From NCBI RefSeq assembly GCF_021474425.1, contig NZ_JAKEIP010000012.1, positions 1 to 64,000 on the forward strand: a stretch of 64,000 nucleotides of DNA. Reading direction: 5' to 3'. The position numbers were made by a program, and so were the translations under genes. This stretch comes from Streptomyces muensis. GTDB taxonomy: Bacteria; Actinomycetota; Actinomycetes; Streptomycetales; Streptomycetaceae. The stretch's first letter is position 1. Each line of letters begins with the position of its first letter. Below the pieces are notes generated by a model. It had not been told where the DNA came from. It saw only the letters and a list, made by a program, of their open reading frames with translations, and ran no database searches. Positions 1 to 64,000 of this stretch are shown here, piece after piece.

Positions 1-27
1 CCTCAGCCCCGTCCGCCGCCCCGGGAG

Positions 28-924
28 GTGGCCCCGCTGCACACCCCGCTCTCCGTCGTCTTCGCGCTCTGCGCTGCCCTCAGCAACGCCGTCGCGACGG
101 TGCTCCAGCGCAAGGCGGCGCTCACCGTGCCGCGCTCCGCGGGGCTGCGGGCCGGGCTGATGCTCGACCTGTTGCGACGGCCCGTGTGGCTGGTCGGCAT
201 CCTCGCGGTGATCGCCGCCGCCGTCTGCCAGGCGCTGGCGCTCGCCACCGGGCCGCTGACCATCGTGCAGCCGTTGTTCGTGCTGGAGCTGCCGCTCACC
301 CTGATCGTCGCCTCGCTGCTGATGCACCGGCATCTGCCGGGCACGGGCTGGCTGGCGGTGACGGTGGTGGTGGCGGGGCTGGCGGTCGCGCTGTTCGCCG
401 CGTCCCCCACCGGTAATCGCACCCATGTGGCGCTGGACCGCTGGATTCCCGCGCTCGCCGTGTGCATGGGGCTGGTCGTCGCCCTCGCCCTGGCCGCCCT
501 GCGGCGCCCCGAAGGCCGCGCCCGGGCGGCGTGTCTGGGTGCCGCTACGGCGATCAGCTACGCGGTGACCGCGGCGTTGATGAAGGCCGCCACGCACATC
601 CTTCAGGAGCAGGGGCTCGCGGGGTTCTTCTCCGCCTGGCAGACGTACGCGTTCGCCGCGACCGGCGTGTGCGCGCTGTTCCTGCTGGAGAACGCGATGC
701 AGGCCGGCCCGCTGGTCGCCTCGCAGCCGGCGCTCACCCTGGGCGACGCGCTGGTGAGCCTCGCCCTCGGCATCACCCTGTACGAGGAGGAGATCCGTTC
801 GGGGTGGTGGCTGGTGCCGCAGTTGTTCGGTGTGGCGCTGATCGCCGTCGGGGTGCTCGCCCTGTCGCGGATCCCGCTCACTCAGGCGCTGGTGGCGCCC
901 GAGGAGGAGCCCCGGGAGGGGTAG
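28..924 (+). CDS. DMT (EamA-like) family transporter
   Basis: Predicted 298-residue inner-membrane protein with about nine or ten hydrophobic segments, the size and layout of drug/metabolite transporter superfamily proteins. It opens with a segment rich in Ala and Leu, has a mid-protein loop (around residues 130-150) and a second half that repeats the helical pattern, as EamA proteins do. The GTG start is preceded by GGGAGG, but only a few bases upstream are in the window, so an earlier start cannot be excluded. The substrate is unknown; many actinobacterial relatives are annotated only as DMT transporters. It lies upstream of, and is separated by a hairpin from, the betaine-type operon, so functional linkage is doubtful. 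Confidence 0.8.
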   Translation: MAPLHTPLSVVFALCAALSNAVATVLQRKAALTVPRSAGLRAGLMLDLLRRPVWLVGILAVIAAAVCQALALATGPLTIVQPLFVLELPLTLIVASLLMHRHLPGTGWLAVTVVVAGLAVALFAASPTGNRTHVALDRWIPALAVCMGLVVALALAALRRPEGRARAACLGAATAISYAVTAALMKAATHILQEQGLAGFFSAWQTYAFAATGVCALFLLENAMQAGPLVASQPALTLGDALVSLALGITLYEEEIRSGWWLVPQLFGVALIAVGVLALSRIPLTQALVAPEEEPREG

Positions 925-973
925 CCGGTGCCGGCGTGACGTGACGCGATGTCCTAGCCCACCCGGGTCCTCT

Positions 974-1002
974 GCACCGCCGGGACGCCGTCGCGGCGGT
1001 GC
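974..1002. terminator. Hairpin terminator after the DMT transporter gene
   Basis: GCACCGCCG (974-982) pairs perfectly with CGGCGGTGC (994-1002) across an 11-base loop. There is no T-tract, which is usual for high-GC actinobacteria. Its position 50 bases after the transporter stop fits a terminator. Confidence 0.5.
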
Positions 1003-1087
1003 GTCCCGTGGCCGCCGCCCCTTCGATGGGCCATGTTGCTGACGGTCGAGCCGATCGGCACCGGGCGGATGCGAAGGAGGCCCCGCG

Positions 1088-2554
1088 GTGGGTGAGCTGT
1101 ACATCGACGGCGAATGGACACCGGCGGTGGCGGGTGGGCGGCGGGAGGTGGTCAACCCGTACGACGCCTCGGTGGTCACCAGCGTCGACGAGGCCGACGC
1201 CGCCGATGTGGACCGCGCTGTGCGTGCCGCGCGGCGTGCCTTCGTCGAGGAGGACTGGGCGAACGCTCCCTCCCGTCGCCGTGCCGACCTGCTGCTGCGC
1301 GTCCGGGACCTGCTGCTGCGGGACCGGGAGGACATCGCCCGCACCGAGACCCTCGACACCGGGAAGACGCTGACCGAGGCCCGTATCGACGTGGAGGACG
1401 TGGCGAACGCGTTCCGTTACTTCGCCGAGCTCGTGGGCAAGGACGGCGGCCGGGTCGTGGACGTGGGGCCGGACGTCCTCAGCCGGGTCGTCTACCAGCC
1501 GGTCGGCGTGTGCGCGCTCATCGCGCCCTGGAACTACCCGCTGCTGCAGGCCTCCTGGAAGGTCGCCCCGGCGCTCGCGGCCGGCAACACCTTCGTCCTC
1601 AAGCCGAGCGAGACGACCCCGCTCACCACGATCGCCATGATCCGGCTCATCGAGGAGGCCGGCGCACCGCCCGGCGTCGCCAACCTGGTGCTGGGCTCCG
1701 GGGCGACCGTCGGCGCGGCCCTGACCAGCCATCCCGAGGTCGACCTGGTGTCCTTCACGGGCGGTCTGCACACCGGGCGCGCCATCATGGCCAGCGCCTC
1801 CGAGGGACCGCGGAACATCGCCCTGGAACTCGGCGGCAAGAACCCCAACATCGTGTTCGCGGACGCCGACTTCGAAGCCGCCGTGGACTACGCACTGGAC
1901 GCCGCCTTCCTGCACTCGGGGCAGGTCTGCTCGGCCGGTTCGCGACTGCTCGTCGAGGACTCCCTGCACGACCGGTTCGTCGAGGCGTACGCCGAGCGCG
2001 CCCGGGCGATCCGGCTCGGCAACGGCCTGGAGGAGGGCACGGAGAGCGGTCCGCTCAGCTCCGCCGAGCACCGCGAGAAGGTCGAACGGTACGTCGCCGT
2101 CGGCAAGGAGGAGGGCGCCCGGCTCGTCACCGGCGGCACCCGGCCCGACGACCCGGCGCTGAGCCGTGGCTTCTTCCTGCTGCCGACGATCTTCGCCGAC
2201 TGCGACCGGTCCATGCGCATCGTCCAGGAGGAGGTCTTCGGCCCGGTCGTCACCGTCGAGCGGTTCCGCTCCGAGGACGAGGCGGTGGAACTGGCCAACG
2301 ACACCCGCTACGGCCTGGCCGGCGGCGTGTGGACGTCCGACGCCGGCCGCGCCCAGCGGGTCGCCCAGCGGCTGCGGCACGGCACCGTGTGGATCAACGA
2401 CTTCCACCCCTACGTACCGCAGGCCGAGTGGGGCGGGTTCGGCCGCTCCGGCGTCGGGCGCGAGCTCGGTCCGACGGGGCTGCGGGAGTACCAGGAGGCC
2501 AAGCACATCTACCAGAACCTCTCCCCCGCCCCCTCCGGCTGGTTCAAGGGCTGA
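1088..2554 (+). CDS. Aldehyde dehydrogenase, betaine-aldehyde dehydrogenase-like
   Basis: 488-residue NAD(P)-dependent aldehyde dehydrogenase, full length for the family. Visible motifs are the APWNYPLLQ cofactor-side segment (about residue 145), KPSETTPL, the catalytic Glu context [11 protein letters not shown] and the catalytic Cys in [10 protein letters not shown], followed by EEVFGPV near the C-terminus. The GTG start has a strong GAAGGAGG ribosome site. It is followed 73 bases later by a GMC oxidoreductase and then an APC permease, the order expected for oxidation of choline to glycine betaine with betaine aldehyde as intermediate. That substrate is inferred from context; another amino-aldehyde is possible. 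Confidence 0.85.
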
Positions 2555-2627
2555 CCACAGCCCCCTTCGCGCGCCACAGCGGCGCCGATGAACCCGTGGC
2601 GCACCGGCCACCGAAGAAAGGCACCGC

Positions 2628-4199
2628 ATGGCCACCACTGACGCGCACGGCGCCGAGTCCGCCTACGACTACGTCATCGTCGGCGGCGGCACCGCCGGCT
2701 GTGTGCTCGCCGCCCGGCTGAGCGAGGACCCCGACTGCCGAGTCTGCGTCGTCGAGGGCGGCCCCAGCGACGTGGGCGACGAACGCATCCTGCGTCTGCG
2801 CAACTGGATCAACCTGCTCGGCTCGGAGTTCGACTACGGCTACACCACCGTCGAGCAGCCGCGCAGCAACTCGCACATCCTGCACTCACGCGCCCGTGTG
2901 CTCGGCGGCTGCTCCTCGCACAACACGCTGATCAGCTTTCTGCCGCTGCCGCAGGACCTCGACGACTGGGTGAGCCTGGGCTGCTCCGGCTGGGACCCGG
3001 CGACGGTCCTGCCCTACCGCGACAGACTGCTCACCGACATCGTCCCGGTGGCCGAGGCGGACCGTAACCCCATCGCCCAGGACTTCGTCACCGCGGCCGC
3101 CCGCGCGTTCGGCGTCCCCGTCGTCGACGACTTCAACGCCGAACCCTTCGCCGACGGCGCCGGCTTCTTCTCGCTGGCCTACCAGCCGGAGGGCAACCTG
3201 CGCTCCTCCGCGTCCGTCGCCTACCTCCACCCCGTCCTGGACCGTCCCAACCTCACTCTGCTCCTGGAGACCTGGGCGCACGAGTTGCTCACCGACGAAG
3301 CGGGGCGGCTGACGCGGGTCGCCGTCCGCGACGCCGACGGACGGCCGGCCACCGTGCGGGCCGAGCGTGAACTGCTGCTGTGCGCGGGCGCCATCGACAC
3401 CCCGCGCCTGCTGCTGCTCTCCGGCATCGGTCCGGCCGACGAGCTGCGCGGCCTGGGCATCGACGTACGGGCCGACCTGCCCGGCGTGGGCGAGAACCTG
3501 CTGGACCACCCCGAGTCCGTGATCGTCTGGGAGACCGCGGGTCCGCTGCCGCCGAACTCCGCGATGGACTCGGACGCCGGCCTGTTCCTGCGCCGCGACA
3601 AGGGCCAGCCGCGCCCGGACCTGATGTTCCACTTCTACCAGGTGCCGTTCACCGTCAACACCGAACGTCTGGGCTACCCCGTGCCGCGGTACGGGGTCTG
3701 TATGACGCCGAACGTGCCGCGGGCCCGCTCCACCGGCCGGATGTGGCTGCGCAGCGCCGATCCCGCCGAGCAACCCGCCCTGGACTTCCGGTACTTCACC
3801 GACCCCGAGGGCCACGACGAGCGCACGATCGTGGACGGACTGAGAGTGGCCCGCGAGGTGGCCGCGACCGACCCGTTGCGCGACTGGCTGGTCCGGGAGG
3901 TCGCGCCCGGCCCGGACGTGGTCTCCGACGCCGATCTGTCGGAGTACGGGCGCCGTGCCGCGCACACCGTCTACCACCCGGCGGGCACGTGCCGTATGGG
4001 CGCCCCGGACGACCGTATGGCCGTCTGCGACCCGGAGTTGAGGCTGCGCGGCTTCGAGGGCGTACGGATCGTGGACGCGTCGGTGTTCCCGACGATGCCC
4101 ACCATCAACCCGATGGTGACGGTCCTGCTCGCCGCGGAACGCGCCGCCGACCTGATCACCGGCCGTCCCGGGCCGGCGGCACGCGGGGCCGGGCGGTGA
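2628..4199 (+). CDS. GMC family FAD oxidoreductase, choline dehydrogenase-like
   Basis: 523-residue flavoprotein of the glucose-methanol-choline family. The N-terminus carries the FAD-binding [15 protein letters not shown] motif, then a GMC signature region around [13 protein letters not shown], a second signature [20 protein letters not shown], and the C-terminal active-site segment with [10 protein letters not shown] (catalytic His) and [17 protein letters not shown]. Length matches bacterial BetA-like enzymes. Position between an aldehyde dehydrogenase and a permease suggests choline or a related amino alcohol as substrate. A RBS (GAAAGG) precedes the ATG. Its stop TGA overlaps the GTG start of the permease, so the two are probably translationally coupled. 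Confidence 0.85.
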
Positions 4200-5662
4200 C
4201 CGGCGCCGAGCGGCCGCCCGCCCCGGCGTCCGCCGCGCCCGGCGGGGAGCCGGGCTCGGAGTTCCGCAAGGACATGGGACCGTGGGCGAACTTCGCCCTC
4301 GGCTTCACCTACCTCTCGCCGGTGGTGAGCACCTACACGCTCTTCGGTACCGCGCTCGCCGAGGGCGGGCCACCGATGATCTGGGCGTTCGTGCTCGCGG
4401 GCTGCGGCCAGTTCCTGGTCGCGCTGATCTTCGGCGAGGTCGTCGCGCAGTACCCCATCGCCGGCGGCGTCTACCCGTGGGCCCGGCGGCTGTGGGGCAA
4501 ACGCTGGGCGTGGATGACGGGTTGGGTGTACATGTGGGCGCTACTGGTGACCATCACCTCGGTCGCCTACGGTGCCGGTCCCTACATCGCCATCCTCTTC
4601 GGCTTCGACCCGACCGTGCACAACACCGTGCTGTGCACGGCGGTGCTCATCGTCGTCGCCGTCCTCATCAACTACATGGGCACCAAGGCGCTTTCGGCGG
4701 CGGCCGTGATCGGCTTCGCCGGCGAACTCATCGGCGCCCTGGTCGTCGGCATCTACCTGCTGTCCACCCACCGCCACCACGGCATCGGCGTCGTCTTCGA
4801 CACCTACGGCACCGAGGGCGACGGCTCCTACTTGCCGGTGTTCCTCGCCGCGGCCATCATCGGCTTCTACCAGTACTACGGCTTCGAGGCCTGCGGCGAC
4901 ACCGCCGAGGAGGTCGCCCACCCGGGCCGTGTCATCCCGCGGGCGATGCGCCGCACCATCTACATCGGCGGCGCGGCGGCCACGTTCACCTGTATGTCGC
5001 TGCTGCTGTCGGTCACGGACTACGGCGCGGTCATCTCGGGCGAGCAGGCCGACCCGGTGGTGGACGTGCTGTACGACGCCATGGGCGAGACCGGCGCCCG
5101 GCTGGTGATGGCGGTGGTGCTGATCTCCTTCCTGTCCTGCACGATCAGCCTCCAGGCGGCCGCGGGGCGGCTCATCTACTCGTACGCCCGCGACGAGATG
5201 ATCGTCGGGCACCAGTTGCTGCGCCGGTTCGCGCACGCCCGCGCGGTGCCCGGCTACGCGCTGCTGGTGTCCGCCGTCGTACCGCTGCTCATCGCGTTCG
5301 CCTCGCTGTTCTCCGAGGACGCTCTCACCAACATCGTCTCGTTCGCGATCCTCGGTATCTACGCCTCGTTCCAGATGGTGGTCCTGGCGGCGCTGCGGGC
5401 CCGGCTCAAGGGCTGGCGTCCGGCAGGAGAGTTCACGCTGGGCCGCTGGGGTCTCGCGGTGAACATCGGTGCGCTGGCCTACGGCATCTTCGCGATCGTC
5501 AACATCTGCTGGGCCCGCACGCCGGAGAAGCCGTGGTGGGAGAACTGGATCGTCCTGCTCTGCGGCGCGGTGGTGCTGGGCACGGGGCTGCTCTACATGT
5601 TCACCACGCACCATTACGGCCGGGGCGACGCGCCCTCCGGCGACGCCGTGCCGGAGAGCTGA
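4196..5662 (+). CDS. APC superfamily permease in the betaine-type operon
   Basis: Polytopic membrane protein of 488 residues with about twelve hydrophobic segments, typical of amino acid/polyamine/choline permeases. The N-terminal cytoplasmic stretch ends in FRKDMGPWANFALGFTYLSPV, similar to GABA/choline permease-type starts, and a PIAGGVYPWARRLWG segment follows. The GTG start overlaps the upstream stop (GTGA), giving an operon of dehydrogenase, oxidase and importer. I infer uptake of choline or another amine that the two enzymes oxidise. A longer reading frame runs upstream but is antisense-like sequence inside the GMC gene, so the overlap start is preferred. Confidence 0.8.
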   Translation: MTGAERPPAPASAAPGGEPGSEFRKDMGPWANFALGFTYLSPVVSTYTLFGTALAEGGPPMIWAFVLAGCGQFLVALIFGEVVAQYPIAGGVYPWARRLWGKRWAWMTGWVYMWALLVTITSVAYGAGPYIAILFGFDPTVHNTVLCTAVLIVVAVLINYMGTKALSAAAVIGFAGELIGALVVGIYLLSTHRHHGIGVVFDTYGTEGDGSYLPVFLAAAIIGFYQYYGFEACGDTAEEVAHPGRVIPRAMRRTIYIGGAAATFTCMSLLLSVTDYGAVISGEQADPVVDVLYDAMGETGARLVMAVVLISFLSCTISLQAAAGRLIYSYARDEMIVGHQLLRRFAHARAVPGYALLVSAVVPLLIAFASLFSEDALTNIVSFAILGIYASFQMVVLAALRARLKGWRPAGEFTLGRWGLAVNIGALAYGIFAIVNICWARTPEKPWWENWIVLLCGAVVLGTGLLYMFTTHHYGRGDAPSGDAVPES

Positions 5663-5674
5663 GTTCCGTCGCCC

Positions 5675-7171
5675 TCACGGGTGGGACTCGTCCAGCGCTC
5701 GCAGGGCGTCGTCCGCCGCCGCGCGGGTCGGCGCCGTCTCCGAGTCGTCCGAGGCGAGGGCGGTGAGCCGGGTGCGCAGCCGCGTCTCGTCGCGCGGCGG
5801 TGTCCCGGTGTACGCCAGCCAGTGGGCCAGCCCCTCCGTGGCGTGGAAGCGGACCGTCTGGTCCGGGTGGTCCAGGGCGTGAACGAACCGGCCCAGGTCG
5901 GCGCCGGTGTCGTCGTCGGTGACGTTGTGCGGGTCGAGGAGTGAGAGCGCGGCGGCGCGGACGTCGGCCGAAGGGGTGCGGTCGGCTGTGTGCCTCAGGC
6001 CGGGCAGCGCTTCCGTGAGGCCGATGAGCGCGTTGTGCGTCTTCCAGAGCGTGGTGGGGTCGGCGGCGAGGTGGGCCACCAACGCCTCGGCCACGGAACG
6101 TCGTTCCCAGGGGCGCAGTCCGCCGTCCACCCGTGCGTCCAGGCCGTCGACGGCACCCACGCGCACCTCGCCGTCGGGGTCGTCCAGCAGTGGAAGCAGC
6201 AGCCAGACGGCGTCCCATCGGCCCGCCTGCCCGATGGCTCTCGCGGCCGCCGCACGCGTACGGCCGGGCAGCGCGGGGTCGTTGAGGGCGGTACGCAGCG
6301 CTCCGGCGGCGGCCCGTGTTCCGGCGGCTCCCAGCGCATACGCGGCCGAAGGGCCGGCGGCGGCATCGCCGAGCCACCGCGTCGCCGGCCCGGTCACCCG
6401 TTCCTCGCCGCGTCGGCCGAGCCCCCGCAGCAGCGCGGCGGCGACGTTCGCGTCCCGTTCCGCCTCCAGTGCCCCGACCAGGGTGTCCCGCGTCCGCGTG
6501 GCCTCGACGTCGAACAACCGGCCGGCCACCGCGATCCGCACCTGAGGGGACACATCGCCGAGCCCTGTGACCAGTGCGTCGCACAGGCGCTCGGTCCACT
6601 GCCCGGGAAGCAGTTCGAGGGCGCGTACGCGAGCGTCTCCGGTGCCCTGCTCGGCCATGCGCACGACCTCGGCGCTGACGGCCGGGTCGTCCCGGAAGCG
6701 GTACAGCAGGGTGCGGGCGCGTCCCCACACGGCTGAGTCCGGGTCGCCCAGAAGCGCCACCAACGCGGGAGCGTGCCCGGGCACGCCCAGGGCTCCCAAA
6801 CCGTCGAGGGCGTTGATCCGCAGGTGCCGGTCCGGATCGCCCAGCAGGTGGGTGTAGGCGTCCACGATCGCCGGGCCGTCCAGCCCTAGCCGGATGGCGG
6901 CACGCGAGGCCCGGCGCCGTACCCATGGGTCCTGATCTCCCATCAGGGCAGGCAGCACCGTACGGCCTGCCTCGGCCACCCCGAGCCGGCCGAGTCCCGC
7001 CGCGGCGGCCTCACGCACCTCGGGCGCACGGTCGTCGGCCGATGCGACGAGCACCCACGCGTGCTCGTCCCGTCCGACCCTGCCCAGCCCTTTCGCCGCG
7101 GCCGCTCGCCGCCAGGTGTCGCCGTCCTTCAACTCCCTCAGGAAGAAGGCGATTTGCTGTTCCGCTCCCAT
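5675..7171 (-). CDS. HEAT-repeat protein
   Basis: 498-residue soluble protein made almost entirely of HEAT/PBS-lyase-type helical repeats (repeated patterns such as DRAPEVREAAAAGLGRLG, DPWVRRRASRAAIRLG and DRHLRINALDGLGALG). Such alpha-solenoids are protein interaction scaffolds; no catalytic motif is seen. ATG at 7171 is preferred to the GTG six bases upstream because a GGGG-rich stretch sits closer to it. It converges on the permease operon with only 12 bases between stops. Two further HEAT proteins lie at 31.1-32.8 kb, but there is no evidence that they act together. Confidence 0.7.
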   Translation of the reverse strand: MGAEQQIAFFLRELKDGDTWRRAAAAKGLGRVGRDEHAWVLVASADDRAPEVREAAAAGLGRLGVAEAGRTVLPALMGDQDPWVRRRASRAAIRLGLDGPAIVDAYTHLLGDPDRHLRINALDGLGALGVPGHAPALVALLGDPDSAVWGRARTLLYRFRDDPAVSAEVVRMAEQGTGDARVRALELLPGQWTERLCDALVTGLGDVSPQVRIAVAGRLFDVEATRTRDTLVGALEAERDANVAAALLRGLGRRGEERVTGPATRWLGDAAAGPSAAYALGAAGTRAAAGALRTALNDPALPGRTRAAAARAIGQAGRWDAVWLLLPLLDDPDGEVRVGAVDGLDARVDGGLRPWERRSVAEALVAHLAADPTTLWKTHNALIGLTEALPGLRHTADRTPSADVRAAALSLLDPHNVTDDDTGADLGRFVHALDHPDQTVRFHATEGLAHWLAYTGTPPRDETRLRTRLTALASDDSETAPTRAAADDALRALDESHP

Positions 7172-7237
7172 GAACACCCCGATGAGTTGGACTGGCGAGC
7201 GGGCCGGAGGTTGTACCGGAGTACGGTCGCGGGCGCG

Positions 7238-7798
7238 TCAGGCCGGGATCTCGGGGCTCCTCGTGACACCGCCCGATCGGAGGATGAGGTCGGCGGTCTC
7301 CTCGGCGGTGAGGGCCGCGCTGTCCAGCCACCATCCGGCGTCGCCGAGTTCGCGCCGCATCTGGGCTTCGAGATCCTCGTAGCCGTCGAAGGCGAACTGC
7401 TCCCGCGGATCGCGGATGCTGTTGCGGTACCGGCATGTCTCGATGCCCGGTGCGAGGACGACGAACAGGACGCGTCGAGCAGGGAGGAGGGAGAGGAAGA
7501 AGTCCAGCTGCGCACGGTCGGGAATCACCCAGTCGATCACGGGGGTGAAGCCGGCGTCGGAGAAGTTGTTCGCCAGCATGCAGAGGTTGCGATTGCACAG
7601 CTCCATCTGGCGCGCCGCCTCCTCGGCGGGTTCGCCGAGGGCCCAGACGCGACCGCTGACGATCAGTCTGCTGACGAAGTCGCCGTCGAGCCGGGCCGAG
7701 TACGGCAGACGCTCGGCGATGAGCCGGGTCACCGTCGACTTCCCCGCCCCCGGCATCCCCGTCACGATCACACAGTCCCGTGTCCCAGCGCCGATCAC
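7238..7798 (-). CDS. Small P-loop kinase-like ATPase
   Basis: 186-residue protein with a Walker A motif GMPGAGKST at residues 14-22 from the chosen GTG start, then LIAERLPYSARLDGDF, a likely substrate-binding Asp. This arrangement resembles chloramphenicol phosphotransferase-like, zeta-toxin-like and gluconate-kinase-like AAA/P-loop kinases that phosphorylate small molecules. The reading frame is open far upstream, but that part is antisense to the lipase gene. The GTG start leaves a normal short strand before the P-loop. The substrate is unknown. It stands alone between the HEAT gene and the divergent lipase. Confidence 0.65.
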   Translation of the reverse strand: MIGAGTRDCVIVTGMPGAGKSTVTRLIAERLPYSARLDGDFVSRLIVSGRVWALGEPAEEAARQMELCNRNLCMLANNFSDAGFTPVIDWVIPDRAQLDFFLSLLPARRVLFVVLAPGIETCRYRNSIRDPREQFAFDGYEDLEAQMRRELGDAGWWLDSAALTAEETADLILRSGGVTRSPEIPA

Positions 7799-8020
7799 GC
7801 CGTCGATCGTGTCAGCGCGCCCCGGTGCCCGGCAACCGCGTTTCCGCTGAGCCTGCCCGACCCCCAGGAGCATCACACCTGATGGCCCCGCGGCAGAGCC
7901 GCACGAATGAAAGCCGCTACTCGGACGGGCGTCTGCGGTGCGGTTCGGCCACGGCACCGGCTGCCGCTCCTTGAGGATCTTGATCGTCGTTCGTGACCGA
8001 ACCTGACGAGGAGCGGAAGT

Positions 8021-9010
8021 ATGTCCCATCCCCCTGCCCGGCCCGTGCCGCGTTCCCGCCTGATCACCTGGTGGGCGACGATCGGCGCCGTCACGGCTCT
8101 GGCACTCGGTCTGCCGGGCACCGCGGGCGCGGCTGACGGCCCGCCCCCGTCCGAGGGGGTCACCGCCGCCCCCGCGGCCCTGATCCGGGGAACCCTCCAG
8201 CCGGACGCCCCGCCGGCGGGCGCGAACGACTGGAAGTGCCGGCCGACCGCAGCGCACCCCCGCCCCGTCGTCCTGCTGCACGCGACCCTGACGAACGCCC
8301 ACATGAACTGGAGCATGCTGTCGCCCCTGCTCAAGGACGAGGGATACTGCGTCTTCGCGCCGAACTACGGCGGGAAACCGGGAGTTCCGTTCAAGGCCAC
8401 GGGCCACATCCCCGACTCGGCCCGCGAGGTCGCCCGTTTCGTCGACCGGGTGCTCAAGGCCACCGGTGCCCGGCAGGTCGACCTGGTGGGGCACTCCCAG
8501 GGCGGCGGAGTGCTGCCCCGCTGGTACCTGCGGTTCGAAGGGGGTACGAACCCGGCGAAGCCGTCGCGCAACAAGGTGCGCAGGCTCATCGGTCTGGCCC
8601 CGTCCAACCACGGTGCCGGCGTGTCCGGTCTGGGCACCCTCACCACCGCGCTCGGCCTCAATGAAACCGTGTCCGCCGTGGCGGGGCAGGCGTACGCGGA
8701 CCAGATGGTGGGGTCCGACGTGAACAGGAGACTCGATCGGGGCGGCGACACCCAGCCGGGCGTCGACTACACCGTCATCGCCACCCGGTACGACGAGGTG
8801 GTCACGCCGTACCACAACCAGTTCCTCACGGCGGGACGGGGCGCGAAGGTGCGCAACATCACGATCCAGGACATCTGTCCCCAGGACCTGTCCGAGCACA
8901 TCTCGATCGCCTACGACTCCAACGCCATGCAACTCGTCCTGAACGCACTGGACCCCGCCCATGCCGAGCCCGTGGACTGCCGTCTCTCGGCGCCCCTGCT
9001 CGGCGGCTGA
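8021..9010 (+). CDS. Secreted lipase/esterase, alpha/beta hydrolase
   Basis: 329-residue exported hydrolase. Residues 1-37 form a Sec-type signal peptide (basic start, hydrophobic [15 protein letters not shown], cleavage after AGA). The mature part has the oxyanion/lid region [15 protein letters not shown] and the nucleophile elbow GHSQGG with Ser159; later Asp and His residues (for example YDEVVTPY and EHISIAYD) fit the triad. This pattern matches Streptomyces secreted lipases acting on triacylglycerols or esters. GAGGAG lies nine bases upstream of the ATG. A 222-base spacer separates it from the divergent kinase gene, with no operator that I could identify. Confidence 0.8.
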
Positions 9011-9092
9011 AACGGCGGCCGGCGCTCCGGTTCGCGGCGCGCGACACCCCGCCGGTTCGACCTGGGCCCGCCTCTTGTGGAGAATCAAGGTC

Positions 9093-9587
9093 ATGAGCGA
9101 GAACGTATTCTTCGAGGTTTCGGCTAACGGCGAGAATCTCGGCCGCATTGTCTTCCGACTGTTCGACGACGTCGTGCCCAAGACGGCACGCAACTTCCGT
9201 GAGCTGGCGACCGGTCAGAACGGGTTCGGGTACAAGGGTTCCCCCTTCCACCGGGTCATCCCGGAGTTCATGCTCCAGGGCGGTGACTTCACCAACGGCA
9301 ACGGCACCGGTGGCAAGAGCATCTACGGTGAGACGTTCGCGGACGAGAACTTCCAGCTGAAGCACGACCGGCCGTTCCTGCTCAGCATGGCCAACGCGGG
9401 CCCGGCCACCAACGGCTCGCAGTTCTTCGTCACCACCGTGGTGACGCCGTGGCTGGACGGCAAGCACGTCGTGTTCGGCGAGGTCGTCGAGGGCGAGGAC
9501 GTGGTCAAGGCGGTCGAGGCCCTGGGCAGCCGCTCCGGCGCGACCAGCAAGAAGATCGTCGTCGAGGACTGCGGCGTCGTCGCCTGA
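9093..9587 (+). CDS. Cyclophilin-type peptidyl-prolyl cis-trans isomerase
   Basis: 164-residue single-domain cyclophilin that accelerates Xaa-Pro isomerisation during protein folding. The domain fills the protein: [21 protein letters not shown], the active-site [31 protein letters not shown], and [21 protein letters not shown] followed by [12 protein letters not shown]. The calcineurin-loop Trp ([10 protein letters not shown]) needed for cyclosporin binding is present. There is no signal peptide, so it is cytosolic. ATG 9093 follows GGAGAATCAAGG. Very similar in length and sequence pattern to the cyclophilin A-type proteins of Streptomyces. Confidence 0.92.
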
Positions 9588-9615
9588 CCCTGCCGTAGCG
9601 CACATCCGGTCCATT

Positions 9616-9655
9616 CAGGTCCATCAGGCCCCCGCACGGCGGCCTGGTGGACCTG
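9616..9655. terminator. Strong bidirectional terminator between convergent genes
   Basis: CAGGTCCATCAGGCC (9616-9630) pairs with GGCCTGGTGGACCTG (9641-9655): 14 Watson-Crick pairs plus one T-G, with a 10-base loop. It lies between the cyclophilin stop and the convergent dehydratase stop and would serve both. Confidence 0.75.
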
Positions 9656-9692
9656 TTCCATTCCCCGGCCGGGCGGCGCACCGTCCCCGCCG

Positions 9693-11408
9693 TCAGTGCG
9701 ACTCGCGGCTCACCTCCGAGCCGCTGGACCCGAGCAGGAAGTCGAGGTCGGCGCCGGTGTCGGCCTGGAGGACGTGGTCGACGTAGAGCCGCTCCCAGCC
9801 GCGCCGTGGGCTGGCGTAGGCGTCGACGGTGGCCGTGCTCGGGCTTCTGCGGGCGAGTTCTTCGGCGGGTACGTCGACGTCGATACGGCGGGCCTCGACG
9901 TCCAGGGCGACGACGTCCCCGGTGCGGACGAGGGCCAGTGGCCCGCCCGCGGCGGCTTCCGGCGCCACGTGCAGGACGACCGTGCCGTACGCCGTGCCGC
10001 TCATCCGGCCGTCGCAGACGCGGACCATGTCGCGTACGCCCTGTTCGAGGAGCTTCTTCGGCAGGGGCATGTTGGAGACCTCGGGCATACCGGGGTAGCC
10101 CTTGGGGCCGCAGCCGCGCAGGACGAGGACGGAGTCGGCGTCGACGTCCAGGTCCGGGTCGTCGATGCGGGCGTGGAAGTCCTCGATGGAGTCGAAGACG
10201 ACGGCCCGGCCGCGGTGGCGCAGCAGGTGCGGGGAGGCGGCGGCCGGTTTGACGATCGCGCCGTCGGGGGCGAGGTTGCCGCGCAGGACGGCGATCCCTC
10301 CCTCGGCGACCAGGGGTTCGGCGCGGGTCCGGATGACGTCGGTGTCCCAGATCGGGGCGTCGTCGAGCGCGTCGACCAGGGGTTTGCCGGTGACGGTGAG
10401 GGCGTCGGGGTCGAGCAGGTCGCGAACCTCGCGCAGCACGGCGAGCAGGCCTCCGGCGCGGTGGAAGTCCTCCATGAGGAAGCGGCCGGCCGGCTGGAGG
10501 TCGACCAGGACCGGGACGCGGGAGCCGATGCGGTCGAAGTCGTCGAGGCAGAGGTCGACGCCCAGCCGGCCGGCGATGGCCAGCAGGTGGACGACGGCGT
10601 TGGTGGAGCCGCCGACGGCGGCCAGGGCGACGATCGCGTTGTGGAAGGACGCCTTGGTGAGGAAGCTGCCGGGCCGCCGGTCGGCACCCACCATGTCGAC
10701 GGCCAGGCGGCCGGCGTGGTGCGCGGCCTCCAGCAGCCGACTGTCGGGGGCCGGGGTCCCCGCCACGCCGGGGACGACGGTGCCCAGGGCCTCGGCGACC
10801 AGGGCCATCGTGGAGGCGGTGCCCATGGTGTTGCAGTGGCCGCGGCTGCGGATCATCGCCGACTCGGAGCGGGTGAACTGCTCCTGCGAGAGGGTGCCCG
10901 CGCGGACCTCCTCCGACAGTCGCCACACGTCGGTGCCGCAGCCCAGCGGCGTGCCGCGGAACGTCCCGGTCAGCATCGGGCCGCCGGGCACGACGACGGC
11001 GGGCAGGTCCACCGACGCGGCGGCCATGAGCAGCGAGGGGATGGTCTTGTCGCAGCCGCCCAGCAGGACGACGCCGTCGATGGGGTTGGCCCGCAGCATC
11101 TCCTCCGTGGCCATGGCGGCCATGTTGCGCCAGAGCATGGCGGTGGGCCGTACGTTCGTCTCGCCGAGCGAGACCACGGGAAGGTCCAGCGGGATGCCGC
11201 CGGCCTCGTACACGCCGTCGCGGACGGAGGAGGCGACCTCGTGGAGATGGGCGTTGCAAGGGGTCAGGTCCGAGGCCGTGTTGGCGATGGCGATCTGCGG
11301 CCGGCCGGTGAAGGCGTCGCCGGGTACGCCTCTGCGCATCCACGCGCGGTGGATGTAGGCATTGCGGTCCTGACCCTCGTACCAGTGTGCGCTGCGCAGG
11401 CTCACCAT
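9693..11408 (-). CDS. IlvD/Edd family sugar-acid dehydratase
   Basis: 571-residue dehydratase of the IlvD/Edd family, Fe-S enzymes that dehydrate dihydroxy acids or aldonic acids. Key residues are visible: IANTASDLTPCNAHL and LLGGCDKTIPSLLMA supply cluster cysteines, GHCNTMGTASTMALVAEALG is the family signature, and GRMSGTAYGTVVLHV with DGRMSG is near the C-terminus. The sequence reads like the sugar-acid branch (arabinonate/gluconate-type) rather than the branched-chain amino acid enzyme. It is divergent by 47 bases from an IclR regulator and a zinc alcohol dehydrogenase, which suggests a regulated sugar-acid catabolic unit. Confidence 0.82.
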   Translation of the reverse strand: MVSLRSAHWYEGQDRNAYIHRAWMRRGVPGDAFTGRPQIAIANTASDLTPCNAHLHEVASSVRDGVYEAGGIPLDLPVVSLGETNVRPTAMLWRNMAAMATEEMLRANPIDGVVLLGGCDKTIPSLLMAAASVDLPAVVVPGGPMLTGTFRGTPLGCGTDVWRLSEEVRAGTLSQEQFTRSESAMIRSRGHCNTMGTASTMALVAEALGTVVPGVAGTPAPDSRLLEAAHHAGRLAVDMVGADRRPGSFLTKASFHNAIVALAAVGGSTNAVVHLLAIAGRLGVDLCLDDFDRIGSRVPVLVDLQPAGRFLMEDFHRAGGLLAVLREVRDLLDPDALTVTGKPLVDALDDAPIWDTDVIRTRAEPLVAEGGIAVLRGNLAPDGAIVKPAAASPHLLRHRGRAVVFDSIEDFHARIDDPDLDVDADSVLVLRGCGPKGYPGMPEVSNMPLPKKLLEQGVRDMVRVCDGRMSGTAYGTVVLHVAPEAAAGGPLALVRTGDVVALDVEARRIDVDVPAEELARRSPSTATVDAYASPRRGWERLYVDHVLQADTGADLDFLLGSSGSEVSRESH

Positions 11409-11455
11409 GGGACCTCTTCCAGCAGTCGGTACGGAGGTCTACAGTCTGGAACGCC

Positions 11456-12280
11456 ATGGAGCATACGCAGCCGTACGACGGATCGACAGACCCCGGCGAC
11501 GACCAGCCGACTGCCGTCGGCGGCCACCGTCTTGTGGGCTCGGACCGGGTGCTCGCCGTCCTCAAGGAGCTGGCCCGGTATCCCGGCGGGGTGGGGCTGG
11601 AGGAGCTGACCCGGGTCGTCGCCAGTCCCAAGCCGACGGTGCACCGGGCGCTGGGGGCGCTGCGGCGGGCCGGGCTGGCCGAGCAGGACGCCCGGGGCCG
11701 CTATGTACTGGGGGACGAGTTCCTGCGGATGGCGTTCGCCCATCACGAGGCGCGTCCCGAGCAGGTCCGGCTGCGGCCGGTGCTCGACGCGCTGGCGCGA
11801 CGGTTCGGCGAGACCGCGCACTACGCGGTGCTCGACGGCCGTGAGGTCGTCTACCGCGCCAAGGTCGACCCGCCCACCGGTGCCGTCCGGCTGACGTCGA
11901 CGATCGGCGGGCGCAACCCCGCGCACACGACGGCCGTCGGAAAGCTGCTGCTGGCGCGGCGGTTGGGCACCGTGGCGGAGGTCGAGGCGTGGATCGGCGG
12001 CTCCCCGCTGGAGCGTCGTACGGCACGCTCGCTGTGCACGGCCGCCGCATTGCACCAGGAGCTGGCGGCCACGCGCGAGAGGGGCTACGGCATCGACGAC
12101 CAGGAGAACGAGACCGGCGTCAACTGCCTGGCGCTCGCCGTCTATCCGACCTCGCCCACGGTCCCCGCAGGCGCCGTGAGCGTGAGCGCGCTGGCCTACC
12201 GGACGCCGCTGGACGCTCTCGTCGACGCCCGTGACGAGATCCGGGCCGTGCTCGGCTCGCTCGGCGAACCCGGCAGCTGA
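11456..12280 (+). CDS. IclR family transcriptional regulator
   Basis: 274-residue regulator with an N-terminal winged helix (SDRVLAVLKELARYPGGVGLEELTRVVASPKPTVHRAL, roughly residues 25-65) and a C-terminal IclR effector-binding domain (HYAVLDGREVVYRAKVDPP, TAVGKLLLA, GYGIDDQENETGVNCLALAVY). A TACAGT box at 11440-11445 sits 10 bases before the ATG. Its promoter region is shared with the divergent dehydratase, so it probably controls that gene and the downstream alcohol dehydrogenase, perhaps responding to a sugar acid. No clear palindrome was found in the 47-base gap. Confidence 0.85.
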   Translation: MEHTQPYDGSTDPGDDQPTAVGGHRLVGSDRVLAVLKELARYPGGVGLEELTRVVASPKPTVHRALGALRRAGLAEQDARGRYVLGDEFLRMAFAHHEARPEQVRLRPVLDALARRFGETAHYAVLDGREVVYRAKVDPPTGAVRLTSTIGGRNPAHTTAVGKLLLARRLGTVAEVEAWIGGSPLERRTARSLCTAAALHQELAATRERGYGIDDQENETGVNCLALAVYPTSPTVPAGAVSVSALAYRTPLDALVDARDEIRAVLGSLGEPGS

Positions 12281-12333
12281 CCTTGGAGAGCAACCGCCGT
12301 GTACCCCGTACGCCGCCCTGCCGAGGCCGTCTG

Positions 12334-13356
12334 ATGCGCGCGTTCGTCCTGAACGCCCCCGGCGCGTACGAGGTCCAGGAGCTTCCGGCGCCGCTGCCCG
12401 TGCCCGGTGAGGTCGTCGTCGACGTCGAGCGGGTCGGCGTGTGCGGCACCGACATGGAGTTCTTCACCGGTGCCATGGCCTATCTGCATCAAGGGCACTC
12501 CTCCTATCCGATGCGGCCCGGGCACGAGTGGGCGGGGCGGGTGGCGGCGGTTGGTGACGGAGTCGACCCCGGCTGGATCGGACGCCGTGTCATGGGTGAC
12601 ACGATGCTCGGCTGCGGGAGTTGCCGCCGCTGTGTCCGGGGCCGTCAGCACGTGTGCGAGAAGCGCCAGGAGGTCGGGATCCGCGGGGCGCGGGCCGGGG
12701 CCTTGGCGGAGCAGCTCGCGGTGCCTGCATCGTCGTTGCACGCCCTGCCCGACTCGGTCGACGCCGTGCTCGGGGCGCTCGTGGAGCCGGGCGGCAATGC
12801 CCTGCGCGCGGCGCGCGCGACCGCCGCCCGGACCGGGGACCGCGTTCTCGTCCTGGGGCCCGGGACCATCGGCCTCCTGGTCGCGATGTTCCTGCGGGCA
12901 GCGGGCGCGGAAGTCCACCTCCTGGACCGTGCCGACGCCTCCCCCGCCTTCGCCCGGGACCTCGGCTTCGAGCACGTGTGGGACGAGCACTCCCTTCCGG
13001 ACCTGCCCTTCGACGCGGTCGTCGCCGCCTCGAACGCGGCCCATCTGCCCGAGAGGGCACTGGAGTTGGTGGAACCGTCCGGCCGTGTCGTCTACATCGG
13101 ACTCGCCGGCGAGCCCAGCAGGGTCGACACCCGTACGCTCGCGCTGAAGGACGTGACGGCGGTGGGCATCCTCTCCGCCTCCCCCGGCCTGGACGCCACC
13201 ATCCAGGCCTACGCGTCCGGAACGGTCGACCCCCGCCCTCTCGTCGCGGCCACCGTCGGCCTCGACGAGACCGGCCCGGTCCTGGCGGGCGTACGTCCAC
13301 GGGGCGCGGGCCCCGGCCCCAAGATCCACGTGGATCCCCGACTCGGGGTCCGATAG
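12334..13356 (+). CDS. Zinc-dependent alcohol/polyol dehydrogenase
   Basis: 340-residue medium-chain dehydrogenase. Catalytic zinc ligands are suggested by VCGTDMEF and GHEWAGRVAAVG; the four-Cys structural zinc lobe is GCGSCRRCVRGRQHVC; the Rossmann motif is VLGPGTIGLLVAMFLRAAGA. It is close to threonine- and sorbitol-dehydrogenase-like enzymes. The start MRAFVLNAPGAYEVQE is the usual family N-terminus, so ATG 12334 is chosen over the longer frame from 12283. It begins 54 bases after the IclR gene, very likely in one transcript, and probably oxidises a sugar or polyol feeding the divergent dehydratase. Confidence 0.83.
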   Translation: MRAFVLNAPGAYEVQELPAPLPVPGEVVVDVERVGVCGTDMEFFTGAMAYLHQGHSSYPMRPGHEWAGRVAAVGDGVDPGWIGRRVMGDTMLGCGSCRRCVRGRQHVCEKRQEVGIRGARAGALAEQLAVPASSLHALPDSVDAVLGALVEPGGNALRAARATAARTGDRVLVLGPGTIGLLVAMFLRAAGAEVHLLDRADASPAFARDLGFEHVWDEHSLPDLPFDAVVAASNAAHLPERALELVEPSGRVVYIGLAGEPSRVDTRTLALKDVTAVGILSASPGLDATIQAYASGTVDPRPLVAATVGLDETGPVLAGVRPRGAGPGPKIHVDPRLGVR

Positions 13357-13364
13357 CGCCACTC

Positions 13365-13381
13365 GCCCTGCGCCGCAGGGC
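13365..13381. terminator. Short hairpin after the alcohol dehydrogenase gene
   Basis: GCCCTGC (13365-13371), a three-base loop, then GCAGGGC (13375-13381). It begins nine bases after the stop codon and upstream of the promoter for the next gene. Confidence 0.5.
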
Positions 13382-13419
13382 CGGGCACTCCGGAACAACG
13401 CTCCGAAGCTTCACAGGTC

Positions 13420-13449
13420 TTGACCCCACCTCGCGACGGCGCGTACAAC
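13420..13449 (+). promoter_or_regulatory. Housekeeping-type promoter of the GH97 gene
   Basis: TTGACC (13420-13425) and TACAAC (13444-13449) are separated by 18 bases, a good match to a HrdB-type promoter. Transcription would start near 13456, just before the operator at 13461 and about 80 bases before the chosen ATG. Confidence 0.6.
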
Positions 13450-13460
13450 ATCCCCCAGCA

Positions 13461-13472
13461 GAAAGCGTTTAC
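13461..13472. promoter_or_regulatory. LacI-family type operator
   Basis: GAAAGCGTTTAC fits the GnAAnCGnTTnC pattern of LacI/GalR operators with a central CG step. It lies right at the expected transcription start of the GH97 promoter, an ideal place for repression. No lacI-type gene is present in this window, so the regulator would act in trans. Confidence 0.5.
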
Positions 13473-13538
13473 TACACAATGTCTTCGCCCCGATCGAGCC
13501 GTGCGTCGCCGCGGCTCTCAACGGAGAGGCTCGGCACG

Positions 13539-15515
13539 ATGAGAAGCCCACAGGACCGGGAAGAGCCCGCGGCCGGGAGAGTCGGCAGCTCGGCGGCGCT
13601 GTCACGGCGGAAGATGCTCAAGGGCTCGGCCGTCGGTGTCGGGATGGCGACGGTGGGGCTCGGTGCGGCCGGTCCGGCGCACGCGGTGGAGGCGCGGCCC
13701 TCGTGCAGCGCCACCGCCCGCATGGGCGGAAACTCCATCACGCTCTCCTTGGTGGACGGCGCCCTTCACTGGTCCGCCGAGCGCCACGGCAGCACGGTCG
13801 TCGACGTCTCCGCCCTCGGTCTCAGGCTGAGCGACGGGACCGTCCTCGGCGGTGATGTGACGGTGACGGGAAGCCGGAAGGAGAACGTTCACCGCGTCTG
13901 GTCCCCCGTGTACGGGCGCAACGCGCGGGTCGTCGACCACTTCCAGGAGCAGGTCTTGGACCTCCGGGACAGGTCCTCGGGGATCCGGTTCGGGGTCCGG
14001 GTCCGGGCGTACCGGACCGGCGTGGCCCTGCGTTACGTACTGCTGGACAAGGGCACGGCGACCATCGCCGACGAGCTGACGACGTTCGTCTTCCCGGACG
14101 GCACCACCGTCTACAGCGCCCGCGACGAGAACGCCTACGAACCGGTCGCCCCCGACGCGATACCCGTCACGGGAACGTCCAGCACGGACAACGGCCCTCT
14201 CACCGACCTCCCGCTCACGGCCACCCTCTCGGGCGGGCTCATCGCCTGCGTCTGCGAGTCGGCGCGGGTGAACTTCCCCCGTCTGATGCTCAGTTCGGTC
14301 CCCGGGCAGCCCAACGCCCTGTCCGCCTTCCTCATGGAGCACACCGCCCGCGGTACCGGCCCCGTCGAGCCGACCACGACCGTCACCACACCGTTCACCA
14401 CGCCCTGGCGCGCCGTCGTCATCGGCTCCACCCACGCCGAACTCGTCGACAACGCCGAGCTGGTGCTCAACCTTGCCCCGAAGAGCGCCCTTGAGGACAC
14501 CTCGTGGATCAAGCCGGGCAAGGTCTTCCGCTGTGAACTCAGCACCGCGGCCGGTCTGGCGGGGGTCGACTTCGCCGTGGCCCGCGGACTTCAGTACATC
14601 GAGTACGACGCCGGGTGGTACGGCCCCGAGTTCTCCACCGTCGACGCGACGAAGCCCGTCGCCGCCATCGATCTGCCGTCGGTCATCTCGTATGCGACGG
14701 GCCGGGGCATCGGCGTCTTCCTCTACGTCAACCGGCTCGCCCTGACCGACGCGGACGCGCTGTTCGGCCTGTACAAGAGCTGGGGTGTCGCGGGCATCAA
14801 GCTCGGCTTCATCAACGACGGTACGCGTTCGATGACCGACCAGATCATCGCGTGGGCGGCGACGGCCGCCAAGTACGAGCTGCTGATCGACATGCACGAC
14901 GACGTCCGGCCGTTCGGCTTCGAGCGGACGTATCCCAACTACATCAGTCTGGAAGGCGTCCGGGGCAACGAGCAGTTCCCGACCGCCACGCACAATGTGA
15001 CCCTGCCCTTCGCCCGCAACGTCGGCGGCCCGATGGACTACACGATCTGCTACGGCCAGTCGCGCGACAAGACGACCAACGCCCACCAGATGGCGATGGC
15101 CGCGGTGTACTACCAGCCCCTCAACTTCCTTTTCTGGTACGACAAACCGTCCAAGTACAACAACCCCGCGAACTGGCCCGGTCTCCCCTGGTTCAACGCC
15201 ATCCCCACGACCTGGGACGAGAGCCTCACCCTGGCCGGGTCGATCGGCGAGTACGTGGCCGTGGCCCGGCGCGACGGCGCCACCTGGTACCTCGGGGCGA
15301 TGACCGACGAGACGTCCCGGACCCTGTCGCTCCCGCTGTCGTTCCTGGGCAGCGGAACGTACACGGCGACGATCTACTCCGACGGGACGCCGGGCGCCAA
15401 TCCGTACCAGACGCCGGTGGTCGTCGGCACGCGCGCCGTCACCTCGGAGACCGTGCTGGACGTGGCCATGGCCCCGGCCGGCGGCCAGGCGGTGATCCTC
15501 CGGCCGAGCAGCTGA
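13539..15515 (+). CDS. Tat-exported GH97 family glycoside hydrolase
   Basis: 658-residue extracellular glycosidase. Residues 1-49 are a twin-arginine signal (SRRKMLKGSAVGVG, cleavage after AHA). The mature protein has the GH97 order: an N-terminal beta-sandwich (residues about 60-300, with VRVRAYRTGVALRYVL), then a TIM barrel with GLQYIEYDAGWYGP and LLIDMHDDVRPFGFERTYPNYISLEGVRG, and a C-terminal beta domain. GH97 enzymes act on alpha-glucosides or alpha-galactosides; the exact substrate is not resolvable here. ATG 13539 is chosen because GGAGAGG precedes it; an ATG at 13479 lacks a ribosome site. The -35/-10 promoter and LacI-type operator upstream indicate sugar-controlled expression. Confidence 0.8.
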   Translation: MRSPQDREEPAAGRVGSSAALSRRKMLKGSAVGVGMATVGLGAAGPAHAVEARPSCSATARMGGNSITLSLVDGALHWSAERHGSTVVDVSALGLRLSDGTVLGGDVTVTGSRKENVHRVWSPVYGRNARVVDHFQEQVLDLRDRSSGIRFGVRVRAYRTGVALRYVLLDKGTATIADELTTFVFPDGTTVYSARDENAYEPVAPDAIPVTGTSSTDNGPLTDLPLTATLSGGLIACVCESARVNFPRLMLSSVPGQPNALSAFLMEHTARGTGPVEPTTTVTTPFTTPWRAVVIGSTHAELVDNAELVLNLAPKSALEDTSWIKPGKVFRCELSTAAGLAGVDFAVARGLQYIEYDAGWYGPEFSTVDATKPVAAIDLPSVISYATGRGIGVFLYVNRLALTDADALFGLYKSWGVAGIKLGFINDGTRSMTDQIIAWAATAAKYELLIDMHDDVRPFGFERTYPNYISLEGVRGNEQFPTATHNVTLPFARNVGGPMDYTICYGQSRDKTTNAHQMAMAAVYYQPLNFLFWYDKPSKYNNPANWPGLPWFNAIPTTWDESLTLAGSIGEYVAVARRDGATWYLGAMTDETSRTLSLPLSFLGSGTYTATIYSDGTPGANPYQTPVVVGTRAVTSETVLDVAMAPAGGQAVILRPSS

Positions 15516-15526
15516 CCGAGCAGCTG
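15503..15526. repeat. 12-base tandem duplication over a stop codon
   Basis: CCGAGCAGCTGA occurs twice in tandem. The first copy contains the TGA stop of the GH97 gene; the second lies in the spacer. Probably a recent slippage duplication with no coding effect. Confidence 0.6.
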
Positions 15527-15582
15527 ACCGGTCGCTCAGGTGCGGTGCGGCTGTCTCGATCACGGCACGTACGCTCGTCCGC

Positions 15583-16545
15583 ATGGTTGAGCATCGGACA
15601 GTTGACGTGAACGGCATCCGGCTGCACATCGCCGAGCAGGGCGACGGGCCCCTGGTGGTGCTGCTGCACGGCTTCCCCGAGTCGTGGCACTCCTGGCAGC
15701 ACCAGTTCGGGCCGCTGGCCGACGGGGGCTTCCGGGTCGTCGCCCCCGACCAGCGCGGATACGGACGCAGCGACCATCCCGAGGACGCGGACGCGTACAC
15801 CATCCTCCATCTGGTCGGCGACGTCGTAGGTCTGATTCAGGCGTTGGGCGAGGAGAAGGCGTACGTGGTCGGGCACGACTGGGGTGCGCCGGTCGCCTGG
15901 CACACCGCGCTGCTGCGGCCGGACATGGTGCTCGGGGTGGCCGGGCTGAGCGTGCCGCCGCCCTTCCGCGGGACGCGTCCTCCGCTGGCCACCGTGGAGG
16001 AGCGGTTCGGCGGCCGGTTCTACTGGAACTACTTCAGCCGTCCCGGGGTCGCCGACGCCGAGTTCGCGAGGGACACCCGTACCACCCTGCGGAAGTTCTT
16101 CTACTCGGCGTCCGGCGACGCTCCCGGCACCGCCGAGGGCAATCAGCCGCTGGTCGACCCCGAGCGCGGCTGGCTCGCGGACATGCCGGACCCCGAAGTA
16201 CTGCCGGCCTGGCTCACCGAGGACGACCTCGACGCGCTCACCGAGAGCTTCTCGCGGGGTTTCACCGGCGCCCTCAACTGGTACCGCAACCTCGACCGCA
16301 ACTGGGAACTGACCGCTCCGTGGCACGGCGCCGTCGTCACCTCGCCCGCTCTGTACATCTACGGCGACCGCGACCTGGTCCCCGCGTTCCCCGGCACACC
16401 CGAACTCATCGAGCAGCTTCCCGACCTCATGCCCGACCTCCGGCGCGAGCCGCTCAAGCTGGCGGGCTGCGGACATTGGACCCAGCAGGAACGCCCGGCA
16501 GAGGTGAACGCGGCGCTCATCGAATTCCTCAAGGGTTGTTCGTGA
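15583..16545 (+). CDS. Alpha/beta hydrolase, soluble epoxide hydrolase-like
   Basis: 320-residue cytosolic hydrolase. It has the HGFPE oxyanion motif (residues 29-33), the nucleophile elbow VGHDWGAPVA with Asp99 instead of Ser, and a C-terminal GHWTQQERP with the catalytic His. An Asp nucleophile with HGFPE is the signature of epoxide hydrolases and haloalkane dehalogenases; the cap segment with tyrosines favours epoxide hydrolase. A TACGCT box at 15570-15575 ends seven bases before the ATG, pointing to a leaderless transcript. The natural substrate is unknown, and neighbours give no pathway. Confidence 0.8.
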   Translation: MVEHRTVDVNGIRLHIAEQGDGPLVVLLHGFPESWHSWQHQFGPLADGGFRVVAPDQRGYGRSDHPEDADAYTILHLVGDVVGLIQALGEEKAYVVGHDWGAPVAWHTALLRPDMVLGVAGLSVPPPFRGTRPPLATVEERFGGRFYWNYFSRPGVADAEFARDTRTTLRKFFYSASGDAPGTAEGNQPLVDPERGWLADMPDPEVLPAWLTEDDLDALTESFSRGFTGALNWYRNLDRNWELTAPWHGAVVTSPALYIYGDRDLVPAFPGTPELIEQLPDLMPDLRREPLKLAGCGHWTQQERPAEVNAALIEFLKGCS

Positions 16546-16674
16546 GTCTGGACGCGGCTTGAGCCGGTGGACGTACAGGGGTGGTGAGCCGTATCTTCCG
16601 CATACCGTGCGTGAGGTTCTGGGGAGGACCGCGCATGGTTCTGTTGGATTCGGACACGGGGGGACAACTCCACC

Positions 16675-17445
16675 ATGCTGTGCACGCGATGCCGCCGATT
16701 CGAGGCGGCACCGGACGGGGTCGTCTGTGCCCACTGTGCCGCTGCCGGGGCGCCGCTGATGGCGCCGCCGCACGGCCACAACGCCTCGCTCAGCTCGCCC
16801 GTCGGCCTCGGCAGGGCCGTCGCCGTACTGCTCGGACTGGTCATCGTCACCGACCTGTTCGCCGTCTATGTGGACGTCATGTCGTACGACGTGCTGGGCG
16901 CCCTCATGGACGGCGAGTACAGCGCGGCCGTGCGGCGCAGAGCCGACCGGGCTGACTCGCTCTACGCGGCGGCCGGTGTCGCACAGACGGTCGCGCTTCT
17001 CGCCACGGCGGTGGTCTTCCTGGTCTGGTTCCATCGGGTACGGGTCAACGCCGAGGTGTTCGATCCGTTCGGGCACCGCAAGAAGCGTGGCTGGGCCGTG
17101 GGCGGCTGGTTCGTGCCGGTCGTGAACCTGTGGTTCCCCCGCCGCATCGCGCAGGACATCTGGGATGCCAGCAGTCCCTGGGACCGGTCCCGGCCGCACG
17201 GTCTCCTGAACGGCTGGTGGACGGCCTGGGTGATCAGCCTGCTGGCCGGCCGGATCGCCTCCACCTCGTACCGCAATGCCGAGACCGCGCCGGAGATTCG
17301 GCGGGCCATGGGGCAGGTGCTGTTCACGGACGCGGTGGACGTCGTCGCCGCCGTCCTCGCCATTCTCTTCGTCCTCGCGCTGACCAGGATGCAGGACGAG
17401 AAGGCCCGCAGCGGACCGGGCGTGTCCGTGCCCGTCTCCACCTGA
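16675..17445 (+). CDS. DUF4328 domain membrane protein
   Basis: 256-residue protein. Two CxxC pairs at the start (CTRC and CAHC) look like a small zinc ribbon. About four transmembrane segments follow (around residues 45-65, 95-120, 185-200 and 225-245). The central WFHRVRVNAEVF ... KKRGWAVGGWFVPVVNLWFPRRIAQDIWDAS pattern is the DUF4328 family hallmark. The family has no assigned function; it is abundant in Streptomyces. GGGGGGACA lies ten bases before the ATG. The gene converges on an unrelated hypothetical gene. Confidence 0.75.
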   Translation: MLCTRCRRFEAAPDGVVCAHCAAAGAPLMAPPHGHNASLSSPVGLGRAVAVLLGLVIVTDLFAVYVDVMSYDVLGALMDGEYSAAVRRRADRADSLYAAAGVAQTVALLATAVVFLVWFHRVRVNAEVFDPFGHRKKRGWAVGGWFVPVVNLWFPRRIAQDIWDASSPWDRSRPHGLLNGWWTAWVISLLAGRIASTSYRNAETAPEIRRAMGQVLFTDAVDVVAAVLAILFVLALTRMQDEKARSGPGVSVPVST

Positions 17446-17496
17446 CGTCGGGGCGGCTGCCAACGGGGGGCGGCCTGGGAGTTGTCGATGACACCC

Positions 17497-18228
17497 TCAG
17501 CCGCGGACGAGACCGCCCAAGTCCTCGTGGCCCACTCCTGGTGCGCTCAGCGCCAGCCAGCCATGGCCGCGTATCCGGGTGCCGGCGCCGATCCGGTCGG
17601 GGTCGACCGACAGATGGGAGCAAGCGGTGAGGGCGTCCGCCGTGCCCTCGTTGGGCTCGGCCTCGTCATGCTCCGGATCGAAGTGCTCGTCGTCGACGCG
17701 CATGGCTTCCCACGGCAGTGGCTCACCGACCCACTCGGGGTCGTCCTCGCGCGTGTACCGGCGTCGGATGCGTCCCTCCTCTGCGACCGCCCAGACGTTC
17801 GAGCCACCCGCTTCGTCGTCGAAGAACATCTGGGCTTCGCCGCACCGGGCACTCAGCCGTTCCAGCGCGCTCATCCACTCGTCCCAGTCGACGCCGACCG
17901 CGACATCGAGGTTTCCCATGATCAGCCGCCAGCCGTCGATCTCCGGCGTGACGAACACCGGATACGCTCCCGGCCTGTTCGGCAACCCCGCCACATCCAT
18001 CCCCTCGTCGAGCGTGACAGGGAACCGGTCGTGCAGGTCCAACGCCGTGAACAGACCCTCGTAGCGCTCGCCGGGAACCGCGTACCACCAACCGTCCGGG
18101 ACAAGCGGGGCAGGTTCCTCGTAGCAGGACTTGAGCAGAGCCCTGCGGGCGAGCAGCATCCTGTCGCGCTCGCCCAGACGGTCGGTGAATCCGGCTTCCA
18201 GCAAGCCGCCAAGCCTGTTCTCGATCAT
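17497..18228 (-). CDS. Hypothetical acidic protein
   Basis: 243-residue soluble, acidic protein that I cannot assign to a named family. It has no signal peptide or membrane segment. Notable stretches are an Arg-rich N-terminal helix (ERDRMLLARRALLKSCYEE), a Trp/Tyr-rich middle (DGWWYAVPGERYEGLF, EIDGWRLIMGNLDVAV) and DWDEWMSALERLSARCGEAQMFFDDE. The last pattern, a helix then a beta strand with acidic residues, resembles small immunity or SMI1-like proteins in style only. Codon use matches neighbours, so the gene is real. Convergent with the DUF4328 gene. Confidence 0.55.
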   Translation of the reverse strand: MIENRLGGLLEAGFTDRLGERDRMLLARRALLKSCYEEPAPLVPDGWWYAVPGERYEGLFTALDLHDRFPVTLDEGMDVAGLPNRPGAYPVFVTPEIDGWRLIMGNLDVAVGVDWDEWMSALERLSARCGEAQMFFDDEAGGSNVWAVAEEGRIRRRYTREDDPEWVGEPLPWEAMRVDDEHFDPEHDEAEPNEGTADALTACSHLSVDPDRIGAGTRIRGHGWLALSAPGVGHEDLGGLVRG

Positions 18229-18279
18229 GAGTCAGCAGCATAGGGCTAGCCACTGACAACGACCCGGCGTCCACTTGCC

Positions 18280-18756
18280 TCATGGCCGGGTGTGGGCATC
18301 GAAGTAGGCAGCGGCGGCTTCGATGAAGCGGTCGTGTGCGGTCCTGGCGGTGTCCTGCGCGGCGGTGAGCTCTTCGATGCTCGTGGCGGCATCGACCATG
18401 TCGTAGGTGGCGACGACCATCGCCTGGGCGGTGGCGTGGACGGTCGGGTCGGGCACGAGGAGCCGCAGGGCGACCAGCGGGCGGGTGATGGCGGAGCGGG
18501 TGAGATGGGACTTGGCCCGCAGCTCTGCGAGTTCATCGTCGCCGGCGCCGCGCAGCCGGGCCTCTCCACGCATCCACAGGGCCCGACGGTGGTCGGAGCC
18601 GGCGGAGGCGAGTGTGGTCACCGCGTCGAGCCGGTCGCGGCGCAACTGCTCGGCCGCGGCTGCGCGTTCGGCGCGGCCGGCCGCCAGGTGTTGGAACGTG
18701 CCGGTGACGATCGATCCGAGGAGCGTTCCGATGACGGCGAAAAGAGTGGTGATCAC
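18280..18756 (-). CDS. Hypothetical protein with N-terminal membrane anchor
   Basis: 158 residues from GTG 18756, which has AGGAAAG eight bases upstream; a longer frame to 18798 lacks a ribosome site. Residues 1-20 (VITTLFAVIGTLLGSIVTGT) are one hydrophobic anchor, followed by about 40 charged helical residues rich in Arg/Glu/Ala (HLAAGRAERAAAAEQLRRDRLDA), then further amphipathic helices. This looks like a membrane-tethered cytoplasmic helical protein; the same plan is common among Streptomyces hypothetical proteins. No function can be assigned. Confidence 0.6.
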   Translation of the reverse strand: MITTLFAVIGTLLGSIVTGTFQHLAAGRAERAAAAEQLRRDRLDAVTTLASAGSDHRRALWMRGEARLRGAGDDELAELRAKSHLTRSAITRPLVALRLLVPDPTVHATAQAMVVATYDMVDAATSIEELTAAQDTARTAHDRFIEAAAAYFDAHTRP

Positions 18757-18823
18757 TGGCTGCTTTCCTGGTCGGCGTCCGGCCGCAGGCCACAGCATAG
18801 TTCCCGCCCGTGAACCTCCCTGT

Positions 18824-19948
18824 TCACAGGTTCCGGTGCGCGGACGCCTGTGGTGGGGCTGCCGCCAGTTCCACCATGACCCGGACCCCGCCCTCGGAGC
18901 GCGGGGTCAGGGTGAGGGTTCCCTCGTGTGCCTGGGTGATGGTTCTGACGATCGCCAGGCCGAGGCCGACGCCCGCGTGGTCGGTGTGTATGCGTTCGGT
19001 GCCGCGACGGAACGGTTCGGTGAGGGTGGAGGCCAGCTCCGGGGTCAGCGTCTCGCCGGTGTTCTCTACCGTGAGCGTCACCGTGTCCCGGTGGGCGCGG
19101 GTGGTCACCCATACGGTGCCCTGCTCGGGCAGGTTGTGGACGATGGCGTTGTGCACGAGGTTCGTGGTCAGCTGAAGCAGGAGCGTCGGCGAGCCGGTCG
19201 TGGGGGCGATGTCGCCGCGGGTCTCGATGGTGACGCCGTGCTTCTCGGCGAGCGGGAGAAGGGTTTCGGTGGCTTCCTCCGCCAGCAGGGACAGGTCGAC
19301 GGGTTCTCGGGTGAAGGTCCGCTGTTCGGCGCGGCTGAGCAGGAGCAGCGCCTCGGTGAGGTCGATCGCCCGGGTGTTGACGGCGTGGAGGCGGTCGACG
19401 AGTTCGCGGGTGTCGTTGTTCGGGTCGGTGCGGGCCACGTCGAGGAGGGCCTTGGAGATCGCGAGCGGGGTGCGCAGTTCGTGCGAGGCGTTGGCGGCGA
19501 AGCGCTGCTGTTCGGCGACGTGTGATTCGAGCCGGGCGAGCATCGTGTCGAAGGCGTCGGCGAGTTCACGGAACTCGTCCTTACGTCCCGACAGCCGGAT
19601 CCGGTGGGAAAGGGTCCCGTTCGCGGCCGTGCGGGTGGCGTCCGTGATGCGGGTCAGAGGGGCGAGCATGCGGCCGGCGAGGATCCATCCCCCCAGGAGG
19701 CCGAACAGCAGCAGGAAGGCCATGACGGCGGCTGCCCTGGGAGCGAAGACCTCCAGGAGGGCGGACCGGACGGGAAAGACACCGTTCGTGGGTTGGTCAT
19801 CGGGGTTGTAGAGCATCGCTCGGTCGGGGACGTAACGCAGCAGGAACACCCACACCGCCGCGAGCAGCAGGCCGCCCGCGAGCATGAGGAACCCGGCGTA
19901 GCTCAGGGTGAGTTTGACGCGAACGCTCAGCCCGGCTGCCCTATCCAC
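18824..19948 (-). CDS. VanS-like sensor histidine kinase
   Basis: 374-residue membrane kinase. Two transmembrane segments (about residues 15-38 and 73-92) flank a short extracytoplasmic loop of about 35 residues; HAMP follows (LAGRMLAPLTRITDATRTAANG), then the HisKA box ASHELRTPLAIS with His156, N-box VHNAIVH and G-box VGLGLAIVRTI. The GTG start lies inside the end of the response regulator gene (8-base overlap), so they are coupled. The short sensor loop and the neighbouring VanY-type gene support a VanS-like cell-wall or glycopeptide sensor, but this is inference. Confidence 0.8.
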   Translation of the reverse strand: MDRAAGLSVRVKLTLSYAGFLMLAGGLLLAAVWVFLLRYVPDRAMLYNPDDQPTNGVFPVRSALLEVFAPRAAAVMAFLLLFGLLGGWILAGRMLAPLTRITDATRTAANGTLSHRIRLSGRKDEFRELADAFDTMLARLESHVAEQQRFAANASHELRTPLAISKALLDVARTDPNNDTRELVDRLHAVNTRAIDLTEALLLLSRAEQRTFTREPVDLSLLAEEATETLLPLAEKHGVTIETRGDIAPTTGSPTLLLQLTTNLVHNAIVHNLPEQGTVWVTTRAHRDTVTLTVENTGETLTPELASTLTEPFRRGTERIHTDHAGVGLGLAIVRTITQAHEGTLTLTPRSEGGVRVMVELAAAPPQASAHRNL

Positions 19949-20636
19949 GTTCGTCTCCCTCCTGTCCGGCCGCCGGTTGCGTGTCGATCCGGTAGCCGAC
20001 GCCCGGCACGGTGGCGATGATCCAGGGTTCGCCGAGCCGTTTGCGCAGGGCCGAGACGGTGATGCGGACGGCGTTCGTGAACGGGTCCGCGTTCTCGTCC
20101 CACGCCCGTTCCAGCAGCTCCTCGGCGCTGACGACACCGCCCTCGGCGGCGACGAGGACTTCGAGCACGGCGAACTGCTTCCTGGTCAGCGCGACATAGC
20201 GGTCGTCCCGGTAGACCTCGCGGCGGAACGGGTCCAGCCGCAGACCTTCGAGCTCCCGCACGGGCGGTCTGCTGTGGGCGCGTCTGCGGTCCAGCGCTCT
20301 GAGCCTGAGCGCGAGTTCCCGGAGTTCAAAGGGTTTCGTGAGGTAGTCGTCCGCGCCGAGTTCGAATCCGGATGCCTTGTCGTCGAGACGGTCGGCCGCG
20401 GTGAGCATGAGGATCGGCATGCCGCTGCCGGAGGCGACGATGCGCTTGGCGATCTCGTCACCGGACGGTCCGGGGATGTCACGGTCGAGGACGGCGATGT
20501 CGTAGACGTTGACGCTCAGCAGCTCCAGAGCGGTGTCGCCGTCACCCGCGATGTCGGCCGCGATGGCTTCGAGGCGCAGGCCGTCGCGGATGGCTTCCGC
20601 CAGATAGGGCTCGTCCTCGACGATCAGCACACGCAT
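19941..20636 (-). CDS. VanR-like OmpR-family response regulator
   Basis: 231-residue regulator. Receiver domain MRVLIVEDEPYLAEAI with phosphoacceptor Asp51 in AVLDRDIPG, switch Thr in MLTAAD and Lys in LTKPF; the C-terminal winged helix has YVALTRKQFAVLEVL, VRITVSALRKRLGEP and the terminal VPGVGYRI wing. The sequence style (acidic receiver with DRDIPGPSGDEIAKRIV) strongly recalls VanR-type regulators of actinobacteria. ATG 20636 is chosen because the receiver begins there. It overlaps the kinase gene downstream and diverges from the VanY-like gene by 87 bases, which probably holds its binding site. Confidence 0.82.
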   Translation of the reverse strand: MRVLIVEDEPYLAEAIRDGLRLEAIAADIAGDGDTALELLSVNVYDIAVLDRDIPGPSGDEIAKRIVASGSGMPILMLTAADRLDDKASGFELGADDYLTKPFELRELALRLRALDRRRAHSRPPVRELEGLRLDPFRREVYRDDRYVALTRKQFAVLEVLVAAEGGVVSAEELLERAWDENADPFTNAVRITVSALRKRLGEPWIIATVPGVGYRIDTQPAAGQEGDERG

Positions 20637-20723
20637 GTCGTCAAGGCTACGAGTCGGCGCATATCGTCGGCATATCCAAAACCGCATACGCGCCGGCAAC
20701 CCCGCGCTGCCTTGACTGACGGC

Positions 20724-21368
20724 ATGACTCGAACCCCGCCATCGGCAGCAACGAAGATCCGCCGGATGCGCCGGCTCCTTGTCGTCGGCCTGATCGTGGT
20801 CATCGCCGTGATCACCGCCGCCCTCGGCTCCCGGATACCCAGGTCCTCGTCGCCCTCGCCTCCCTCGACCGCATTACCCACGCACGCTGATCGCGGTGAG
20901 CTCGGCGGTCCGCTCGGGGAGGCTGACGGTGTCGTTCCCGACGGCGTGACGGTCTTCGACGACACGACCCCGGCCGTGACCGGACTCGACCCGGGGCTGC
21001 TCAAGGCCCTTCGCCGGGCCGCGACGGCGGCAGCGGACGACGGAGTGACGATCCACGTCAACAGCGGCTGGCGTTCCGCGGCGTACCAGAACCAGCTGCT
21101 TCGCGAGGCGATCATCGAATACGGCTCCGAGTACGAGGCCGCCCGATGGGTGGCCACCGCGGGGACGTCTCCCCATGTGACGGGGGACGCGGTCGACCTC
21201 GGGCACTCCGACGCGACGGCATGGCTGTCCCGGCAGGGCGCCGCGTACGGACTGTGCCAGATCTACCGGAACGAACCCTGGCATTACGAACTGCGCGCCA
21301 CGGCGGTCGACCGTGGCTGCCCGCCCATGTATGCCGACCCCACCCAGGATCCCAGGATGCGCAAGTGA
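20724..21368 (+). CDS. VanY-like D-alanyl-D-alanine carboxypeptidase (M15)
   Basis: 214-residue protein with one N-terminal transmembrane/signal anchor (residues 17-36), then a Pro/Ser linker and an extracytoplasmic M15B peptidase domain. Zinc ligands are His151 and Asp158 in SPHVTGDAVDLG and His187 in EPWHYEL; the SGWRSAAYQ substrate motif is at about residue 114. Such enzymes remove the terminal D-Ala (or D-Lac) of peptidoglycan stem peptides. It is divergent from the VanR/VanS-like pair, an arrangement that suggests the pair controls it. The stop overlaps a GTG that could start the next gene, so co-transcription with it is likely. Confidence 0.85.
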   Translation: MTRTPPSAATKIRRMRRLLVVGLIVVIAVITAALGSRIPRSSSPSPPSTALPTHADRGELGGPLGEADGVVPDGVTVFDDTTPAVTGLDPGLLKALRRAATAAADDGVTIHVNSGWRSAAYQNQLLREAIIEYGSEYEAARWVATAGTSPHVTGDAVDLGHSDATAWLSRQGAAYGLCQIYRNEPWHYELRATAVDRGCPPMYADPTQDPRMRK

Positions 21369-21391
21369 CCGAGAGCGAGCGAGGACAGACG

Positions 21392-22471
21392 ATGGTGCAG
21401 GTCGACACGGCGGAGACCGGACAGGGCGGCGCCGGCCGCCGGGGCACCGCCTCCGGGACCTGGCGTTCGGGCATCCGCAGAGCTGTCCGCCTCGGCTCCC
21501 GGCCGGAGCCCTGGAGGCGCGGCCCGGTCCTCACGGCGCTGGCGCTGCTGCTCGGCCTGCTCATGTCGCTGCACGCGAGGATCCCGAACCGGATCGGGCA
21601 CCTCGGCAGCCTGGTGGAGAACCTCCTGCCGTGGTTCGGTCTGTTCGTTCCGGTGCTGCTGGCCGGGGCGCTGTGGCGCCGTTCCGCCGTGGCGGTGGCC
21701 GCGCTGCTGCTGCCGGTCATCGTGTGGCTGAACCTCTTCGGCGGGCTCCTCGGCGACAAGTCCCAGCCGGGCGGCGACCTCACCCTGGTCAGTCACAACG
21801 TCGGCGCCGACAACCCCGACCCGGCCGGCACCGCCCGCGACCTGATCGCCTCCGGCGCGGACGTGCTGGCCCTGGAGGAGATCACGTCACAGGACAGGGG
21901 CACCTACGAGGAGCGGCTGGCGAAGACGTACCCGTACCACACGGTGCTGGGCACGGTCGGGCTGTGGAGCAGGCTGCCGCTGTCGGACACCCGGCCCGTC
22001 GAGATCGAGACGGACTACGGGCCGCTGGCGGCCACCAAGCCGGCCGACGTCAAGCTGGCCGGCAACCGGGCGCTGCGCACCACGGTGGCCACCGACCAGG
22101 GACCGCTGGCGGTGTACGTGGCCCACCTGGGGTCGGTACGGGTGAATCCGCGGGCGGGCTTCTGGACGGACTCGCGGGACAGGAACGCGCAGGCGCTGGG
22201 CAGGGCCGTCGCCGCCGAGCGCAACGAGCGGGTGGTGGTGCTCGGCGACCTGAACGGCGCCGTGGACGACCGGGCGTTCGACGGTCTCACCTCGCGGTTG
22301 CGCTCGGCCCAGGAGGAGGCCGGGGACGGCTTCGGCTTCAGCTGGCCGGCGACGTTTCCGGTGGTGCGGATCGACCAGATCCTGGTCCGTGGCGTGGAGC
22401 CGACGAGTTCGTGGGTGCTGCCCGCCACCGGGAGCGATCACCTGCCGGTGGCGGCCGCGATCAGCTGGTGA
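21392..22471 (+). CDS. Membrane-anchored endonuclease/exonuclease/phosphatase family protein
   Basis: 359-residue protein: a basic cytoplasmic N-terminus, two or three transmembrane segments (about residues 45-110, LTALALLLGLLMSL and VAALLLPVIVWLNLF), then an EEP domain outside the membrane. Motifs are LVSHNVG, VLALEEIT (catalytic Glu), VVVLGDLNGAVDD (Asp-Asn) and TGSDHLPVAAAI (Asp-His). This family contains phosphodiesterases and lipid phosphatases; the substrate is unknown. ATG 21392 has GAGGACAG upstream; GTG 21365, overlapping the VanY stop, is an alternative that would couple the two genes. A role in envelope metabolism is plausible but unproven. Confidence 0.75.
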   Translation: MVQVDTAETGQGGAGRRGTASGTWRSGIRRAVRLGSRPEPWRRGPVLTALALLLGLLMSLHARIPNRIGHLGSLVENLLPWFGLFVPVLLAGALWRRSAVAVAALLLPVIVWLNLFGGLLGDKSQPGGDLTLVSHNVGADNPDPAGTARDLIASGADVLALEEITSQDRGTYEERLAKTYPYHTVLGTVGLWSRLPLSDTRPVEIETDYGPLAATKPADVKLAGNRALRTTVATDQGPLAVYVAHLGSVRVNPRAGFWTDSRDRNAQALGRAVAAERNERVVVLGDLNGAVDDRAFDGLTSRLRSAQEEAGDGFGFSWPATFPVVRIDQILVRGVEPTSSWVLPATGSDHLPVAAAISW

Positions 22472-22602
22472 GCCATCGACGACGTGCCATTGGATCGATG
22501 AAGCGCCATTGGAGTGTCAGCGCGGCCTGTGGTCGGCACAGCGATGAGTTTCGGCAGCACGCTGGGTCTACGCAGCGATGAACCGCGCTTGAGGAGGACT
22601 GC

Positions 22603-23178
22603 ATGACCGCTACCTACACGTTCGACGTGTTCTCCAGCCTCGACGGCTACGGCGCCGCCGGCGGCGACTGGACCGGCTACTGGGGCAAGCAGGGGCCCGA
22701 GCTGCTCGACCACCGCCTCGCCCTGTACGGCGGGGAGCAGCGGATGGTGTTCGGCGCCAACACCTACCGGGCCTTCGCGCAGATGCTGGCCGAGAGCACC
22801 GAGGACTCCGACGTGCGTGACCCTTGGGTCACCCGGATGAGGAACCTGCCGGCAACGGTCGTTTCGACGACCCTGGAAGGTCCTCTCGACTGGCCGGACG
22901 CGACGCTGGCGAGCGGTGACGCAGTGGATGTCGTCGCCCGTCTCAAGGAGGAGTCCGAGGTGCCGTTGCGCTCGCACGGCAGCCTGTCGTTGAACCGGGC
23001 GCTGATGGCCGCGGGCCTGGTCGACCGCTTGCAGGTGACGCTGTTCCCGGTCGTCACCGGTCGGACCGGCTTGGACCCGATCTTCCGGGGGGCCGCCGAC
23101 TTCGACCTGGAGCTGCTGGAGAACCGGACGCTCGACGGACACATCCAGGAACTCGTCTACCGCCCCGTCCTCCATTGA
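22603..23178 (+). CDS. Dihydrofolate reductase family (RibD C-terminal-like) protein
   Basis: 191-residue cytosolic protein with the DHFR/RibD reductase fold. It has the N-terminal FDVFSSLDGYGAAGGDWTGYWGKQG motif, MVFGANTYRAFAQML, LPATVVSTTLEGPLDWPDATL and the NADPH-site segment LRSHGSLSLNRALMAAGLVD. These are typical of stand-alone RibD_C proteins in actinobacteria, which reduce small molecules with NADPH; true folate activity is not implied. GAGGAGG lies seven bases before the ATG. Two copies of GCCATTGGA, about 20 bases apart, lie upstream at about 22486 and 22507; significance unknown. Confidence 0.8.
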   Translation: MTATYTFDVFSSLDGYGAAGGDWTGYWGKQGPELLDHRLALYGGEQRMVFGANTYRAFAQMLAESTEDSDVRDPWVTRMRNLPATVVSTTLEGPLDWPDATLASGDAVDVVARLKEESEVPLRSHGSLSLNRALMAAGLVDRLQVTLFPVVTGRTGLDPIFRGAADFDLELLENRTLDGHIQELVYRPVLH

Positions 23179-23219
23179 ACGAGCTTCCCTGTGCGTCCTG
23201 GTGATGATCGCGGCCCGGC

Positions 23220-24149
23220 TCACAGTCTGTAGTCGATCTTCTTTTCCTCTATCAGCTTCGCCAGCTCACCGTCCGACAGCGGGTGCAGAGTGTCGAGGAG
23301 TCGACGCAGCCCCGGTTCGTCGAGGAACTGGCTGCTGACCTGGACCTCCGCGTCCCGGTGGCGGCGTACGAGGGTGATGTCGTGGGTGTCGCCGGGCAGG
23401 TCGCGGACCCTGGCCAGCTCACCGTGGCCGTCCACCGTGCAGGTCGCGTCCTGCTCCACGGGCTCGGGGCATCGCAGAGGTTCCGTTGTGGACGGTGAGA
23501 GCACCACGAGGCCCACGTACCCGAGTTCGTACCCCGCGCGGGCGGGGCCGTACTCGACGGTGAAGGAGGCCGGGCCGACCTCGGCACGGGACAGTTGCAT
23601 GCCGGGCGGCGTGGCACCCAGGTACAGCAACTCCGGGTTCTCCCGGTACCGCGCGACCTCCGCGTCGTACTGGCGCTGCCGCGCCTGCGCGGGGCCGACG
23701 AAGCCGCCGTAGGCCACCCCGGCCGCGAGCACGGCCAGCGCCGCCAGCCGCACCCCCCGGCTGGGCACGAAGAACGCCGCGGCCACCGCGTACGGCACCC
23801 CGGTCAGCGCGATCCGGGTGCCGGCGCCTCCCAGGTCGACGTCCGCGGCGTAGGCGGCCAGACCTGCCGCGACGCCCGCCGTACCGAGGACGAAGACCAG
23901 CACCGCCCAACCGAGCCGCCGCGACGCGGAGTCGCACAGCGGCACCACGGTCCTCGCCGGCAGACCTGCCACGGCCAGCAGACCCACCGTCAGCGGTACG
24001 CCGAGCAGGAAGACCGGCACTGTCGCGCCGGTACCGCCGCCCCACGCCGAGGCCACGATCCCGAAGCCGAGCACCGGCATCATGGCCGCCGTCATGGCCC
24101 AGACCAGGAGGAGATGCAGGGCCGTGAGGGCCGCTCTGCCGCTTGTCAT
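23220..24149 (-). CDS. Hypothetical polytopic membrane protein
   Basis: 309 residues. About five hydrophobic segments fill the first 150 residues (starting LTALHLLLVWAMTAAMMPVLGFG), with a PSRGVRLAALAVLAAGVAYGGFVG helix last. The remaining part, after the charged AQARQRQYDAEVARYRENPELL, is a soluble domain of about 150 residues that contains a Cys pair (LRCPEPVEQDATCTV) and is probably outside the cell. I do not recognise the family. No partner gene is evident; it precedes the glycosyltransferase gene convergently arranged with the reductase gene. Confidence 0.6.
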   Translation of the reverse strand: MTSGRAALTALHLLLVWAMTAAMMPVLGFGIVASAWGGGTGATVPVFLLGVPLTVGLLAVAGLPARTVVPLCDSASRRLGWAVLVFVLGTAGVAAGLAAYAADVDLGGAGTRIALTGVPYAVAAAFFVPSRGVRLAALAVLAAGVAYGGFVGPAQARQRQYDAEVARYRENPELLYLGATPPGMQLSRAEVGPASFTVEYGPARAGYELGYVGLVVLSPSTTEPLRCPEPVEQDATCTVDGHGELARVRDLPGDTHDITLVRRHRDAEVQVSSQFLDEPGLRRLLDTLHPLSDGELAKLIEEKKIDYRL

Positions 24150-24232
24150 GGCGCGGAGCCTGTCAGCCCGGCGTCCTGGGCAGCATGAGTACGCGTACTC
24201 AGATCGTGGGCATCACCGTGAGGTCCGAGCGG

Positions 24233-26071
24233 TCAGCGCCTGAGCTCGTCCAGCAGCCGGGTGGCCGCCATCGCCCAGGTCCGCTTCTCGGCCAGGGCCG
24301 CGCGTACGGTGGCGGCGTCGGCGAACGCGGCGTCCAGATTGCCGAGGGCCATCGAGATCGCGACACGCCAGTCGTCGACGTTGGCGTCCTCATGCCGCTT
24401 CCCGTTCCGCACCGGCACCACGAGTCGGTTGATCATCTCGGGCATGTCCTGGGAGAGCAGCTCCTCCACCAGCCGGCCCAGACCGCTGGCGCCGCTGATC
24501 AGGACGGGGGTGCCCGAGGTGATCGCCTCCAGGCCGGCCAGGCCGAACCCCTCGACCCGTGAGGGCATCAGGACCAGGCTGGAGGTACGCAGGTCGTTGC
24601 GGACGTCCGTCAGATCGTCGGTGAAGTTGCGGGGCAGCACCGTGACCGCAGGGCAGTCGGCGATGTCCTCGAGCCGCTCCTTCAGCGCCCTGCCCTCCCC
24701 CGGCCTCGCCCCGCGGACCAGGAGTTCCACCTCCCGGTGCGGGCTGCGACCGCGCATGGCCGCGCCGACCGCGCGCGCCGCCAGGTCGACACCCTTGATC
24801 CCTTCGTCGGAGAGCCGCCCGAAGAGCAGGATCCTGGGGATGCCCGGCGGTCGGGTGCGGGGCTCCGCACCGAATCCGTCGGGGTCGTCGAAGCCGGGGT
24901 CGAGCCGTACCGGGGCCGCGATCCCCCCCTTCTCGTGCACATGCCTGCTGAACCAGTCGTGCAGCAGCGGCCCGACGCACACCGTCAGATTCGCGCCCCG
25001 TGCCAGCGCTTCCTCGGCTTTCCCCCGTTCCTCGGCCACCGCCGCCTCGTCCACGGTGGCGCCCGGCTCGTGCTGCTTGTGGAAAGGAGTGTCGTCGGCG
25101 GACATGTGGATGAAGTGCACCCGCTGCGCGTCAGGGAAATGGCGCTGCATCTCGCAGGCGTAGTAGCCGGTGATCCAGCTGTGGCCGATGATGATGTCCG
25201 GCTCCACACCGTCGGGCAGTTCCGGCCTCCGCATGAGGCCTTCGTGGCGCGGCCGCCCCTTCTCCACCGGTGCGGCGATCAGCCGTACCTCGCCGGCTTC
25301 GGCGTCCTCCGTGTCCTTCGCCGAGAGCTCGGGCACCACGCAGTACGTCTCCAGGGACAGCGCGGCGAACGCCCGGCACAGGTAGCGGCTCATCGCGCTC
25401 AGCCCGCCCTTGGCGGGCAGCCACTCGTCGGCGACCACCAGCAGCACCCGCTGCCCCGAGGAGCCCTTGGCCGGGGCGGCCGCGGACGTGTCCGGCTCCG
25501 CCGCCGGGGTTTTCGGCGCGAGGGATCCGGGCGGCGGGGACGCCGGTGTCGCCTGTTCCCGCAGGACGGCCTGTGCCTGAACCTCCGTCGGCAGAGCGGC
25601 CTCGGCCGGCGCGTCGTCCGAGCCGGTCGGCTCCGTCTCCTCGGTCCACGCCGACCCGTTCCACACCATGGGCGCGCTCGCCCACTCGCTGCCGAGGATC
25701 GGGCCCAGGAGCGCGGCGGCCTCGGTGGGGGTCTCGCTGTCGATCCTCGCCACGGCGCCCGTCTGCTGGTTGACCACTTCGACGCGGACCCAGCCGGCCA
25801 CCGCGGGCGGAGCCGACGCCAGCCATCGGACGATCTCCCGGGACGCTCGCCCGAGTTCACGTTCGCCGTCCTTCCCTGTCACGCCGAACGCGTTGACCAC
25901 GACGGCGGTGACGGCGTGTCCGCCCGCCCGCTCGGGGCCACGATCGCCCAGGTCGAGGCCGGGCTTCGCCGAGAGTCCCGACGCGCGGAAACGTGCGTAG
26001 AGGACTTTGATCTGTTCGCCGATCACGCCCGAGGCGGACTGGACGATCAAAGACACGATCACCGGGTCCAT
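24233..26071 (-). CDS. GT4-type glycosyltransferase with an extra N-terminal domain
   Basis: 612 residues in three parts. Residues 1-130 form an alpha/beta module (MDPVIVSLIVQSASGVIGEQ, AVTAVVVNAFGVTG, RVEVVNQQTGAVARIDSETP) not normally present in glycosyltransferases. A Pro/Ala-rich linker covers about 130-205. Residues 205-612 are a GT-B, GT4-family glycosyltransferase (LLVVADEWLPAKGGLSAMSRYL donor-side loop, LLFGRLSDEGIKGVDLAARAV, and the EGFGLAGLEAITSGTPVL E-x7-E motif). The N-terminal module resembles the constant domains seen on effectors of NTP-dependent conflict systems, but I cannot name it. The 56-base gap to the divergent CHAT gene suggests joint regulation. Confidence 0.7.
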   Translation of the reverse strand: MDPVIVSLIVQSASGVIGEQIKVLYARFRASGLSAKPGLDLGDRGPERAGGHAVTAVVVNAFGVTGKDGERELGRASREIVRWLASAPPAVAGWVRVEVVNQQTGAVARIDSETPTEAAALLGPILGSEWASAPMVWNGSAWTEETEPTGSDDAPAEAALPTEVQAQAVLREQATPASPPPGSLAPKTPAAEPDTSAAAPAKGSSGQRVLLVVADEWLPAKGGLSAMSRYLCRAFAALSLETYCVVPELSAKDTEDAEAGEVRLIAAPVEKGRPRHEGLMRRPELPDGVEPDIIIGHSWITGYYACEMQRHFPDAQRVHFIHMSADDTPFHKQHEPGATVDEAAVAEERGKAEEALARGANLTVCVGPLLHDWFSRHVHEKGGIAAPVRLDPGFDDPDGFGAEPRTRPPGIPRILLFGRLSDEGIKGVDLAARAVGAAMRGRSPHREVELLVRGARPGEGRALKERLEDIADCPAVTVLPRNFTDDLTDVRNDLRTSSLVLMPSRVEGFGLAGLEAITSGTPVLISGASGLGRLVEELLSQDMPEMINRLVVPVRNGKRHEDANVDDWRVAISMALGNLDAAFADAATVRAALAEKRTWAMAATRLLDELRR

Positions 26072-26127
26072 GCCCTGATGATGTCAGAGAACCACGGTTT
26101 CGCCCTCCCTTGTCCCACTCCTCGTGA

Positions 26128-28728
26128 TTGCATGACCACGTGGCAACACGTCCCCAAACCCCGCTTCTGGACGCCCTGTTGGAGCCTCGGGCCGTGTTCC
26201 GCGGCATGCCGGGCGAGCCGCCGGACCCGGAGATCTGGCAGCGCGCTGCGCGGGCCGCGGCCGGGCTGCACGGGCTCGGGCAGTGGGGCGAACTCGCCGG
26301 GTTCTACGGCGATCTGGCCGATGACGCGTGGCGGGAGGGTCGGTATCGGCGGAGCCTTCGGTTGCTGCTGGCCGCCCGCGTGGCCGCGGTCCGGGCGGGC
26401 GACGGCGCGAAGGTCGTCGCCGTCACGAGCCTGCTGGCCATGCGTCACCGGCTGCGGGGCGGCTTCGTGGTCGCCGAGGCGTGGGACCACGCCCAACTCG
26501 CCCGCCCCCTCGACGAGTCGATGGCCAGGGCGCACGCGGTGGCCCGGCGTGAACTGGCCACGCTGCGGGGGCTGACCGGGGGGTACCAGGAGGGCATCGC
26601 CCAGTGCGAGCAGGCGCTCGAGGTGTGCCGCGCCTTCGCTGACCGGCCCGGCATGGCGCTGATCCACGTACAGGTTCTGCTCGAACGCAGCCTGGGCGAA
26701 CGGCTGTCGGGACGGCTGGACCTCGCGCTCGCGACGCTCGCCGAGGCACGGAACCTGGCCGAGGCGCACGAGAGTGAGGTGAACGATCTGACGCGCGGCA
26801 TGATCGCCGTACGCGAGGCGCGGCTGTACGTCATGGTCGGGGATCCGCGGACGGGCCTTGCCGCCTATCTGCGCGCCGAGTCCCTGTTCACCGGGGTGAG
26901 CGCGGACAACCTCGTGATCACCCGGATTTCCCGGATCGACTGTCTGAGGGCGCTGGGACGCACCGCGGACGCCCTGGCACTGGCGGACGAACTGGCCGAG
27001 GAGTGCGAACGGGCCGGTGAGCACGCCCGGCTCGGACAGGTTCTGCTGGAGCGGGCCGACATCCAGTACGCGACGGGGGACTTCGCGGGCGCGGCCGCCA
27101 CGGCACGGCGGGCCGGGCAGGAGCGGCAGGACGACGACTCCCTCGAAGCGCTGCGCTGGCGGCGGCACCTGGCGCGTGCCCTGCTCGCCTCCGGCGGGGA
27201 CCAGCGCGAGGCCGCAGCGCATCTGGGCGTGATCCTCACGACCGCCTGCCGCCCGGACCGCCAGGATCTGGCGCGCACCTGGCAGGCCCTCCACGAGGCG
27301 CTGTCGATCTCCGACGAGTCGGTGCTGCCCTCCGCCGTCTGGTTCGCCGCCGGACGCGGCGCGCTGACCGGCGCGGAACTGCAACGCGACCTGCTGAGCG
27401 CCCCTGAGGCCCGCTGGGGTGTGCACGCGGAGCGCGAGGAGGTGTACGCCGCGGCGATCCGGCTGCACTGCGCCGTCGCGGATCACGGCGCCGTGGCCCA
27501 GGTGATGGAGCTGGGCCGGGCCGATGTGCTCAACCGGGTGCTGCTGGACGGGAGTTCACTGACCCGCCCGCTGACCGGGCTGCCGCTGCTGCCGCCGCCG
27601 GCCGACGACGGCCGGCTGGACGACCTGTTCGCGCTGGGCTCGGACGTGGCGCGGGTGCTGGCGGGCGGGAGCGCCGACGAGATCGGTGTCCTGCCCCTGC
27701 CGGGCGGGCTGCCGTCACCCGAGGACCTGGACGGGCTCGCGGACGTGGTCGTGATGGTGCAGCTGGGCCACGGCACCGCGGGCTGGTGGTCGTCGACGGC
27801 CGTGCGGGAGCGGGGTGGCCGGTGGCGCGCGACGGTGGAGCCGGTGCCTGAGCGGCTGGACGCGTGGATCGGGCGGATGGCCGCCGGTACGCCGCTGCCG
27901 CCACGGGGCGTGGCACGGGCCGTGTGGCAGGCGCTGGGCGAGTTGCTGATGCCCGCCCCGGAGATCTGGCAGGGCACGCCCGAAGTCCCGCGGTCCGTCG
28001 TGATCTGCCCGGATCCCCGTCTGTGGCATGTGCCCTACGGTGCCCTGCTGCGCGGCGAGACCGCGCTGGTGGACGTGGCGGAGGTGACGCTGACGCCGAG
28101 CCTGCGCACCCTGTGCCTGGTCCGTGACCGGGCCCGGCAGGCCGGCCCGGCGGCACGAGGTGCGGGGACGGCGGCGCGAGGCGTGGGGACGGCGGGCAGC
28201 CTCTTGGACGACGCGTTGCCCGCGCACTCGCGTGAGCGGGCGGCGTTGGACGCCTGGCCCGGCGGGCACCGGCCGCTCGGCGCCCTGGCTGAAGTGGCGG
28301 GGCTCCCGGACCCGGCCCTGCTCTACGTCAGCGGTCACGGCGCCGCCCCGCGCGACTCGCGCGACTCGGGTGACTCGGTGCTGGGTCCGTCCGGGGTCAC
28401 CCTGGACTCGCTGGCCACCCTGCCGCTGCCCGAACTGCTGCTGCTCGTGGGCTGCTGGAGCGCCACCGCGGCCAGCCGCTACGGGCGGGACCCGTTGAGT
28501 CTGGCCGTCGGAGGCCTTCTCGGGGGCGCGCGGACGGTCGTCGCCGGTGTCGGCCGGATCGGTGAGCAGGCCGCCGCCCGTATCGCCGGGGAGACCCTGC
28601 GGTACGTCGCCGAGGGGATGCCTGCGCGGTCGGCGCTGCGGGCCGCCGCGCGCGCCCTGCGCGACCGGCATCCCGAACTCGGCCCGTACGACTGGGCCGG
28701 CATGTGTGTGATGGGGGCCGGAGACTGA
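26128..28728 (+). CDS. TPR-CHAT caspase-like protease
   Basis: 866 residues from the TTG start; GTG 26140 is equally possible and no ribosome site decides. Residues 1 to about 450 are helical TPR-like repeats (GLHGLGQWGELAGFYGDLAD, EGRYRRSLRLLLAARVAAV, YATGDFAGAAATARRAGQE). The C-terminal 320 residues are a CHAT domain: LYVSGHGAA holds catalytic His737 and LLLVGCWSATA holds catalytic Cys776, then LSLAVGGLLGGARTVVAGVGRIG. CHAT proteases are caspase relatives, several of which act in bacterial immunity or programmed death. Divergent from the domain-fused glycosyltransferase and convergent, by 7 bases, with a membrane-anchored unknown. Confidence 0.8.
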   Translation: MHDHVATRPQTPLLDALLEPRAVFRGMPGEPPDPEIWQRAARAAAGLHGLGQWGELAGFYGDLADDAWREGRYRRSLRLLLAARVAAVRAGDGAKVVAVTSLLAMRHRLRGGFVVAEAWDHAQLARPLDESMARAHAVARRELATLRGLTGGYQEGIAQCEQALEVCRAFADRPGMALIHVQVLLERSLGERLSGRLDLALATLAEARNLAEAHESEVNDLTRGMIAVREARLYVMVGDPRTGLAAYLRAESLFTGVSADNLVITRISRIDCLRALGRTADALALADELAEECERAGEHARLGQVLLERADIQYATGDFAGAAATARRAGQERQDDDSLEALRWRRHLARALLASGGDQREAAAHLGVILTTACRPDRQDLARTWQALHEALSISDESVLPSAVWFAAGRGALTGAELQRDLLSAPEARWGVHAEREEVYAAAIRLHCAVADHGAVAQVMELGRADVLNRVLLDGSSLTRPLTGLPLLPPPADDGRLDDLFALGSDVARVLAGGSADEIGVLPLPGGLPSPEDLDGLADVVVMVQLGHGTAGWWSSTAVRERGGRWRATVEPVPERLDAWIGRMAAGTPLPPRGVARAVWQALGELLMPAPEIWQGTPEVPRSVVICPDPRLWHVPYGALLRGETALVDVAEVTLTPSLRTLCLVRDRARQAGPAARGAGTAARGVGTAGSLLDDALPAHSRERAALDAWPGGHRPLGALAEVAGLPDPALLYVSGHGAAPRDSRDSGDSVLGPSGVTLDSLATLPLPELLLLVGCWSATAASRYGRDPLSLAVGGLLGGARTVVAGVGRIGEQAAARIAGETLRYVAEGMPARSALRAAARALRDRHPELGPYDWAGMCVMGAGD

Positions 28729-28735
28729 TCCCGGG

Positions 28736-29557
28736 TCAGCCGGTCACCGCGGTGCGCAGGCCCGGCCGGGGCTCGAAGGCCGCCGCCGAGACGTCCCGGG
28801 CGAGCGTGGTCCCCTGGACGCCGTACGTGGCAATCGCGTCGACCCGCAGGATGAGGCAGAAGCGTTCCGTGCTCGCGAGCCGGGCGGACAGTTCACGGTG
28901 GGAGCGGCGCAGGAAGACCATCGCCGCGTGGTTGGTGACGGCGCTCTGGCCGCAGACGACGAACACGGGCCGTGTCGCGGACACCGGCCGGAACTTGGCG
29001 ACGAGCACGTGCTCGCGTCGCCCGCGGTCCCACGGGAAGGTCTCCTCCCCCACCACGAAGGCCATGGAGTCCGGCCGGTCGCTGAAGGGCCGCACCTCGA
29101 TGCCGGGGAGGTTGTGCTCCAGGTGCCCGGCGGTTCGTACGTTCGAGCCGTTCTCCGGGCCGCCGATGCAGAACTCCACGCTCGGTCCGTTGCTGTCGCG
29201 GAAGTCGCCGCTGACGCGCATCGACACCTCGCAGCCCAGTTCGCGGGCCAGCACCGCGGCCTCGACCATGGCCTGTACGTCATGATGCGCGGCCACGCCC
29301 GGCCGGTCCCACTTGTGGTTCATGACGACGATGCACGACTCACCCGGCCGCATCCCGAAGAACCGTGCCTTGCGGTGCAGCGCCCGTGTGTTCCGCCCGC
29401 GCTGCCACAGCCAGACGAACCCCCCGCTGACCATGCTGGTGAGCAGCCCGATCGCCACGTTCAGCGTGACCCCCGCCACCGTCGCCCCCTCCGTCGGTCC
29501 ACCGTCTGACGCCGTCGGTGTGTGGCCATTCTCCCGGTTGGCGCGGTTGTCTTCCAT
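28736..29557 (-). CDS. Hypothetical protein with one membrane anchor near a CHAT protease
   Basis: 273 residues. A polar N-terminus of about 28 residues is followed by one hydrophobic segment (VAGVTLNVAIGLLTSMVSGGFVWLW) ending in RGRNTRALHRKARFFGMRPGES, so the remainder is probably cytoplasmic. The soluble part reads as an alpha/beta fold: ESCIVVMNHKW, HHDVQAMVEAAVLARELGCEV, and later PVFVVCGQSAVTNHAAMVFLRRSH. It resembles Rossmann-like nucleotide-recognition domains in secondary-structure order only. Its stop is seven bases from that of the CHAT gene. Function unknown; possibly the sensor or membrane partner of that gene. Confidence 0.6.
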   Translation of the reverse strand: MEDNRANRENGHTPTASDGGPTEGATVAGVTLNVAIGLLTSMVSGGFVWLWQRGRNTRALHRKARFFGMRPGESCIVVMNHKWDRPGVAAHHDVQAMVEAAVLARELGCEVSMRVSGDFRDSNGPSVEFCIGGPENGSNVRTAGHLEHNLPGIEVRPFSDRPDSMAFVVGEETFPWDRGRREHVLVAKFRPVSATRPVFVVCGQSAVTNHAAMVFLRRSHRELSARLASTERFCLILRVDAIATYGVQGTTLARDVSAAAFEPRPGLRTAVTG

Positions 29558-29614
29558 AGCAGCTACAGGTCAGAGACAGGTCGGAGTGCTCCAGGTGCCG
29601 ATTCTGAGAGCCGA

Positions 29615-30028
29615 TCAGTTGTCGTCCTGGTAGAGGCAGAAGGGATGGCCGGCCGGGTCGATCATCACTCTGACGTTGTCCTGCGGCTGGTGCTCACTCT
29701 CCCGTGCGCCGAGTTCCACCGCGTGCGCCACGGCCTCGGGCAGATCCAGGACCTCGAAGTCGAGGTGCATGGTCATCCGTTGAGCACCTTCCTGGGCGGC
29801 CCACACGGGAGGGATGTAACCGTCCGAGAGTTGGAAGGCGAGGTAGGCGACGCCCTCGGGCGGCGCGATGGCCGCCCCGTCGGGGTCCTCCTTGGCGATC
29901 TCCCAGCCCAACAGCTCTGAGTAGAAGCGCGCCAGCGCCTGCGGGTCGGGCGCTTCAAGCACGATGCCCCACCAGTCGTGTCTGGACATCCGAGGGGTAC
30001 TGGGCTCGTGGTCGGGTCGTCCGCGCAT
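29615..30028 (-). CDS. VOC family (glyoxalase-like) protein
   Basis: 137-residue protein of the vicinal oxygen chelate superfamily. It shows HDWWGIVLEAPDPQALARFYSELLGWEI, a beta-alpha-beta module typical of the family start, and the second module MTMHLDFEVLDLPEAVAHAVELGA ending in VRVMIDPAGHPFCLYQ. Family members include glyoxalases, dioxygenases and antibiotic-binding proteins; no specific role is assignable. An internal ATG at 29989 (MSRHDWWG) matches common family N-termini and may be the true start. Divergent from the leader peptide and hydrolase gene. Confidence 0.75.
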   Translation of the reverse strand: MRGRPDHEPSTPRMSRHDWWGIVLEAPDPQALARFYSELLGWEIAKEDPDGAAIAPPEGVAYLAFQLSDGYIPPVWAAQEGAQRMTMHLDFEVLDLPEAVAHAVELGARESEHQPQDNVRVMIDPAGHPFCLYQDDN

Positions 30029-30137
30029 GCCGGTGAGTATTCCCTGCCGCCCGGACTTTCCGAAGGCCCAGGTCGGAGTCTTCTGGCATGGCGGTTCACG
30101 GTGCTGAGGCAGTAGGCCGAGCCTCCGGAAAAACTCT

Positions 30138-30167
30138 TTGGCGGGCCACGGCGGCGGTTGCTAGTCT
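30138..30167 (+). promoter_or_regulatory. Promoter for the leader peptide and hydrolase
   Basis: TTGGCG (30138-30143) and TAGTCT (30162-30167) are 18 bases apart, a reasonable housekeeping promoter. Transcription would begin near 30174, about 30 bases before the leader peptide start. Confidence 0.5.
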
Positions 30168-30204
30168 CCCGGAGGCCGTGCGAGAGAACGAGGAGGTGGT
30201 ACCC

Positions 30205-30258
30205 GTGAACGCAGTATCGACATGGGTGCTCCCCTCCGGGGTCACGGTCGGGCGATAG
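30205..30258 (+). CDS. 17-residue putative leader peptide
   Basis: A short frame encodes VNAVSTWVLPSGVTVGR and ends in TAG. GAGGAGG lies eight bases before its GTG, a stronger ribosome site than that of the hydrolase gene 50 bases downstream. The frame sits between a good promoter and that gene, and a hairpin begins 11 bases after its stop. This arrangement suggests a leader peptide affecting translation or read-through of the hydrolase gene. No run of one codon that would explain classical attenuation is present. The peptide is too short for family assignment. Confidence 0.45.
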   Translation: MNAVSTWVLPSGVTVGR

Positions 30259-30268
30259 GCAGGTCGTC

Positions 30269-30295
30269 CGGGAGCGCCGTTCACGCGCACTCCCG
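30269..30295 (+). promoter_or_regulatory. Hairpin between leader peptide and hydrolase
   Basis: CGGGAG (30269-30274) pairs with CTCCCG (30290-30295), with inner CGC/GCG pairs. The right arm abuts the GAAAGG ribosome site of the hydrolase gene, so its folding could limit initiation. Confidence 0.4.
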
Positions 30296-30307
30296 AAAGG
30301 CACGACC

Positions 30308-31030
30308 ATGCAGTTCACTTCTGAAAAGCGCCTCGACGACGGCGTCCTGCAACGCGAATTCACCCTCGGCGAGATCCCCGGCACACTGTGGACCTCCGGA
30401 TCCGCACCGGCCCCGCTGGTCCTGATGGCCCACAACAACGGGCTGCCCAAGGCGGACCCCAGGCTGGTGGCCCGGGCCCGGTACACCGCGGCGCGCGGCT
30501 ACGCGGTGGCCAGCATCGACGCCGCCGGTTGCGGTGACCGTCCCCGTTCCGCCGCCGACGAGCAGACCCGTGCCGACCTCCGTCGGGCGATGCAGGCCGG
30601 TGAACCGGTCGACGAGATCTTCGAGTCGTTCATCGGGCCGCTGGTCGAGAACGCGGTCCCGGAATGGCGGACCACGCTGGACGCCCTCCTTGAACTGCCC
30701 GAGATCGGCGGCCCGGTCGGGTACTCCGGAGGATGGACCGCCCTCGGTATCCGGCTGGCGGTCGTCGAGCCGCGCATCGCGGCCGCGGGCTTCTTCGCCG
30801 GGGGCTACGTGCCCCGTGCCCAGCGCGAGGAAGCCCGGCAGGTCACCGTTCCGCTGCTGTTCCTACTGCAGTGGGACGACGAAGGGAACCCCCGGCAACG
30901 GGCCCTGGACCTCTTCGACGCCTTCGGCAGCAAGGAGAAGACCCTGCACGCCAACCTGGGCGGGCACACCGGCACGCCGTGGTTCGAGTTGGAGGACGGG
31001 TGCCGGTTCCTGGACCGACACCTGAAGTGA
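30308..31030 (+). CDS. Alpha/beta hydrolase, dienelactone hydrolase-like
   Basis: 240-residue cytosolic hydrolase. The core shows LVLMAHNNGLPKADPRLVARARY (oxyanion region), ARGYAVASIDAAGCGDRPRS, a nucleophile region GGPVGYSGGWTALGIRLA with Ser in GYSGG, a strand with an Asp (LLFLLQWDDEGNPRQR) and HTGTPWFE with the likely catalytic His. This fits the dienelactone hydrolase/esterase group. The substrate is unknown. GAAAGG precedes the ATG. It is read from a promoter at 30138 through a short leader peptide, an unusual arrangement for such an enzyme. Confidence 0.75.
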   Translation: MQFTSEKRLDDGVLQREFTLGEIPGTLWTSGSAPAPLVLMAHNNGLPKADPRLVARARYTAARGYAVASIDAAGCGDRPRSAADEQTRADLRRAMQAGEPVDEIFESFIGPLVENAVPEWRTTLDALLELPEIGGPVGYSGGWTALGIRLAVVEPRIAAAGFFAGGYVPRAQREEARQVTVPLLFLLQWDDEGNPRQRALDLFDAFGSKEKTLHANLGGHTGTPWFELEDGCRFLDRHLK

Positions 31031-31057
31031 GGCCGGGCCGTCCGTCCATGCGGTGGT

Positions 31058-31085
31058 AGCTCTCACGACTCCAGAGCTGAGAGCT
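31058..31085. terminator. Hairpin downstream of the hydrolase gene
   Basis: AGCTCTCA (31058-31065) pairs with TGAGAGCT (31078-31085) around a 12-base loop. It is the first of two stem-loops between two convergent genes. Confidence 0.4.
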
Positions 31086-31099
31086 GAGGGTTGAGACGG

Positions 31100-31132
31100 G
31101 ACGATGGCGTCGTGCAGGTCGACGCCATCGTC
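31100..31132. terminator. 13-bp bidirectional terminator touching a stop codon
   Basis: GACGATGGCGTCG (31100-31112) pairs perfectly with CGACGCCATCGTC (31120-31132) across a seven-base loop. The right arm includes the stop codon of the MerR-HEAT gene, and the stem also ends transcripts of the opposing hydrolase gene. Confidence 0.7.
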
Positions 31133-32135
31133 ACCGTACGTCCCGTAGCTGGAGCAGATACGTCGCGGTCAACGCCACGGCCCGGTCCGCGTCATGCGAC
31201 AGCTCCGCCAGGGCGCGTGACGCCGTCGCCCCCGGAATGCCCGCCAGAGCCTGGGTCAGCCGTCCGCGGGCAGGTGCTTCGGTCGCGGCGTGGGCGAGGC
31301 GGTCGGCGAGTCCGGTCGCGAGCCGGTCCGCCGTCTCGGTGTCGATCGCGAGCACGCTCAGTGCGTCGGCCGCGTCGGTGTCGTTCCGTCCCTCCACGAT
31401 CATGTCGAGGAGTGTCGGGACCGCGTCGGCCACGCCCCGTGTCCCGAGTGCCACGGCGGCGTGGGCGCGGACGACGGCGTCAGAGTGCGCGAGGGCATCC
31501 CGTAGGTACGCGTTCGCCTCCCCGTCCGGCATCTCGACAAGGGCCTGTACGGCGCGTTCGCGTACCGCGGCCACCGGGGAGTCGAGGCCCTCCGCCAGGA
31601 GTGCCGTGCCGGCGTCGCCCGATCGCGCCAGAGCCCAGCGAAGGGCTCCGGCGACGTTCGGCTCCGTCTCGTTCAGTGCCGCCTCGACCAGGGCCTCCAC
31701 CGGGACCGGAACGTCGTCGGCCGCGGAGAGGGCGGCCCGCTGGCGCGCGTCGGCGCTCTTGGACTGGAGTGCCTGGAGGAGTGCGACGACCTGGAGGACG
31801 TCTTCCCAGCCGGCGGGGTCGGCGGCATCGATCCGGCGTAGTCGTGTGAGCAGTTCGGTCTCCGCCGCGATGCGTTCGCGCGTCTGGCGGATGAGGTCGG
31901 CGACCAGCACCGAGGGCGTGAAGCCGGGGTCGTCGAGGGCGCGTCCGATCTCACGCAGCGACAGGCCCAGCGACCGCAGGCTCTCGATGTGGAAGATCCG
32001 CTGGATGTCCTCCCCGGAATACTCCCGATAGCCGGAGCCGGTACGGCCCGAAGGACACACCAGTCCCAGCGACTCGTAATGCCGGAGCATGCGGGCACTG
32101 ACCCCGGACCGTCGCGCCACCTCACCGATCAACAC
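31131..32135 (-). CDS. MerR-family regulator fused to HEAT repeats
   Basis: 334 residues. Residues 1-70 are a MerR winged helix (IGEVARRSGVSARMLRHYESLGLV, GYREYSGEDIQRIFHIESLRSLGLSLREIG), followed by the usual antiparallel helix used for dimerisation (to about 120). Instead of a small-ligand domain, the remaining 210 residues are HEAT/PBS-type repeats (EPNVAGALRWALARSGD, SPVAAVRERAVQALVEMPD, SDAVVRAHAAVALGTRG). It starts at GTG 32135, with AGGAGGGA upstream, three bases after the stop of another HEAT gene. I infer a regulator whose activity is set by protein contacts. A MerR-type operator precedes the operon. Confidence 0.82.
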   Translation of the reverse strand: MLIGEVARRSGVSARMLRHYESLGLVCPSGRTGSGYREYSGEDIQRIFHIESLRSLGLSLREIGRALDDPGFTPSVLVADLIRQTRERIAAETELLTRLRRIDAADPAGWEDVLQVVALLQALQSKSADARQRAALSAADDVPVPVEALVEAALNETEPNVAGALRWALARSGDAGTALLAEGLDSPVAAVRERAVQALVEMPDGEANAYLRDALAHSDAVVRAHAAVALGTRGVADAVPTLLDMIVEGRNDTDAADALSVLAIDTETADRLATGLADRLAHAATEAPARGRLTQALAGIPGATASRALAELSHDADRAVALTATYLLQLRDVR

Positions 32136-32138
32136 GCC

Positions 32139-32822
32139 CTATCGTCCCTCCTCGCCGGACCCGCCGAGGGCCACGACGCGCTTCGCCTCCTCGATCGCGT
32201 ACTCGAATCCAGTGTCGGGGTCGCGCAGCAGCCGTTGTGTGGCGAGCGCGTGCGCGCGGGCGCGCGGGTCGGGCGCCGTCGTCGCGGCGCGCAGGGCCGG
32301 CTCGATCACCTCGCCCAGCGCGACCAGCGCCCGGCTGAGGCTCAGCTGCGTCTCCCGGCCGCCGCGTCCGAGCTGCGACGCCAGGGCCTTGGCCAACTCG
32401 GGCTCCTCTCCTTCCGGTACGAGCACGACCGCCGCCCGCCAGGCGCTGCGCGCGACCTCGTCGTCGGCGTCCGTCAGGAGCGACAAGGTGATGGCCGGCC
32501 ACGCCTGGCGGTCCCCGATCTTGGACAGCGTGTGCAGGGCCTGGCTGCGTGCCTGCGCGCGCTCCGAGCGGACTTCGCGGAGCAGCGCGGGCAGTGTCGC
32601 GGACACCGGGTGGCGGGTGAGCGCCCAGGTCAGCATGTCGCGGACGAAGAACTCGGGCTCGATCGCGCATCGCTCGACGAGCCTTTCGACGAAACGCGGG
32701 TCGGGTTTTGTGCCGACCGCCATTGCGGCCCGCAGTCGTACGGACGAACGGCCGTCCGCCAACCCCTGGAGCGCTCCCTCCGCGTCCGTGTGCGCGTTCA
32801 TGCCCTGTCCCGTGATCGTCAT
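32139..32822 (-). CDS. HEAT-repeat protein paired with a MerR-HEAT regulator
   Basis: 227-residue soluble HEAT-repeat protein (DGRSSVRLRAAMAVGTKPDPRFVERLVERC, EPEFFVRDMLTWALTRHP, RAQARSQALHTLSKIGD, ADDEVARSAWRAAVVLVPEG). ATG 32822 is preferred because GAGGAGG lies eight bases upstream; an in-frame start at 32846 would lie inside the promoter. It is the first gene of a two-gene operon with the MerR-HEAT regulator. The shared repeat type suggests direct contact between the two products, perhaps with this protein as the signal partner. No enzyme motif is seen. Confidence 0.75.
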   Translation of the reverse strand: MTITGQGMNAHTDAEGALQGLADGRSSVRLRAAMAVGTKPDPRFVERLVERCAIEPEFFVRDMLTWALTRHPVSATLPALLREVRSERAQARSQALHTLSKIGDRQAWPAITLSLLTDADDEVARSAWRAAVVLVPEGEEPELAKALASQLGRGGRETQLSLSRALVALGEVIEPALRAATTAPDPRARAHALATQRLLRDPDTGFEYAIEEAKRVVALGGSGEEGR

Positions 32823-32845
32823 CGCGACCACCTCCTCGGCGGCCA

Positions 32846-32876
32846 AGTGAAGGCCTTGTCACGGTGTCAAGGTCAA
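32846..32876 (-). promoter_or_regulatory. MerR-type promoter and operator of the HEAT operon
   Basis: On the minus strand TTGACC (32876-32871) and TTCACT (32851-32846) are 19 bases apart, the long spacer typical of MerR-controlled promoters. The spacer region holds CCTTGACACCGTGACAAGG (32872-32854), a near-perfect 19-base palindrome. This predicts autoregulation by the MerR-HEAT protein. Confidence 0.72.
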
Positions 32877-32911
32877 ACAGGGCCCTCTTGCTCCTGCTCC
32901 GCGAGGTGACG

Positions 32912-33643
32912 TCAGCGGTGCTCGGGGTTGTCCGCACCCGGGCGGCAACCGGCGTCCCACTGTGAGCGCTGGTTGCCGTGGGCGGGGATGCCGCCGGCGC
33001 GTTTCAGCAGGGCGGCGATGTGCATCAGGTTCCAGGTCATGAAGCTGGTGTTGCGGTTGGTGAAGTCGTTCTCCGGGCCGCCGGAACCCGGGTCGAGGTA
33101 CGACGGCCCGGGCCCGGCAGGACCGATCCAGCCGGCGTCCGCCTGGGGCGGGATCGTGTAGCCGAGGTGCTGGAGGCTGTAGAGGACGTTCATCGCGCAG
33201 TGCTTCACTCCGTCCTCGTTGCCGGTGATCAGACAGCCGCCGACGCGACCGTAGTAGGCGTACTGCCCCTGGGAGTTGAGCAGTGAGGAGCAGGCGTAGA
33301 GACGCTCGATGATCCGCTTGGTGACCGAGCTGTTGTCGCCGAGCCAGATCGGGCCGGCGAGCACCAGGATGTCCGCGGCCATCACCTTCTCGTACAGGGC
33401 CGGCCAGGCGTCGGTGGCCAAGCCGTGTTCCGTCATGTCCGGGTAGACGCCGGGAGCGATGTCGTGGTCGACGGCGCGGATCAGGTCCGTTCGCACGCCG
33501 CCGGTCTCCATGACGGCCCGGCTCTTGTCGATCAGGCCCTGGGTGTGGCTGAGCTGCGGGGACGGTTTGAGCGTGCAGTTGATGTACAGGGCGGTCAGGT
33601 CGTCGTAGCGGGACGGGGTGTCGGTCGAGAGTGAGGATGTCAT
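32912..33643 (-). CDS. Flavodoxin-like NAD(P)H-dependent oxidoreductase
   Basis: 243-residue protein with a flavodoxin/FMN-reductase fold. ALYINCTLKPSPQLSHTQGLIDKS is the FMN-phosphate loop region, MAADILVLAGPIWLGDNSSVTKRIIERL the second flavin loop, and YGRVGGCLITGNEDGVKHCAMNVLYSLQHLGYTIPP the third. NADPH-dependent FMN reductases and quinone reductases share this layout; the extended C-terminus (residues 180-243, Gly/Pro rich) is common in the flavodoxin family of actinobacteria. Convergent with nothing; divergent by 124 bases from the epimerase gene, whose promoter lies in that gap. Confidence 0.78.
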   Translation of the reverse strand: MTSSLSTDTPSRYDDLTALYINCTLKPSPQLSHTQGLIDKSRAVMETGGVRTDLIRAVDHDIAPGVYPDMTEHGLATDAWPALYEKVMAADILVLAGPIWLGDNSSVTKRIIERLYACSSLLNSQGQYAYYGRVGGCLITGNEDGVKHCAMNVLYSLQHLGYTIPPQADAGWIGPAGPGPSYLDPGSGGPENDFTNRNTSFMTWNLMHIAALLKRAGGIPAHGNQRSQWDAGCRPGADNPEHR

Positions 33644-33755
33644 GCGGGCAGCGTCTCGCGGGGCTTCCGTTTTGTCCCGGTCCGACGCACCCGCGCATGC
33701 CTTACGGAGTCATGACGTGCAGGCGTGGAACAGGGGCGCGGCGCCCGTACGGACC

Positions 33756-33761
33756 TAGCGT
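33756..33761 (+). promoter_or_regulatory. -10 box of a leaderless epimerase transcript
   Basis: TAGCGT ends six bases before the ATG at 33768, so transcription should begin at or next to the start codon. No TTGAC-like -35 box is present at 17-18 bases upstream. CCTTACGGA at 33700-33708 resembles a repeat seen upstream of 36772. Confidence 0.45.
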
Positions 33762-33767
33762 GGCCGT

Positions 33768-34769
33768 ATGCGTGTACTGGTCACCGGCGGTGCCGGGTTC
33801 ATCGGGTCCCATGTGGTCGAGGCGCTCGCGGCACGCGGGCACGAGCCTGTCGTGTTCGATGTGCGGGAGGATCCCGGCGCGGACGTGCGGGACCCGGTGG
33901 CCGTGGGTCGCGCGCTGCGCGGTGTGGACGCCGTGTGCCATCAGGCCGCGATGGTGGGGCTCGGCAACGGGGTCGCCGACGCGGCCGAGTACGTCTCGCG
34001 CAACGACCTGGGGACCGCGGTGCTGCTCGCCGCCATGGCGGAGGCGGGCGTACGGCGTCTCGTGCTGGCCGGGTCGATGGTGGTCTACGGGGAGGGGCGG
34101 TACGCGTGCCCGCGGCACGGTGTCGTACGGCCCGGGCCGCGTGCCGTCGCCGACCTCGACGCGGGCCGGTTCGAGCCGACGTGCCCGGTGTGCGGGGCCG
34201 ACCTCTCCCCCGGTCTGGTCGGCGAGGACGCCCCGGCCGATCCGCGGAACGTGTACGCGACGACCAAGCTCACCCAGGAACACCTGGCCGCCGCCTGGGC
34301 CCGCTGCGCCGACGGATCGGCGGTGTCGCTGCGCTACCACAACGTGTACGGCCCCGGAATGCCCCGCGACACCCCGTACGCCGGTGTCGCCTCCTTCTTC
34401 CGTTCGGCGCTCGCCCGGGGTGAGGCGCCGCGGGTGTTCGAGGACGGGCGGCAGCGGCGGGACTTCGTGCACGTCCGGGACGTGGCGGCGGCCAACGTGG
34501 TGGCGTTGGAGGCCGCGGCCGCCCGGGGCGGGCTCACGGCGTACAACACCGGCAGCGGTGAGCCGCACACCGTCGGCGAGATGGCGCGGGCGCTGGCCGC
34601 CGCCCACGGCGGGCCCGATCCGGTCGTCACCGGTGAGTACCGGCTCGGGGACGTACGGCACATCACGGCGGACTCGTCGCGGCTGCGCGAGGAGCTGGGG
34701 TGGAAGCCGGAGGTCGGGTTCGAGGAGGGCATGGCGGAGTTCGCCCGGTCCGGGATGCGCGGGGCGTAG
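33768..34769 (+). CDS. NAD-dependent sugar-nucleotide epimerase/dehydratase with Cys-rich insert
   Basis: 333-residue extended short-chain dehydrogenase. It has the Rossmann motif VTGGAGFIGSHVVEAL, a Ser/Tyr/Lys triad in LAGSMVVYGEG and NVYATTKLTQEHL, and the NDP-sugar segment YGPGMPRDTPYAGVASFF with RRDFVHVRDVA. An insert at about residues 110-150 contains CPRHG and, later, CPVCGAD, a possible zinc knuckle that is unusual in the family. The start is leaderless (TAGCGT six bases upstream). It heads a neighbourhood with sugar-transferase-like genes and a two-component system; the NDP-sugar substrate is unknown. Confidence 0.8.
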   Translation: MRVLVTGGAGFIGSHVVEALAARGHEPVVFDVREDPGADVRDPVAVGRALRGVDAVCHQAAMVGLGNGVADAAEYVSRNDLGTAVLLAAMAEAGVRRLVLAGSMVVYGEGRYACPRHGVVRPGPRAVADLDAGRFEPTCPVCGADLSPGLVGEDAPADPRNVYATTKLTQEHLAAAWARCADGSAVSLRYHNVYGPGMPRDTPYAGVASFFRSALARGEAPRVFEDGRQRRDFVHVRDVAAANVVALEAAAARGGLTAYNTGSGEPHTVGEMARALAAAHGGPDPVVTGEYRLGDVRHITADSSRLREELGWKPEVGFEEGMAEFARSGMRGA

Positions 34770-34800
34770 GCCCCTGACGGACCGGTGGTGCTGCCCGCGT

Positions 34801-35905
34801 TCAGGAAGCGGCGGCGGGCAGCACCACCTCGAAGCGGCAGCCGCCGGGGATGTTGCGTACGGTGGTCCGGCCGCTGTGTGCCTCCACGATCCCGCGGACG
34901 ATGGCGAGGCCGAGCCCCGCGCCGGCCGGGGGTGTCCGGGCGTGCGTGCCGCGCCAGCCGGTGTCGAAGACGCGCGGCAGGTCCTCGTCCGGGATGCCTC
35001 CGCAGCCGTCCGTCACCGACAGCACCACGCCCTCGGCGGAACGCTCCACTGCGATGGCGACCGTGCCGTCGGCCGGGGTCCGGCGGATGGCGTTGACCAG
35101 CAGGTTGCCCAGCACCCGGCTCATCTCCTTGCCGTCCACCTCCACGGGGACCGGCTCGATGCGGCCGCCCACCAGCCGCACCCCGTATTCCCGGGCGAGC
35201 GGGTCGGCTCCCGCGAGGGCGTCGCCCACCAGGTCGTAGAGGGAGATCCGGGCGAGGGTCAGCGGGAGTGTGCCGGCGTGGATGCGGGAGAGTTCGAAGA
35301 GGTCGCCGACCATGTCGTTGAGGCGTTCCACCTCGGTGCGCATCTGCTTCAGATAGCGGTCGGGGTCGGCGGCGACGCCGTCCTCCAGGGCCTCGGACAT
35401 GGCGCGCAGGCCGGCCAGTGGGGTGCGCAGGTCGTGCGAGATCCAGGCGACGAGTTCACGCCGGGAGGTCTCCAAGGCGCGTTCCCGTTCCCGGGACTCG
35501 GCGAGTCTGGCGCTGGTGGCCGCCAACTCGCGGCTGAGCGTGTCCAGTTCGGCGGTGGCCGGCTCGACGGGGGCCTGGAACGCGCCGCCGTCGCCGAAGG
35601 AGCGTGCGGCTATGGCGAGTTCGTGGCTGCGGGCGACGACCCAGCGGCCCAGCAGCAGCGCCGTGGCCAGGGAGACGACGGCCGCCATGGCGACGACGGT
35701 GGTGACGACGGTCAGGTCGTGCGGGGAGAGGAACATCGCCCAGGCGACGGCGAGCGTCCCCGCGAGCATGGCGACGACTCCGACCGCCGCGACCACGGTG
35801 AGCGAGGCGGTGAGCGAGCGGCGCCGGATCAGCCGCAGCACGCCCGCTCCGGTCAGACCGGAGGCGGCCGCGCCGGCGAAGGCGTACAGGGCGATCAGCA
35901 GGGTG

Positions 35906-35913
<8 letters not shown>
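34801..35913 (-). CDS. Sensor histidine kinase
   Basis: 370 residues. N-terminal hydrophobic helices (around residues 5-25, 38-60 and 68-90) are separated by very short loops, so sensing may occur within the membrane. A HAMP-like coiled segment leads to the HisKA box WISHDLRTPLAGL (His160), N-box GNLLVNAIRRTP, G1 DGCGGIPDEDLPRVF and G2 GAGLGLAIVRGIVEAH. Its start overlaps the end of the response regulator gene by eight bases. It lies among sugar-transferase and membrane redox genes, which I infer it regulates together with its partner. Confidence 0.85.
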
Positions 35914-36649
<736 letters not shown>

Positions 36650-36714
36650 GCCCCCAGCCTCGCACCGCGCCGCCTGAGATGCCGCGTCCGACCATCACCT
36701 CGCCTTCGACGTCC

Positions 36715-36765
36715 GCGTTTCGTAAGGAGCGGGAGTCCGTTATGTCCGCTTCGCGTTCGTAGGGT
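36715..36765. promoter_or_regulatory. Intergenic repeats and leaderless -10 box between RR and GT2 genes
   Basis: Read on the minus strand, CCTACGAACGCG and CCTTACGAAACGCG lie about 40 bases apart. The 9-mer ACGAAACGC of the second (36723-36715) also occurs at 40516-40524. On the plus strand TAGGGT (36760-36765) ends six bases before the GTG at 36772, with no -35 box. An activator-dependent leaderless promoter is inferred. Confidence 0.42.
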
Positions 36766-36771
36766 GAAAGC

Positions 36772-37467
36772 GTGACGACGACTTCTTCCGACGTCGACGT
36801 GGTGCTGCCCTGTCTGAACGAGGCCGAGGCCCTGCCCTGGGTTCTCGAACGGATCCCGCCGGGCTGGCGCGCACTCGTCGTCGACAACGGTTCCACCGAC
36901 GGCTCGGCCGCCATCGCCCACGCGCTCGGCGCGACCGTCGTGCGCGAGACGCGCCGGGGCTTCGGCGCCGCCTGCCACGCCGGGCTGCGGGCCGCCACCG
37001 CCGACGTGGTGTGCTTCTGCGACTGCGACGCCTCCCTCGACCCGTCGCTGCTCGTGCCCTTCGTACGCGAAGTGCGCGACGGCGAGGCCGATCTGGTGCT
37101 GGGCCGGCGACGCCCGCAGGGGCGGGGCGCGTGGCCCGCGCACGCCCGCGTCGGCAACCTCGCGCTCGCGCGGATGCTGCGCCGCCGCACCGGACTGCGA
37201 CTGCACGACCTCGGTCCGCTGCGCGCCGCCCGCCGGGAGCCGCTGCTCGCCCTCGGCCTCACCGACCGGCGCAGCGGCTATCCGCTCCAGATGGTCGTGC
37301 GCGCGGCCGACGCCGGCTGGCGGATCGCGGAGCACGACGTGCCGTACCTGCCGCGCTCCGGGGCCTCGAAGGTGACGGGTACCTGGCGGGGCACCTGGCA
37401 GGCCGTGCGGGACATGAGTCGCGTGCTGGGCGAGACGCCCGCGCATGGAGGAGGAACCGTCCGTTGA
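36772..37467 (+). CDS. GT2-family glycosyltransferase
   Basis: 231-residue GT-A glycosyltransferase resembling dolichol-phosphate-mannose synthase-like proteins. It shows DVVLPCLNEAEALPWVLERIP, the nucleotide-binding VVDNGSTDGSAAIAHALGA, the metal-binding CDCDASLDPSLLVPF and the late RRSGYPLQMVVRAADAGWRIAEHDVPY. There is no membrane segment. The GTG start is leaderless. Its stop overlaps the TTG start of a DUF2064 protein, and a methyltransferase follows with another overlap, so three enzymes are made together. GT2 and DUF2064 pairs are known in several modified-sugar clusters; the acceptor here is unknown. Confidence 0.82.
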   Translation: MTTTSSDVDVVLPCLNEAEALPWVLERIPPGWRALVVDNGSTDGSAAIAHALGATVVRETRRGFGAACHAGLRAATADVVCFCDCDASLDPSLLVPFVREVRDGEADLVLGRRRPQGRGAWPAHARVGNLALARMLRRRTGLRLHDLGPLRAARREPLLALGLTDRRSGYPLQMVVRAADAGWRIAEHDVPYLPRSGASKVTGTWRGTWQAVRDMSRVLGETPAHGGGTVR

Positions 37468-38150
37468 GTGTGTCGACCACGCTGCTCGTCATCGCCAAGG
37501 AACCGCGACCTGGCCGGGTCAAGACCCGGCTCACCCCGCCGTTCACGCCCGAGGAGGCGGCCGGGCTGGCCGAGGCGGCCCTCGCCGACACCCTCCACGC
37601 GGTGGCGGCCGTATCCGCCGCCCGGCGGGTCCTCGTCCTCGACGGCACCCCCGGTCCCTGGCTGCCGCCCCGCTTCGACGTCGTACCGCAGTGCGCGGGC
37701 GGCCTGGACGAGCGCCTGGCGGACGCCTTCGCGCGCTGCGCCGGCCCGGCCCTGCTGATCGGGATGGACACCCCGCAGGTGACACCCGAACTGCTCGACG
37801 TCGACTTCTCCGACTGCGACGCCTGGTTCGGGCCTGCCGAGGACGGCGGCTTCTGGGCGCTCGGACTGGCCGAACCCGACCCCGGTCTGCTGCGGGGCGT
37901 TCCCATGTCGACCGCCGTGACGGGCGCGCTGCAACGCGAGCGGCTGATCCGCGCGGGGCTGCGGGTGCGCGACCTGCCCCGGATGCGCGACGTCGACACC
38001 GCCGCCGACGCCCACGCCGTCGCCGCGCTGGCCCCGCACAGCCGGTTCGCCGCACGACTGGCCCGGTGCATGGCGGTCGCGGGAGCCGACTCCTCCCGGG
38101 AATCCGGGCCGGCAACGCGGCCGGCCACGCCCCCGGCCGGCCCCCGATGA
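37464..38150 (+). CDS. DUF2064 (TIGR04282-type) nucleotidyl/glycosyl-transferase-like protein
   Basis: 228 residues with the DUF2064 signature: LLVIAKEPRPGRVKTRLTPPFTPEEAAGLAEAAL at the start, a pseudo-Rossmann core with ALLIGMDTPQVTPELLD, and the family hallmark WFGPAEDGGFWALGL. These proteins are GT-A-like and often annotated as glycosyltransferases, without proven activity. TTG 37464 overlaps the upstream stop (TTGA) and has GGAGGAGG nine bases before it, so it is preferred to GTG 37470. The C-terminal 30 residues are Ala/Pro rich. Translation is coupled to the GT2 gene and, by ATGA, to the methyltransferase. Confidence 0.75.
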   Translation: MSVSTTLLVIAKEPRPGRVKTRLTPPFTPEEAAGLAEAALADTLHAVAAVSAARRVLVLDGTPGPWLPPRFDVVPQCAGGLDERLADAFARCAGPALLIGMDTPQVTPELLDVDFSDCDAWFGPAEDGGFWALGLAEPDPGLLRGVPMSTAVTGALQRERLIRAGLRVRDLPRMRDVDTAADAHAVAALAPHSRFAARLARCMAVAGADSSRESGPATRPATPPAGPR

Positions 38151-38911
38151 GCACCGTGCCCGCCACCACCGCCGCCTGGGCGGCCGCCGACCCCTACGCG
38201 GCCGCCCTGCGCTGCGGCCACGGCCCGCTGTTCCTGCGCCGCACCGACGGCTGGCTGCTGCCGCTGGAGGTGGAACGCTGGTGCGCCCGGGCCGACGCGG
38301 TCGACCGGGCGGTGCTCGACCGGTGCGAGGGCACCGTGCTGGACGTGGGGTGCGGGCCGGGACGGCTGGTGGCGGAACTGGCCACCCGGGGCCGGGCCGT
38401 GCTCGGCATCGACGTCAGCGCGGCCGCCGTCGACCGCACCGTGCGGCTCGGCGGCCCGGCGCTGCGGCGCTCGGTCTTCGAGCCGCTGCCCGGCGAGGGC
38501 CGCTGGGGCACGGTCCTGCTCATGGACGGCAACGTCGGCATCGGCGGCGACCCGCGCGCCCTGCTGGACCGGGTGGCCGCGCTGCTGCGCCCCGGCGGCC
38601 TGCTGATCGCCGAGACCGCACCGGTGGACGTCGACGAACGCGCCCAGGTGCAGGTCGTCGGCCCCACCGCCTCCGGTGAGGCCGACGACCACTTTCCCTG
38701 GGCGCGGCTCGGCAGCATGGCGCTGCTGCGGTACGCGCGGGGCTGGGAGCGTGCCGGTCAGTGGACGGCGGGCGGACGCTGCTTCGTCGCCCTGCGCAGC
38801 CGCCGCAGTCGCACCGCCAGCAGCAGTGCCGAGCCGCCGAAGAGGACGGCGGTGATCAGCAGCCAACGGGTGAGGAACCCGACCTCCGGCAGCCCGGTGG
38901 CGGACGGGTAG
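38147..38911 (+). CDS. SAM-dependent methyltransferase with C-terminal tail antisense to next gene
   Basis: 254 residues. Class I methyltransferase motifs are VLDVGCGPGRLVAELA (about residue 65), VLGIDVSAAAVDRT and LLRPGGLLIAETAP. The catalytic domain appears complete by ARGWERAGQWTAGGRCFVALRSR (about residue 215). The last 40 residues (RTASSSAEPPKRTAVISS and on) are low-complexity and lie opposite the coding end of the convergent membrane protein gene, with a 154-base overlap. The tail is probably a read-through extension after loss of an earlier stop, or a frame error in the assembly. The substrate may be the product of the two preceding transferases. Confidence 0.75.
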   Translation: MSTVPATTAAWAAADPYAAALRCGHGPLFLRRTDGWLLPLEVERWCARADAVDRAVLDRCEGTVLDVGCGPGRLVAELATRGRAVLGIDVSAAAVDRTVRLGGPALRRSVFEPLPGEGRWGTVLLMDGNVGIGGDPRALLDRVAALLRPGGLLIAETAPVDVDERAQVQVVGPTASGEADDHFPWARLGSMALLRYARGWERAGQWTAGGRCFVALRSRRSRTASSSAEPPKRTAVISSQRVRNPTSGSPVADG

Positions 38912-39228
38912 CGCTGCTCCACCCTCCCGCTGATCAGCGGAAACCACACGAGAAGGAGCAGTCCGGACAGGGCCGCCGGTACGCGCACGTACATCGCCCA
39001 GTCCCGGCGCCGCACAGCGCCGAGTCCCCGTACGGTCGCCCGGTCCAGGGTCGCGTAGAGCGGCAGCAGCACCAGGTCGTGCAGCACTGCCGCGCCCACG
39101 AACCACAGCGCCACGCCGAACCAGTCGTCCGCGAGGAGCCGGATCCCCGCGTAGGCGGCGAGCGCGAACGAGCAGGCGAGCAGCAGGAGTTGGAAGGGGC
39201 TTCCGAGGGGGATCCGCGGCGGGCGCAT
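38758..39228 (-). CDS. Small polytopic membrane protein coupled to the molybdopterin oxidoreductase
   Basis: 156 residues with about four transmembrane helices (FQLLLLACSFALAAYAGIRLL, FGVALWFVGAAVLHDLVLLPLY, VPAALSGLLLLVWFPLI and FLTRWLLITAVLFGGSALLLAV). It has a basic C-terminus (RLRRLRRATKQRPPAVH) predicted inside. ATG 39228 overlaps the stop of the molybdopterin oxidoreductase gene (ATGA), so the proteins are probably made together, perhaps as an accessory membrane subunit. I do not recognise the family. The 3' end overlaps the convergent methyltransferase gene by 154 bases. Confidence 0.65.
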   Translation of the reverse strand: MRPPRIPLGSPFQLLLLACSFALAAYAGIRLLADDWFGVALWFVGAAVLHDLVLLPLYATLDRATVRGLGAVRRRDWAMYVRVPAALSGLLLLVWFPLISGRVEQRYPSATGLPEVGFLTRWLLITAVLFGGSALLLAVRLRRLRRATKQRPPAVH

Positions 39229-40466
39229 CACAGGTCTCCGAACGTCATCCGGGCCACCCACTTGGTGTTGAGCACACCGGGTGCGGCGGGCACGATGATG
39301 CGTGCCGGGTAGCCGTGGTCGGGGGACAGCTCCTCGCCGTTGACGTACAGGGCGAGCAGGGAGCGGGGGTCGGCCACCTGGTTGGCGCGCAGGGCGGCTT
39401 TCCGGAAGGCGCCGCGTCGCTGGAGGGACTCGACGAACAGGTCGGGCGGGTCGTCGTGGCCGACGAGCGCCGCGAGGTCGCGCAGCCGCACCCCGCGCCA
39501 CCACTGGTCGGACGTCGACCATCCCTCGACGCAGGCGATGGGCAACGCCGAGCTGTGCAGGGGGAGTTCGAGGAGCCTGGAGCGGCTCAGGCGGACGGTG
39601 CCGGTGCGTCCTGTCACCACGAGCTGCCAGGCGTCGGCGCCCGTCTCCGCCGCGTCGATGCCGGCGTACGCGGCGGTCTTGTTGATCTGGAAGCCGTTCG
39701 GTCCGCTGCCGGGTTCGCGGCCGCCATGGGGTGCGAGGAGCGCGGTGCGCCGCAGTGGGCCGTCGAAGCTCTGCCCGGCCGTGGTGGCGAACAGCAGCAG
39801 CGAGCCACCTCCGACGAACCACAGGGCGCCGCGCCGGGAGACGGTCGGGTCGGCGGGGCGCGGTGACACCAGGTCGTTCTTCTCCTCGCGGAGCTGTCGC
39901 AGGTTGCGCAGCGCGATGGGCATCTTCAGCAGCGCGTGGGCGACGAACGCGGCGAAGAACACCCAGGCGCCGTAGAAGTGCAGGGGGTAGAAGGAGCCGG
40001 GGAAGACGTAGTCGAGCTGGACGTTGAGCACCCCGGTGACGAACTCGAACAGCCCGCCGCCGACCAGGAGCAGCAGGGAGATCCGCTCCAGGGCGTGTGT
40101 GAGCGAGCGGGCCGGGGGCAGGGCGAACAGCCTCGGTACGACGGACCACAGCTTGGCGAGCAGGACGGGGATCAGGGTGATGCCGAGGGTGACGTGGACG
40201 CCCTGGTTGAGCCGGTACAGCCAGTGCGGGTTCGTCGGCCAGGCGAAGAGGTAGAAGCCGAGGATCCCCTTGTCCGGGGTCTTGTCGTTCACCGGCGACA
40301 GGTCCGGGTTGTAGGCCGCGTACGAGACCAGGCCCGTCACGAACAGCACGGTGATGCCGACGAGCAGGACGAGGCCCAGCACCGAGGTGAACCAGGGGCC
40401 GCGCAGCGGGCTGCGCCAGAAGCCCGGTGAGGAGGGGAGCCGCGTATCGCGTGGATCGTCTCGCAT
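39228..40466 (-). CDS. Cytochrome b561-like/molybdopterin-dependent oxidoreductase
   Basis: 412 residues in two parts. Residues 1 to about 200 hold four or five transmembrane helices with histidines suited to haem (NQGVHVTLGITLIP, YPLHFYGAWVFFAAFVAHALLKMP), like membrane cytochrome b561 domains. After a basic loop and one more membrane segment (RRGALWFVGGGSLLLFATTAGQSF), the extracytoplasmic domain is sulfite-oxidase-type: IACVEGWSTSDQWWRGVRL carries the molybdenum-ligand Cys, and later SPDHGYPARIIVPAAPGVLNTKWV. I infer electron transfer between quinone and an extracellular substrate. A TACGGT box (40478-40473) ends six bases before the ATG, so the transcript is leaderless. Confidence 0.8.
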   Translation of the reverse strand: MRDDPRDTRLPSSPGFWRSPLRGPWFTSVLGLVLLVGITVLFVTGLVSYAAYNPDLSPVNDKTPDKGILGFYLFAWPTNPHWLYRLNQGVHVTLGITLIPVLLAKLWSVVPRLFALPPARSLTHALERISLLLLVGGGLFEFVTGVLNVQLDYVFPGSFYPLHFYGAWVFFAAFVAHALLKMPIALRNLRQLREEKNDLVSPRPADPTVSRRGALWFVGGGSLLLFATTAGQSFDGPLRRTALLAPHGGREPGSGPNGFQINKTAAYAGIDAAETGADAWQLVVTGRTGTVRLSRSRLLELPLHSSALPIACVEGWSTSDQWWRGVRLRDLAALVGHDDPPDLFVESLQRRGAFRKAALRANQVADPRSLLALYVNGEELSPDHGYPARIIVPAAPGVLNTKWVARMTFGDL

Positions 40467-40472
40467 GGCCCG

Positions 40473-40573
40473 ACCGTAGGCCCGGACCTGCCCGGGAATG
40501 GGTGCGTAAACGATGACGAAACGCTGACGTCCGGCCCGGACGGCGGTCCGCACCCGCCCTGTCGGCCTAGCGT
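40473..40573. promoter_or_regulatory. Divergent promoter region with two leaderless -10 boxes
   Basis: On the minus strand TACGGT (40478-40473) serves the molybdopterin gene; on the plus strand TAGCGT (40568-40573) ends seven bases before GTG 40581. Between them GCGTAAACG (40504-40512) and GACGAAACGCTGACG (40515-40529) share the ACGAAACGC 9-mer with the response-regulator promoter region, a possible site for that regulator. Confidence 0.42.
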
Positions 40574-40580
40574 TCCGGGC

Positions 40581-41921
40581 GTGACCCGCTCCCTGCGCCG
40601 TGACCTGTACGCCTCGGTGGCCGCCGTACTCCTCGTGACGGCAGCCGTGCTGATCGGCCACCACATTCAGTCGACCAGCCACACCCTCTTCGTCAACTGG
40701 CCGCCGCTGCTGGCGACCTGGGGCCCGCACCTGGGTCCGGGCACTCCGGCGGCCGTCGCCGTGGCGATCGGCACCGTGGTGTACGGGCCCGCCCTCGCGG
40801 CCCGTCTCCCCTGGCGGAAGCTGCTCCCGCTGGCCTGGGCCACGGCCCTGGTGTGGATCTTCTCCCTCGCCCTGATCGACGGCTGGCACCGGGGCATCGC
40901 CCGCCGGCTCACCAGCCGCCACGAGTACCTCCAGGTCATCGACCGCTTCGACGACATCCCGAACGCATTGCGCGGCTTCACCGGCCACATCCTTCTCGGC
41001 TCCCCCGACCACTGGCCCGCCCACGTCGCCGGTCATCCGCCGGCCGCTCCGCTCACCTTCGTCCTGCTCGACCGGATCGGTCTCGGCGGCGGGGGCTGGG
41101 CCGGGGTGTGGTGCATCACCGTCGGCGCGACGGCCTGTGTGGCCGTGCTGGTCACCGTCCGCGCCCTGGCCGACGAGACGCTCGCGCGCAGGGCGGCCCC
41201 CTTTCTCGTGCTGGCGCCGGCCGCCGTGTGGATGGGGACCTCGGCCGACGCGTACTTCGCCGCGGTGGCTGCCTGGGCGGTGGCGCTGCTGGCGCTGGCG
41301 GTGACCGGACGGTCCTTGTGGTGGGCCGGGGCGTCCGGCCTGCTGTTCGGTCTGACCTGCTATCTGTCGTACGGCCTCACGCTCGTCGCGCTGATCGGGG
41401 CGGCGGTGCTGTGGCTCGGCCGGCGCGGGCTGCGGGAGCGGCCCGCCCTGCTGGTGCCGCTGTTCGCCGGGCTGGCCGTGGTCCCGGCGCTGTTCACGCT
41501 CGCCGGGTTCGACTGGTGGGAGGCGTACCGCCTGCTGGTGACGCGCTACCACCAGGGTGTGGGCGGGATCCGCCCCTACGACTACTGGGTGTGGGCCAAC
41601 CTGGCCTGCGCCGTGCTCATCACGGGCCTGGCAACGGTGGCGGGGCTGCGGCGGACCGGTGCGGTGCTCGTTCGCGCCCGTGGCGGCACCCACGGCCGGA
41701 CCGCCGAGGCCCGCCTCGCCCTCCTCGTGTCCGCCGCCCTCCTCGCCCTGCTGGTCGCCGACCTGTCCGGCATGAGCAAGGCGGAGACGGAACGGATCTG
41801 GCTGCCCTTCGCGATCTGGCTCCTCCCGGCGTGCGCCCTCCTCAACCGGCCCCGCGCCTGGCTGGCCGCCCAGGCGCTCCTGGCGCTGCTCCTCAACCAT
41901 CTGCTGCTGACCGGGTGGTGA
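40581..41921 (+). CDS. Polytopic membrane protein, lipid-linked glycosyltransferase-like
   Basis: 446 residues with about eleven transmembrane helices. A loop after the second or third helix has RRLTSRHEYLQVIDRFDDIPNALRGF and later HVAGHPPAAPLTFVLLDRIG, charged and aromatic, facing outside. The general plan matches GT-C glycosyltransferases of the mannosyltransferase/PMT type, although the canonical Asp-Asp after helix one is not obvious. The GTG start is leaderless with TAGCGT seven bases upstream. It diverges from the membrane molybdopterin oxidoreductase. I infer transfer of a sugar from a lipid carrier across the membrane, perhaps using a product of the GT2 enzyme. Confidence 0.6.
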   Translation: MTRSLRRDLYASVAAVLLVTAAVLIGHHIQSTSHTLFVNWPPLLATWGPHLGPGTPAAVAVAIGTVVYGPALAARLPWRKLLPLAWATALVWIFSLALIDGWHRGIARRLTSRHEYLQVIDRFDDIPNALRGFTGHILLGSPDHWPAHVAGHPPAAPLTFVLLDRIGLGGGGWAGVWCITVGATACVAVLVTVRALADETLARRAAPFLVLAPAAVWMGTSADAYFAAVAAWAVALLALAVTGRSLWWAGASGLLFGLTCYLSYGLTLVALIGAAVLWLGRRGLRERPALLVPLFAGLAVVPALFTLAGFDWWEAYRLLVTRYHQGVGGIRPYDYWVWANLACAVLITGLATVAGLRRTGAVLVRARGGTHGRTAEARLALLVSAALLALLVADLSGMSKAETERIWLPFAIWLLPACALLNRPRAWLAAQALLALLLNHLLLTGW

Positions 41922-42135
41922 CCGGACGGGGGGCGTGGTGCGCCAGGTGTGGCCGGCCATGCCGCGTCGCAGGCCGACGTGGCCGTGCCTGTGGCGCCCC
42001 CGGCGGCCCGGCCGACACCGCGACGGCGTGGCCCCCGCCGGTGGGGCTCGCCGTCGCGGAGGGCCGTACGGGTTGTGCCTGGAGAGCAGCCGGGCACCAG
42101 CGACCGCCCTTCGAGATGACGACGTGATGTCGACC

Positions 42136-42141
42136 TAGGCT
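42136..42141 (+). promoter_or_regulatory. -10 box of a leaderless methyltransferase transcript
   Basis: TAGGCT ends six bases before ATG 42148. This spacing supports that ATG over two later in-frame ATGs at 42187 and 42202. Confidence 0.42.
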
Positions 42142-42147
42142 GGCGTC

Positions 42148-42867
42148 ATGGCCACCGGGGCGGTGCACCCAGCCGGAAACGCCGGAATGGAGGGCGTCAG
42201 CATGTCGGAGTCCGCGCGGGAGCTGGCCGCGGTCCAGCGTGAGCACTGGCAGCGGACGTACGGGGAGCATCCGGGGATGTACGGCGAGAGGCCGTCCGAA
42301 CCCGCAGTCCACGCCGCCGGGGTCTTCCGCGCCGCCCGCGCCGGAGCGCTGCTGGAGCTGGGTGCGGGGCACGGCCGTGACGCGCTGTTCTTCGCACGCG
42401 AGGGCTACACCGTGCTGGCCACCGACTTCAGCCCGGTGGGTCTGGAGCAGCTGCGTGAGGCCGCCGCCGCCCGAGGCCTGGCCGAACGGGTCACGACGGC
42501 GGTCCACGACGTCCGCGAGCCACTGCCGCTCGCGGACGCCTCGGTGGACGGCGTGTTCGCGCACATGCTGCTCTGCATGGCGCTGTCCACCGAGGAGATC
42601 CACGCCCTGGTCGCAGAGGTGCGCCGGGTCCTGAGGCCGGGCGGAGTCTTCGTGTACACCGTCCGTCACACCGCGGACGCGCACTACGGGGTGGGGACGG
42701 GGCACGGCGACGACATCTGGGAGCACGGTGGCTTCGCCGTCCACTTCTTCTCCCGTGAACTGGTCGACGCCCTCGCGCAAGGCTGGAGCCTTCAGGAGGT
42801 GCACGCCTTCGAGGAGGGTGGCCTGCCGCGGCGGCTGTGGCGCGTCACGCAGACCCTCCCCGGGTGA
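42148..42867 (+). CDS. Class I SAM-dependent methyltransferase
   Basis: 239 residues. Core motifs are ALLELGAGHGRDALFFAREG (SAM-binding, about residue 67), VLATDFSPVGLEQLREAA, VHDVREPLPLADASVDGVFAHMLLCMALS and VRRVLRPGGVFVYTVRHT. The HTADAHYGVGTGHGDDIWEHGGFAVHFFS stretch, rich in His and Asp, may form the substrate site. It resembles small-molecule methyltransferases of the UbiE/tellurite-resistance type. ATG 42148 is supported by the leaderless -10 box; ATG 42202 with a GGAGGG ribosome site is an alternative giving 221 residues. Convergent with the phosphatase gene by 15 bases. Confidence 0.78.
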   Translation: MATGAVHPAGNAGMEGVSMSESARELAAVQREHWQRTYGEHPGMYGERPSEPAVHAAGVFRAARAGALLELGAGHGRDALFFAREGYTVLATDFSPVGLEQLREAAAARGLAERVTTAVHDVREPLPLADASVDGVFAHMLLCMALSTEEIHALVAEVRRVLRPGGVFVYTVRHTADAHYGVGTGHGDDIWEHGGFAVHFFSRELVDALAQGWSLQEVHAFEEGGLPRRLWRVTQTLPG

Positions 42868-42882
42868 GCGGAGCGCCCGGGC

Positions 42883-44034
42883 CTACGCCGAACCCTCGGC
42901 GCCCACCGCTTCCCGGTCCTGCGCGCCCGAGCACCTCAGCGCGAGGGCGGCGATGTCGTCGTCGAGCCTTCCGCCGCTGTGCTGGAGCAGATCCCGGTGC
43001 AGGCGGTCGAGGAGTTCACGGGGCTGTTCCGCGCCCTGGCCGCGCATCCAGTCCGGCAGGGGAAAGAACTGGCCCGCGTGGTCCCGGGTCTCGGACACGC
43101 CGTCCGTGTAGAGCAGGAGCTGGTCACCCGGGGTGAAGGAGACCCTGTCGACCCAGTAGCGGTCACCGATGAGTGCCGCGAGGTTGAGGGGCGGTGAGGG
43201 GATGGTGGGTTCGAGGAGCCGGACCTTCCCGCAGTGGGCGATCAGTGGCGGGGGATGTCCGCAGTTGAGGATGCGTATGTGGCCGCCGCCGTGCGGGATC
43301 TCGGCGAGCAGGGCGGTGGCGAAGTGCTCGGGCTGGTCCTGGATGGGAAACGCGGCGCTGTGGCGCGAGATGGTCGTCTCCAGGCGGTGGATGATGCCGT
43401 GCAGGTCGGGTTCGTCGTACGCGGCCTCCCGGAAGCAACTGATCACCGCCGAGGCGGCCCCGACCGCGGACAGGCCCTTGCCCCGCACGTCGCCTATGAG
43501 CAGCCGGACCCCGTGCGGGGTGCCGATCGCCTCGTAGAAGTCGCCGCCGATCCGGGCCTGTTCCTGGGCCGCGAGATACAGGGACTCGATCTCGACGTCC
43601 TCGATGCGGCGTGGCAGCGGGCGCAGCAGCACCTTCTGGGCCGCGTCGGCGACGAGTCTGACCTGGAAGAGGATCTCCTCGCGCTGCAGCCGGACATGGC
43701 TGCCGTACGCGGCCGCCAAGGTGACCGCGATGATCGCGGCGGAGGTGTACTGCGTCCCGAGATCGGTGTGGAAGAAGCTGAGGACGATCATGAACAGGAA
43801 GCAGAACGCCCCCAGCACAACGGTGGGGAGCACGGGCCACATCGCGGCGGCGAGGGCGGGCGCGGCGGGCAGCAGGCGGCTGAAGGCGATCTCCCTGGGT
43901 GTCGAGGACGCCAGGGCGACGATGAGGACGGTCAGGACCACGGGCGACAGCCGGGCGGCATCCCATCGGCCGGCATAGGCAGGAGCCGCCCGACGGCGCC
44001 ACAGCCACCCAGGCATGATCACAAAATGCATCAT
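42883..44034 (-). CDS. Membrane PP2C/SpoIIE-type protein phosphatase
   Basis: 383 residues from ATG 44034; ATG 44052 and 44016 are in the same frame and no ribosome site decides. About three or four hydrophobic segments occupy residues 25-110 (VVLTVLIVALASST, LPTVVLGAFCFLFMIVLSFF), followed by a coiled linker and a PPM/SpoIIE phosphatase domain: GGDFYEA, LLIGDVRGKGLSAVGAASAVI, LYTDGVSETRD and GRLDDDIAALALR supply the metal-binding aspartates. Streptomyces has many such RsbU-like phosphatases that control anti-sigma factor pathways. Divergent by 108 bases from a multidomain homologue. Confidence 0.82.
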   Translation of the reverse strand: MMHFVIMPGWLWRRRAAPAYAGRWDAARLSPVVLTVLIVALASSTPREIAFSRLLPAAPALAAAMWPVLPTVVLGAFCFLFMIVLSFFHTDLGTQYTSAAIIAVTLAAAYGSHVRLQREEILFQVRLVADAAQKVLLRPLPRRIEDVEIESLYLAAQEQARIGGDFYEAIGTPHGVRLLIGDVRGKGLSAVGAASAVISCFREAAYDEPDLHGIIHRLETTISRHSAAFPIQDQPEHFATALLAEIPHGGGHIRILNCGHPPPLIAHCGKVRLLEPTIPSPPLNLAALIGDRYWVDRVSFTPGDQLLLYTDGVSETRDHAGQFFPLPDWMRGQGAEQPRELLDRLHRDLLQHSGGRLDDDIAALALRCSGAQDREAVGAEGSA

Positions 44035-44142
44035 ATCGACCCAAGCGGGCATAGGGCGCGGGGAGCACCGCACACTGCCGTCCAGGCCGGGGCCGAGCGC
44101 GCGGGCCTGGCCACTTGGGATCACCGGTGTTAAAAAGGTCGC

Positions 44143-46848
44143 ATGGCGAATCGTTTCGCCCGTTTTCCGCACCTCTCGGTGAAACGCCTGATCAGCAAGG
44201 GCACGCGAAGCGTGGCCGGGCAGGTGTTGATCTTCCAGGTGGCCCTGGTCGTGCTGCTCGTGGCCTGCGGGGTCTTCGCCCTCATCCTCCAGTCGGAGCG
44301 GGACAACAACGCCGAGGCAAGGCGCCGCTCCACAGCCGTGGCACAGACGTTCGCGCACGCACCGGGCGTCCTCGCGGCGTTGCGGACCCCGGATCCGAGC
44401 AGGATCCTCCAGCCGCTCACGGAGGCGGCACGCAAGGCGGCCGGCGTCGACTTCATCGTGGTCATGGACACCGAGGGCATCCGGTACACGCACCCCTTGC
44501 CGGACCGGATCGGGAAGCGGTTCGTGGGCGAGATCGGGCCGTCCCTGGAGGGCCGGACGTACGTGGAGAGCGTCAACGGCCCGCTCGGTCGCGAGGTGCA
44601 GTCCACGGTCCCGATCGAGAACGCCGACCGCGAGGTGGTGGGCCTCGTCTCGGCCGGGATGAAGGTCAAGAACGTCGAGAGCCAGCTGGCCCGGCAACTG
44701 CCGATCATCCTGGGCGCCGGAGCCGGGGCGCTCGTGCTGTCCACCGGTGTGACGGCCCTGGTGGGCAGGCGGCTGCGACGGCAGACGCACAGCCTGGCCC
44801 CGGCCGAGATGAGCCTGATGTACGAGCACCACGACACGGTGCTCCACTCCGTCCGGGAAGGCGTGCTGATCGTCGCCGCCGACGGACGGCTGATCCTGGC
44901 GAACGACGAGGCCAGACGGCTGCTGGAGCTGCCCTCGGACGTCGAGGGGCGGCCCGTCGCGGAACTGCCGGGCCTCGATCCCGGCACCCGGGAGCTGCTC
45001 GCCTCCGGGCGCGAGGCCACCGACGAGGTGCACCTCGCGGGAGAGCGGTTGCTCGCGGTCAACCAGCGGCCCACGGACCGCGAGGGAGACCCCAGGGGAA
45101 CGGTGGTCACGCTGCGCGACTCCACCGAGCTCCAGGCCGTGACCGGCAGGGCGGAGGTGGCACGGGAGCGGCTCAGGCTGCTGTACGACGCCGGACTGCG
45201 CATCGGCACTTCCCTGGACGTGCTGCGCACCGCGGGCGAGCTGGCGCGGGTTCCCGTTCCCCGCTTCGCGGACTTCGTCACCGTGGACCTGGCCGACGCC
45301 GTCCTGCACGGCGAGGAGCCGGCCCCGACCGCGACGGACATGCGACGGGCGGCCGTGTGCGGCATCCGGGACGACCATCCGCTCTCCGCGCAGGGCCGGC
45401 TCTTCGACTATCTGCCCTCCACGCCCCAGGCGCGCGGCTACGGCAGTGGCAGCTCCCAGCTGGTGAGCGACCTGCCGACCGCCACGGGCTGGCGGGTGCA
45501 GGACCCCGAGCGGGCCAGGGCGATCATCGACTACGGCATCCATTCCCTGATCACCGCCCCCATCCAGGCCCGGGGCGTGGTGCTGGGCATGGCCAACTTC
45601 TGGCGTGCGCGGCAGCACGAGCGTTTCAACGAGGAGGATCTGTCACTGGCGGAGGAGCTGGTGGCCCGTGCCGCGATCAGCATCGACAACGCCCGCCGCT
45701 TCACTCGTGAGCACACCCTGGCGGTCACCCTCCAGCGCAGCCTGCTGCCGCAGGCCATGCCCGCGCAGAACGCCCTCGACATCGCCTACCGCTATCTGCC
45801 CGCCCAGTCGGGTGTGGGCGGCGACTGGTTCGACGTGATCCCCCTGCCGGGGAGCCGGGTGGCACTGGCCGTCGGCGACGTGGTCGGCCACGGTCTGCAC
45901 GCCGCCGCCACGATGGGCCGGCTGCGGACCGCGGTGCACAACTTCTCCGCCCTCGATCTGCCGCCCGACGAGCTGCTGAGCCATCTGGACGACCTCGTCG
46001 GGAGCATCGACCAGAAGGAGGCCGCGGAGAGCGCGGCGGGCGTCGTGGGGGCCACCTGCCTGTACGGGATCTACGACCCCGTGACGCGCCGCTACGTCGT
46101 GGCGCGTGCCGGGCATCTGGCGCGGGCGCTGGTCCGGCCCGACGGATCCGTCACCTTCCCGGACGTGCCGGCCGGCCCGCCCCTGGGCCTGGGCGGCATG
46201 CCCTTCCAGACCGCGGAGGTGTGCCTCGCGGAGGGAACCCAGCTCGTGCTGTACACCGACGGCCTCATCGAGGACCGCAGACGCGACCTGGACGTGGGAC
46301 TGGAACTGCTGCGCGAGGCGCTCACCGGCCACCCCGGCCGGCCGCCCGAGGAGACCTGCCAGGACGTGCTGGACAGTCTGCTCCCCCGCCGTCCCAAGGA
46401 CGACGTCGCCCTCCTCGTCGCCCGCACACGGGCCCTGCCGCCCGACCGGATCGCCGAATGGGACGTGCCGGCGGATCCGGCCGCCGTCTCGGGGATGCGC
46501 GACGCCGTGTCCGAACGCCTCGAAGCGTGGGGCCTGTCGGAGTTCGGCTTCACCATGGAACTCATCCTCAGCGAACTCATCACCAACGCCATCCGCTACG
46601 GCACCCCGCCCATCCACGTACGGCTGATCCGCGACCGCACCCTGATCTGCGAGGTGGCCGACGGCAGCAGCACCTCACCGCATCTGCGGTACGCGGCGAC
46701 GACGGACGAGGGCGGCCGGGGCCTGTTCCTGGTGTCCCAGATGGCCGAGCGCTGGGGCACCCGCTACACCCCCCAGGGCAAGGTCATCTGGGCCGAACAG
46801 GCCCTCCCCGAGGCCCTCCAACAGCCCGTTCCAGCTGCCCCTTGGTAG
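44143..46848 (+). CDS. Multidomain SpoIIE phosphatase with sensor, PAS, GAF and kinase domains
   Basis: 901 residues. A transmembrane helix at about 26-48 and another near 185-205 bracket an extracytoplasmic Cache/CitA-like sensor (VDFIVVMDTEGIRYTHPLPDRIGKRFVG). Then come a PAS domain (LHSVREGVLIVAADGRLILANDEARRLLE), a GAF domain (residues about 345-525), a PP2C/SpoIIE phosphatase (GGDWFDVIPL, VGDVVGHG, LVLYTDGLIEDRRRD, PKDDVALLVAR) and a C-terminal anti-sigma-type ATPase (ILSELITNAIRYG, EGGRGLFLVSQMAERWG). It joins phosphatase and anti-sigma-like kinase in one protein, a typical Streptomyces signalling plan. The citrate-sensor-like N-terminus suggests a dicarboxylate signal, unproven. Confidence 0.88.
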   Translation: MANRFARFPHLSVKRLISKGTRSVAGQVLIFQVALVVLLVACGVFALILQSERDNNAEARRRSTAVAQTFAHAPGVLAALRTPDPSRILQPLTEAARKAAGVDFIVVMDTEGIRYTHPLPDRIGKRFVGEIGPSLEGRTYVESVNGPLGREVQSTVPIENADREVVGLVSAGMKVKNVESQLARQLPIILGAGAGALVLSTGVTALVGRRLRRQTHSLAPAEMSLMYEHHDTVLHSVREGVLIVAADGRLILANDEARRLLELPSDVEGRPVAELPGLDPGTRELLASGREATDEVHLAGERLLAVNQRPTDREGDPRGTVVTLRDSTELQAVTGRAEVARERLRLLYDAGLRIGTSLDVLRTAGELARVPVPRFADFVTVDLADAVLHGEEPAPTATDMRRAAVCGIRDDHPLSAQGRLFDYLPSTPQARGYGSGSSQLVSDLPTATGWRVQDPERARAIIDYGIHSLITAPIQARGVVLGMANFWRARQHERFNEEDLSLAEELVARAAISIDNARRFTREHTLAVTLQRSLLPQAMPAQNALDIAYRYLPAQSGVGGDWFDVIPLPGSRVALAVGDVVGHGLHAAATMGRLRTAVHNFSALDLPPDELLSHLDDLVGSIDQKEAAESAAGVVGATCLYGIYDPVTRRYVVARAGHLARALVRPDGSVTFPDVPAGPPLGLGGMPFQTAEVCLAEGTQLVLYTDGLIEDRRRDLDVGLELLREALTGHPGRPPEETCQDVLDSLLPRRPKDDVALLVARTRALPPDRIAEWDVPADPAAVSGMRDAVSERLEAWGLSEFGFTMELILSELITNAIRYGTPPIHVRLIRDRTLICEVADGSSTSPHLRYAATTDEGGRGLFLVSQMAERWGTRYTPQGKVIWAEQALPEALQQPVPAAPW

Positions 46849-46859
46849 CGTGCTCAGGT

Positions 46860-47711
46860 ATGCGGGTGTCAGAGGTGCCGCGGGCGGTGGCCACGGCCAT
46901 GTCGACCACGACGTCGGCCGGCCTGGCGGTCGACGACGCGGTCGTGCTTCATGACTCCAACAAGCTCACTCTGCGTCTGCTGCCCTGTGACGTCCTCGCC
47001 CGGGTGGCACCGGTCGGGAACCAGGTCGCGCGATTCGAAGTCGACCTCGCCCAACGGCTGGTCGACGCCGGATGCCCGGTGGCCGCTGTCGATCCTCGGG
47101 TGGAGCCACGCGTCCATGAGCATGACGGCTTCGTGATCACGCTGTGGACCTACTACGAGCCCGTGACTCCTGGAGAGATCTCACCGGCCGACTACGCCGA
47201 CGCACTTGAGCGGTTGCATGTCGGCATGCGCGAACTCAAGGTGCCGACACCGCACTTCACGGATCGCGTCGAACAGGCTCAACGACTGCTGGCCGACCGC
47301 GACCGGACCCCGGCACTGGCCGACCCGGACCGGGAGCTTCTCGGCGACACGTTACGCACCCTGAGACGAACCATCGGCGAGCGCGGCGGCACCGAGCAAC
47401 TCCTGCACGGCGAGCCGCACCCGGGCAACCTGCTCAGCACCAAGAACGGGCCCCTCTTCATCGACCTAGAGACATGTTGCCGCGGCCCCGTCGAATTCGA
47501 CCTCGCCCATGCGCCCGCCGCCATCGGCGCGCACTACCCGGGCGTCGACCCGGACCTGCTGCGCGAGTGCCGGCTCCTGGTGCTGGCGATGATCACGACC
47601 TGGCGCTGGGACCGCGACGACCAGCTCCCGGACGGGCGCCGACTGGCCGCGGAATGGCTCGGTCAGATCCGGGCGGCACTCGATCGCGACGACCCGGACG
47701 CCCCTGGCTGA
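46860..47711 (+). CDS. Aminoglycoside phosphotransferase-like kinase
   Basis: 283 residues of the APH/choline-kinase fold. The kinase Brenner motif LLHGEPHPGNLL provides the catalytic loop (an Asp is replaced by Glu in HGE), and LFIDLETCCRGPVEFDLAHAP replaces the usual IDWE/IDFE motif, keeping the metal-binding Asp. The N-lobe has DSNKLTLRLLPCDVLARVAP and LVDAGCPVAAVDPRV. Family members phosphorylate antibiotics, amino sugars or lipids; resistance cannot be claimed. TAGCGT at 46846-46851 overlaps the previous stop codon and lies eight bases before the ATG, suggesting its own near-leaderless promoter. Confidence 0.72.
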   Translation: MRVSEVPRAVATAMSTTTSAGLAVDDAVVLHDSNKLTLRLLPCDVLARVAPVGNQVARFEVDLAQRLVDAGCPVAAVDPRVEPRVHEHDGFVITLWTYYEPVTPGEISPADYADALERLHVGMRELKVPTPHFTDRVEQAQRLLADRDRTPALADPDRELLGDTLRTLRRTIGERGGTEQLLHGEPHPGNLLSTKNGPLFIDLETCCRGPVEFDLAHAPAAIGAHYPGVDPDLLRECRLLVLAMITTWRWDRDDQLPDGRRLAAEWLGQIRAALDRDDPDAPG

Positions 47712-47767
47712 CAAGGAGTCGTGTCGGGGTATCGCCGACAGCTCCAGAGCCGGCAAAGGCCTGCCTC

Positions 47768-48550
47768 TCAGCACGGTCTGCGCCAGGTGTCCAGTTCCGG
47801 CTTCTTCCGCATCGACGACAGGCGCAGTTCGCGGGCCGTCGGGCAGAACCGGGCCGTGGGCTCCGCGTACTCCACGTGGAAGACGGCCTTGTCCGCCGAG
47901 ATGAACGGCTCCAGCAGCTCGCACTCGTCGTACTGGGCGCACTCCTCGTTGACCGCGAAGTCGAAGTCGTCCAGCAGGTGCGGGATCTGGGCCAGGTCGT
48001 TCTTGAGGCCGACGGCGAGACCACGCTCGTGCGCGAGGGCGGCGATCATGCGGTTGTACCGGAGCTGGTCGCGCGCCGTGAGCGGGAAGCCGGTGTCGTT
48101 GCCGTAGCCCTCGACGAGGTCCGGTTCCACCGCGTCGAAGCCCTTGTCGCGGCACATGTCGAAGCGGCGTTCCATCAGGGGCCGCAGGAGCGAGAGGCGG
48201 CGGATGTCCAGCCAGCGTTCGCCTTGCCAGCCGTTGGGCTTGCCGAGGACCGAGCGTGGGAAGGCGCGTCGGTCGGGGCGGAAGTCCTCCCAGGCGCCGA
48301 CGTTGACGTAGCAGATCACCTTGCGACCGTCGCGGTGCAGGCGTGCCACGTCGTCGGCGGAGTTCTCGAATCCGTCGATGTCGTAGACGGGTACGTCGAC
48401 GGACGGGTCGACCCTGCCGTCGAGCTGCCACTGCCAGGCCAGCCCGGGGCGCGGTTGCCAGCGCTCGCCGGGGGCAGGGGCGTCGGAGCAGGCGGCCAGG
48501 GTGGTCAGGGTCAGCAGGGTGGCTACGACGGCCGAGGCCAACCGCCTCAC
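47768..48550 (-). CDS. GH114 endo-alpha-1,4-polygalactosaminidase-like lipoprotein
   Basis: 260 residues. The first 21 form a lipoprotein signal (VRRLASAVVATLLTLTTLAAC, lipidated Cys21), so the enzyme is tethered outside the membrane. The rest is a TIM barrel typical of GH114: WQWQLDGRVDPSVDVPVYDIDGFENS, VICYVNVGAWEDFRPD, GFDAVEPDLVEGYGNDTGFPLTARDQLRYNRMIAALAHERGLAVGLKND and FAVNEECAQYDEC, with Asp/Glu in VEPD and NEEC as likely catalytic acids. The family includes fungal Ega3, which cuts poly-galactosamine. Last gene of the polysaccharide operon; its GTG overlaps the previous stop (GTGA). I infer trimming of the operon's polymer. Confidence 0.85.
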   Translation of the reverse strand: MRRLASAVVATLLTLTTLAACSDAPAPGERWQPRPGLAWQWQLDGRVDPSVDVPVYDIDGFENSADDVARLHRDGRKVICYVNVGAWEDFRPDRRAFPRSVLGKPNGWQGERWLDIRRLSLLRPLMERRFDMCRDKGFDAVEPDLVEGYGNDTGFPLTARDQLRYNRMIAALAHERGLAVGLKNDLAQIPHLLDDFDFAVNEECAQYDECELLEPFISADKAVFHVEYAEPTARFCPTARELRLSSMRKKPELDTWRRPC

Positions 48551-49209
48551 CGGTCCGCCTCCGCCAGTGCGGGCGTCAACCGCGACCAGGGGTTGGGCAG
48601 GTCGCCGGTGACCGGTCCGCACACTCCCGCGCCCCGTTCCCCCGCCGTTCGCATGGCGAGCGGCACGAGCGGTTCCGGTACGCCGTAGACCAGGTGGCAC
48701 AGCCGCTCGGCGGGCAGCCGCTCGGTCCAGGCGGGGCGGCTGAAGTCCGACACGTATCGCGACCAGGGGCCTTCGAAGGTGACGGTCAGGTCGGCGAGCC
48801 GGGCGTAGCCGGGCGCGGGGTGGACGCCGGGGTTGAGCACGACCGTGGCGGCGCCGAGCCTGCGGGCGGCGCGGACCAGGCGACGGCAGTCGGGCAGTCC
48901 GTGCGGTGCCGCCGTCACCTGGTCCAGGAAGCAGCCGTCGACGGCGTACCACTCCTGGTGCCGGCGCAGGTCCTCGGTGACCTGTGCGGGGTCGCGGGCG
49001 CCGTAGTCGGTGTCGACGTAGCCCAGCACACGGGCTCCCGCTGTGCGCAGTGCCCGGGCGGCCGTGGCGAACGCCGGGTCCGGGGCGCCGCCGGGGCCGT
49101 TCGCCGGGTTCAGTACGACGGCGTAGGTGCGGGTGGCGCAGGTGATGAGCCGGTGCCAGGCACCGGGATCCTCGGCCGGATGCACGTACAGCGGGATCAG
49201 CAGGCTCAC
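48547..49209 (-). CDS. Spherulin-4 family (GH135/Sph3-like) glycosidase
   Basis: 220 residues from a GTG that overlaps the preceding stop. It begins LLIPLYVHPAEDPGAWHRL, then AVVLNPANGPG, VLGYVDTDYG, YAVDGCFLDQVT (Asp91, Asp96) and LTVTFEGPWSRY (Glu146), the order of acidic residues seen in spherulation-specific family 4 proteins. The fungal member Sph3 hydrolyses galactosaminogalactan. No signal peptide is visible, and upstream in-frame sequence does not supply one, so it is either cytoplasmic or exported in another way. Its pairing with the GH114 gene is strong evidence for an alpha-galactosaminide-containing polymer. Confidence 0.8.
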   Translation of the reverse strand: MSLLIPLYVHPAEDPGAWHRLITCATRTYAVVLNPANGPGGAPDPAFATAARALRTAGARVLGYVDTDYGARDPAQVTEDLRRHQEWYAVDGCFLDQVTAAPHGLPDCRRLVRAARRLGAATVVLNPGVHPAPGYARLADLTVTFEGPWSRYVSDFSRPAWTERLPAERLCHLVYGVPEPLVPLAMRTAGERGAGVCGPVTGDLPNPWSRLTPALAEADR

Positions 49210-50120
49210 CGCGCCGGTACCCCCTCGACGGGGCGGGCGGCCGCCCACAGATCCGCCACCGACGCGTCGAGGGTGCGCGTCGGCGTCCAGCCGAGGGCGT
49301 CGCGCGCGGCGGTGATGTCCGAGCACTGCCAGGACACTTGGGCGGACCGGGCGGATCCGGCTGCCCCCGCCTCGACGATCCGGCCCCGGAAGCCGGCCGC
49401 GTCCGCGAGGGCGCGCATCAGGTCGCGGACCGGGCGGGCGTCGCCGCCGCCGATGTTCAGCACGGGCGGCAGCGGTCCGGGTGCCGTGACCGCCAGTCGG
49501 ACAGCCCGCGCCAGGTCTCGTGCGTCCACGAAGTCGCGGTGCGCGGACAGGTCGCCGAGCCGCAGCTCCGCGTCCGGGTCGTCCCCGGCGTCGGCGAGCA
49601 GGCGCGCCACCCGGCCCGGCAGCCCGGTGGGCGGGGCGCCCGGGCCGACCGGGTTCCCCACCCGCAGCACCACCGCGTCCAGCCCGGACGCGGTCACGGC
49701 CACCGTGCCCGCCAGCTTGGTCGCGCCGTACGGGCCGGCCGGCCGGGTCGGCGCCGACTCCGTCACCCGTACTCCTGGTTCGGTGGGCCCGTACTCGGCG
49801 GCCGAGCCCAGATGGACCAGCCGGGCCCCGGGCGCCGCCTCCCGCAGGGCAGCGCACAGCGCGGCGGGCCCGCGGGCGTTGGCCTCGGCGAGGGTGACGG
49901 CGTCGCCGCCGGTCGCGCCCGCGCAGTTGACGACGGCGTCGGGCGCGGCCTCGGCGAGCGCCGCCGCCAGGGCCCGCGGGCGGTCGGCGGCGAGGTCCAC
50001 GGTGACGTCGGCGGCGGGCGAGCGGCCGGCGAGGAGGACCCGCGTGTCCGGCCGGGCGCGCAGGTGCTCGGCGACGTGCGTGCCCAGATAGCCGGTGGCG
50101 CCGAGTACGAGGATGCGCAT
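49206..50120 (-). CDS. NAD-dependent sugar epimerase/reductase
   Basis: 304-residue extended SDR protein. Rossmann motif VLGATGYLGTHVAEHL, a catalytic-site stretch VHLGSAAEYGP and PYGATKLAGTVAV (Tyr-x3-Lys), then RVGNPVGPGAPPTGLP and HRDFVDARDLARAVRLAV. It could reduce the 4-keto sugar made by the dehydratase encoded three genes upstream, or epimerise the sugar nucleotide; the sequence does not decide. Start ATG 50120 is six bases from the nucleotidyltransferase stop, and its own stop overlaps the spherulin-4 start. Clearly part of the polysaccharide operon. Confidence 0.78.
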   Translation of the reverse strand: MRILVLGATGYLGTHVAEHLRARPDTRVLLAGRSPAADVTVDLAADRPRALAAALAEAAPDAVVNCAGATGGDAVTLAEANARGPAALCAALREAAPGARLVHLGSAAEYGPTEPGVRVTESAPTRPAGPYGATKLAGTVAVTASGLDAVVLRVGNPVGPGAPPTGLPGRVARLLADAGDDPDAELRLGDLSAHRDFVDARDLARAVRLAVTAPGPLPPVLNIGGGDARPVRDLMRALADAAGFRGRIVEAGAAGSARSAQVSWQCSDITAARDALGWTPTRTLDASVADLWAAARPVEGVPAR

Positions 50121-50126
50121 GGCCCC

Positions 50127-50840
50127 TCAGGCCCCCTTGAGCAGCAGTGACTTACGGCTGGTGAACTCGGCGTTGGCCCGGTCGTAGTCGTCGGGGCGGC
50201 CGATGTCGAGCCAGTAGCCGTCGAACTCGTAGGCGTGCGGCGGGCGTTCGGCGGCGAGCAGGTCCATCACCAGTTCGTCGAAGCCGAGCGGCAGCCCGGG
50301 CGTGTAGTCGTCGAGGGTGGTGCGGGAGACACCATAGACGCCCATGGAGACCCGGTAGTCGATGCTGGGCTTCTCGGTGAAGGCGACCACCCGGCTGGCG
50401 TCGGTGGTGAGCACGCCGAAGTCGATGTGGACCTTGCGGGCGTAGGTGGCGATGGTCAGGGGGGTGCCCGACGCCTCGTGCGTACGCAGGACGTCGGCGT
50501 AGTCGAGGTCGGTGAGGACGTCGCCGTTCATGACAAGGAAGTGTTCGGGCAGCCGGTCGCGCAGGGTGAGCAGCGGGCCCATGGTGCCGAGCGGGCTCTC
50601 CTCGGCGGCGTAGTCGACTTTCAGGCCCCACTGGGTGCCGTCGCCGACGTAGGCGCGGATGATCTCGCCCAGGTGGCCGATGGCGATGGTGCAGCGGGTG
50701 AAGCCGGCGGCGGACAGCTGGCGCAGCACGATCTCCAGGATCGCGTGCTGGTCGCCGATGGGGACGAGCGGCTTGGGCAGCGCGGTGGTGTACGGCCGTA
50801 GCCGGACGCCCTTTCCACCGGCCAGGATCACTGCGTGCAT
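50127..50840 (-). CDS. Sugar nucleotidyltransferase
   Basis: 237 residues. The N-terminus MHAVILAGGKGVRLRPYTTALPKPLVPIGD is the full nucleotidyltransferase signature, with AGGKGxRLxP and KPLxPxG. Later residues EHFLVMNGDVLTDLDY (metal-binding Asp), VAFTEKPSIDYRVSMGVYGV and YWLDIGRPDDYDRANAEF are typical. It activates a sugar-1-phosphate to an NDP-sugar; relatives include glucose-1-phosphate and N-acetyl-sugar types. GCAGGAGG precedes the ATG. Position between dehydratase and reductase genes suggests that it supplies a donor for the PelF-like transferase. Confidence 0.82.
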   Translation of the reverse strand: MHAVILAGGKGVRLRPYTTALPKPLVPIGDQHAILEIVLRQLSAAGFTRCTIAIGHLGEIIRAYVGDGTQWGLKVDYAAEESPLGTMGPLLTLRDRLPEHFLVMNGDVLTDLDYADVLRTHEASGTPLTIATYARKVHIDFGVLTTDASRVVAFTEKPSIDYRVSMGVYGVSRTTLDDYTPGLPLGFDELVMDLLAAERPPHAYEFDGYWLDIGRPDDYDRANAEFTSRKSLLLKGA

Positions 50841-50871
50841 GGCGTACCTCCTGCGATACGTGCCGGTCGGG

Positions 50872-51873
50872 TCAGATGTTGTAGATGCCGGTCTTGTAGC
50901 GGGCCAGGTTCGCCGGGTCGGTGAACCACCGCGCGGTGCGCGCGAGTCCCTCCTCCAGCGTGCTCGCGGGCCGCCAGCCGGTCGCCGTGGTCAGCCGGGT
51001 GGCGTCGGCGACGAGCCGCATCACCTCGGAGGCCGCGGGCCGCAGACGCGCGGAGTCCTCCTGGACGTCGAGCGGGGCGTCCATCACCTTGCCGATCAGC
51101 GCGACCAGGTCGCCGACGGAGATCTCACCGCCGGTCCCGGCGTTGAAGGTGCGGCCCACGACCTGCTCGGCCGCGGCCGTGCCGACCGCGAGGAACGCCC
51201 GCGCGGTGTCCTCGACGAAAGTGAAGTCGCGGGTGGGCCGCAGATCGCCGAGGGTGATGGTGCGCTGCCCGGCCGCCACCTGGCCGATGACGGTGGGGAT
51301 GACGGCGCGCATCGACTGGCGCGGGCCGAAGGTGTTGAACGGCCGCAAGGTCACCACGGGCGTGCCGAAACTGGCGTGGTAGCTGTCGGCCAGCCGGTCC
51401 CCGCCCGCCTTCGAAGCGGCGTACGGCGACTGGGTGTTGATGGGGTGGTCCTCGGTGATCGGCACGGTCCGCGCGGTGCCGTACGTCTCGCTGGTCGAGG
51501 TGTGCACCAGCCGCGGCGTGCCGAGCGCGCGCACCGCCTCCAGCACGTTGAGCGTGCCGGTGACGTTGGTGTCCACGTAGCTGTGCGGGGCCTGGTAGGA
51601 GTACGGGATCGCGATCAGCGCGGCGAGGTGGTAGGCGCAGTCGGCGCCGTCGAGCAGGCCGCGCACCGAGCCGGGGTCGCGTACGTCGCCGAGGACGATC
51701 TCGACCTGGTCCAGGACGTCGGAGGGCAGGGTCTCCAGCCAGCCGTAGGAGGAGAAGGAGTTGTACTGGGCCATGGCCCTCACGCGGTGGCCGGAGGCGA
51801 CGAGCGCCTCGGTGAGATGCGAGCCGATGAAGCCCTCGGCTCCGGTGACGGCGGCGAGCGGTGCGGAGGTCAA
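50872..51873 (-). CDS. LegB-like NDP-N-acetylhexosamine 4,6-dehydratase
   Basis: 333 residues from TTG 51873, with GAAGGGA upstream. Extended SDR with VTGAEGFIGSHLTEALV, MAQYNSFSSYGWLETLP, LVHTSTSETYGTARTVPITEDHPI, SPYAASKAGGDRL (Tyr/Lys), LRPFNTFGPRQSMRAVIPT and TRDFTFVEDTARAF. The MAQYNSF...GWL pattern is shared with LegB-type UDP-GlcNAc 4,6-dehydratases, so the product would be a 4-keto-6-deoxy hexosamine. That would make the polymer contain a deoxy-amino sugar, which differs from classical galactosaminogalactan. Shares a transcript with its neighbours (94 bases after the membrane gene). Confidence 0.8.
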   Translation of the reverse strand: MTSAPLAAVTGAEGFIGSHLTEALVASGHRVRAMAQYNSFSSYGWLETLPSDVLDQVEIVLGDVRDPGSVRGLLDGADCAYHLAALIAIPYSYQAPHSYVDTNVTGTLNVLEAVRALGTPRLVHTSTSETYGTARTVPITEDHPINTQSPYAASKAGGDRLADSYHASFGTPVVTLRPFNTFGPRQSMRAVIPTVIGQVAAGQRTITLGDLRPTRDFTFVEDTARAFLAVGTAAAEQVVGRTFNAGTGGEISVGDLVALIGKVMDAPLDVQEDSARLRPAASEVMRLVADATRLTTATGWRPASTLEEGLARTARWFTDPANLARYKTGIYNI

Positions 51874-51967
51874 CTCTTGGTCCCTTCGTCGTGGTCGTCG
51901 GACGGGGGACCCGGCGCGGACGGGCGCGGGTCTGCGGTCCGATGGGTCGTGCGGGTGGTGCGCGTGG

Positions 51968-53383
51968 TCAGGAGTGCGGTGAGGGCCGGCCGAGCAGGCG
52001 GATCGCGACGGCCGCCAGACAGACGGCGGCCACGCCGCAGGCCCAGGGCAGTACGGCCTGCCCTGGTGGCAGGTCCGTCAGGAGCACCGCCCCGGCTGTG
52101 CCGGCCGCGGCGAGGCAGAGCACGGCCGGTGGCCAGGCCACCCCGAACGCCTGGAGCAGCAGGGCGGTCCACAGGACGGCCGCGAGCAGGAGCGGTGTGG
52201 CCGGGTCGGAGCCGGTGAGCAGTGCCGCGGGCAGCAGCAGGGACAGGTAGCAGGTCAGGCACAGGCCGAGGACGGCGGCGGAGCGCAGCAGGAATCCGGC
52301 CGGGGTCGCGCTCACCCGCAGCGCGGCGACCGACCAGCCGCGGTAGCGGTACAGCAGCCACTCGGCCGGGCCCATGCTCAGCGTCAGGGCGATCACCGCG
52401 TACGGCTGCCGGCGGCCCTCCAGCATGACGAGCACGGCGGCGGCGAGCCCGAACAGCCCGTACGGCAGGGACGCGCGAAGCGGCGGCCGCGCGGCGTCGG
52501 GAGCGGCCGGTCCGGCGCGCCCCGGCCGCAGGACCCACCCGGCGGCGCCTAACGTGGCCGAGAATGCCAACAGCGGCAATCCGACCCGCAGTTCCGGTCC
52601 CGGCTCCCACCATGGCAGCACCGCGGCGCCCACGATCAGCGGGCTCAGCGCGGCCAGCAACAGCCGCTCCCGGGCCAGGACCAGCAGCACGCTCGCGCCG
52701 GCCAGGTACAGCGACTGGGCGGCCGCCACCGCGAGCGCCACCGGGCCGCCCCCGGGGAGCGCGGCGAGGGCCGTGGCCGCCGCCGCGCCCAGCAGGGACC
52801 CGGTCAGCAGCGTGCCGGATGCCTCCCGGCGCCCGGTCACCAGGCGCAGATGCGCGCGGTGGCCCAGTGCCTGCCCCCACGCCCAGGAGGCGATGCCCGC
52901 CACGATCAGCACGGGGGCGTGCCGTTCGACGGCCCACAGGGGCGCGGTGAGCAGGTAGGCCAGGGCCGGCAACGCGAACAGGACGCCGCGCAGGAGGCAG
53001 CGCACGGTGTCGGGCCGCCACGGGTCGGCGGCGCGGGGCGGCTCGGGGAACGTCCGGGGCACCCGCTCGTACAGCGCTGTCGCCAGGGAGAAGAGGTTCG
53101 GGTGGCCGTACCGCTCCTTGATCACCGAGGCGGACAGGCCCTCGGCCTCCAGCAGCGCCGCCACCTCGTAGGGATGGACGGCGGGTCCGATGGCGTCGGC
53201 GAGTTCGGCGGCCAGGGTACTGACCGCCTCCTCGTCGGGGCCGCGACCGGGCAGTCGGATCGCGAGCGTGGCGTCGTCCAGGGCCCAGCGCGGGCGGCGG
53301 CGCGGCGGGCGGGGTTCGGCCAGCCGCAGGGCGAGGGTGTCCTGTCCCGCGTCGCCGGGTTCGAGGGATATCGGGCCGCTCAT
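51968..53383 (-). CDS. Polytopic membrane protein of the polysaccharide operon
   Basis: 471 residues. Residues 1-125 are cytoplasmic and charged (RPPRRRPRWALDDATLAIRLPG, then a helical SVIKERYGHPNLFSLATALYERV), followed by about ten to twelve transmembrane helices to the C-terminus. ATG 53383 overlaps the stop of the PelF-like gene (ATGA), so the two are probably made as partners. In Pel systems PelF works with the membrane protein PelG; this protein sits in the PelG place, but I see no clear sequence signature of PelG. I propose a polymer export or assembly role. Confidence 0.7.
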   Translation of the reverse strand: MSGPISLEPGDAGQDTLALRLAEPRPPRRRPRWALDDATLAIRLPGRGPDEEAVSTLAAELADAIGPAVHPYEVAALLEAEGLSASVIKERYGHPNLFSLATALYERVPRTFPEPPRAADPWRPDTVRCLLRGVLFALPALAYLLTAPLWAVERHAPVLIVAGIASWAWGQALGHRAHLRLVTGRREASGTLLTGSLLGAAAATALAALPGGGPVALAVAAAQSLYLAGASVLLVLARERLLLAALSPLIVGAAVLPWWEPGPELRVGLPLLAFSATLGAAGWVLRPGRAGPAAPDAARPPLRASLPYGLFGLAAAVLVMLEGRRQPYAVIALTLSMGPAEWLLYRYRGWSVAALRVSATPAGFLLRSAAVLGLCLTCYLSLLLPAALLTGSDPATPLLLAAVLWTALLLQAFGVAWPPAVLCLAAAGTAGAVLLTDLPPGQAVLPWACGVAAVCLAAVAIRLLGRPSPHS

Positions 53384-54921
53384 CCGGTCAGACTCCCCGT
53401 GCCGGTGACCGCCGGGCCGCTGACCCCCGAAGCACTGACCGTCGACGCGGGCAGCACGACTCTGGCGGGCAACTCCGCCTTTCCTGCGGCCAGTTCGTGG
53501 TAGATGGCGCGGAAGGTGTCGATGGTCTGGCGCAGGGTGAACTGTTCGATGACCCGCAGCCGGGCCGCCTCGCCCATGGCCCGGCGCCGGACGGGATCCC
53601 CAAGCAGTTCCAGCGCGGCGGCGGCCATCGCGGCCGGGTCGCGCGGCGGCACCACGAGCCCGGTGTCGCCGACGGCTTCGCGCACGCCGCCGACGTCGGT
53701 GGAGACGGTCGCCCGGCCGCACGACATGGCCTCGATCAGCGTGAACGGGAAGCCTTCGCTGATGCTGGACAGCATCACCACGTTCCCGGCCGCGTAGGCG
53801 TCCTTGATGTCGTCGACGCGGCCTTCGAAGGTCACCGCGTCGCCGTGCCCCAGCTCGGCGGCGAGGGCTTCGCAGCGCTCCCGGTAGGCCTCGCCGCCCC
53901 GGGGTGTGCCGCCGAACAACCGCAGGCGGACGTCCGGCAGTCGGTGCCGGACGAGAGCGAAGGCGCGGATCAGGGTCTCCAGGTCCTTGATCGGGTCGAC
54001 CCGCCCGGCCCAGCTCAGGGTGAGGGTCCCCGGCTCCGGTCCGGCCGGTGGGAAGGCGGCGGGGTCGACGCCGTTGTAGACGGTGCGGATCGCCCCGGGG
54101 TCGGCGCCGCCCTGTTCCTCCCACAGCCGGTTGTAGCGGTTGCCCGGCGTGATCAGCGCCGCCTTGCGGTAGCTCTCCTCCGCCAGCAGCCGGAAGAAGC
54201 CCAGGATCACCGCCTTGACCGGCCAGCGGTAGGGCGCGGTGCGATAGCCGAGGTAGCGTTCGCGCAGGTAGACGCCGTGCTCGGTGAGCAGCAGCGGAAC
54301 GCCGTGCCGTTCGCGGGCGGCCAGCCCCGGCAGGACGGCGACGCCTCCGCTGACGGCGTGCGCGACGCCCTGCCGCGGGGGCGGTGCGGCCAGCGGGCGC
54401 AGCGCGTGTTCGAGCAGCGCGGTGGCGGTGAGCGCGTCGTGCAGGGTGGGCCGCGCCTCGCGCACGGCCAGCCCGGGACGCGTCCATACGGCGGTCAGGA
54501 TGCTGATCGCCGTGTCGCCCCGGAGCAGCGCGCTGAGTTCGCCGCTCTCCGCGGCCCGGGCCAGGGTGTGCAGTGCGGGTGCGAAGCCGTGCTCGGCGCC
54601 GGGGTCGACGAGCGCCGTCAGGAACTGCTCGTAGGCGTCGGCGAGCCGCCTGCGGGACCGGCCGCGGGGCGGGCGGCCCTCGGGTGCGGCGCCCCACATG
54701 GGGACGGACCGGACGCCGCTGACATGGTCGGGCAGGTCCCACACGATCGGCTCCCGTCCGGTGCCGGTGACGGCGATGACGTCGAACTCGATGTCGGGCA
54801 TGCCGGTGACGAGCTGGTCGCACCAGACGCTCACACCGCCATGACTGTGTGGGTAGGTGCCTTCGGTCAGCAGGGTGACGCGCGCGCTGTGGTTGCGTCG
54901 CGCGCCGTGGTGAACGTGCAT
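53380..54921 (-). CDS. PelF-like GT4 glycosyltransferase
   Basis: 513-residue cytosolic GT-B enzyme. The N-terminal VTLLTEGTYPHSHGGVSVWCDQLVTGMPDIEF is characteristic of PelF proteins. A long insertion (about residues 90-200) separates the two Rossmann folds; TEHGVYLRERYLGYR, TLSWAGRVDPIKDLETLIRAF and SISEGFPFTLIEAMSCGRATV (E-x7-E donor motif) follow. PelF polymerises UDP-hexosamines into the Pel polymer in other bacteria. Start ATG 54921 is 48 bases after the deacetylase gene. The C-terminus (about 35 residues) is a low-complexity Ser/Thr/Val tail. Confidence 0.85.
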   Translation of the reverse strand: MHVHHGARRNHSARVTLLTEGTYPHSHGGVSVWCDQLVTGMPDIEFDVIAVTGTGREPIVWDLPDHVSGVRSVPMWGAAPEGRPPRGRSRRRLADAYEQFLTALVDPGAEHGFAPALHTLARAAESGELSALLRGDTAISILTAVWTRPGLAVREARPTLHDALTATALLEHALRPLAAPPPRQGVAHAVSGGVAVLPGLAARERHGVPLLLTEHGVYLRERYLGYRTAPYRWPVKAVILGFFRLLAEESYRKAALITPGNRYNRLWEEQGGADPGAIRTVYNGVDPAAFPPAGPEPGTLTLSWAGRVDPIKDLETLIRAFALVRHRLPDVRLRLFGGTPRGGEAYRERCEALAAELGHGDAVTFEGRVDDIKDAYAAGNVVMLSSISEGFPFTLIEAMSCGRATVSTDVGGVREAVGDTGLVVPPRDPAAMAAAALELLGDPVRRRAMGEAARLRVIEQFTLRQTIDTFRAIYHELAAGKAELPARVVLPASTVSASGVSGPAVTGTGSLTG

Positions 54922-54969
54922 CGATGTGCTCCACGGACGAGGTGCGGGCGGGGGTGCCGGTCGCGCCGG

Positions 54970-57096
54970 TCAACTCCCCGTGGGAGAGACGGGCTCGGCC
55001 ACGCCCTCGGGCACCCGGGCGTCCGGCGCCGGGGCGGTGACCGGCGCGGACGCGCCCGTGCCGGTGCCAACTGAAGGGGCGGCGGACTGCGGCAGGGTGA
55101 GAGTGAGCGCGGTGGCGGTCGCGGCGGTCCACGCGGACCGTTCACCGGCGTACGCCTCGCCGAAGGCGGAGCCGTCCCGTGTGGTGCCCTCGGGCATCGT
55201 GGCGGGGACGTCGACGCCGGCGGGGCTCTCGACGGTGACGGTGTCGCCGATCCGGTAGGCGGTGACCTGACCGGCGTTCACCGCGCTCCGCCATGAGGCG
55301 CGCCGCTTCAGCTCGTTGCCGATGTCCTTCATTCTCAGGTTGACCAGCGGTGTGTTCTGCGCGAACAGCGTGCCGTAGGTGTCGAGGACGCCGTCCAGGA
55401 CCGGGTAGGCGATGCGGTCCTCGGCCAGGTTGGACTGGTGGATGAAGTGCGGCTTGGGGTCGTTGCCCAGGACGTGGCCGAGGGCGATCTGCCGTTCCAG
55501 GGGCACGATGTGCCGGTCGTAGCCCGTCGCGGTGTCGAGCGGCTCGGGCAGGCAGGTCGTGGTGTCCGGGTTGTCCTCGCAGATGCCGCTGCCGCCCTGG
55601 GCGCGGCTGGTGTAGATCCAGTTGTACTCGTCGACCTGCTCGGCGGCGCGGCCCGCGTTGTAGAAGACGTTCATCGGATAGCGCGGGATGGTGGTGGCGG
55701 GGCCGACCTGCCGCTGGTCGGGTTCGCGGGAGTTGTCCGAGGCGAGCCAGGAGACGCCGGTGTCGGCGAGGGCGAGCGCCAGGTTGGGATTGTCCGTGGG
55801 CTGCTGCGGCAGCACCCGGAGCCCGGAGTGCTCGCCGGTCACCAACTCGTCCTCGTCCAGCGGGAGTCCGGCCGACCGGCCCCAGGCGCTGTTGTGGGCG
55901 ATCTCGTCGGCGACGTCGGTGCGGCTGACCCACTTGGTGCTGCCGTCGGCGTTGGTGGCGCACCGCCAGGGCACCACGGAGGTGTCCTGTTCGCAGCCGA
56001 GGAAGGCGTGCGTGTAGGTGTGGTTGATCCAGCGGAACTCGGCCCGCTCGGCGAGGAACCGGTCGGCGAGCGGGTCGGCGCCGTTGTTGTCCTCGCGGTG
56101 GTCGACGCTGCCGGCGGCGTTGTAGGCGAGGTCGAGGGTGAAGCCGCGCTCGCGCTGCCAGGTGACGGCGTGGTCGACGTCGGCGGCCGTCATCCTGATG
56201 GGGTCGGGTGTGGCGTTCGGGTCCGTGCAGTCCACGTCGCCGGGAGTGCAGTTGAGCGTGGAGTTCCAGCGGTCGTCGGCCGCGAGGACGTCGTCGACGT
56301 GGACGGCGAAGTAGTTGCGGGAGGCGCCCAGATGGACCCCGCCGGTCATCCACTCGACGATGCCGCGGGCCAGCAGCCGGAACTGCTGCTGGTACTGGTT
56401 GTAGACGAAGGTGACGACGAGTTCACGCCGCCCGTCGTGCCGGTACTCCCCCACCAGCGAGCCCTGCTTGGCGGTGCCCGGGATCGGCGCCTGCACGTAC
56501 GGGGTGAAGTCGGCACCGGCCATCGGGGTCGACAGATAGGCGTAACTCTCGCCCACGGTCGGCGAGTTGTCCTCGAAGGGCACCGGCCCGTCGAGGTAGC
56601 CGAAGGCGCCCGCCCGCCCGGCGTCGGTCACCTGGGCCCGCACGCCGTCGACGCTGCCCGAGTACCCGCCGTACACCGGGTACTGCAGCCCGGTCTCGGG
56701 GCGGGCGTAGGTGTAGGCGTCGACCTGCGGGATGTCGTAGGTCTGCTCGTACGCCGCCAGGGCGGCCATCTCCGGCGAGTTCGCCGGGAACGGGTTGTCG
56801 TTGGGCAGCACGACGGCCTGGAACCTGGCGCGGTCCCGGCCGTCCACGGTGTCCGCGAGGTAGCCGGCGTCGATCACCGGGCGGTCCGGCCGCGTGAGGT
56901 CGATCTCCGTGTACGGCGTTCCCGCGGTGTCCAGTTCGGCGGCGATGGCGTCGGTGGCCGGGCCGCCGTCGCTGACGACGAGCACCCGCAGATCGATCCG
57001 GGGCGGCGGCGGGTCCGCCGCGTGTGCGGCCGGTGCGCCGAGCGCCGCTATGAGCGCGCCCGTCGTGAGCAAGGTGGTGCCTAAGGTCCGCTTCAT
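54970..57096 (-). CDS. Secreted CE18/Agd3-like polysaccharide deacetylase
   Basis: 708 residues. Signal peptide 1-26 (MKRTLGTTLLTTGALIAALG, cleavage after AHA), so it is exported. An N-terminal beta-rich part (residues 30-255, RIDLRVLVVSDGGPATDAIAAEL) precedes the deacetylase domain with FAVHVDDVLAADDRWN (about 263-278, catalytic/metal Asp pair) and WINHTYTHAFLGC (about 356-368, metal-binding His-x4-His). This domain order matches the fungal Agd3 family (CE18) that deacetylates galactosaminogalactan. The C-terminal tail is Pro/Ala rich. ATG 57096 follows GGGAGGGG. First gene of the operon; the deacetylated polymer would be cationic and adhesive. Confidence 0.8.
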   Translation of the reverse strand: MKRTLGTTLLTTGALIAALGAPAAHAADPPPPRIDLRVLVVSDGGPATDAIAAELDTAGTPYTEIDLTRPDRPVIDAGYLADTVDGRDRARFQAVVLPNDNPFPANSPEMAALAAYEQTYDIPQVDAYTYARPETGLQYPVYGGYSGSVDGVRAQVTDAGRAGAFGYLDGPVPFEDNSPTVGESYAYLSTPMAGADFTPYVQAPIPGTAKQGSLVGEYRHDGRRELVVTFVYNQYQQQFRLLARGIVEWMTGGVHLGASRNYFAVHVDDVLAADDRWNSTLNCTPGDVDCTDPNATPDPIRMTAADVDHAVTWQRERGFTLDLAYNAAGSVDHREDNNGADPLADRFLAERAEFRWINHTYTHAFLGCEQDTSVVPWRCATNADGSTKWVSRTDVADEIAHNSAWGRSAGLPLDEDELVTGEHSGLRVLPQQPTDNPNLALALADTGVSWLASDNSREPDQRQVGPATTIPRYPMNVFYNAGRAAEQVDEYNWIYTSRAQGGSGICEDNPDTTTCLPEPLDTATGYDRHIVPLERQIALGHVLGNDPKPHFIHQSNLAEDRIAYPVLDGVLDTYGTLFAQNTPLVNLRMKDIGNELKRRASWRSAVNAGQVTAYRIGDTVTVESPAGVDVPATMPEGTTRDGSAFGEAYAGERSAWTAATATALTLTLPQSAAPSVGTGTGASAPVTAPAPDARVPEGVAEPVSPTGS

Positions 57097-57542
57097 GCGG
57101 TGCTGTCCCCTCCCAGGGCAGGGGTGAGTACGGCTCCGCTGAGCGGACGCACCCCCGCGCGTGACGCCGGCTTCCCCCTCGGCCACCGGTCGTCGACCCA
57201 TCCGTCGCGTCAAATAGTGATGTATCTGTGGAGCTTTCGTGCTCTTGCTGCGGAACCTGACGGAAAAACGCAGGTGCGCGACGCGGGGACGCTTGGCCCA
57301 GACCGCGTGGTCGACCGGGGATCACGGCCGCCCGCGGGTCCGGCGCAGGCCTCTGCCGTGCAGGTCGGAGCGGGAGTCACCGCATCCGCGGACGGACCGG
57401 GGTCGCCGACGTGGGCGCCACTGGTGTGGACCGGTGTGCCGGTCGGCCCCGGGCCGGTTTCAGGTCATCGGCATCACTCGCGGGCTGCCGGGCAGGTGAG
57501 ACGTTGTCCTGCTCAGTGGTCGACGCCTCAGGGGGAGCCTTC
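57097..57542. other. 446-base intergenic region between divergent operons
   Basis: It separates the deacetylase operon from the APC permease. A relatively AT-rich patch around 57208-57270 (with ATAGTGATGTATCTG and GGAAAAACGC) is the likeliest place for promoters, but I find no consistent -35/-10 pair for either strand. I looked for GEMM-type c-di-GMP and ydaO-type c-di-AMP riboswitch cores and did not see them. No convincing small gene is present. Confidence 0.5.
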
Positions 57543-58904
57543 GTGTCCGCAATCGGAAGTGACGCCGCCGCACCGGAGAGCCAGGACGACACCCCGCTGC
57601 GGCGGGCCATCGGGCCCAAGCTCCTGGTCCTGTTCGTGATCGGGGACATCCTCGGCACCGGGATCTACGCCACCACCGGGCAGGTCGCCGGCAAGGTCGG
57701 CGGTGCGCTGTGGCTGCCGTTCGTCATCGGCTTCGTCGTGGCCATCCTGACGGCGGCCTCGTACGTGGAACTCGTCGGCAAGTACCCGAAGGCGGCGGGC
57801 GCCGCGCTCTACACCCAGAAGGCCTTCCAGGTCCCGTTCCTCACCTTCATCGTGGCCTTCATGGTCATGTGCTCGGGCCTGTCCTCGGCGAGCGCGGCCG
57901 CCCGTGCCTTCAGCGGCGACTACCTCGCCGAGTTCACCGACTTCTTCCCGCCCACCCTCATCGCCGTCCTGTTCATCCTCGCCCTGGCGGCCCTGAACCT
58001 GCGGGGCGTGTCGGAGTCCGTGAAGACCAACGTGGTCCTCACCGTGGTGGAGCTGACGGGCCTTGTCATCATCCTCACGATCGGCGCCTGGGCGGTCCTG
58101 TCCGGCGACGGCGAACCCTCACGGCTCGGCGAGTTCCAGGCGGAAGGCACCGGTTTCGCGCTGATGACCAGCGTGCTGGGGGCGACGGCGCTCGGCTTCT
58201 TCGCGTTCGTGGGCTTCGAGGACTCCGTCAACATGGCCGAGGAGACCAAGGATCCGGTCCGTACGTTCCCGCGCGCCATCTTCACCGGTGTACTCGTCAC
58301 CGGGACCATCTACATCCTGGTCGCCCTGGTCTCCTCGCTCCTCGTCGACTACCGCGTGCTGGAGGACTCCAGCGGGCCGCTGCTGGAGGTCGTCAAGGCC
58401 GGCGGGCTCGACTTCCCGCCCAAGCTGTTCGCGCTGATCGCCCTCTTCGCGGTCACCAACTCGGCTCTGATCAACATCATGATGGCCTCGCGCCTGTGCT
58501 ACGGCATGGCGAACGAACGCATCCTGCCGCGCGCCCTCGGCCGGGTCCTGCCCCGCCGCCGTACGCCTGTCGTCGGCATCGTCTTCGTCTCCCTCCTCGC
58601 CGTCGGCCTGGTCTCCACCGGGGAGATCGAGGGCCTCGGGGACACCACGGCCTTCCTGCTCCTGTGCGTCTTCGCCGTCGTCAACGTCGCCGTCCTCGTC
58701 CTGCGCCGGGACCGGGTCGAGCACCGGCACTTCCGTACGCCGACCGTCCTGCCGGTCCTCGGCGCGCTCACCGCGCTGATCCTGGCGAGCCCGCTGTCCG
58801 ACCGGCCCGCGAACGTCTACATCCGGGCGGGCGTACTGCTGGCGATCGGCATCGGGTTGTGGGTGCTGAACAAGCTGGTGCTGCGGGTGCGCGGCGAGGA
58901 ATGA
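57543..58904 (+). CDS. APC-family amino acid permease
   Basis: 453-residue membrane protein with about twelve helices. The start LRRAIGPKLLVLFVIGDILGTGIYATTGQVAG with its GTGIY motif, then VELVGKYPKAAGAALYTQKAF and LGATALGFFAFVGFEDSVNMAEETKDPVRTFPRAIF, is characteristic of APC amino-acid permeases. GTG 57543 is chosen because AGGGGGAG lies six bases before it; a longer frame to 57411 lacks a ribosome site. The substrate is probably an amino acid or amine. Divergent from the polysaccharide operon across the long spacer; a functional link is not evident. Confidence 0.82.
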   Translation: MSAIGSDAAAPESQDDTPLRRAIGPKLLVLFVIGDILGTGIYATTGQVAGKVGGALWLPFVIGFVVAILTAASYVELVGKYPKAAGAALYTQKAFQVPFLTFIVAFMVMCSGLSSASAAARAFSGDYLAEFTDFFPPTLIAVLFILALAALNLRGVSESVKTNVVLTVVELTGLVIILTIGAWAVLSGDGEPSRLGEFQAEGTGFALMTSVLGATALGFFAFVGFEDSVNMAEETKDPVRTFPRAIFTGVLVTGTIYILVALVSSLLVDYRVLEDSSGPLLEVVKAGGLDFPPKLFALIALFAVTNSALINIMMASRLCYGMANERILPRALGRVLPRRRTPVVGIVFVSLLAVGLVSTGEIEGLGDTTAFLLLCVFAVVNVAVLVLRRDRVEHRHFRTPTVLPVLGALTALILASPLSDRPANVYIRAGVLLAIGIGLWVLNKLVLRVRGEE

Positions 58905-58946
58905 CGCAACCCTGACGCCCCGGACCCCACGGACCCCGGCGCCCGG

Positions 58947-59906
58947 TCAGCCCGCCGTCCAGGGCCTGAGCTTCGTCCAGGGCCTGAGCTTCTCGGGGTT
59001 GAGCACGGCCCAGATCCGCTGGACCCGGTCGCCGGCGAAGTCGAACGCCAGCACCGACACGGCGACGCCGTCGAGCTGGGCCACCAGGCCGGGCTGGCCG
59101 TTGACGGTGCACTCCCGGATCACCACGTCGGGCACGGCCGTGGCCCGTTCCGCGAAGAACCGTGCGACCTGCTCGGCCCCCTCGACCGGACGCAGCGCCG
59201 CCGGGACGACACCGCCGCCGTCGCCGGTCGCCGTGGCGTCCGGGGCCAGCAGGCCGACGAGCGCGTCGATGTCCCGCGCCTCCCACGCCTGCTTGAACGA
59301 CTTGACGACGTCGGCACGCCGGGCTGCCGCCGCCGGGGCCACGGCGGGCTGCGCCGCACGGATGCGCCGCCGCGCCGACGACGCCAGCTGACGGCACGCC
59401 GCCGGCGTACGGCCGACGATCTCGGCCACTTCGGCGAACGAGTAGCGGAAGACGTCGTGCAGGACGAACGCGACCCGCTCGGCCGGTGTCATCGATTCGA
59501 GCACGACGAGAAAGGCCATGTTGACCGACTCGTCGAGGGTGACGCGATCAGCGGGATCGACGGGCGCGCCGCCCGACCGCCCGCCGACCCACTGCGTACC
59601 GTTCGGCAGCGGCTCCGGGATCCACTCACCCACGTACCGTTCGCGTCTGGCCCGCGCCGAGCCGAGCAGGTCGAGGCAGAGCCGACTGGTGACGGTCGTC
59701 AGCCAGCCGCCTGGGGACTCGATGCCCTCCCGCTGCTGTGGGGACATGGCGTACCAGCGGGCGTAGGCCTCCTGCACGACGTCCTCGGCCTCGGCCAGTG
59801 AGCCGAGCAGCCGGTAGGCGACATTGATCAGCTGCCGCCGCTCGCGCATGATCACGCTCAGGTCGGGGTCGGGTCCGCCGTCGTGCGGCGCAGATGGGCT
59901 GGTCAT
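58947..59906 (-). CDS. SigJ/ECF41-type RNA polymerase sigma factor
   Basis: 319 residues. Region 2 (VIMRERRQLINVAYRLLGSLAEAEDVVQEAYARWY) and region 4 (TPAERVAFVLHDVFRYSFAEVAEIVGRTPAACRQLASSARRRI) are followed by a SnoaL-like C-terminal domain (about residues 195-319). Typical ECF41 marks are a DGGG motif (TGDGGGVVPA) and NPEKL near the end; this extension tunes activity without a dedicated anti-sigma factor. ATG 59906 is preferred with GAGGGAG upstream. The C-terminus has a six-residue duplication (LRPWTKLRPWT). Divergent from a YceI gene, a probable target; a candidate autoregulatory promoter lies at 59948-59974. Confidence 0.87.
   Translation of the reverse strand: MTSPSAPHDGGPDPDLSVIMRERRQLINVAYRLLGSLAEAEDVVQEAYARWYAMSPQQREGIESPGGWLTTVTSRLCLDLLGSARARRERYVGEWIPEPLPNGTQWVGGRSGGAPVDPADRVTLDESVNMAFLVVLESMTPAERVAFVLHDVFRYSFAEVAEIVGRTPAACRQLASSARRRIRAAQPAVAPAAAARRADVVKSFKQAWEARDIDALVGLLAPDATATGDGGGVVPAALRPVEGAEQVARFFAERATAVPDVVIRECTVNGQPGLVAQLDGVAVSVLAFDFAGDRVQRIWAVLNPEKLRPWTKLRPWTAG
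58956..58991. repeat. 18-base tandem duplication at the sigma factor C-terminus
   Basis: CGTCCAGGGCCTGAGCTT occurs twice in tandem, in frame within the last codons of the sigma factor gene, adding six residues (KLRPWT repeated on the coding strand). Confidence 0.7.
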
Positions 59907-59947
59907 GGACGGTCGGCTCCCTCGGTCACATCGTCTCTCCCCCTTAC

Positions 59948-59974
59948 GACGGGACAGCCCACCGAGATGTGAGG
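59948..59974 (-). promoter_or_regulatory. Candidate ECF41-type promoter of the sigma factor gene
   Basis: On the minus strand CCTCACA (59974-59968) and CGTC (59951-59948) are 16 bases apart, close to the TGTCACA-N16-CGTC pattern of ECF41 promoters. It lies 42 bases before the sigma factor ATG and suggests autoregulation. Confidence 0.45.
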
Positions 59975-60076
59975 TGCGGTCTCGCCTGACGTTCCGAGGG
60001 GCTGTGTCGTCGTACCTCCGAGACCGACACCATCCCGCGGGCGGCGACCGCCCGCATCTTCCTGGAGCGATCAGGC

Positions 60077-60616
60077 ATGACCACCACGACCCAACTCGGC
60101 GCACTGACCGGCGACTACGACCTCGACCCCGCCCGCACACGCATCGGCTTCACCGCCCGGGCGGCGATGATCTCCAAGGTGCGCGGGCGGTTCGACGCGT
60201 TCGAGGGCGCCGCCCACCTGGACGGCGACGTCCCGTCGAGGTCCACCGTCCGGCTCACGATCCGGTCCACGAGCGTCCAGACCCGCAACCGCAAGCGCGA
60301 CGACCACCTGCGCGGCCAGGACTTCCTGGCCGCGGCCGACCACCCGACGATCACCTTCGCCTCGACCCATGTGAGGCAGGTCGAGGGGACCGCCTTCGAG
60401 GTCACCGGCGACCTGACGGTCCGCGGCACGACCAGGCCGGTCACCGTGGCCTTCCACCTGGCCGACACCGACCACGGCCCCCAGGCCACCGGTCGCGTCC
60501 GCTTCACCGGTACGGCGGCCATCAGCCGCAGGGACTGGGGCGTGAGCGGGGCCGCGGGCCTGGTCGGCGACAAGGTGACGCTGACGTTCGACGTCACCGC
60601 GGTCCGGCGGACGTGA
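60077..60616 (+). CDS. YceI family protein
   Basis: 179 residues forming a lipocalin-like beta barrel. LTGDYDLDPARTRIGFTARAAMISKVRGRFDAFEGAAHLD is the family start, followed by QTRNRKRDDHLRGQDFLAAADHPTITFAST, VTGDLTVRGTTRPVTVAFHLAD and ISRRDWGVSG. YceI proteins bind polyisoprenoids or other lipids; bacterial members are often stress induced. No signal peptide, so it is cytoplasmic, as in many Streptomyces homologues. Divergent from the ECF41 sigma factor by 170 bases and possibly controlled by it. Confidence 0.85.
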   Translation: MTTTTQLGALTGDYDLDPARTRIGFTARAAMISKVRGRFDAFEGAAHLDGDVPSRSTVRLTIRSTSVQTRNRKRDDHLRGQDFLAAADHPTITFASTHVRQVEGTAFEVTGDLTVRGTTRPVTVAFHLADTDHGPQATGRVRFTGTAAISRRDWGVSGAAGLVGDKVTLTFDVTAVRRT

Positions 60617-60655
60617 CGCGTCGGTCCGGCACACCGTCACCCGCGCGTGGGCGGC

Positions 60656-61069
60656 CTACTCGGCCTCGATCTGATGGTCCGCCCAGACATAGCTCGCGGG
60701 CAGCAACTCGGTGACGAGGACGCTCCGGACGCGGTCGTCTTCGCCGACGATGACCTTGAGGCCGGGGAAGTAGTCGAGGAGGACCTGGCGGCACCGGCCG
60801 CACGGGGGAACGACGCCTCGGTCGCGGTCGCCCACGGCGACGATGGTCTCCAGTTCGTAGACGCCCTGGGCTGCCGCCGCACCGACGAGGACCAGCTCGG
60901 CGCACGGGCCTCCGGTGAAGTGGTAGGCGTTCACCGCGGTGACGATCCGCCCGTCCCGGGCGCGGCCCGCGGCTGCCATGGTGTGGTTGTCGCCCCGGCA
61001 ACGCGTGCGCGCGACGTGGGCCGCGGCCTGGATCAGCTCGTGGTCGACGTCCTGGATCTGCGTGGTCAT
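60656..61069 (-). CDS. Blasticidin-S deaminase-like cytidine deaminase
   Basis: 137 residues of the zinc cytidine deaminase fold. The zinc-site motifs are FTGGPCAELVLVGAAAAQG (Cys plus catalytic Glu) and VVPPCGRCRQVLLDYFPG (PCxxC). HTMAAAGRARDGRIVTAVN precedes, and VLVTELLPASYVWADHQ ends the domain; this ending is shared with blasticidin-S deaminases rather than housekeeping cytidine deaminases. ATG 61069 is preferred over 61105, with GAAGGCAGAG upstream. Last gene of an operon after the FAD monooxygenase and the MFS exporter. I infer deamination of a cytosine-nucleoside antibiotic or analogue. Confidence 0.78.
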   Translation of the reverse strand: MTTQIQDVDHELIQAAAHVARTRCRGDNHTMAAAGRARDGRIVTAVNAYHFTGGPCAELVLVGAAAAQGVYELETIVAVGDRDRGVVPPCGRCRQVLLDYFPGLKVIVGEDDRVRSVLVTELLPASYVWADHQIEAE

Positions 61070-61123
61070 CTTCTCTGCCTTCGGTCGTCCGATCAGGCCC
61101 ATCATCGGCGCGCGTCCCCCGAA

Positions 61124-62350
61124 TCACCCAACGGGCAGTGTGAGGGCCGAGTGAGCCGGTCTGCCCTCCGTGGCGGGAGGTGCGCTGCTGCCGGCGAGTC
61201 CGCGCAGCATGTCGTTGCGCCGCTCCAGGCCCCGAGCCGTGGTGGGGAACAGCGTGGCATCGCCCTCGCCGATCTGGTCCTGGTTCAGTCTCACGAACTC
61301 ACGGGTGCCGTGTTCGTAGGCGGCGAAGCCCACGGTGACGTCCCGGTCGGCCAGGGAAGCGGCGAGCATGTACGCGCCGACGAGCGCGAGGCTGGTGCCC
61401 TGTCCGGTGAGGAAGGAGGGCGCGTACGCCGCGTCGCCCACCAGCGCGACCCTGCCGCTGGACCAGCGAGGCATACGGATCTGGCTGACCACGTCGACGA
61501 ACAGGTCGTCCGCTTCGCGCATCGCGGCGATCATGCCCGGGACCTCCCATCCCGCGTCGGCGAACATCGCGGCGACCACGTCCCGTTGGGCCTGGGGGTC
61601 ACGGAACGCGCCGAACGAGAGCGGAGGTTCCGGACGGGCGAAGTTCAGCAAGGCGTGCACCTCGTCGCCGTCCCCCACCGCGTACAGGGCCGCGGCCCTG
61701 CCCGGGGTGTTCCACATCATGACCTCGTGGGAGAGCCCGAAGGTGTTGCGCATGGTGAACCCTGCGAAGCAGTACCCGAGATAGCGGTGGAACTGCTCCT
61801 CGGGGCCGAACACCGCCTCCCGGGTGCGTGAGTGCAGTCCGTCCGCGCCGACCACCATGTCGAACGTACGCCTGTCTCCCCCGCGGAAGGTGACGTCGAC
61901 CCCGTGGCCGGACTGGTCGAGGGTGTCGATGGAGTCGTCGAAGAGGAACTCCACGTCGTCACGGACCGCCGCGTACAGCGCCTCGGTCAGATCCCCGCGC
62001 CGCACCTCCAGGTCCCGCCCCGCGACACTGCCGGCGACGGCGTGCGGGTCGACCGAGGCCACCTCGCCGCCGTCCCCGTCGAGGAAGGTCAGCCGACGCA
62101 GGTCGATGTGCGCGTCCCGCAGCCGCGGCAGGATCCCCATCCTGCGGACGACCTCCAGCGCGGTGCCGCGTACGTCGATGGGGTAGCCGCTGCTGCGTAC
62201 GGCGCTCGCCCTCTCCACCACCGTGACCGCGTATCCGTGGCGGTTCAGCCAGAAGGCGAGGGCGAGACCCGCGATGCCGGCGCCCGATATCAGGACCTCG
62301 CGCCTGCGGGGCCCGGTACGGACATCCGTCAACGGATCGGTGCGGGTCAT
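61124..62350 (-). CDS. FAD-dependent monooxygenase
   Basis: 408-residue class A flavin monooxygenase. The Rossmann GxGxxG motif is VLISGAGIAGLALAFWLNRHGYAVTVVER; the second FAD/NADPH motif is DMVVGADGLHSRTREAVFG and the C-terminal ALVGDAAYAPSFLTGQGTSLALVGAYMLAASL. The substrate is unknown; relatives include tetracycline- and aromatic-polyketide-modifying enzymes. ATG 62350 overlaps the stop of the MFS exporter gene (ATGA), and the deaminase gene follows 54 bases after its stop. Together they suggest export and modification of a toxic compound. Confidence 0.83.
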   Translation of the reverse strand: MTRTDPLTDVRTGPRRREVLISGAGIAGLALAFWLNRHGYAVTVVERASAVRSSGYPIDVRGTALEVVRRMGILPRLRDAHIDLRRLTFLDGDGGEVASVDPHAVAGSVAGRDLEVRRGDLTEALYAAVRDDVEFLFDDSIDTLDQSGHGVDVTFRGGDRRTFDMVVGADGLHSRTREAVFGPEEQFHRYLGYCFAGFTMRNTFGLSHEVMMWNTPGRAAALYAVGDGDEVHALLNFARPEPPLSFGAFRDPQAQRDVVAAMFADAGWEVPGMIAAMREADDLFVDVVSQIRMPRWSSGRVALVGDAAYAPSFLTGQGTSLALVGAYMLAASLADRDVTVGFAAYEHGTREFVRLNQDQIGEGDATLFPTTARGLERRNDMLRGLAGSSAPPATEGRPAHSALTLPVG

Positions 62351-63741
62351 TCCTTGACTCCTTTGCTCATGGTGCGGACGGCGAGCAGGGACAGCGCCGT
62401 GACGGCGCCGGCGATGACGAAGCCGGTGACGAAGGCCGATTCGACCGGGTCCTCCGCCCCGGGGTGGGTTCCGGCGGCGAGGAAGGCACCGCTGACCTGT
62501 GCACCGGAGGCGAAACCGATCACGCGGGTCACCAGGACCAGGCTGGTGGCGGTGCCGGTGTCGCCGTGATCGACGGAGGTGGCGGCCTTGACGACCAGCG
62601 CCGTGATGCAGACACCGCTGGCGAGGGCGACCACCGCCTTGCCGACGACGAGGTGCCAGACCTCGCTGTGCAGGACGGCCATGGCGAGCAGCGTGGCCGT
62701 CATGACGCCGATTCCGGCGGTGACCACGGCAGTCGAGCCGAAACGCCGCGCCGCGGCCCCGCCGAGCGGCCCGCTGATCGCCCCCGCGACGGCCCCGGGC
62801 AAGAGGTACCGGCCGATGTCGCTGGAACTGGCGTCGAAGCCGTACCCGTCGGCGGACACCGCGAACAGTTGCGGAACGAGGAACATCGACACCGCCGTAC
62901 CCACGCACACGGCGAAGGTGATCGCATAGGAGCTCCATATCGCCGGCCTCGCCACCAGACGCAGATCGACCATCGGCGAGGGCGACCGTCGTTCGACGGA
63001 GATCCATCCGGTCACGAGGAGAGCCAGGAGCACGACGAGGGCGACGAGTACGAGGGGCCGGCGGCCGAGTTCGGGCGCCATCGAGAGCCCGAGCATGAGC
63101 GTCAGCAGGATGCCGCTCAGGAGAGCCAGGCCGGGCCGGTCGATCCTGGCGTCCGACCGGGTCGGAGGATCGTCCGGCATCAGCGCGTGGACGAACAGGG
63201 TCGCCACGACGATCCCGATCGTGGGTATCGCGAACATCCAGTGCCGGGACAGCCCTTCGGCGATGGGCCCGGCCATCAGCGTGCCCAGCATGCCGCCACC
63301 CACGAACAGCCCGCTGACCACCCCGATGGCCACCTGGGCCTCGCCCGTGGGCAGATGCCTGCGTACGAGGATGAACGACAGGGGCATCGCCCCCACCATC
63401 GCGCCTTCCAGTACCTGACCGAGCAGCAGTACCGGAAGGTTCGGTGCCAGCGAGGACACCAGACCGCCGGCCGAGACCACCACCATCAGCCGGAGCATGA
63501 CCCGTTTCCCGCCGTGGCGGTCACCGAAGTTGCCCGCGACGGGCGTGACGAGTGCGCCGGTGATGAGCAGCGTGATGCTGAGCAACGCCCCTTGGGCGGG
63601 GCTGATCGATAACTCGCGTTGGAGCAGCGGGAGCGTCGGTGTCACCACCGACTCCAGGGCACCCGTGGCGACTGCCAGCATGCCGAGAGCCCCGACGGCG
63701 GCCTTCCCGACGCGGACCGGGGGAGCCAGGGTCGTGGTCAT
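62347..63741 (-). CDS. MFS exporter, DHA2-like
   Basis: 464-residue transporter with fourteen or so hydrophobic segments, in the range of 14-helix drug:H+ antiporters. GNFGDRHGGKRVMLRLMVVVSAGGLVSSLAPN is the loop 2-3 motif (GxxxDRxGxR/K), and VATLFVHALMPDDPP lies between two halves. The N-terminus RVGKAAVGALGMLAVATGALESVVTPTLPLLQREL is family-like. First gene of an operon with a monooxygenase and a blasticidin-S-deaminase-like gene; divergent from a TetR regulator with an 8-bp-arm palindrome between them, so expression is probably drug inducible. Confidence 0.83.
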   Translation of the reverse strand: MTTTLAPPVRVGKAAVGALGMLAVATGALESVVTPTLPLLQRELSISPAQGALLSITLLITGALVTPVAGNFGDRHGGKRVMLRLMVVVSAGGLVSSLAPNLPVLLLGQVLEGAMVGAMPLSFILVRRHLPTGEAQVAIGVVSGLFVGGGMLGTLMAGPIAEGLSRHWMFAIPTIGIVVATLFVHALMPDDPPTRSDARIDRPGLALLSGILLTLMLGLSMAPELGRRPLVLVALVVLLALLVTGWISVERRSPSPMVDLRLVARPAIWSSYAITFAVCVGTAVSMFLVPQLFAVSADGYGFDASSSDIGRYLLPGAVAGAISGPLGGAAARRFGSTAVVTAGIGVMTATLLAMAVLHSEVWHLVVGKAVVALASGVCITALVVKAATSVDHGDTGTATSLVLVTRVIGFASGAQVSGAFLAAGTHPGAEDPVESAFVTGFVIAGAVTALSLLAVRTMSKGVKE

Positions 63742-63796
63742 GAACGTCCTTTCCTTCGGTGCCGGATGAATCCGAGCCGGATGAATCCAACAACTA

Positions 63797-63818
63797 CACT
63801 ACACCGTGCAGTGTAGTG
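63797..63818. promoter_or_regulatory. TetR-type operator between MFS and tetR genes
   Basis: CACTACAC (63797-63804) and GTGTAGTG (63811-63818) form a perfect 8-bp inverted repeat around a six-base centre. It lies just upstream of the TAGGAT box of the regulator gene and within the MFS promoter region. Confidence 0.65.
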
Positions 63819-63822
63819 AAGT

Positions 63823-63828
63823 TAGGAT
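63823..63828 (+). promoter_or_regulatory. -10 box of the leaderless tetR transcript
   Basis: TAGGAT ends six bases before ATG 63835, predicting a leaderless mRNA. The operator overlaps its -35 region. Confidence 0.5.
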
Positions 63829-63834
63829 ACGGCC

Positions 63835-64000
63835 ATGCCGACCACGAAGACCCTGCGCGAGGGCTCCACGCACAAGCGCGCCGCCATCCTCACCGCGGCC
63901 CGGGAACTGTTCCTCGCCGACGGCTTCGACCGGACCAGCGTCGACGCGGTCGCCGCCCGTGCCGCCGTGTCCAAGCGGACGGTCTACGACTACTTCGGCG
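63835..64000 (+). CDS. TetR family transcriptional regulator (partial)
   Basis: The first 55 residues are in the window and the gene runs past its end. The visible part is the DNA-binding domain: THKRAAILTAARELFLADGF, then TSVDAVAARAAVSKRTVYDYFG, the helix-turn-helix of TetR proteins ending in the usual Tyr-Tyr/Asp-Tyr-Phe-Gly. Divergent from the MFS exporter operon with a palindrome between them, so it probably represses both. The ligand-binding domain is not visible. Confidence 0.9.
   Translation, partial: MPTTKTLREGSTHKRAAILTAARELFLADGFDRTSVDAVAARAAVSKRTVYDYFG

Follow-up and report, generated by a model that had tools for sequence, protein, structure and literature searches.

An operon of eight genes on the minus strand of a Streptomyces muensis contig combines a PelF-type glycosyltransferase, an Agd3-type deacetylase, members of the GH114 and GH135 families and a set of nucleotide-sugar genes, and we consider it fairly probable that it encodes a membrane-linked exopolysaccharide machine of the Pel/galactosaminogalactan (GAG) kind with a dedicated sugar cassette, deacetylation and trimming. 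Gene content, protein families, the predicted folds of two proteins, active-site residues and conservation were observed directly and form the basis of this reading. Attachment and pelleting of Streptomyces matter to industry, and knowledge of the polysaccharides responsible is still incomplete. Together with a widespread core paralogue, the operon constitutes a set of conserved genes with which the alternative between a GAG-like and a 6-deoxy polymer in bacteria becomes testable.

Operon structure and conservation

The window analyzed here comprises 64,000 nucleotides, and the operon spans positions 47768-57096. All eight open reading frames (ORF) were confirmed (Table 1), with intergenic distances, in gene order from CE18 to GH114, of 48, -4, 94, 31, 6, -4 and -4 bases; the run of co-oriented genes with overlaps or short gaps on which the original prediction was built is hence a real operon. 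The flanking genes that were read lie on the opposite strand, with a SpoIIE-type phosphatase and an APH-like phosphotransferase on one side and an amino-acid permease on the other, in agreement with the operon ends given earlier.

A synteny search across Streptomyces found the first seven genes in the same order in 64 of 64 named loci with enough sequence (over 7.7 kb following CE18 downstream, a length available in 64 of 80 named loci), and GH114 as the eighth gene in 50 of them. Streptomyces sp. SirexAA-E (L160) has all eight genes, while S. griseofuscus DSM 40191 (L148) and S. lavendulae CCM 3239 (L158) have seven, GH114 not being seen there. The set of 80 was taken from the top of 542 matches and thus represents close relatives. 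CE18 is patchy within the genus, with a match in 112 of 246 genomes. The loci read in detail were 40 of about 150 ranked CE18 rows, chosen by hand and many of them high-scoring.

Sister operons of type B encode PelF, MEM, CE18 and, mostly, GH135, and lack the sugar cassette. A core paralogue, PelF-MEM-RED-GH135, was found in 15 of the 16 Streptomyces that were drawn. Its representative in the same genome as the window (L227) shares these four proteins with the operon but has no CE18, GH114, LegB or NTP gene beside it, and its GH135 has lost the acid/base Glu, as have all 30 core copies inspected (the best 30, from 59 genomes).

Table 1. Features of the operon and its upstream region, in gene order
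Feature	Coordinates	Strand	Length	Evidence
Leader/promoter region upstream of CE18	57097..57281	-		Conserved in closer type A loci (alignment)
CE18 (Agd3-type) de-N-acetylase, CBM87-like and CE domains	54970..57096	-	708 aa	PF25115, profile, AlphaFold/Foldseek, motifs
PelF-type GT4 glycosyltransferase, predicted polymer synthase	53380..54921	-	513 aa	NF038011, DUF3492, GT4, tree
MEM, MOP-superfamily membrane protein, predicted PelG-replacing exporter	51968..53383	-	471 aa	AlphaFold, VIA, N-domain conservation
LegB-like NDP-sugar 4,6-dehydratase, triad T-S-E, Y-x3-K	50872..51873	-	333 aa	TIGR04180, alignment to DesIV and 6wjb
NTP, sugar-1-phosphate nucleotidyltransferase	50127..50840	-	237 aa	PF00483 131 bits, PDB, fusion
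RED, SDR, predicted NADP(H)-dependent 4-keto reductase	49206..50120	-	304 aa	PF01370 (Epimerase) 138 bits
GH135 (spherulin-4) fold protein, predicted cytosolic	48547..49209	-	220 aa	PF12138, Sph3 match, residues, N-termini
GH114 endo-alpha-1,4-galactosaminidase-type lipoprotein, lipobox LAAC	47768..48550	-	260 aa	PF03537, Ega3

Synthase and membrane protein

The transferase was correctly recognized as PelF-like: it scores 170.8 bits against NF038011 (cut-off 100), matches DUF3492 at E 3.9e-62 and has a GT4 match in Pfam. A PelF tree, which has long branches in the distant rows and includes a partial PelF (L180), separates the loci as types A and B do, with support of 100/97 for B and 92/85 for A. 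The type B clade without cassette is the sister of type A, and cassette holders fall outside; the cassette therefore does not track PelF cleanly, which counts against the reading we prefer. The 30 positions that differ between type A and type B PelF were also considered as a cassette marker and discarded, since they do not follow the cassette cleanly.

The MEM protein of the window has no Pfam or PDB match by sequence. Its AlphaFold model (pLDDT 85.5) consists of a cytosolic N-domain at about 49-110, conserved among relatives, and about 12 membrane helices over 123-471. Structural comparison by VIA gives Z 21.4 to MATE1 (329 residues, 4.9 A), 15.3 to WzxE and 15.2 to MurJ; the titles of the 50 rows shown name MATE, MOP, DinF, WzxE or MurJ in 49 cases and 'protein A' in one. 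Foldseek matches to the model are weak (best E 1.3e-3) and weigh against our explanation. With PF16933 at E 1, not one of the 43 MEM proteins matched PelG, and the idea that MEM is a diverged PelG was set aside at an hhalign probability of 0.2 percent, a weak test given that two PelG sequences were used. As modelled, MEM has a MATE/MurJ-type fold with a conserved cytosolic N-domain, and by sequence it is not PelG, which likewise counts against our explanation. In two genomes from another class of the phylum (G041 and G011), a PelG (PF16933, 470.6 and 459 bits) is encoded between PelF and the CE18 gene; it occupies the slot adjoining PelF, the same one that MEM occupies here, which counts in favor of our explanation. 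If MEM does stand in for PelG, such systems would escape PelG-based surveys, and actinobacteria may harbor more Pel-like systems than have been counted.

A search for the Pfam families of PelD and PelE at E 0.01 found neither among the eight proteins, and the operon thus contains no c-di-GMP receptor. The proposal of a Pel/GAG-like operon consequently stands as regards PelF and the family placements, but not as a defined Pel operon, with PelG unsupported by sequence and PelD and PelE absent from the eight proteins.

The LegB-NTP-RED cassette

Pfam matches to Epimerase/GDP_Man_Dehyd, NTP_transferase and Epimerase agree with the dehydratase, nucleotidyltransferase and reductase originally proposed. 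LegB scores 445.2 bits against TIGR04180, whose cut-off is 475, and its TSTSETYG and YAASK motifs are present in 33 of 33 relatives. It carries the combination of [ST]SE with Y-x3-K that Table 1 of PMC8987622 gives as the triad of GDP-mannose 4,6-dehydratase. In the alignment, the dehydratase acid is Glu in LegB and Ala at the same place in 6wjb, the top PDB match of both LegB and RED. We take 6wjb to be PelX, a UDP-GlcNAc 4-epimerase. The T-S-E motif also occurs in UDP-xylose synthases. The nearest NCBIfam model of NTP is mannose-1-phosphate guanylyltransferase (138 bits, cut-off 440), and NTP is fused to RED in one locus (L180). RED, whose nearest PDB entries are 6wjb, the GDP-6-deoxy-mannose reductase 6x3b and 2pk3, has Ser and Y-x3-K, an NADP-like Arg ending strand 2 and no dehydratase acid. 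No clear C4-epimerase fit for the uge3 role was found among the eight genes, the LegB triad being that of a dehydratase.

The three genes occur together in 33 of 33 operons of type A, the type of the window operon, and in 0 of 8 sister type B operons read, types that were named after the cassette had been seen. Fifteen genomes were selected as type B by CE18 identity and stop pattern, the locus itself having been read in 6 of them; 11 of the 15 have no LegB match at E 1e-40. Among the remaining four, the matches in G307 and G486 do not exceed 54% identity, and G182 and G413 carry a 90% LegB form inside a type A operon without CE18. One genome (G204) has NTP-RED and no LegB match at E 1e-40, which counts against our explanation; another T-S-E SDR is found there beside a UDP-sugar dehydrogenase. 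Since the core paralogue has RED but neither LegB nor NTP, RED need not serve LegB. Taken as a sugar cassette, LegB-NTP-RED suggests, through the T-S-E triad, that the sugar is of the 6-deoxy kind and not simply GalNAc. The GalNAc-type monomer of the original prediction stays putative, and the cassette points to another or a further sugar.

Deacetylase, hydrolase families and upstream region

Profile searches placed the deacetylase and both hydrolases inside the families foreseen for them. CE18 falls below the Pfam cut-off for Agd3_CE (PF25115; 25.3 bits, E 9.5e-6, cut-off 27.6), a model that at E 0.01 matches 20 of 36 aligned homologues (best E 7.6e-38). A profile search aligns residues 38-279 and 391-671 of CE18 with Agd3 (6nwz) at E 9.9e-25, and its AlphaFold model has the three-domain Agd3 fold with a CBM87-like domain (Foldseek against 6nwz, E 2e-32, TM 0.68/0.72). 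The CM1-CM4 residues named for Agd3 in PMC7229062 are kept: D268 and D269 (HVDD) in CM1, H359 and H363 (NHTYTH) in CM2, R472 (PRYPMN) in CM3 and H553 (HQSN) in CM4. The alignment to Agd3 covers CM1, CM3 and CM4; CM2, lying between the aligned stretches, was assigned by motif. The N-terminus, judged by eye, carries a Sec-type signal. Three observations count against our explanation: the score lies under the Pfam cut-off, Agd3 M666 is replaced by F, and the model also matches NDST1, the heparan sulfate N-deacetylase of humans (E 9.5e-19), which makes the substrate of CE18 no more than putative. In-frame stops in type B CE18 were dismissed as a feature, since an L015 ORF of 677 aa and a stop codon that differs between genomes indicate that the alignments probably overrun the shorter protein's own stop.

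The GH114 protein matches PF03537 (Glyco_hydro_114) with 285 bits and Ega3 (6oj1) at E 1.6e-52, with the xPD and VNE motifs aligned and the Asp/Glu motifs conserved. A lipobox is present in 14 of 29 relatives, a count that depends on automatic start choice at the N-termini; signals and lipoboxes were assessed by crude hydropathy and pattern tests. The GH135 protein matches PF12138 (Spherulin4) with 122 bits (cut-off 30.2) and Sph3 (5c5g) at E 3.8e-13, which upholds its family. The Sph3-like hydrolase first proposed fits only in part: N-termini and a crude hydropathy test revealed no export signal, and Q97 takes the place of Sph3 Glu-167, with D96 and E146 kept. Across 40 copies, the Asp and Glu-222 are kept in 40 and Glu-167 in none. 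Because of this loss we file the protein as a GH135 fold, its predicted hydrolase activity being unproven.

Upstream of CE18, a GGGGGTG/CACCCCT hairpin ahead of the ribosome site is conserved. An RNA switch was rejected, with nil covariation (term +0.3; both-side change in 2 of 20 pairs) in 21 of 34 type A sequences, L048 and the divergent L061-L072 being omitted. The Rfam search of this region gave no match at gathering level; it returned one chance-level ribozyme match (E 1.8). A BldD-box link to c-di-GMP was likewise discarded, with a site in 0 of 34 type A upstream regions and one loose palindrome in 1 of 9 of type B.

Proposed mechanism and alternatives

We infer each reaction, which sugar is used, which way transport runs, where PelF docks and what the GH135-fold protein does as follows. 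In the cytosol, NTP, LegB and RED would supply a nucleotide sugar specific to this system, probably an NDP-6-deoxy-(N-acetyl)hexosamine. While docked on the MEM N-domain, PelF would polymerize N-acetylhexosamine units, and MEM would pass the chain outwards through its MOP fold, with the cytosolic GH135-fold protein as a conserved synthase partner that may bind or edit the chain. Secreted CE18 would then remove some acetyl groups, yielding a cationic adhesive polymer whose deacetylated stretches could be cut at the cell surface by the GH114 lipoprotein. The roles in pellet formation, attachment or spore-coat behaviour suggested in the original prediction are putative. More tentatively, Actinomycetota may have a separate lineage of PelF-based polysaccharide machines, with a MOP exporter whose own N-domain docks PelF and with a cytosolic subunit of GH135 fold that would have turned into a pseudohydrolase in the core copy of Streptomyces; operons of the window type would add LegB-NTP-RED and make a polymer of de-N-acetylated 6-deoxyhexosamine that differs from both Pel and GAG.

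The view taken in the original prediction, an ordinary Pel/GAG system making partly deacetylated alpha-1,4-GalNAc from UDP-GalNAc, with the cassette providing a minor side, cap or priming sugar, is possible but on balance doubtful. CE18 and GH114 do match enzymes acting on GalNAc/GalN polymers, the type B core indicates that the core works without the cassette, and the presumed PelX is the closest structure to LegB and RED; however, LegB has Glu where that structure has Ala, the operon lacks a clear C4-epimerase and the cassette accompanies every type A operon read. We regard as unlikely a cell-wall or spore-wall glycan kept at the surface and tailored by CE18 and GH114 during hyphal growth or sporulation. 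The spread through the genus of a core paralogue devoid of CE18 and GH114 suits a wall function, and the window GH114 is a membrane-held lipoprotein, but the patchiness of CE18 is unlike a wall essential, and CE18-type deacetylation combined with endo-hydrolases is, in the account of PMC7229062, so far tied to secreted adhesive polymers. That secreted CE18 and GH114 serve to scavenge fungal GalN polymers, although conceivable from families that could act on fungal GAG, is very improbable in an operon that also encodes a PelF synthase, a nucleotide-sugar cassette and a cytosolic GH135, and among whose eight genes there is no sugar importer or catabolic kinase.

Comparison with known systems

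The preferred reading, a Pel/GAG-kind machine with its own sugar cassette, shares with the Aspergillus GAG cluster (gtb3, agd3, ega3, sph3, uge3; PMC10485009) homologues of Agd3, Ega3 and Sph3, but has PelF and a separate membrane protein, a dehydratase cassette instead of the epimerase uge3, and a GH135 that is cytosolic and without Glu-167. With Bacillus cereus pelDEADAFG, as far as described in PMC7112168 and PMC13254593, it has in common PelF, a deacetylase, a galactosaminidase and a PelF-linked multi-span membrane protein; it differs in that PelD and PelE, and with them a c-di-GMP receptor, are absent, CE18 replaces PelADA (CE26), the MOP protein is not PelG by sequence and there is no galE neighbour. 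The locus in G041 and G011 likewise unites PelF and CE18 in one run, but with a true PelG (PF16933) and with a GH135 gene close by on the opposite strand (one small gene intervenes in L021) that keeps the D-E pair. The closest precedent is Bamford et al. 2020 (PMC7229062), whose section on bacterial operons describes Agd3 homologues that share actinobacterial operons with a glycosyltransferase of the cytoplasm, a membrane protein with several spans, GH114 and, in some, spherulin-4, so that the joint presence of CE18, GH114 and spherulin-4 is not new. That section names neither the MOP fold and dehydratase cassette nor a cytosolic GH135 with altered active site and paralogous loci, and what the present operon adds to it is probably an exporter type of its own, a hydrolase-like partner in the cytosol and additional genes to make a sugar of its own.

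Results

The eight same-strand genes of the original prediction were all recovered as ORFs on the minus strand, in a single compact run (table), and the neighbouring genes read on either side have the opposite orientation. The outline reading of the operon proved correct: it is real and well conserved. ARAGORN calls a tRNA-Tyr within this run, probably a spurious hit in GC-rich coding sequence. Type A operons carry the LegB-NTP-RED cassette, as in the window; among the closer of them the CE18 upstream region is conserved, with TCACnATGTGACGCG at its core and, ahead of the ribosome site, a GC hairpin. The upstream region of type B operons, which lack the cassette, differs.

Coordinates of the operon and of associated features
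Feature	Location	Strand	Remarks
Operon (eight ORFs)	window 47768-57096	minus	
Upstream region, ~185 bases 5' of the CE18 gene	window 57097-57281		kept in closer type A loci
tRNA-Tyr (ARAGORN)	window 54042-54134	plus	inside PelF gene
SpoIIE-type phosphatase with sCache_3, PAS, GAF and HATPase domains	window 44143-46848	other than the operon's	just past operon
CHAT-domain protein with TPR repeats	window 26128-28728		
Core locus, PelF-MEM-RED-GH135	L227:6188-11230		own genome, contig C128; also in L228; DUF3152 gene alongside
Stand-alone CE18 paralogue	L073 4965-7046		
Stand-alone CE18 paralogue	L074 4593-6713		
Stand-alone CE18 paralogue	L075 11016-13073		

Family searches bore out the predicted PelF (170.8 bits against a cut-off of 100) and Ega3-like GH114 (285 bits; E 1.6e-52 against Ega3) proteins. 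For the predicted Agd3-like deacetylase, a single-sequence search yielded 25.3 bits, below cut-off, and phmmer at E 1 found no match in PDB; a 36-row profile retrieved Agd3 (6nwz; E 9.9e-25) in two stretches, one spanning the CBM87 part and the other the CE and C-terminal parts, upholding the CE18 assignment. The AlphaFold model (pLDDT 87.8) has Agd3 as its top match (E 2e-32, TM 0.68/0.72), followed by the human heparan sulfate N-deacetylase NDST1 (E 9.5e-19) and, at lower rank, Pseudomonas PelA (E 2.8e-8). The window protein carries all CM1-CM4 residues listed for Agd3 in PMC7229062, with CM2 assigned by motif, and has F at the position of Agd3 M666. Among the matches listed, S. caeruleatus and Streptomyces sp. 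AC550_RSS872 have CE18 proteins 94-95% identical to it, and on this identity the window is assigned to Streptomyces. In the three stand-alone CE18 paralogues the metal motif is broken (VDG, NGTYDR), and the stretch read around them shows no PelF match; judging by these motifs, they are possibly inactive binding proteins.

CE18 matches were obtained in 9 of 296 genomes when the phylum was sampled, in 26 of 394 at class level (five of them outside the genus) and in 112 of 246 at genus level. All 33 type A loci read contain LegB, NTP and RED, with GH135 in 32 and, within the stretch read, GH114 in 24; the eight type B loci with enough sequence contain no cassette (GH135 in 7/8, GH114 in 4/8). The 9.9 Mb genome of the window also harbors a type B CE18-PelF pair (contig C324) and, on C387, the gene for a type B membrane protein. 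Outside the genus, L178 (genome G636) presents CE18, PelF, a MEM-like protein (by eye), GH135 and GH114 with no cassette, whereas the cassette is present in L180 (G703). In complete genomes, type A operons seem to be placed closer to chromosome ends than type B, from coordinates read by eye. In two genomes, G182 and G413, the type A operon lacks CE18 (L193, L194) and the CE18 match falls in a type B operon elsewhere, hinting that a single deacetylase may serve both operon types.

The membrane protein has no sequence match in Pfam, NCBIfam or PDB. Its model (pLDDT 85.5; residues 1-46 unreliable) shows five short helices (51-107) followed by ~12 membrane helices. Foldseek ranks MATE/MOP proteins first, weakly (best E 1.3e-3); with VIA, human MATE1 aligns at Z 21.4 (329 residues, 4.9 A), WzxE at 15.3 and MurJ at 15.2. 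PelG is likewise a MOP-type protein, and no relationship to it is detectable by sequence. PelG exceeds the cut-off in 2 of 246 genomes of the phylum (G041 and G011); in the window's own genome none does, the one match, on C72, scoring 26.5 bits (cut-off 29).

The operon GH135 protein resembles Sph3, as predicted (122 bits for the family; E 3.8e-13 against Sph3), but Glu-167 is kept in none of 40 operon copies, being replaced by Q or R; the G041 and G011 copies retain D-E. The equivalents of Asp-166 and Glu-222 are present in 40/40. Operon copies begin directly with strand 1 of the barrel, and 38/40 have no strongly hydrophobic N-terminal stretch in a crude test (window maximum 0.7). No GH135 match was seen in L024 (G204), where the operon instead holds a signal-less protein with GH114/GH191-like motifs (by eye).

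A MEM profile search revealed a third locus, PelF-MEM-RED-GH135, adjoining a gene that we take to be MoeB/MoeZ-like. Of the 16 Streptomyces in this draw, 15 have a core-type match (G460 does not), and PelF, MEM and RED are adjacent in all 12 genomes with a core locus checked (13 loci). The core GH135 matches in 59 of 61 genomes, with G296 and G322 scoring only at type A/B level. In its 30 best-scoring copies the Asp is kept in 29 and the acid/base Glu in none, so this protein is probably a pseudohydrolase. Core RED has Cys for the active-site Ser in 11/11 readable copies (12 loci given).

Discussion

Taken as a whole, the cassette suggests an NDP-6-deoxyhexosamine product. The triad is T-S-E in LegB (33/33), T-D-E in DesIV and S-A-A in 6wjb, presumably PelX. 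In RED the acid is absent, Y-x3-K is found in 33/33, and an Arg, typical of NADP(H) enzymes, ends strand 2 in the 14/14 sequences inspected; in the PDB it comes closest to 6wjb and to two GDP-6-deoxy-hexose reductases. NTP is closest to mannose-1-P guanylyltransferases, far below every cut-off shown, and L180 fuses NTP and RED in one 581-aa ORF adjoining a LegB of 67% identity. For comparison, Table 1 of PMC8987622 assigns [ST]SE to GDP-mannose 4,6-dehydratase and lists GalE as having no acid/base. The link to this sugar is weakened because the core locus has RED without LegB, because core RED has Cys for the active-site Ser, and because G204 is without LegB. Types A and B form sister groups in the PelF tree (96/98), with the cassette holders L024 and L180 outside them (96/93 and 84/60); the cassette may be ancient and lost in type B, or may have been acquired more than once.

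Because PelG lies between PelF and CE18 in G041 and G011, MEM most likely performs the job of PelG, the predicted Pel exporter (PMC13254593). Since the MEM N-domain is conserved at least as well as the membrane part (mean column identity 71% vs 65%, 43 rows), we propose that it would serve as a docking site. The verified Sph3 pair, an Asp (printed Asp196) and Glu-222 in PMC12054363, is kept in operon GH135, taking Asp196 as the Asp-166 of PMC10485009; activity is therefore possible, though on the cytosolic side.

The polymer and reactions of the operon are predictions. No description of this Streptomyces operon was found among the papers listed by our searches of an open-licence library. The operon is largely anticipated in print. 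Homologues of Agd3 are described from 45 bacterial species in PMC7229062, where every operon identified also encodes a glycosyltransferase and a multi-span membrane protein, GH114 is 'highly consistent', and some of the actinobacterial operons contain spherulin-4. PMC7112168 and PMC7112194 describe pel operons in actinobacteria and Rubrobacteria identified by PelF and PelG, and PMC12022489 compares PelA with CE18. Set against these systems, the exporter type, the cytosolic GH135 partner, the dehydratase cassette and the core paralogue are, as far as our searches show, new.
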